From Pseudomonadota bacterium (lineage in GTDB: Bacteria; Pseudomonadota; Gammaproteobacteria; Acidiferrobacterales; UBA6901): a stretch of 12,347 bases of DNA. The stretch lies in the NCBI GenBank assembly GCA_021783175.1, contig JAJXUF010000089.1, positions 1 to 12,347 of the forward strand, given 5' to 3'. This document shows positions 1 to 12,347 of this stretch, one piece after another; position 1 is the stretch's first letter, and every line of letters begins with the position of its first letter. The translations under genes and the position numbers were made by a program. The notes below the pieces were generated by a model. It saw only the letters and a list, made by a program, of their open reading frames with translations. It did not search any database and was not told the origin of the DNA.

Positions 1-729
1 GGAGGCGACGTGATCGAGCGCAGCATAGCGAGTCAGGTCTACGTGCAGCGGGGTAATGGAAACACAATTGCGTCGGATCGCATGAAAATCGGTGCCCGGA
101 CCGGCATCGGCCTCAGGCCCCGGACCCCCTACCCAGTAAATCGGATTACCATGCGGGTCGCTGGACCGCACGACCGGTTCGGCCTTGTGTCGATGACCAA
201 GACGCGTGGCTTCGTAACCGGTAATCTCTGACGGCGGCACATCGGGGACATTCACGTTGAGTATGGTGTCTGCCGGCAGACGGTCGCGTTGCAGTTGCTC
301 CAGCAGACGCACGACGACACCGGCGGCGGTGGAGAAATTCTTGCCGGAACGACCGGCCATCGAAACCGCTATTGCCGGCAGGCCGAGAAACCGTCCTTCC
401 ATCGCAGCCGCGACCGTACCTGAATAGATCACATCGTCGCCAAGATTGGCGCCGTGATTGATTCCGGAAATGACTATGTCAGGTTCCTGCTCGAGCAAGC
501 CTGTGATCGCCAGGTGCACGCAATCAGTCGGCGTGCCATCGACGTAGAAGAAGCCGTTGGTCGCACGGAAGACGCGCAATGGGTTGCTTAGCGTGAGAGA
601 GTTGCTGGCTCCGCTGCGGTCTCGCTCGGGCGCCACCACGTCGACCTGCGCCAGCGGCCGAAGCGCCTCGGCCAGACAGGTCAAGCCGGGGGCAAAGTAA
701 CCATCGTCGTTGCTCAGCAGGATACGCAT
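1..729 (-). CDS. surE: 5'/3'-nucleotidase SurE, C-terminus cut by window edge
   Basis: Metal-dependent survival protein SurE, a cytoplasmic nucleoside 5'/3'-monophosphate phosphatase. The frame is open from the ATG at 729 to base 1, giving 243 residues; the family is usually about 250, so only a few C-terminal residues are missing. The start [10 protein letters not shown] is the classic SurE N-terminus. The metal and active-site residues are all present: D8 and D9 in NDDG, S39 in DRSGAS, and N91 in SGINHGAN. The GTPTDC and IYSGTVAAA segments are also typical. No strong Shine-Dalgarno sequence precedes the ATG (CGGCCGGA), but the N-terminus matches the family exactly. In many proteobacteria surE precedes pcm, nlpD and rpoS, which would lie left of the window. 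It marks the core-genome edge of the accessory region. Identification is secure. Confidence 0.97.
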
Positions 730-1238
730 TCCGGCCGCGACGATACAGAAATCCGCGCTCAAAACCAACACGCCGCCACGCGGCCCGATATTTTGTCTAG
801 TCCTTCCTTAAGAATCCCAGATCCGGCGTCACGCTTTGATGCCCGGCGGCGCTGTCTGATGTCAGGCGCGCCAGCAAGGTGCATCGGTCAGCCGCGGGTA
901 TCCAATGTGGCCAATAGAGTCTATAAGCTATTATTTTATTGGACATATTCTGCCGCGCGCGGGTCGGCGCATTTATTCCTTGGCAGCATCGTTTCTCCAC
1001 CGCCGCAAGCCACTACCTGCACTACCGCTGCCTCGACGCCGTCTTCGGGCACATGGCAGAAAGCGCTCAGCGCCTCACTCGTGATTGCTGCGCCCATCGA
1101 TCTCTCGACCGGCCAGACTGTTTTCGCACCGCGTCAAACTATCTATTATCGCCATCAGCCCAGAGTGATGTAGAAATATCCGCCGAGAATGGCGGTTGTG
1201 GTATCGGTGCTGGTACGGACATCATCGCGCCTCTTGTC
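730..1238. other. Gap upstream of surE with no convincing gene
   Basis: About 500 bp between surE and the first cassette-like gene. Several overlapping frames are open on both strands, but none resembles a known protein or has a good ribosome binding site. An AT-rich patch at about 915-955 is a reasonable place for a surE promoter, though I see no clear -35/-10 pair at good spacing. The best minus-strand frame (936-1097) is listed separately. Confidence 0.4.
936..1097 (-). CDS. Doubtful 53-residue ORF
   Basis: The ORF begins MGAAITSEALSAF and ends ADPRAAEYVQ. Its third codon positions are GC-rich as in the neighbouring genes. It is short, has only a weak GAGAG upstream and resembles no family I recognise. 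The frame is closed by TGA about 13 codons upstream of the ATG. It could be a gene fragment or chance. Listed only because it is the most gene-like frame in the surE upstream gap. Confidence 0.15.
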   Translation of the reverse strand: MGAAITSEALSAFCHVPEDGVEAAVVQVVACGGGETMLPRNKCADPRAAEYVQ

Positions 1239-1319
1239 GCGCAACGTTGGACCTTAATCCGCTTGTCCCGCCTGTCGCGTAGACCAGGGGCGTATCAAGC
1301 CGTCAATCGCAAGTCACAA
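1239..1319 (-). repeat. attC-like recombination site (degenerate)
   Basis: Read on the minus strand, the box TTGTGAC (1319-1313) contains the TGA stop of the GNAT gene, and GTTGCGC (1245-1239) is the far box. Both are one or two bases off the RYYYAAC / GTTRRRY consensus. The element is 81 bp. Inside it GCTTG and CAAGC can pair, and the right arm GGATTAA-GGTCCAAC-GTTGCGC has the usual spacing between inner and outer boxes. Taken alone it is weak; its support comes from the same layout at other genes in the window. Confidence 0.4.
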
Positions 1320-1793
1320 GGCCACCTTCAGTTTGCGCCCACCGGTGATGGAAAACCCCTGGCGTTCATAGAAAGCGAGAGTTCTGTCGAAATGTGGCAG
1401 GGGCGGCGTGGTGACTTCCAGCCTGGTCCACCCACACGACTTGCCGAAAGACTTCGCTTGCGACATTAGACGAAGGCCCAACTCGTTGCCGCGATACTCC
1501 GGGCGCACGTAAAACTCCGCTATGGTTCCGAAAGCTCCCCCTGCATAAAGAGCAAAGCTTTCGTACAGGGCGATAAATCCTGCAGCATTTACTCCGTTGG
1601 CATGTGCGACAAACACAAAGTATCTTTTCTGCCTCAAGAAATCCGTCAATCTCGCGCTTGTTTCACCAAGATTAAAGTCAAAAGCCTTAACACCGGTGAC
1701 GTTCATGATTTCCGCCAGTAGCTCCCCGACCAATACTGCGATTTGTGGCGCATCCGCCGCAGTTGCTCTGCGCATTGTGAAATCTGTGCTCAT
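1314..1793 (-). CDS. GNAT-family N-acetyltransferase
   Basis: Acetyl-CoA-dependent acetyltransferase of the Gcn5-related family, 159 residues, a normal single-domain length. The acceptor substrate cannot be read from the sequence. The N-terminus (MRRATAADAPQIAVLV) has the usual first strand and helix. Motif A is at about residues 90-115 (AEFYVRPEYRGNELGLRLM), where RGNELG replaces the common R/QxxGxG/A acetyl-CoA loop. FYERQGF near residue 142 is the typical motif B end. The ATG at 1793 has no clear Shine-Dalgarno sequence; an internal ATG at MRRATA is an alternative. Its TGA stop lies in an attC-like box, and an IS3 relic lies just upstream, so its original promoter or cassette junction may be lost. 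Confidence 0.9.
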   Translation of the reverse strand: MSTDFTMRRATAADAPQIAVLVGELLAEIMNVTGVKAFDFNLGETSARLTDFLRQKRYFVFVAHANGVNAAGFIALYESFALYAGGAFGTIAEFYVRPEYRGNELGLRLMSQAKSFGKSCGWTRLEVTTPPLPHFDRTLAFYERQGFSITGGRKLKVAL

Positions 1794-1862
1794 ACAAAAA
1801 TGTATTTTCGTTGCTGACTTTGGAATTCAGAGAATGGCAAAAAGCACAGCCTTTTGACAGTC

Positions 1863-2030
1863 TGGAAGAAGCGCCTGATCGAAGAAAAGATTATCGGCTT
1901 TCTGCGCGAAGTGCATTCCCCCGAAGAAATGGCTTCGCCAGCAGGGCATTTTCCGAAGCAACCTACGAATTCTCGCCAACGATCAAGTTCTGCCGCAGCG
2001 ACGGCCAGTCCCGACGTCGGCATGAGCACC
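1863..2030 (+). pseudogene. Relic of IS3-family transposase OrfA
   Basis: Two plus-strand frames together recall an IS3 OrfA helix-turn-helix protein. The first (from 1866) gives KKRLIEEKIIGFLREV, matching the usual KKRFTEEQIIGFLREA start. After a frame change the second (about 1940-1990) gives RAFSEATYEF and then IKF, matching the usual HGFSEASYYLWRSKFGG. The middle is scrambled, no complete frame remains, and no terminal inverted repeats are visible. It belongs to a different OrfA lineage from the element at 7473. It occupies the space where the attC of the GNAT gene at 2034-2501 should be. The relic call rests on recognising the family by eye. Confidence 0.6.
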
Positions 2031-2039
2031 TTGTTAGGC
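1974..2039 (-). repeat. attC-like site, probably only one end preserved
   Basis: On the minus strand the box GCCTAAC (2039-2033) is a perfect RYYYAAC and contains the TAA stop of the upstream GNAT gene. A far box GTTGGCG (1980-1974) and pairing TGCCG..GAC / GTC..CGGCA would give a 66-bp site. However, this DNA overlaps the IS3 orfA relic, so the far half may be chance. The safest reading is a true outer box with the rest replaced. Confidence 0.4.
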
Positions 2040-2501
2040 AAGGACTTTAGTCATCGAAACACAACCCATCGACACGCCCCTGGATGTGGTATATGAAACT
2101 AATTGATTTCCTGCAAACCCGCATGCGCGATAAAACTCTACGGCATTCAGGGTTGATTGCAGAGTTATCGTTTTCAACCCATGACTCAGTGCTCTATTCT
2201 CAAGAAATTTGATGATATTTCTTCCAATGCCCTTTCGCATGTAGTTTGGATGAACAAAAATGGCATCGATTTTTCCAGTTTCGCTGTCGATCATACCGGT
2301 GCCGACAGTTTGGCCGTCGTATTTCGCGAGATAGAAATTCCTCGCGACGGAATCCGCGAATTCATCTGACAATTCGACGTTTGCCCACGCTTTTATGAGA
2401 TTCAGGGGATAGTGGCTGGCGCATTGATGGAGGATAGCGGCTCTTCTTATCTCAAGCGCCACCTGCGCATCTTCGTATTTCGCTTTATCTATGATTAACA
2501 T
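2034..2501 (-). CDS. GNAT-family N-acetyltransferase
   Basis: A single GNAT domain of 155 residues from the ATG at 2501. AAAGGTAG lies 8 bases upstream of this ATG, so it is preferred over the in-frame TTG at 2525. Motif A is well formed, IFVHPNYMRKGIGRNI (about residues 87-102), with the RKGIGR acetyl-CoA pyrophosphate loop. It is followed by TLQSTLNAVEFYRACGF, the usual beta-strand/helix segment before the C-terminal strand. The substrate is unknown; the layout resembles small environmental GNATs that act on small molecules or peptides. The gene starts just after an attC-like site and its TAA stop lies within GCCTAAC, so it behaves as one gene cassette. Confidence 0.9.
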   Translation of the reverse strand: MLIIDKAKYEDAQVALEIRRAAILHQCASHYPLNLIKAWANVELSDEFADSVARNFYLAKYDGQTVGTGMIDSETGKIDAIFVHPNYMRKGIGRNIIKFLENRALSHGLKTITLQSTLNAVEFYRACGFAGNQLVSYTTSRGVSMGCVSMTKVLA

Positions 2502-2519
2502 CTGCGGCGCTACCTTTAG

Positions 2520-2639
2520 GTTCAATGCTTGCTTGAGCGGCCTGCCACCACCGAACGACCCGAGCAGATGAACTTGACTTTGCCACTTCAGGAAAATAGC
2601 GCCGCTCAGGGCCGGTCCGCTTTAAAACACTCGTCAGGC
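2520..2639 (-). repeat. attC-like recombination site
   Basis: On the minus strand GCCTGAC (2639-2633) contains the TGA stop of the cupin gene, and ATTGAAC (2526-2520) is the far box, differing from GTTRRRY only in the first base. The inner arms TTTAAAGCGGACCGG and GGCCGCTCAAGC carry the AAGCGGAC / CCGCTCAA core common in proteobacterial attC sites. The length is 120 bp. The next gene's ribosome binding site follows directly. Confidence 0.5.
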
Positions 2640-3101
2640 AGTCTCCCATCGTACTGGCTTTTTAACTGCCTCGCCGTCGTCAATGGTTTTATCCTTTCCA
2701 TATCCTCCGGATGGTGCCTGAACGACAACGTAGTACAAAGGCTCATCCGACAGATTTCTCCAACATCTGATGCCCGCCGGCGCCACCCGGATAACAGTGC
2801 CCGAACTGATCGGCACTATTTGGTCATCAACTCGGAATTCACCTGTGCCCTTGATGAAGATGTAAATCTCCTCGTTATTTCTGTGCCTGTGATGAAACGG
2901 CATTGAGGTCTTCGGTGGGAGCTTATTTAACGATATCTCGGCGCTGGTTAGCCCCAAGATCGAATTCAGAAACACCTTGCCTTCGACTTCGAATGGCATT
3001 TTGGCGTGGGAAAACCTGTACCTATCCAGGTTTCCGAGCTCACCCAGATCCGTTGCACTAAAATTCCCTCCGGTCTGAATCACATTCGGTACCACATTCA
3101 T
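2634..3101 (-). CDS. Cupin-domain protein with altered second motif
   Basis: A small single-cupin protein of 155 residues with a beta-barrel metal-binding fold; the reaction is unknown. Cupin motif 1 is clear at residues 68-85 (PFHHRHRNNEEIYIFIKG), giving metal ligands H71, H73 and E78 before G85. Motif 2 is at about residues 101-116 (GTVIRVAPAGIRCWRN), where the expected His ligand is Cys (C113). The protein may therefore bind metal differently, or only weakly. The start ATG at 3101 is preceded by a purine-rich GGGAGAGAGAGGA. The stop TGA lies within an attC-like box. Upstream (3102-3256) is an apparent small ORF and then the alpha/beta hydrolase, with no terminator, so cotranscription with the hydrolase is possible. 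Confidence 0.88.
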   Translation of the reverse strand: MNVVPNVIQTGGNFSATDLGELGNLDRYRFSHAKMPFEVEGKVFLNSILGLTSAEISLNKLPPKTSMPFHHRHRNNEEIYIFIKGTGEFRVDDQIVPISSGTVIRVAPAGIRCWRNLSDEPLYYVVVQAPSGGYGKDKTIDDGEAVKKPVRWETA

Positions 3102-3244
3102 TCCTCTCTCTCCCTACGGTTGGTGTTGTCTGACGTTCCGGTTCGGCGATTTCGCGAAACACCATTCGCTGGAACCGGCGGTTGGATAGCCGCGCCTGCC
3201 GCAAGGATACTTGCCGGCATCTCAATCGGTCGACGGTCGTACAT
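3098..3244 (-). CDS. Doubtful 48-residue ORF overlapping the cupin start
   Basis: The frame starts MYDRRPIEMPASILAAG at 3244 and ends in REREE with a TGA that overlaps the cupin ATG (ATGA). Such an overlap allows translational coupling. There is no clear ribosome binding site and no recognisable family. The C-terminal RREREE is simply the purine-rich leader of the cupin gene read in frame. It is probably untranslated leader sequence. Confidence 0.15.
   Translation of the reverse strand: MYDRRPIEMPASILAAGAAIQPPVPANGVSRNRRTGTSDNTNRREREE
3138..3178. promoter_or_regulatory. Inverted repeat upstream of the cupin gene
   Basis: CCGGTTC (3138-3144) pairs with GAACCGG (3172-3178), enclosing a perfect palindrome TTTCGCGAAA at 3150-3159. 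It lies 37-77 bases before the cupin start. There is no U-run, so it is not a standard terminator. The palindrome could be an operator or an mRNA hairpin; the function is unknown. Confidence 0.3.
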
Positions 3245-3256
3245 GGCCGGATCTTC

Positions 3257-4171
3257 TCAGTCGGCTGCTTCGAGAAATTCCGCTGTCACTCGGCCGAGCC
3301 CTTCGGGCGCGTCAAGCCAGGGCAAGTGTCCCGCCGATGGCACCATCGTCAACCATGCATGGGGCATCAGTTTGACCAAACGGCGGGCGACGGCCGCCCC
3401 GCCGAATGGATCGTCAGCGCCCCAGAGAAACAGCGTTGGGGCGGAGACCGATTGAAGCACTTCGTCAGGGATCGTCATTTCTGGCCGGAAGCCGCGCAAT
3501 GACCCGGCGCGACCGATCATCTCACCGTCATTGCGCATAGTGTTGGTGTGACGCTGCAGCGCCAGGTACCACTCAAAGAAGATCTTCGGGATTCGGTTGG
3601 CGTCAAGGCTGGCGCCGTGGCCTATCTTACGGAGGATGCTGCGTCCCACGGACTCGTTGGGCGGCAATGTGTTCATCAGCCATCGAACCGGGCGCAGCGA
3701 CATGGCCTTCATGAACCCAGGAACCGACATCCCGGGCGCGAACGCCGGACACGCCATCAGGACCATTCGACCGATTCGCGTGGGCGTGTCGGCCGCTGAC
3801 ATCAGGGAGAGAAACCCCCCGAACGAAGACGCCACAACATGGGCGCGTTCCAGTCCGAGTCCGTCCAGCACCCCCGACAGGAACCCGCGGCCGTACTCGT
3901 GAGGGTTTCCGGTGAGGACGAAGTCATCGCTAAGCCCTGTTCCGGGGCAATCGACGATGTGGCAGCGAAACTCTGCGAGGGCCGGGAGCAGCGGCGCCCA
4001 CGTGGAACCCGCATTCAGGACGCCATGCACGAGAACGACCGCAGGGCCGTTGCCCACGCTCTGCACGCGCATTTCGACACCGGCAAGCCGGATGCGCTGT
4101 TCGACCGGGCTTAGGCCAACATGCTCCCAAAGCCGCCACTCGGCCTCTCGATAGCGTTGCTCGTCTAGCAT
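3257..4171 (-). CDS. Alpha/beta-hydrolase fold protein
   Basis: A 304-residue serine hydrolase of the alpha/beta fold; the substrate (ester, amide, lactone or other) cannot be told. The oxyanion-hole segment is VVLVHGVLNAGSTW with H49-G50. The nucleophile elbow is ASSFGG (A114-S115-S116-F117-G118), with S116 the likely nucleophile; the first Gly of GxSxG is replaced by Ala. The acid is most likely D254 in LWGADDPF, and the general base is H282 in PSAGHLPW. A cap region lies between about residues 125 and 240. The frame is open up to 4357, but the upstream part overlaps an antitoxin pseudogene in another frame, so the ATG at 4171 is chosen; GCAGGACGG lies about 10 bases before it. No attC-like box surrounds this gene. 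It is followed within about 155 bp by the cupin gene. Confidence 0.9.
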   Translation of the reverse strand: MLDEQRYREAEWRLWEHVGLSPVEQRIRLAGVEMRVQSVGNGPAVVLVHGVLNAGSTWAPLLPALAEFRCHIVDCPGTGLSDDFVLTGNPHEYGRGFLSGVLDGLGLERAHVVASSFGGFLSLMSAADTPTRIGRMVLMACPAFAPGMSVPGFMKAMSLRPVRWLMNTLPPNESVGRSILRKIGHGASLDANRIPKIFFEWYLALQRHTNTMRNDGEMIGRAGSLRGFRPEMTIPDEVLQSVSAPTLFLWGADDPFGGAAVARRLVKLMPHAWLTMVPSAGHLPWLDAPEGLGRVTAEFLEAAD

Positions 4172-4189
4172 GCAATTGGTTCCGTCCTG

Positions 4190-4204
4190 CTCTCTATCAG
4201 AGAG
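4190..4204. promoter_or_regulatory. Short palindrome before the hydrolase gene
   Basis: CTCTCT-ATC-AGAGAG is a perfect 6-bp inverted repeat with a 3-base centre, about 20 bases upstream of the hydrolase ATG. It overlaps the region where a ribosome binding site or operator would lie. No regulator is known for it. Confidence 0.25.
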
Positions 4205-4242
4205 TTCTGCGGCCGGCCAGCCTGACGGTACTAATTTACGTA

Positions 4243-4523
4243 TTACGCTGCGCCTTGTCCAGGTATCTTCCAACCCGGAAATACAAGCAAGCCAGGATGG
4301 CACTTTAGCAATTTGGCGAGAAACTTGGGTCGTGCAACACTCAAACGTACCTGACATTCTCGATGGCGGAGATGGTAGCGTGTGAAATACCGGTCAGACG
4401 CGAGAACCGGCTTTGGTTTAGCTCCCGAAGTTCGCGACTAATTCTCGCCGCTTCGCCCAATTAGACTTCGGCACGCTTTATTGCAGGTCGGGGGCTTTTC
4501 ATTTCAAGGTCTTTGATAGTCAT
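4243..4523 (-). pseudogene. Disrupted XRE-family antitoxin-type regulator
   Basis: A small helix-turn-helix protein of the kind that acts as the DNA-binding antitoxin of RelE/HigB-type systems, now broken. From the ATG at 4523 the frame reads MTIKDLEMKSPRPAIKRAEV and then an in-frame TAA. It continues LGEAARISRELREL, then RLTGISHATISAIEN, the recognition helix of the HTH_3 fold. At about 4340 a frameshift is needed, after which another frame gives LSVARPKFLAKLLKCHP and LLVFPGW, the usual C-terminus of this family, ending at TAA 4243. The original length would be about 92 residues, normal for the family. No Shine-Dalgarno sequence is visible, and no toxin gene lies next to it. The assignment is from recalled family sequences; the nonsense codon and the frame change are seen directly. 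Confidence 0.8.
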
Positions 4524-4559
4524 GCGCGGCTATCGAAGCGATCTGGAACAACAGTTCGA

Positions 4560-4593
4560 AGGGCCTGACCCGTGGCTCTCCCGGTCAGGCCCT
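4560..4593 (-). terminator. Strong hairpin after the propeller lipoprotein gene
   Basis: AGGGCCTGACC (4560-4570) and GGTCAGGCCCT (4583-4593) form a perfect 11-bp stem with a 12-base loop, beginning 25 bases beyond the stop of the lipoprotein gene. Only two T residues follow on the minus strand, so it is not a textbook intrinsic terminator. It may still end or stabilise that transcript. Confidence 0.5.
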
Positions 4594-4617
4594 GAGTGCC
4601 GGCAAGACCGGATGCCG

Positions 4618-5862
4618 CTAATTGATCTTGAAAACGGTGCCGATGCCGTTCGCGCCCCCACCGACCGTCGTTCCATAGAGGTTACCGCTACTGTCCCTGA
4701 AAAGGCTGCCGTAGTACGGCGAAGATCCGTCGTTGCTTGCGGCGCCAAACGAATAAAGAACCGACTCACTGCCGGCAGAGGTGATCTCGAATACCGTTCC
4801 CTGGCCGTAGGCACCGCCGCCATAGGTCGTTCCATAGAGATTGCCGGCGCTGTCCATGATCATTCCATCGATCGGATTGTCGCCATCGGGTATGGTCGCA
4901 AACGAATAAAGAACCGATTCTGTGCCCGATGACGTGACTTTGAACACAGTACCAAGACTGTTTGCGCCACCGGCGGTGGTTGTGCCATAGAGATTGCCGG
5001 CGCTATCCCTGACCAGACAACCCTTCGGGTTTTGCGCATCACTGCTCCCGCTGGCACCAAAGGAGTAAAGAACGGACTCGCTGTGGCTTGACGGAATAAT
5101 CTTGAATACGACGCCAGTGCCGTTTGATCCGCCATCACGCGTTGTGCCATAGAAGTTGCCGGAAGCGTCCGCGATCAGGCCGTCGTAAGGGTGCCATCCA
5201 CTGGCGCCGGTGAAGGAATACACAAAGGCTTCCGAGCCGAAAGGGTTAATCTCGAACACGGTGCCATCGTTTCCGGTACCACCCATCGTTGTAGTTCCCC
5301 AAAGATCGCCGATGCTGTCCATAATGAGGCGACCTGCGGGAAGTTTCCCATCCGCGGTTGTATTGGGGCCAAAGGAATAAAGGAATACTTCATTGCCGGC
5401 GGTAGTCATCTTGAATACGGTGCCATTGTTGTTCGCGCCGCCATCGAAGGTCGTTCCATAAAGATATCCGGCGCTGTCGATGATCAATCCGCCTTGCGGA
5501 TTCTGCCCGTCGGTGCCTGAGCTCGGACCGAAGGAGTAAACGATCGATTCGCTTCCCGTGGGTGTAATCTTGAATACCGTGCCGGTACCGTTCAGTCCAC
5601 CATTTTCCGTGGTGCCATAGAGATTGCCGGCGCTGTCCATGACGAGTCCGGCATAAGGGGACGATCCGTCGCCAGCGCCGGTGGTTCCGAAGGAATAAAG
5701 AAAAGTCTCGCTTGCGCCACCGCTAACTCCACCACCGCCTCCCCCGCCGCCCGAACTGCTGCCAGCCGAACCGCCTCCCCCGCCGCCTCCGCAGGCAGAA
5801 ATGGCGACGAACCCAGCCAGTAGCGCAGCAACAGAACCGATTCGCTTCAAGTGCATTTTCAT
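4618..5862 (-). CDS. Beta-propeller lipoprotein with seven GNLYGTT repeats
   Basis: A predicted lipoprotein of 414 residues. The signal peptide MKMHLKRIGSVAALLAGFVA leads to lipobox ISAC with C24 as the lipidated residue. A +2 Gly predicts outer-membrane sorting. Residues 25-50 are a Gly/Ser-rich linker. The rest is seven tandem repeats of about 50 residues, each with a YSFG start, a DG..P element, D(S/A)xGNLYGTT and GGxxxxGTVFKI. This is the TIGR03803-type repeat (Gloeobacter/Verrucomicrobia type) and most likely folds as a seven-bladed propeller. The start ATG at 5862 follows GGGAGGA by 8 bases. Its role is unknown; such proteins are guessed to bind surface ligands or partners. It lies downstream of a second propeller lipoprotein on the same strand. 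Confidence 0.88.
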   Translation of the reverse strand: MKMHLKRIGSVAALLAGFVAISACGGGGGGGSAGSSSGGGGGGGGVSGGASETFLYSFGTTGAGDGSSPYAGLVMDSAGNLYGTTENGGLNGTGTVFKITPTGSESIVYSFGPSSGTDGQNPQGGLIIDSAGYLYGTTFDGGANNNGTVFKMTTAGNEVFLYSFGPNTTADGKLPAGRLIMDSIGDLWGTTTMGGTGNDGTVFEINPFGSEAFVYSFTGASGWHPYDGLIADASGNFYGTTRDGGSNGTGVVFKIIPSSHSESVLYSFGASGSSDAQNPKGCLVRDSAGNLYGTTTAGGANSLGTVFKVTSSGTESVLYSFATIPDGDNPIDGMIMDSAGNLYGTTYGGGAYGQGTVFEITSAGSESVLYSFGAASNDGSSPYYGSLFRDSSGNLYGTTVGGGANGIGTVFKIN

Positions 5863-5984
5863 TTAATGGATCCTCCCGGGAACTGATTATGAATTTGCCC
5901 GGCGCAATTGATACAGCCGGTTGGTGGTGGACTCGACGCCCCCGGTAATAAGCGAGCCGATGCCGGCGTCTTCCCGGTTGTCAC
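5859..5984 (-). CDS. Doubtful 41-residue ORF overlapping the lipoprotein start
   Basis: A GTG start at 5984 follows GGAG by about 10 bases (AGGAGACATCGATC). The frame ends with a TGA overlapping the lipoprotein ATG (ATGA), an arrangement that allows coupling. The product begins VTTGKTPASARLLPG and contains one CINC motif; it resembles nothing I know. It could be a leader peptide or chance. Confidence 0.2.
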   Translation of the reverse strand: MTTGKTPASARLLPGASSPPPTGCINCAGQIHNQFPGGSIK

Positions 5985-6088
5985 GATCGATGTCTCCTCT
6001 TCATTGAAGCGCGCCCGCGCTACCTGGCCTGCGGGAACGGTCGCTGGAGGTCAATAGCCCTTTTCCGCCCCAAATTCAGTGGCGATGT

Positions 6089-7276
6089 CTATTTTGGTTG
6101 CATCATTAACGGCGTCGGCACGCCGGCCGCGCCGTAGTTCATGAGTTCGGTCACGTTGCTGTCCAGGCTGCCTGTGCCGACCGTGCCGTTGCCATTGTTC
6201 GTGACCCACACGTCGCCAGAGGCGTCGATGGCGATCGCATTCGGATTCTTACCGGCATCCTCGGTCCCAAGAAAACTACCGGTTGGACTGAGTTCCGTGA
6301 CGTTGCTTTCCAGGCTGCCTGTGCCGACCGTGCCGTTGCCATAGTTCGCGACCCATGCATTCCCCGCAGTGTCAAAGGCGATCCAGCCGGGATACAAACC
6401 CGCAGCGTAGGTTCCCAGCAACGTGCCCGTCGGACTGAGTTTCATGATGTTGCTGTCCGCGCTCGCGGTGCCGGGCGTGCCACTGCTGCCATCGTTCGCG
6501 ACCCACACGTTGCCGGTGCTGTCGATGGCGATCGCATTCGGATAGGCGCCTGCGGCGTAGGTCCCCAGCAACGTGCCCGTTGGACTGAGTTTCGTGATAT
6601 TGCTGTCCGCGCTCGCGGTGCCGGGCGTGCCATTGCCTTCGTTCGCAACCCACACATTGCTGGTGCCGTCGATGGCGATCGCGATCGGATAGCTGCCTAC
6701 GGTGTAGGTCCCCAGCAACGTGCCCGTCGGACTGAGTTTCGTGACGTTGTTGCTGCCATAATTTGCGACCCAAACGTTGTCGGCGCTGTCGATGGCGATC
6801 GCGTACGGGCGACTACCCGCAACAAAGTTTCCAAACGAGATACCAGTGGGACTGAGTTTCGTGACGTTGCTATCCGCGCTCGCGGTGCCAGGCGTGCCAT
6901 TCCCATCGTTCGCGACCCACACGTTGCCGGTGCCGTCGATGGCGATCCCGTTCGGATAGGCGCCTGCTGTGTAGGTATGCAGCAGGGCGCCCGTGGGGCT
7001 GAGTTCCATAACGTTGCTGTCCACGCTGGCTGTACCAATCGTACCCATGCTGTTGCCACCGTTCGCGACCCAAGCGTTGCCGAAGGCATCAATGGCGACG
7101 CCCTTCGGATAATCGCCTGCAACGAACGTTGCGGTCGTAGGAGTCAGTCCGGAGACTGAAGCCGTCGATGGAGTCCCGCCTCCGCTCCCGCCCCCGCAGG
7201 CCGTAAGAGCGAAGGCGGTCACGGCAATAAGTGTCCCGCCCAGGGCAAGTCGGAGTAACCGAGACATGAAAAACAT
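6089..7276 (-). CDS. NHL-like seven-repeat beta-propeller lipoprotein
   Basis: A predicted lipoprotein of 395 residues. The start ATG at 7276 is chosen because GAGGT lies 7 bases upstream; the frame extends to 7429, but the added residues do not look like a signal peptide. The signal MFFMSRLLRLALGGTLIAV leads to lipobox LTAC with C27, followed by Gly residues (outer-membrane type). Seven tandem repeats follow, each of the form AGxYPxxIAIDxxGNVWVAN, then NGTPGTASADSNVTKLSPTG and LLGT. This is NHL-like and predicts a seven-bladed propeller. Repeat 3 lacks the GTPGTASAD insert and is about ten residues shorter. The repeats are very alike at DNA level, which suggests recent internal duplication. 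The role is unknown. It lies 226 bp upstream of the second propeller lipoprotein gene. Confidence 0.88.
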   Translation of the reverse strand: MFFMSRLLRLALGGTLIAVTAFALTACGGGSGGGTPSTASVSGLTPTTATFVAGDYPKGVAIDAFGNAWVANGGNSMGTIGTASVDSNVMELSPTGALLHTYTAGAYPNGIAIDGTGNVWVANDGNGTPGTASADSNVTKLSPTGISFGNFVAGSRPYAIAIDSADNVWVANYGSNNVTKLSPTGTLLGTYTVGSYPIAIAIDGTSNVWVANEGNGTPGTASADSNITKLSPTGTLLGTYAAGAYPNAIAIDSTGNVWVANDGSSGTPGTASADSNIMKLSPTGTLLGTYAAGLYPGWIAFDTAGNAWVANYGNGTVGTGSLESNVTELSPTGSFLGTEDAGKNPNAIAIDASGDVWVTNNGNGTVGTGSLDSNVTELMNYGAAGVPTPLMMQPK

Positions 7277-7472
7277 AATGCCTACCTCGCTCATTGTTAT
7301 CAGCCGCACCCCGGTCAGCATGCTGACCCAGACCACAACCGTCTGGTGCCGGGCAAAACGCTGATCGTTCGCGGCATGTCCGAAAGGTTCCCGGAAAAAC
7401 CTAACGGACCCCCTCGAAGATGTAGGCACTACCCTAGTACAAGAGGACTTACAGATAGCATACAGATTGCGC
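7277..7472. other. Leader region of the propeller lipoprotein gene
   Basis: This contains the upstream region of the minus-strand lipoprotein gene, up to the IS3 element. A small inverted repeat ACTACCCTAGT at about 7429-7439 (ACTA/TAGT arms around CCC) could be an operator. The box GTTAGGT on the minus strand (7405-7399) matches the attC outer box, but I find no partner box or stem, so it is not called as attC. No gene is seen. Confidence 0.3.
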
Positions 7473-7905
7473 TGAGGTGGCCTGTCCCCGCTTTTTCCGG
7501 GAATCGGCGAAAGTCCGCCCTAATAGAAGGAGCGGACCATGAAGAAGAAGCGTTTCAGCGAGGAGCAGATCATTGCCAAGCTGACGGAAGCCGAGTCCGG
7601 AGCAAAGACGGCAATTCTCTGCCGCAAGCACGTCATCTCGGAAGCCACCTGCTGCAACGCGAAGGCCAAATATCCCCACATGACGGTATCGGAGGCAAGG
7701 CGCCTGAAAGAGCTCGAACGGGAGAATACGAAGCTTCAGAAGCTTTTGGCCGAGACTGCATTTCACAAGGCCACGCTTCAGGATCTGCCGGGCCTAAAAT
7801 AATAAGCCCGCAAGCCCAACGCGAGGCGGTGACGGTGCTGATGTACGAACGTCACCTGCGCTTAACGTGTGCCTGCGGGCTTCTCGGTATCTCTCGTTTG
7901 CGCTA
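7473..7905 (+). mobile_element. Truncated IS3-family insertion sequence
   Basis: The left end TGAGGTGGCCTGTCCCCGC at 7473 has the TGA..CCCC type terminus of IS3-family elements. It is followed by a complete-length orfA and the first 37 or so codons of orfB, which break off near 7900. No matching right inverted repeat is found. At the break the sequence passes into the remains of a cassette (7906-7976). About two thirds of the element is missing and it cannot move by itself. Confidence 0.8.
7539..7802 (+). CDS. IS3-family transposase OrfA (helix-turn-helix subunit)
   Basis: An 87-residue OrfA, normal length. The N-terminus MKKKRFSEEQIIAKL starts the helix-turn-helix, and LKELERENTKLQKLLAE (about 59-75) is the leucine-zipper-like coiled coil used for oligomerisation. 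AAGGAG lies 6 bases before the ATG. Conserved positions have changed: the usual RKHGISEATFYNWKAKYGG reads RKHVISEATCCNAKAKYPH. The DNA-binding domain has therefore probably decayed although the frame is intact. In intact elements orfB would be reached by a -1 frameshift near the AAAATAATAA at the end of orfA. Confidence 0.85.
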   Translation: MKKKRFSEEQIIAKLTEAESGAKTAILCRKHVISEATCCNAKAKYPHMTVSEARRLKELERENTKLQKLLAETAFHKATLQDLPGLK

Positions 7906-7906
7906 G
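7797..7906 (+). pseudogene. 5' fragment of IS3-family orfB
   Basis: In the -1 frame relative to orfA the sequence reads KIISPQAQREAVTVLM and then CACGLLGISR, matching the beginning of IS3 OrfB (usually PAQRREAV..L, then RACxxxGISRSxxRY). It stops at TAG soon after GISR, where the element is cut. The DDE catalytic domain is entirely missing. Confidence 0.75.
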
Positions 7907-7976
7907 CGCTGCCTGTCCACTGGTCCTGAACGCAGATTGAAGAATGCCGCCTTCATTGCTTCAATAATCCCAGAAT
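7906..7976 (-). other. Cassette remnant cut by the IS3 element
   Basis: This is the sequence that follows the attC-like site at 7977-8043 in the direction of the array. An ATG at 7956 opens MKAAFFNLRSGPVDRQR and closes at TAG 7903-7905, right at the IS3 break. It is likely the head of a cassette gene whose body was lost. RBS evidence is weak (TTGAAGC). Confidence 0.3.
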
Positions 7977-8043
7977 AACTAACGCTTGCACTGAGCGACG
8001 CTCCGCCGTCTGGCGCGTCCGATTGCGAACGCGGGGGTAAATC
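7977..8043 (-). repeat. attC-like recombination site
   Basis: On the minus strand, from GATTTAC (8043-8037) to GTTAGTT (7983-7977), 67 bp. The inner arms pair well: CGGACGCGCC with GGAGCGTCGC. The right side CGCTCA-GTGCAAGC-GTTAGTT has the spacing and wording of proteobacterial attC sites. The left outer box is the more degenerate one. The stop codon of the membrane-protein gene lies 4 bases before the site rather than inside it. Confidence 0.6.
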
Positions 8044-8046
8044 ACT

Positions 8047-8433
8047 TCATTCAGATCGCACCAGGCGTAACTGATAGCCGCGCCATTTTGCGCGAAACAG
8101 CCACCTGATATATTGCCAAAAGAAAATCAACCCGATAATCATGCCAGCGATGCCTCCCAGAATCGCGGCCCCAGATCGAATCGATTCAATCGGCCATCCC
8201 GAGGCGTGTCCGACTATTCCAAGAATGAACCCCAAAATGAAACCGGCAATACCGCCTCCTAGCGCGGAAGCGATGGTAGTAAGTACTGCGCGCCAAAAGA
8301 AACCCCATAACACTCGAAAGCGATCCGCGGTGTGCAATTCATCAAAAGCGACAACTGACTTGGCTGGTGTCACGTGCGGCCCCCCCATTTTTTCCCTTGG
8401 GTCCCAATGAATCAGGTAATCAACGCGGCCCAC
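8047..8433 (-). CDS. Small glycine-rich membrane protein of unknown function
   Basis: 128 residues from a GTG at 8433 (AGGT upstream), or 113 from the ATG at 8388, which has AAGGGA 5 bases upstream; the start is undecided. Two or three hydrophobic segments rich in Gly/Ile/Ala cover about residues 45-75 (GGGIAGFILGFILGIVG) and 88-110 (LGGIAGMIIGLIFFW), with a basic C-terminus FRAKWRGYQLRLVRSE. The pattern fits an inner-membrane helical hairpin. No family is recognised. The gene is followed directly by an attC-like site, so it is likely a cassette gene. The same frame continues upstream past a TGA into the ORF at 8455-8619. Confidence 0.7.
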   Translation of the reverse strand: MGRVDYLIHWDPREKMGGPHVTPAKSVVAFDELHTADRFRVLWGFFWRAVLTTIASALGGGIAGFILGFILGIVGHASGWPIESIRSGAAILGGIAGMIIGLIFFWQYIRWLFRAKWRGYQLRLVRSE

Positions 8434-8761
8434 GAGACCTGACGAAACAGTGCCTCATCTGGCCACGTCCGGTTGAAAACATAGTAATTCGCGACTAAAG
8501 CGGAATCGCATACCCCGCTCTTTCCGAAGGGGCCGCAGGAGTTTTTCCGCTCTTGCTTTCATTCCGTCTCGATTTAGAAACATGACCGCTTCATCTGGAA
8601 ATCCGAGAGCCGCGCCCACCCGCTTGCACCGCCCTCCCCAAAGCTACTAATTTGAGTTTGTTTTCCGCAATATCTTCGATGTCCTCTCAGCGACTCTTTT
8701 TCTGACTGTTACCACGCATGCCAGCACCCTTCCCTTTTTTTGACTGCGTATACTGCAGTTT
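8434..8761. other. Intercistronic region between transporter and membrane protein
   Basis: About 330 bp with no securely called gene. It holds a possible attC remnant (8645-8764) and a doubtful ORF (8455-8619), both listed separately. A small inverted repeat ACTGC-gtatact-GCAGT at 8742-8758 is followed by TTTT on the plus strand, where no gene needs terminating. Confidence 0.4.
8455..8619 (-). CDS. Doubtful 54-residue ORF in frame with the membrane-protein gene
   Basis: A GTG at 8619, with GGGGAGGG about 12 bases upstream, opens VGAALGFPDEAVMFLNRDG, followed by a basic helix-like stretch (MKARAEKLLRPLRKERG), and ends at TGA 8455. The composition is protein-like but no family is recognised. 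It is in the same frame as the gene at 8047-8433, separated only by this TGA and seven codons. It could be a tiny cassette gene, an N-terminal part cut off by a nonsense mutation, or chance. Confidence 0.25.
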   Translation of the reverse strand: MGAALGFPDEAVMFLNRDGMKARAEKLLRPLRKERGMRFRFSRELLCFQPDVAR

Positions 8762-8764
8762 TCA
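8645..8764 (-). repeat. Possible attC remnant after the EamA transporter
   Basis: The far end reads AACTCAAATTAGT on the minus strand, close to the AACTCAAACATTAG end of the site at 11929-12006. The near end at the transporter stop (CGCTGAAAAC) is poor and no strong internal stem is found. This is a weak call, made from position and the one conserved end. Confidence 0.25.
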
Positions 8765-9712
8765 GCGGCGCGCGGAAGCGCGTCCAAGGGAATCGATTTT
8801 TGGGCGCTCTGATCGCGCGGAAACCACCTGACTCCGCCTGCTAACAAAGATCGAAGTCACGACCACTGAGCTGGACAAGAATGCGCCAAGGCTAAATCGT
8901 TCACCAAGAAATAAAGTGGCGAAACCTAGTGTCAAAAACGGTTGCAGCAACTGAAGCTGACTGACCCTCGCCACCCCACCCATGGCAAGACCCCGATACC
9001 ATGCGAAGAACGCAAGGAACATGCTGACTATGCTTACATAAGCGAAGCCAAACCAAGCGCTCGGTTTTGCAACGAGTCCATGTTGCCAAACTTTGAAACA
9101 TACTGGTCCAATCAGAAAGGGCACTGAGGCCAATAAGGCCCAGCAGATGACTTGCCAGCCACCTATCTCGCGCGCCAAACGCGCTCCTTCCGCATAACCC
9201 AGTGCGGCGCAAATGACTGCTCCAATCAAGGCAAAATCCGCGAGATGAAAACTGCCGCCACCCATAGAGAGAGCGTAGGCGATAACCGCAAAGCTACCTG
9301 ACGCGCTTGCAAACCAGAACAAGTTGGATGGTCTTTCATGCGCACGGATAGCGCCCGCAATTGCAGTTGCAAAAGGCAAGAGTCCAAGAACAACAGCGCC
9401 ATGCGATGCCGGCAATTGGCGCATGGCAAGAGCAGTTAGCATGGGAAAACCAACAACTACACCAATCGCTACGATCAGAATACTGAGCCATTGGCGCCTT
9501 TCAGGCATTTTTTGTCTTGTTACGAGGAGTAAAGGCGCAGCCAAGCTGGCTGCTATTAACGCACGTCCTAAACCTACAATCACGGGATCTATGCTTGCCA
9601 CCGCCAAACGTGTGGCAGGAAGCGTAAAGCTAAATCCAAGTACGCCGATAAACCCAAAGGCTAGTCCTTCTGAACTGCTAAAACTCGCTGCGGAATCGGT
9701 TTTTAATTTCAT
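8762..9712 (-). CDS. EamA/DMT-superfamily transporter
   Basis: An inner-membrane protein of 316 residues with about ten hydrophobic helices in two repeated EamA halves, the usual size and topology of drug/metabolite transporters. The first half starts GLAFGFIGVLGFSFTLPATRLA, where FxxTxPxTR resembles the start of many EamA domains. The second half ends with the ARVSQLQLLQPFLT and LGERFS segments typical of the family's last helices. The substrate is unknown; members export amino acids, metabolites or drugs. The ATG at 9712 is preferred over an in-frame TTG at 9730 that lies within the attC outer box. No clear ribosome binding site precedes it. The basic C-terminal tail (RRSQVVSARSERPK) should be cytoplasmic. 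The position right after an attC-like site marks it as a cassette gene. Confidence 0.92.
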   Translation of the reverse strand: MKLKTDSAASFSSSEGLAFGFIGVLGFSFTLPATRLAVASIDPVIVGLGRALIAASLAAPLLLVTRQKMPERRQWLSILIVAIGVVVGFPMLTALAMRQLPASHGAVVLGLLPFATAIAGAIRAHERPSNLFWFASASGSFAVIAYALSMGGGSFHLADFALIGAVICAALGYAEGARLAREIGGWQVICWALLASVPFLIGPVCFKVWQHGLVAKPSAWFGFAYVSIVSMFLAFFAWYRGLAMGGVARVSQLQLLQPFLTLGFATLFLGERFSLGAFLSSSVVVTSIFVSRRSQVVSARSERPKIDSLGRASARR

Positions 9713-9724
9713 ATATGAGGTATC

Positions 9725-9790
9725 ACCCAACGCTCCACTTCAGCCGCCCCGGCATGTCGATACCGACTCCGGCCACAACCGTAGTCACCC
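9725..9790 (-). repeat. attC-like recombination site
   Basis: On the minus strand, GGGTGAC (9790-9784) contains the TGA stop of the YcxB-like gene, and GTTGGGT (9731-9725) is a perfect GTTRRRY box. The 66-bp length is typical. The right side CGGCTGAA-GTGGAGC-GTTGGGT has the standard 7-base spacer between inner and outer boxes. The transporter ATG follows 12 bases later. Confidence 0.6.
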
Positions 9791-10261
9791 GTAATGACCG
9801 CTATGCCAGTATCTTACGTCCGCAAGAAATTGCCGCCTCGACGCCAAATCGGGAAATGCCCTATTCGGTACGATAAGGGCATTGCCATTTTTACCAGTTA
9901 TTATAATTAAATTCATCCCATCCTGAATCGACACAACGTCAGCCCACCTCCGTGAGCCGGATAGTTTCCCTATTTGCGTTGACCACCCTTCCGGCCCTAC
10001 GGTCAGAGTACGTTCGGCACATTTGAACAGAATTTGCGGAAGTAACACCAATAACACGGTTATCGCGAGTAACGCAATCCCGAAATTCAATGCAACTGTT
10101 TTGAACAAAATGAGGCTAGCAGTCCCTTTCGACATGCTACTGCCGACGCTGATAAAAACTGCCGCCAGAACATGCCGCCACCAAAATCTGGCTCTCCAAG
10201 CTGCCCAATACCATCGCCATACTTCACTGCGCGACGAGGTGTAGCGAATTGTATGGATCAT
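9785..10261 (-). CDS. YcxB-like membrane protein
   Basis: 158 residues. The N-terminal third is basic and aromatic (VWRWYWAAWRARFWWRH), followed by two membrane helices at about 29-45 and 52-78 (LLAITVLLVLLPQIL). A C-terminal cytoplasmic beta-rich domain follows, with LTVGPEGWSTQIGK, a strand IIITGKNGNALIVPNRAF and FLADVRYW. This order and the ALIVPNRAF signature match the YcxB-like family, whose function is unknown. The ATG at 10261 lies 3 bases after the attC-like box with no Shine-Dalgarno sequence, so translation may be inefficient or leaderless. The TGA stop lies inside the next attC-like box. Confidence 0.8.
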   Translation of the reverse strand: MIHTIRYTSSRSEVWRWYWAAWRARFWWRHVLAAVFISVGSSMSKGTASLILFKTVALNFGIALLAITVLLVLLPQILFKCAERTLTVGPEGWSTQIGKLSGSRRWADVVSIQDGMNLIIITGKNGNALIVPNRAFPDLASRRQFLADVRYWHSGHYG

Positions 10262-10264
10262 GAT

Positions 10265-10345
10265 GGGTATCGTACTGGTTGAGCGGAGACCGAATGCTGC
10301 GCGAAACGCAGACGTAGCGAGCCTGCTTCCAAGTGGTTGTTAGCC
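10265..10345 (-). repeat. attC-like recombination site with poor far box
   Basis: On the minus strand GGCTAAC (10345-10339) contains the TAA stop of the phosphatase-like gene. The right arm CTCCGCTCAA-CCAGTAC-GATACCC (ending at 10265) keeps the common CCGCTCAA core and 7-base spacer, but the outer box GATACCC is far from GTTRRRY. A hairpin GCTGCGC / GCGTTTCGCGCAGC type centre (CTGCG/CGCAG) lies in the middle. Length 81 bp. Confidence 0.45.
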
Positions 10346-10813
10346 GCGATGTTTATCCAACATAGAAGCAATAAATGATGCCCACACCGGATTCGGCTCC
10401 CAAATGGTTTTCATCAGGGCGAAGGCATCTTCCGTTGACTCGCCGTTCTTGATGGCTCTGTATAAGCCCAAGAATGCCGAGACTCGCATGTTGGCCGCAC
10501 AGTGGAGGAATATTTTTTCTTCTCGGTGCTTCTCCATTGCATCAAAAAATGCCAATAGGTCGGATTCCTGCGGAGCGTCGAACGCAACCGGAATATGAAG
10601 GTATTTCATTCCTAATGATTCAACCAGACCCCGTTCATCCCCCAGGGAATAGCGTGGGTCGTCGTGCAATGCGAGGTTAATGACAACCTGAAACGCTTCG
10701 CGCCCCACTGACGCGAGTTCCGCCTCCGTTGGCTGGCCGGAGGTTGAAAGCAAGTCGTCTACAGGGTGGTAATTGTAGATATCCGATACTGGCGACTCGT
10801 CCATGCGGGTCAT
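10340..10813 (-). CDS. Protein-tyrosine-phosphatase-like protein with short P-loop
   Basis: 157 residues (154 if the second ATG at 10804 is used, which has AAGAG at better spacing). The fold resembles the small DSP/PTP-like family related to DUF442: an early SGQPTEAEL segment, VVINLALHDD, YLHIPVAFDAPQESDL, and the loop FLHCAANMRVSAFLGLYR. H104-C105 and R110 form the phosphate-binding loop, but there are four residues between Cys and Arg instead of the standard five. Other members of this subgroup, as I recall them, share HCxxNMR. Activity as a phosphatase is therefore uncertain. There is no membrane segment, so it should be cytoplasmic. It sits between two attC-like sites, with its TAA stop in the GGCTAAC box. 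Confidence 0.82.
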   Translation of the reverse strand: MTRMDESPVSDIYNYHPVDDLLSTSGQPTEAELASVGREAFQVVINLALHDDPRYSLGDERGLVESLGMKYLHIPVAFDAPQESDLLAFFDAMEKHREEKIFLHCAANMRVSAFLGLYRAIKNGESTEDAFALMKTIWEPNPVWASFIASMLDKHRG

Positions 10814-10823
10814 CTCTTGTGGC

Positions 10824-10907
10824 GACTAACGTTTAAATTTACAGATCTTGCGCGGCTTTATGCGCAAGATCCGGCGGGATTCTGTGTGGGGCAGCATGGG
10901 GTTATCT
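10824..10907 (-). repeat. attC-like recombination site with perfect central hairpin
   Basis: On the minus strand AGATAAC (10907-10901) contains the TAA stop of the GFA-type gene, and GTTAGTC (10830-10824) ends the 84-bp site, 10 bases before the next ATG. A perfect 10-bp stem GATCTTGCGC / GCGCAAGATC with an 8-base loop lies in the middle. No U-run follows, so terminator function is less likely than an attC fold. Confidence 0.5.
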
Positions 10908-11300
10908 ACCGGGTTGCCATTCTTCATAGGACTGAACGTCTTTGTCGTCCAGCAGCCACGGAACATCATGTGAACACCATATGTGCAGAGTGGGCTTTGT
11001 GCCGGGGTCTTCGTCGAGCGTTGCAACGCGCACGATGACATGCGGTTGGGCAATGCGCTCGGCCACAAGGTGAGAACCACAAACGGAACAGAAATGCCTG
11101 AGCTTTCCTGGCGATGACTCAAAGGAAGACAATTTATCTTTACCTCTTACCCAGCGAAAATGCTCGCGTCTAACACCGGCATTCGACGCAAAAGCGGCTG
11201 CTTGGGCCTTGCGGCAAGTACGGCAATGACAATGGCTAATCGGCATGTCCAATTGCTCAACTTCATATTCAATTGCGCGATACAAACAACTGACTTTCAT
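10902..11300 (-). CDS. GFA-family zinc-binding protein
   Basis: 132 residues, the normal size for the glutathione-dependent formaldehyde-activating enzyme (GFA)-like fold. Most members have no proven reaction; the prototype Gfa was reported to promote formaldehyde-glutathione adduct formation. Zinc motifs: HCHCRTCRK gives C24, C26 and C29, and FCSVCGSHL gives C71 and C74. The usual N-terminal CxC (as in GSCLCG) is VSCLYRA here, so only C5 remains and the structural zinc site lacks one Cys. AAGGTGA lies 5 bases before the ATG at 11300. The stop lies in an attC-like box and another attC-like site lies upstream, so it fills one cassette. Confidence 0.88.
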   Translation of the reverse strand: MKVSCLYRAIEYEVEQLDMPISHCHCRTCRKAQAAAFASNAGVRREHFRWVRGKDKLSSFESSPGKLRHFCSVCGSHLVAERIAQPHVIVRVATLDEDPGTKPTLHIWCSHDVPWLLDDKDVQSYEEWQPGR

Positions 11301-11347
11301 ATTTTCACCTTAAGGAAATTCCTACTGTGTGACCATGCCCTACGTTT

Positions 11348-11411
11348 TCCTAACCGGCGCCGACCACTGACGAACAATATCACCGCACCTTCTCCCTGCG
11401 GTCGGTTGAGC
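11348..11411 (-). repeat. attC-like recombination site
   Basis: On the minus strand GCTCAAC (11411-11405) is a perfect RYYYAAC box and GTTAGGA (11354-11348) misses GTTRRRY only at the last base. CCGACC next to the first box pairs with GGTCGG before the second. Length 64 bp. The stop of the upstream GNAT gene lies 7 bases before the site. Confidence 0.55.
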
Positions 11412-11417
11412 TACGAA

Positions 11418-11912
11418 TTAGAACCCGGCAATCTGTTTCTGGTAACGTAATTGGCATAGCTCGATTCCGTAACGCTGGATAAATCGCTTGTCCTCCGTAG
11501 CATGAAAACCGAAGTGTTCGTAAAATCTCCTTGCGTCGAAGTTCTCGCTTACCACCCAGAGTGTTGCGAAGTTACAGTCGTTTTCCTGCATGTAGGTGAG
11601 AGTTTTCTCCATAAGCTTTCCGCCGACTCCGGAGCGAATGGCAACCGGTAAAACCATAATGGACAGAATCTCGGATGCGGCATTTTTCTCGATATTCGAA
11701 ACAACAAACCCAATAGGATTTTGTTCGTGTTCGTAAACAAATGATACGACATTCTTCTTTAAGAAGTAGGCCCGCCACCGATCTTCAAAATCGCGCAACG
11801 TTACCTGCGCCAAATTCTCCGGAGGGAAGTGTTTAGAAAAGGCATGGCACCAGGAGGAATGATAGATTTCTGCCAGTGTCGTCATTTCGTGCGGTTCGGC
11901 GCGGCGAATCAC
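11418..11912 (-). CDS. GNAT-family N-acetyltransferase
   Basis: 164 residues from a GTG at 11912; AGGGGG lies 6 bases upstream, so the rare start is well supported. The N-terminus (MIRRAEPHEMTTLAEIY) and ILSIMVLPVAIRSGVGGKLMEK (motif A, with RSGVGG as the acetyl-CoA loop) are characteristic. NFDARRFYEHFGF is the following motif B. The overall layout recalls Ala/Ser-type and RimI-like small acetyltransferases, but the substrate cannot be named. The gene starts 17 bases after an attC-like box and ends 7 bases before another, a textbook cassette arrangement with a very short leader. Confidence 0.92.
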   Translation of the reverse strand: MIRRAEPHEMTTLAEIYHSSWCHAFSKHFPPENLAQVTLRDFEDRWRAYFLKKNVVSFVYEHEQNPIGFVVSNIEKNAASEILSIMVLPVAIRSGVGGKLMEKTLTYMQENDCNFATLWVVSENFDARRFYEHFGFHATEDKRFIQRYGIELCQLRYQKQIAGF

Positions 11913-11928
11913 AATGAACCCCCTGGTG

Positions 11929-12006
11929 TTCTAATGTTTGAGTTAACCCGCTTGCGAAAACGCACGAAGTCCGCTGTAGCAAGACGCTTGCAATGAAAGG
12001 TTAATC
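11929..12006 (-). repeat. attC-like recombination site
   Basis: On the minus strand the site runs from GATTAAC (12006-12000) to ATTAGAA (11935-11929), 78 bp. The start TTAACCTTTCATTGCAAGCG and the end GGTTAACTCAAACATTAG closely resemble the two ends of classical attC sites (TCTAACAATTCATTCAAGC and TTAACTCAAGCGTTAG types). The first base of the last box is A instead of G. The internal arms pair less well than expected. Confidence 0.6.
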
Positions 12007-12078
12007 GGTACTTTGCGCTTTTTCCACACCGATCTCACTCGACGATTTAGGCGAGAGCCGCTCGCAGAGGAGTCGCAT
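12001..12078 (-). CDS. Doubtful 25-residue ORF ending in an attC-like box
   Basis: The ORF MRLLCERLSPKSSSEIG... ends at a TAA lying inside the outer box GATTAAC, as in the neighbouring cassettes. There is no good ribosome binding site. The same frame is open further upstream to a TGA at 12124, and beyond it to an ATG at 12222 (MVNFPRFRGHRPKTKDLMY), which overlaps the end of the previous gene. It could be the tail of a cassette gene broken by the TGA, or chance. Confidence 0.25.
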   Translation of the reverse strand: MRLLCERLSPKSSSEIGVEKAQSTD

Positions 12079-12215
12079 GTCTTCAACCCTGAGCCAGCAA
12101 TATCTCAACCAAAGCGTCCGGCCTCAGGCGCGGAATATTGTGTCCTGACCCTGCCCCGGATGCGCGTACATCAGATCCTTGGTCTTAGGCCGGTGCCCAC
12201 GGAAACGGGGGAAGT

Positions 12216-12347
12216 TCACCATGACAGGCCGGGCTTGGCGACCATGACGTAAATAATAAGGACTACGATGAGTCCCGAAGCTCCGCCAAAGAAACGTCCC
12301 AGCAACGAAGCGTGCTTGTACGGTGCTGAGGTGGGTCCGTTTGTCTC
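12216..12347 (-). CDS. C-terminal part of a membrane protein, cut by window edge
   Basis: The frame is open from the window's right edge to a TGA at 12216, 43 residues. It reads ETNGPTSAPYKHASLLGRFF, then a hydrophobic helix GLIVVLIIYVMV and the tail AKPGLSW. The composition (one clear membrane helix, short polar tail) is protein-like, and the direction agrees with all neighbours. The plus-strand frame over the same bases starting at 12268 is less convincing. The family is not recognised. TGGTGAAC at the stop is faintly like an attC outer box (GGTGAAC), but no partner is seen. Confidence 0.5.
   Translation of the reverse strand, partial: ETNGPTSAPYKHASLLGRFFGGASGLIVVLIIYVMVAKPGLSW

Follow-up and report, generated by a model that had tools for sequence, protein, structure and literature searches.

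A probable worn, CALIN-like integron cassette array upstream of surE in a gammaproteobacterial genome

Overview

The DNA analysed here (12,347 nucleotides, hereafter the window) very likely represents the surE-proximal part of a degraded integron cassette array (CALIN-like) that was left after loss of the integrase. Systems of this kind are already known, and the array is a new and strongly worn example: a row of attC-bounded genes in one orientation, with no intI seen within the window. A preliminary description had proposed an ageing integron-type array next to surE, and this is also our best reading, based on the support for the sites and on the absence of the genes at the same place in kin. 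Eight of the nine attC-type sites proposed there were supported by a model of 65 attC sites, the exception being the one at 1313 (p 0.45 against 2446 control ORF ends), and four more were found (one from alignment alone); all lie on the minus strand at gene ends, and most are worn. The 10 cassette-type genes are of mixed function, as was expected of unrelated single genes in a cassette array: eight have a Pfam match above the cut-off, one a match below it and one belongs to no family, and three encode GNAT acetyltransferases. An attC site follows every one of them except the GNAT gene at 1314..1793.

Models and controls

The attC model was derived from 65 attC sites of related integron arrays, with the cassette sides taken from 14 of the 18 intI locations that exceeded or came close to the cut-off. 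The cores are retained in 64 of these 65 sites, a proportion that is partly given by construction, because the seeds were picked by their AAC and GTT boxes. Gene ends were compared with 2446 control ORF ends, which are the ends of stop-to-stop frames of at least 150 codons and not of annotated genes, and site scores were compared with 2.51 Mb strand-bases of control sequence; score thresholds were set after the scores had been seen. RNAalifold predicted no pairs on the first 22-site alignment; the covariance models used a 7-site alignment with the structure supplied by hand, later widened to 55 sites, and the E-values of both models (R1 and R2) are rough owing to a shortened calibration.

attC sites

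The best preserved site, k (1974..2039, as all sites on the minus strand), retains its AAC and GTT cores, and its score of 45.5 lies within the range of real sites; none of the 2446 control ORF ends scored as high, and no control site in 2.51 Mb strand-bases reached 40. Four worn sites are supported by the joint score: i (3128..3187; 30.4, p 0.0004), whose R' starts with GTC and not GTT, j (2520..2639; 25.6, p 0.0016), b (11337..11423; 24.3, p 0.0025; 11.0 bits by covariance model) and d (10265..10345; 22.7, p 0.0049). At sites c and e the stop-codon box scores badly, and it is the 3' arm that lends support. Site c (10824..10907) keeps the AAC and GTT cores, has a poor 5' arm overall, and combines a 3' arm score of 11.1 (p 0.0033, 0.25 expected per window) with a joint p of 0.014; site e (9725..9790) is worn, with a 3' arm of 14.0 (0.02 expected per window) and a joint p of 0.040. 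The worn site a (11929..12006) has a 3' arm score of 13.4 (0.04 expected); the gene of its cassette would be located nearer to the edge of the window or beyond it.

Homology to real attC sites provides a further line of evidence. With the 65 attCs as queries, blastn gave matches at sites g, h, f and k, and when 80 control loci were searched likewise, the best 15 of 828 hits all fell in two loci, L074 or L030. Site g (8410..8490), worn and with its 3' end lost, aligns over 72 nt with attC L112_4677 at 75% identity (E 4e-11); the worn site h (7977..8042) matches a real attC at 82% over 44 nt (E 3.8e-6; covariance model 6.0 bits), with p values of 0.013 for the 3' arm and 0.14 for the joint score against the control ORF ends; and the worn site f (8748..8805) matches at 92% over 25 nt (E 9e-5; 8.1 bits; joint p 0.038). 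The weakest candidate, a very worn site at 4176..4248, was placed solely by alignment to a cassette of the related genome G048, with partial likeness and no model support. The sites at 8805-8748, 8490-8410, 4248-4176 and 3187-3128 do not figure in the preliminary description.

Taken over the gene ends, the joint score gave p<0.05 at 8 of 12 (against the 2446 control ORF ends). Four sites with a joint score of at least 24 lie on the minus strand of the window and none on the plus strand, where the best score is 21.6; 0.211 such sites are expected per window (43 in the 2.51 Mb control strand-bases), corresponding to a Poisson probability of 7e-5 at a post hoc threshold, or of 1.3e-3 for the three sites that remain without site k. 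Six minus-strand stop codons had been reported within TAAC/TGAC boxes, and all six are indeed so placed (TGAC at 1314, 2634 and 9785; TAAC at 2034, 10340 and 10902), a proportion (6 of 12 minus-strand genes) to be compared with 455 of the 2446 control ORF ends (binomial P 0.014). Three extra sites proposed by layout, at 7977, 11348 and 11929, are likewise supported, by the 3' arm p of site h, the joint p of site b and the 3' arm score of site a, respectively. As described before, the next start codon often follows closely, at seven sites after 16 (a), 36 (b), 10 (c), 3 (d) and 26 bp (i), 12 bp (e, to the ATG at 9712) and 18 bp (j, to the ATG at 2501).

The covariance search that had been suggested as a check did return attC hits. 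Model R2 yielded seven permissive hits in the window, the best of them on site k (19.7 bits, E 0.0044) and three of the other six on the candidate sites b, f and h, with three elsewhere. A CALIN is defined by two or more attC sites that a covariance model detects, with no intI nearby; for this array R2 gives one site at E<0.01 and three weak candidate-site hits. In 875 kb of control sequence, from 46 of the 80 loci, it gave six hits, in L074 (four, themselves training sites), L030 (19.2) and L012 (15.1). With the narrower model R1, the top window hit is a plus-strand one (14.1 bits, E 0.048), followed by site h (13.2). Fold energies of the 12 sites that were folded are unremarkable (z from -2.2 to 1.14 relative to mononucleotide shuffles); arm pairing does feed into the scores.

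Genes of the window

All genes named in this paragraph are on the minus strand. The array adjoins surE (1..771; Pfam SurE 1.1e-63; 86% identity to the relative G057), which runs off the window edge and serves as the chromosomal anchor. It is followed by the cassette-like GNAT gene at 1314..1793, without a supported attC site after it, and by genes with family matches for a second GNAT protein (2034..2525) and a cupin-domain protein (2634..3101); next is an alpha/beta hydrolase (3257..4171), whose ORF is open to 4357 with the ATG at 4171 as the likely start. Beyond the middle of the window lie a small protein with hydrophobic stretches and no family match (8047..8433), an EamA transporter (8762..9730), a YcxB-like protein below the Pfam cut-off (9785..10261), a PTP-like phosphatase (10340..10813), a GFA-domain protein (10902..11300) and the third GNAT protein (11418..11912), the transporter, the phosphatase, the GFA-domain protein and the GNAT protein all by family match. 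PADLOC on six window proteins found nothing, and NCBIfam reached no cut-off for 10 window proteins among the matches listed (25 of 29 for one protein); we therefore assign none of the genes to defence or resistance. Rfam gave no match, a tRNA scan of the window found none, and plasmid records held no near match.

The preliminary description had taken the whole span as cassettes; the region of about 7976-4560 instead contains what is left of a transposase, together with two repeat lipoproteins. The former is an orfA remnant on the plus strand (7539..7802; HTH_Tnp_1 1.9e-14), which we take to be of the IS3 type. The latter, an NHL/SGL beta-propeller lipoprotein (6089..7429) and a propeller-like repeat lipoprotein (4618..5862), both on the minus strand, are taken as non-cassette and have no attC score.

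Relatives of the genes are found both inside and outside arrays. Some GFA homologs are cassettes elsewhere: 3 of 30 loci (L172, L176, L182) lie in rows of at least three attC matches scoring at least 38, and another lies within array L117. The closest GFA relative (76%, L166) is outside arrays, with a single, distant attC match of 26.3 on the other strand, as are the four closest PTP relatives (68, 66, 59 and 58%) and the relatives of the second GNAT at 3 of 3 loci. A relative of the GNAT at 2034..2525 in Methylobacter marinus also has an attC match after the gene. The cupin was considered as a recurrent cassette gene and dropped: its relatives in G001 and G056 adjoin a presumably TetR-type gene and are not obviously cassettes.

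Related genomes

Judged by sequence comparison, the block upstream of surE is an insertion relative to kin, since none of the 12 window proteins (surE excluded) was found in the sequence upstream of surE (1.4 to 18 kb) fetched from 11 relatives; nor was a fixed syntenic block seen there. The distance from surE to tRNA-Pro is 155-2674 bp in the eight relatives where tRNA-Pro was found. An attC match scoring at least 36 occurs at 2 of 80 surE loci (L074 upstream, L030 downstream), and none was noticed close to surE among the matches listed for relatives' genomes; a preference of arrays for surE was considered and, at 2 of 80 loci, is not claimed.

Two intI queries found no integrase gene in the window (best E 0.14). 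In the order, intI exceeds the cut-off in 12 of 57 genomes, and attC matches (E<=0.01) occur in 37 of 57, 24 of which have no intI match at E<=1e-60, a number to which incomplete genomes may contribute. The closest relatives by surE (G057, G001, G056, G003) have attC matches and no intI match at that threshold, in genomes that may be incomplete. In G001 and G048, N-terminal fragments of IntI adjoin attC clusters, as does a C-terminal integrase fragment, identified with less certainty, in G057; the fetched clusters L208 (G001) and L209 (G003) gave no match to integrase fragments. The arrays of G048 (L211), G001 (L207) and G057 (L210) belong to the same order as the window, have attCs found by the same model and carry integrase fragments, and the G048 array includes a cassette homologous to the toxin-antitoxin-type remnant of the window. 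They differ in having several better-preserved attC sites, and no gene order common to them and the window was seen.

Alternative explanations

An ordinary genomic island or chromosomal gene run by a tRNA, with the boxes as chance or translational-coupling motifs, would fit the variable tRNA-Pro to surE interval, the gene pair (presumably Abi-like, from its translations) that L003 has in this interval, and the several gene relatives outside arrays; it is nevertheless very improbable in view of the site counts, the one-strand bias and the four sites homologous to real attCs. A complete integron, with a working intI and attI to the right of 12347 and the worn sites as its old distal end, is more plausible and still improbable. 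The polarity of the array would place intI on the right, site a suggests that the array runs past the edge, and 12 of the 57 genomes do carry intI; however, sites near the right edge are preserved no better than those near surE, and the four closest relatives combine attC matches with the lack of an intI match noted above.

A less unlikely variant, compatible with the degraded array that we favour, is that an integrase acting from another location placed the cassettes at a secondary site in the chromosome, and that they never sat on an intI-attI platform. It is in line with the scattered attC clusters of two single-contig genomes, G046 (18 matches in six separate clusters, only one by an intI) and G054 (20 matches in eight, only two by an intI), and with Xanthomonas, where about half of the genomes carry CALINs at a distance from intI (PMC12444791). 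Against it stands the length of the single interrupted row, with roughly 12 candidate sites, compared with 1 to 7 hits of the model in each cluster of G046 and G054, although these were counted differently.

The same study describes chromosomal integrons of Xanthomonas in which intI is inactivated and the cassette arrays are stable, with CALINs elsewhere in the genome (PMC12444791). The window would resemble them in the loss of integrase activity with stable cassettes, its own integrase loss being presumed, and differs in lineage and in its position upstream of surE, whereas theirs are by ilvD.

Proposed history and implications

From the sites, their orientation and decay, the insertion relative to kin and the integrase fragments in kin, all directly observed or computed, a history of the degraded array may be proposed. 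IntI would have recombined the folded attC of each cassette with an attachment site, capturing genes as cassettes; such uptake would account for genes that point one way and mostly carry an attC site after them, with its first box often at the stop codon. The row would later have been interrupted by the non-cassette block, and core bases would have been lost from most attC sites, with most genes staying open. We suppose that IntI was lost from this genome and that selection has kept the genes. The AAC and GTT cores survive together in just 2 of 13 candidate sites (10907-10824 and 2039-1974). Individual cassettes have therefore probably lost their mobility, and their genes probably behave like ordinary chromosomal genes.

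The window sites are much more worn than those of the arrays used for training, and a standard attC search might report few or none of them. If such fossils are common, present searches underestimate the share of bacterial genes that came via integrons. It is possible, as a tentative generalisation, that in this order cassettes are inserted at numerous sites of the chromosome, that loss or breakage of the integrase follows, and that the attCs wear away while the genes remain as ordinary-looking ones missed by standard attC searches. The 37 of 57 genomes with attC matches, 24 of them with no intI match at the threshold given above, and the scattered clusters of G046 and G054 are in line with this.

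A late stage of integron decay is visible in the sequence, and for one cassette both states can be compared. A broken toxin-antitoxin-type cassette remnant (4238..4554, minus strand), in our assumption a RelE-type end and an XRE-type gene, is homologous to a cassette of G048 (L211 2598-2914; 68.6% over 322 bp, E 1.6e-24), and, where the window has the very worn candidate site at 4176..4248, the G048 counterpart keeps a well-preserved attC with a score of 51.2.

attC sites in the window

The integron integrase profile TIGR02249 exceeded its cut-off in 12 of the 57 genomes of the order and in 2 of the 7 genomes reached via surE loci (G005 and G006). Cassette-side sequence at 14 of the 18 integrase gene (intI) places yielded 65 attC sites, identified by their boxes and used to build a two-arm profile with a pairing score, which recovered 64 of the 65 sites in a leave-one-locus-out test (scores 31-59). 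Site 2039-1974 on the window minus strand scored 45.5, and no site scoring >=40 was found in 2.51 Mb strand-bases of 79 control surE loci (80 minus L074, which itself bears an array). At a threshold of >=24, set after scoring, 4 minus-strand window sites were observed vs 0.211 expected (Poisson 7e-5), or 3 with site 2039-1974 left out (P 1.3e-3), while the plus strand contained none (top score 21.6).

The preliminary description had proposed, from the sequence alone, an ageing cassette array with attC sites at gene ends. This placement holds at 8 of the 12 minus-strand gene ends (p<0.05 against 2446 control ORF ends), but the end of the first GNAT gene (1314..1793) is unsupported; the same level was missed at the ends of the two lipoproteins and of a small gene at 8047, where the 3' arm is good (p 0.013). 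At the GFA-domain (10902..11300) and YcxB-like (9785..10261) gene ends, the score is carried by the 3' arm, and the stop-codon boxes score low.

The hits reported in the window by blastn with the 65 sites are on the minus strand throughout and include 8488-8417 (75% over 72 nt, E 4e-11), 8021-7979 (82% over 44, E 3.8e-6), 8791-8767 (92% over 25 nt, E 9e-5), and 2036-2010 (E 9e-4), the first and third being sites absent from the preliminary description. In the control loci, the top 15 of 828 hits fall within L074 or L030.

The covariance-model search suggested at that stage also returned hits. A wider model (R2, 55 attC sites) placed 2039-1974 best at 19.7 bits (E 0.0044, a rough value), with 11423-11338 at 11.0 bits, 8805-8748 at 8.1, and 8042-7977 at 6.0; three of its seven permissive window hits lie off candidate sites, and the narrower model R1 ranked a plus-strand position top (14.1 bits). 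Applied to 46 of the 80 control surE loci, R2 gave six hits in all: four in L074, from the training set, and one each in L030 (19.2 bits) and L012 (15.1 bits). The proposed bottom-strand folding lent the array no support, as nothing unusual was seen in the fold energies of 12 sites (z from -2.2 to 1.14).

Degradation of the array

The locus is best read as a strongly worn new example of an already known type of cassette array. Both AAC and GTT cores are kept at 2 of the 13 candidate sites (10907-10824 and 2039-1974); among the training sites the figure is 64 of 65, partly set by the box-based picking. The array is interrupted at 7976-4560 by a transposase orfA remnant, which we take to be of IS3 type, and by the lipoprotein genes (4618..5862 and 6089..7429). 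These neighbouring genes (4618-7429) encode repeat-rich, propeller-like proteins and contain internal direct repeats spaced by ~150 nt.

Beyond the interruption, window 4554-4238 matches locus L211 of genome G048 (68.6% over 322 bp, E 1.6e-24), where a pair of presumably RelE-type and XRE-type genes is followed by an attC scoring 51.2. The window copy of the pair is broken, its upstream side is truncated near the lipoprotein block, and the position matching the L211 attC retains only partial likeness. An N-terminal integrase stretch of 113 residues adjoins the L211 array, another of 53 residues adjoins attC sites in G001, and a C-terminal stretch in G057 is less certain than these two. No integrase hit was obtained in the attC clusters L208 and L209 or in the window (best E 0.14). 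An integron integrase over cut-off at G035:C49 15766-16761 has one TAA in its frame.

As judged from sequence, the whole array most likely has no recombination function now, and the cassette genes probably persist as ordinary genes.

attC sites in the order and around related genes

attC matches occur in 37 of the 57 genomes of the order; in 24 of these, some perhaps incomplete, intI gave no match at E<=1e-60. G046 and G054, each assembled as a single contig, carry 18 matches in 6 clusters and 20 in 8 clusters round the chromosome, with one and two clusters, respectively, by intI and the majority far from it. Published papers describe CALINs (cassette arrays without integrase) as degraded integrons, and also Xanthomonas arrays whose integrases are inactivated (PMC9024848, PMC12444791). 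Among listed records, Muproteobacteria with integron gave one paper, on a sediment resistome; surE with integron and attC gave six, none on topic by title or abstract start, in a case-blind search that may match "sure".

Matches scoring >=26 lie near 6 of the 30 GFA loci, including clear site rows in L172, L176, and L182, 1 of the 30 loci of the PTP-like phosphatase (10340..10813 in the window; none among its four closest relatives), and 0 of the 3 loci of the second GNAT gene (2034-2525). The closest GFA relative, L166 (76%), has no row of attC sites; another GFA gene lies within array L117. In L030 (Methylobacter marinus A45), a GNAT gene akin to 2034-2525 (12817-13302; 56% over 124 residues) lies downstream of surE and is followed by the 19.2-bit match, scoring 36.4.

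The surE neighbourhood

The window (12347 bases) did not occur in any of the genomes compared. The surE gene at its left end is 86, 85, 84, and 82% identical to those of G057, G001, G056, and G003, all of one order; the top named relatives are L001 and L003 (Proteobacteria MAGs) and L002 (Candidatus Muproteobacteria). From translations, we take the gene order in L001-L003 to be pheT, ihfA, a MerR-type gene, tRNA-Pro(ggg), surE, pcm, nlpD, rpoS. The tRNA-surE spacing is 155-2674 bp in the 8 of 11 relatives with the tRNA located. The surE-upstream stretches (1.4-18 kb) of all 11 were compared with 12 further window proteins and matched none of them, so that the fixed syntenic block in kin that would have spoken against an array was not seen. 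The window DNA upstream of surE, at least 11.5 kb, is thus inserted sequence and no core block. The tRNA-Pro to surE interval looks like a variable spot, judging from a gene pair located there in L003 (7726-9267) that we presume to be Abi-like. In L074, from the gammaproteobacterial MAG Old_saline_glass_biofilm.mb.10, four attC matches lie upstream of surE (595-2270).
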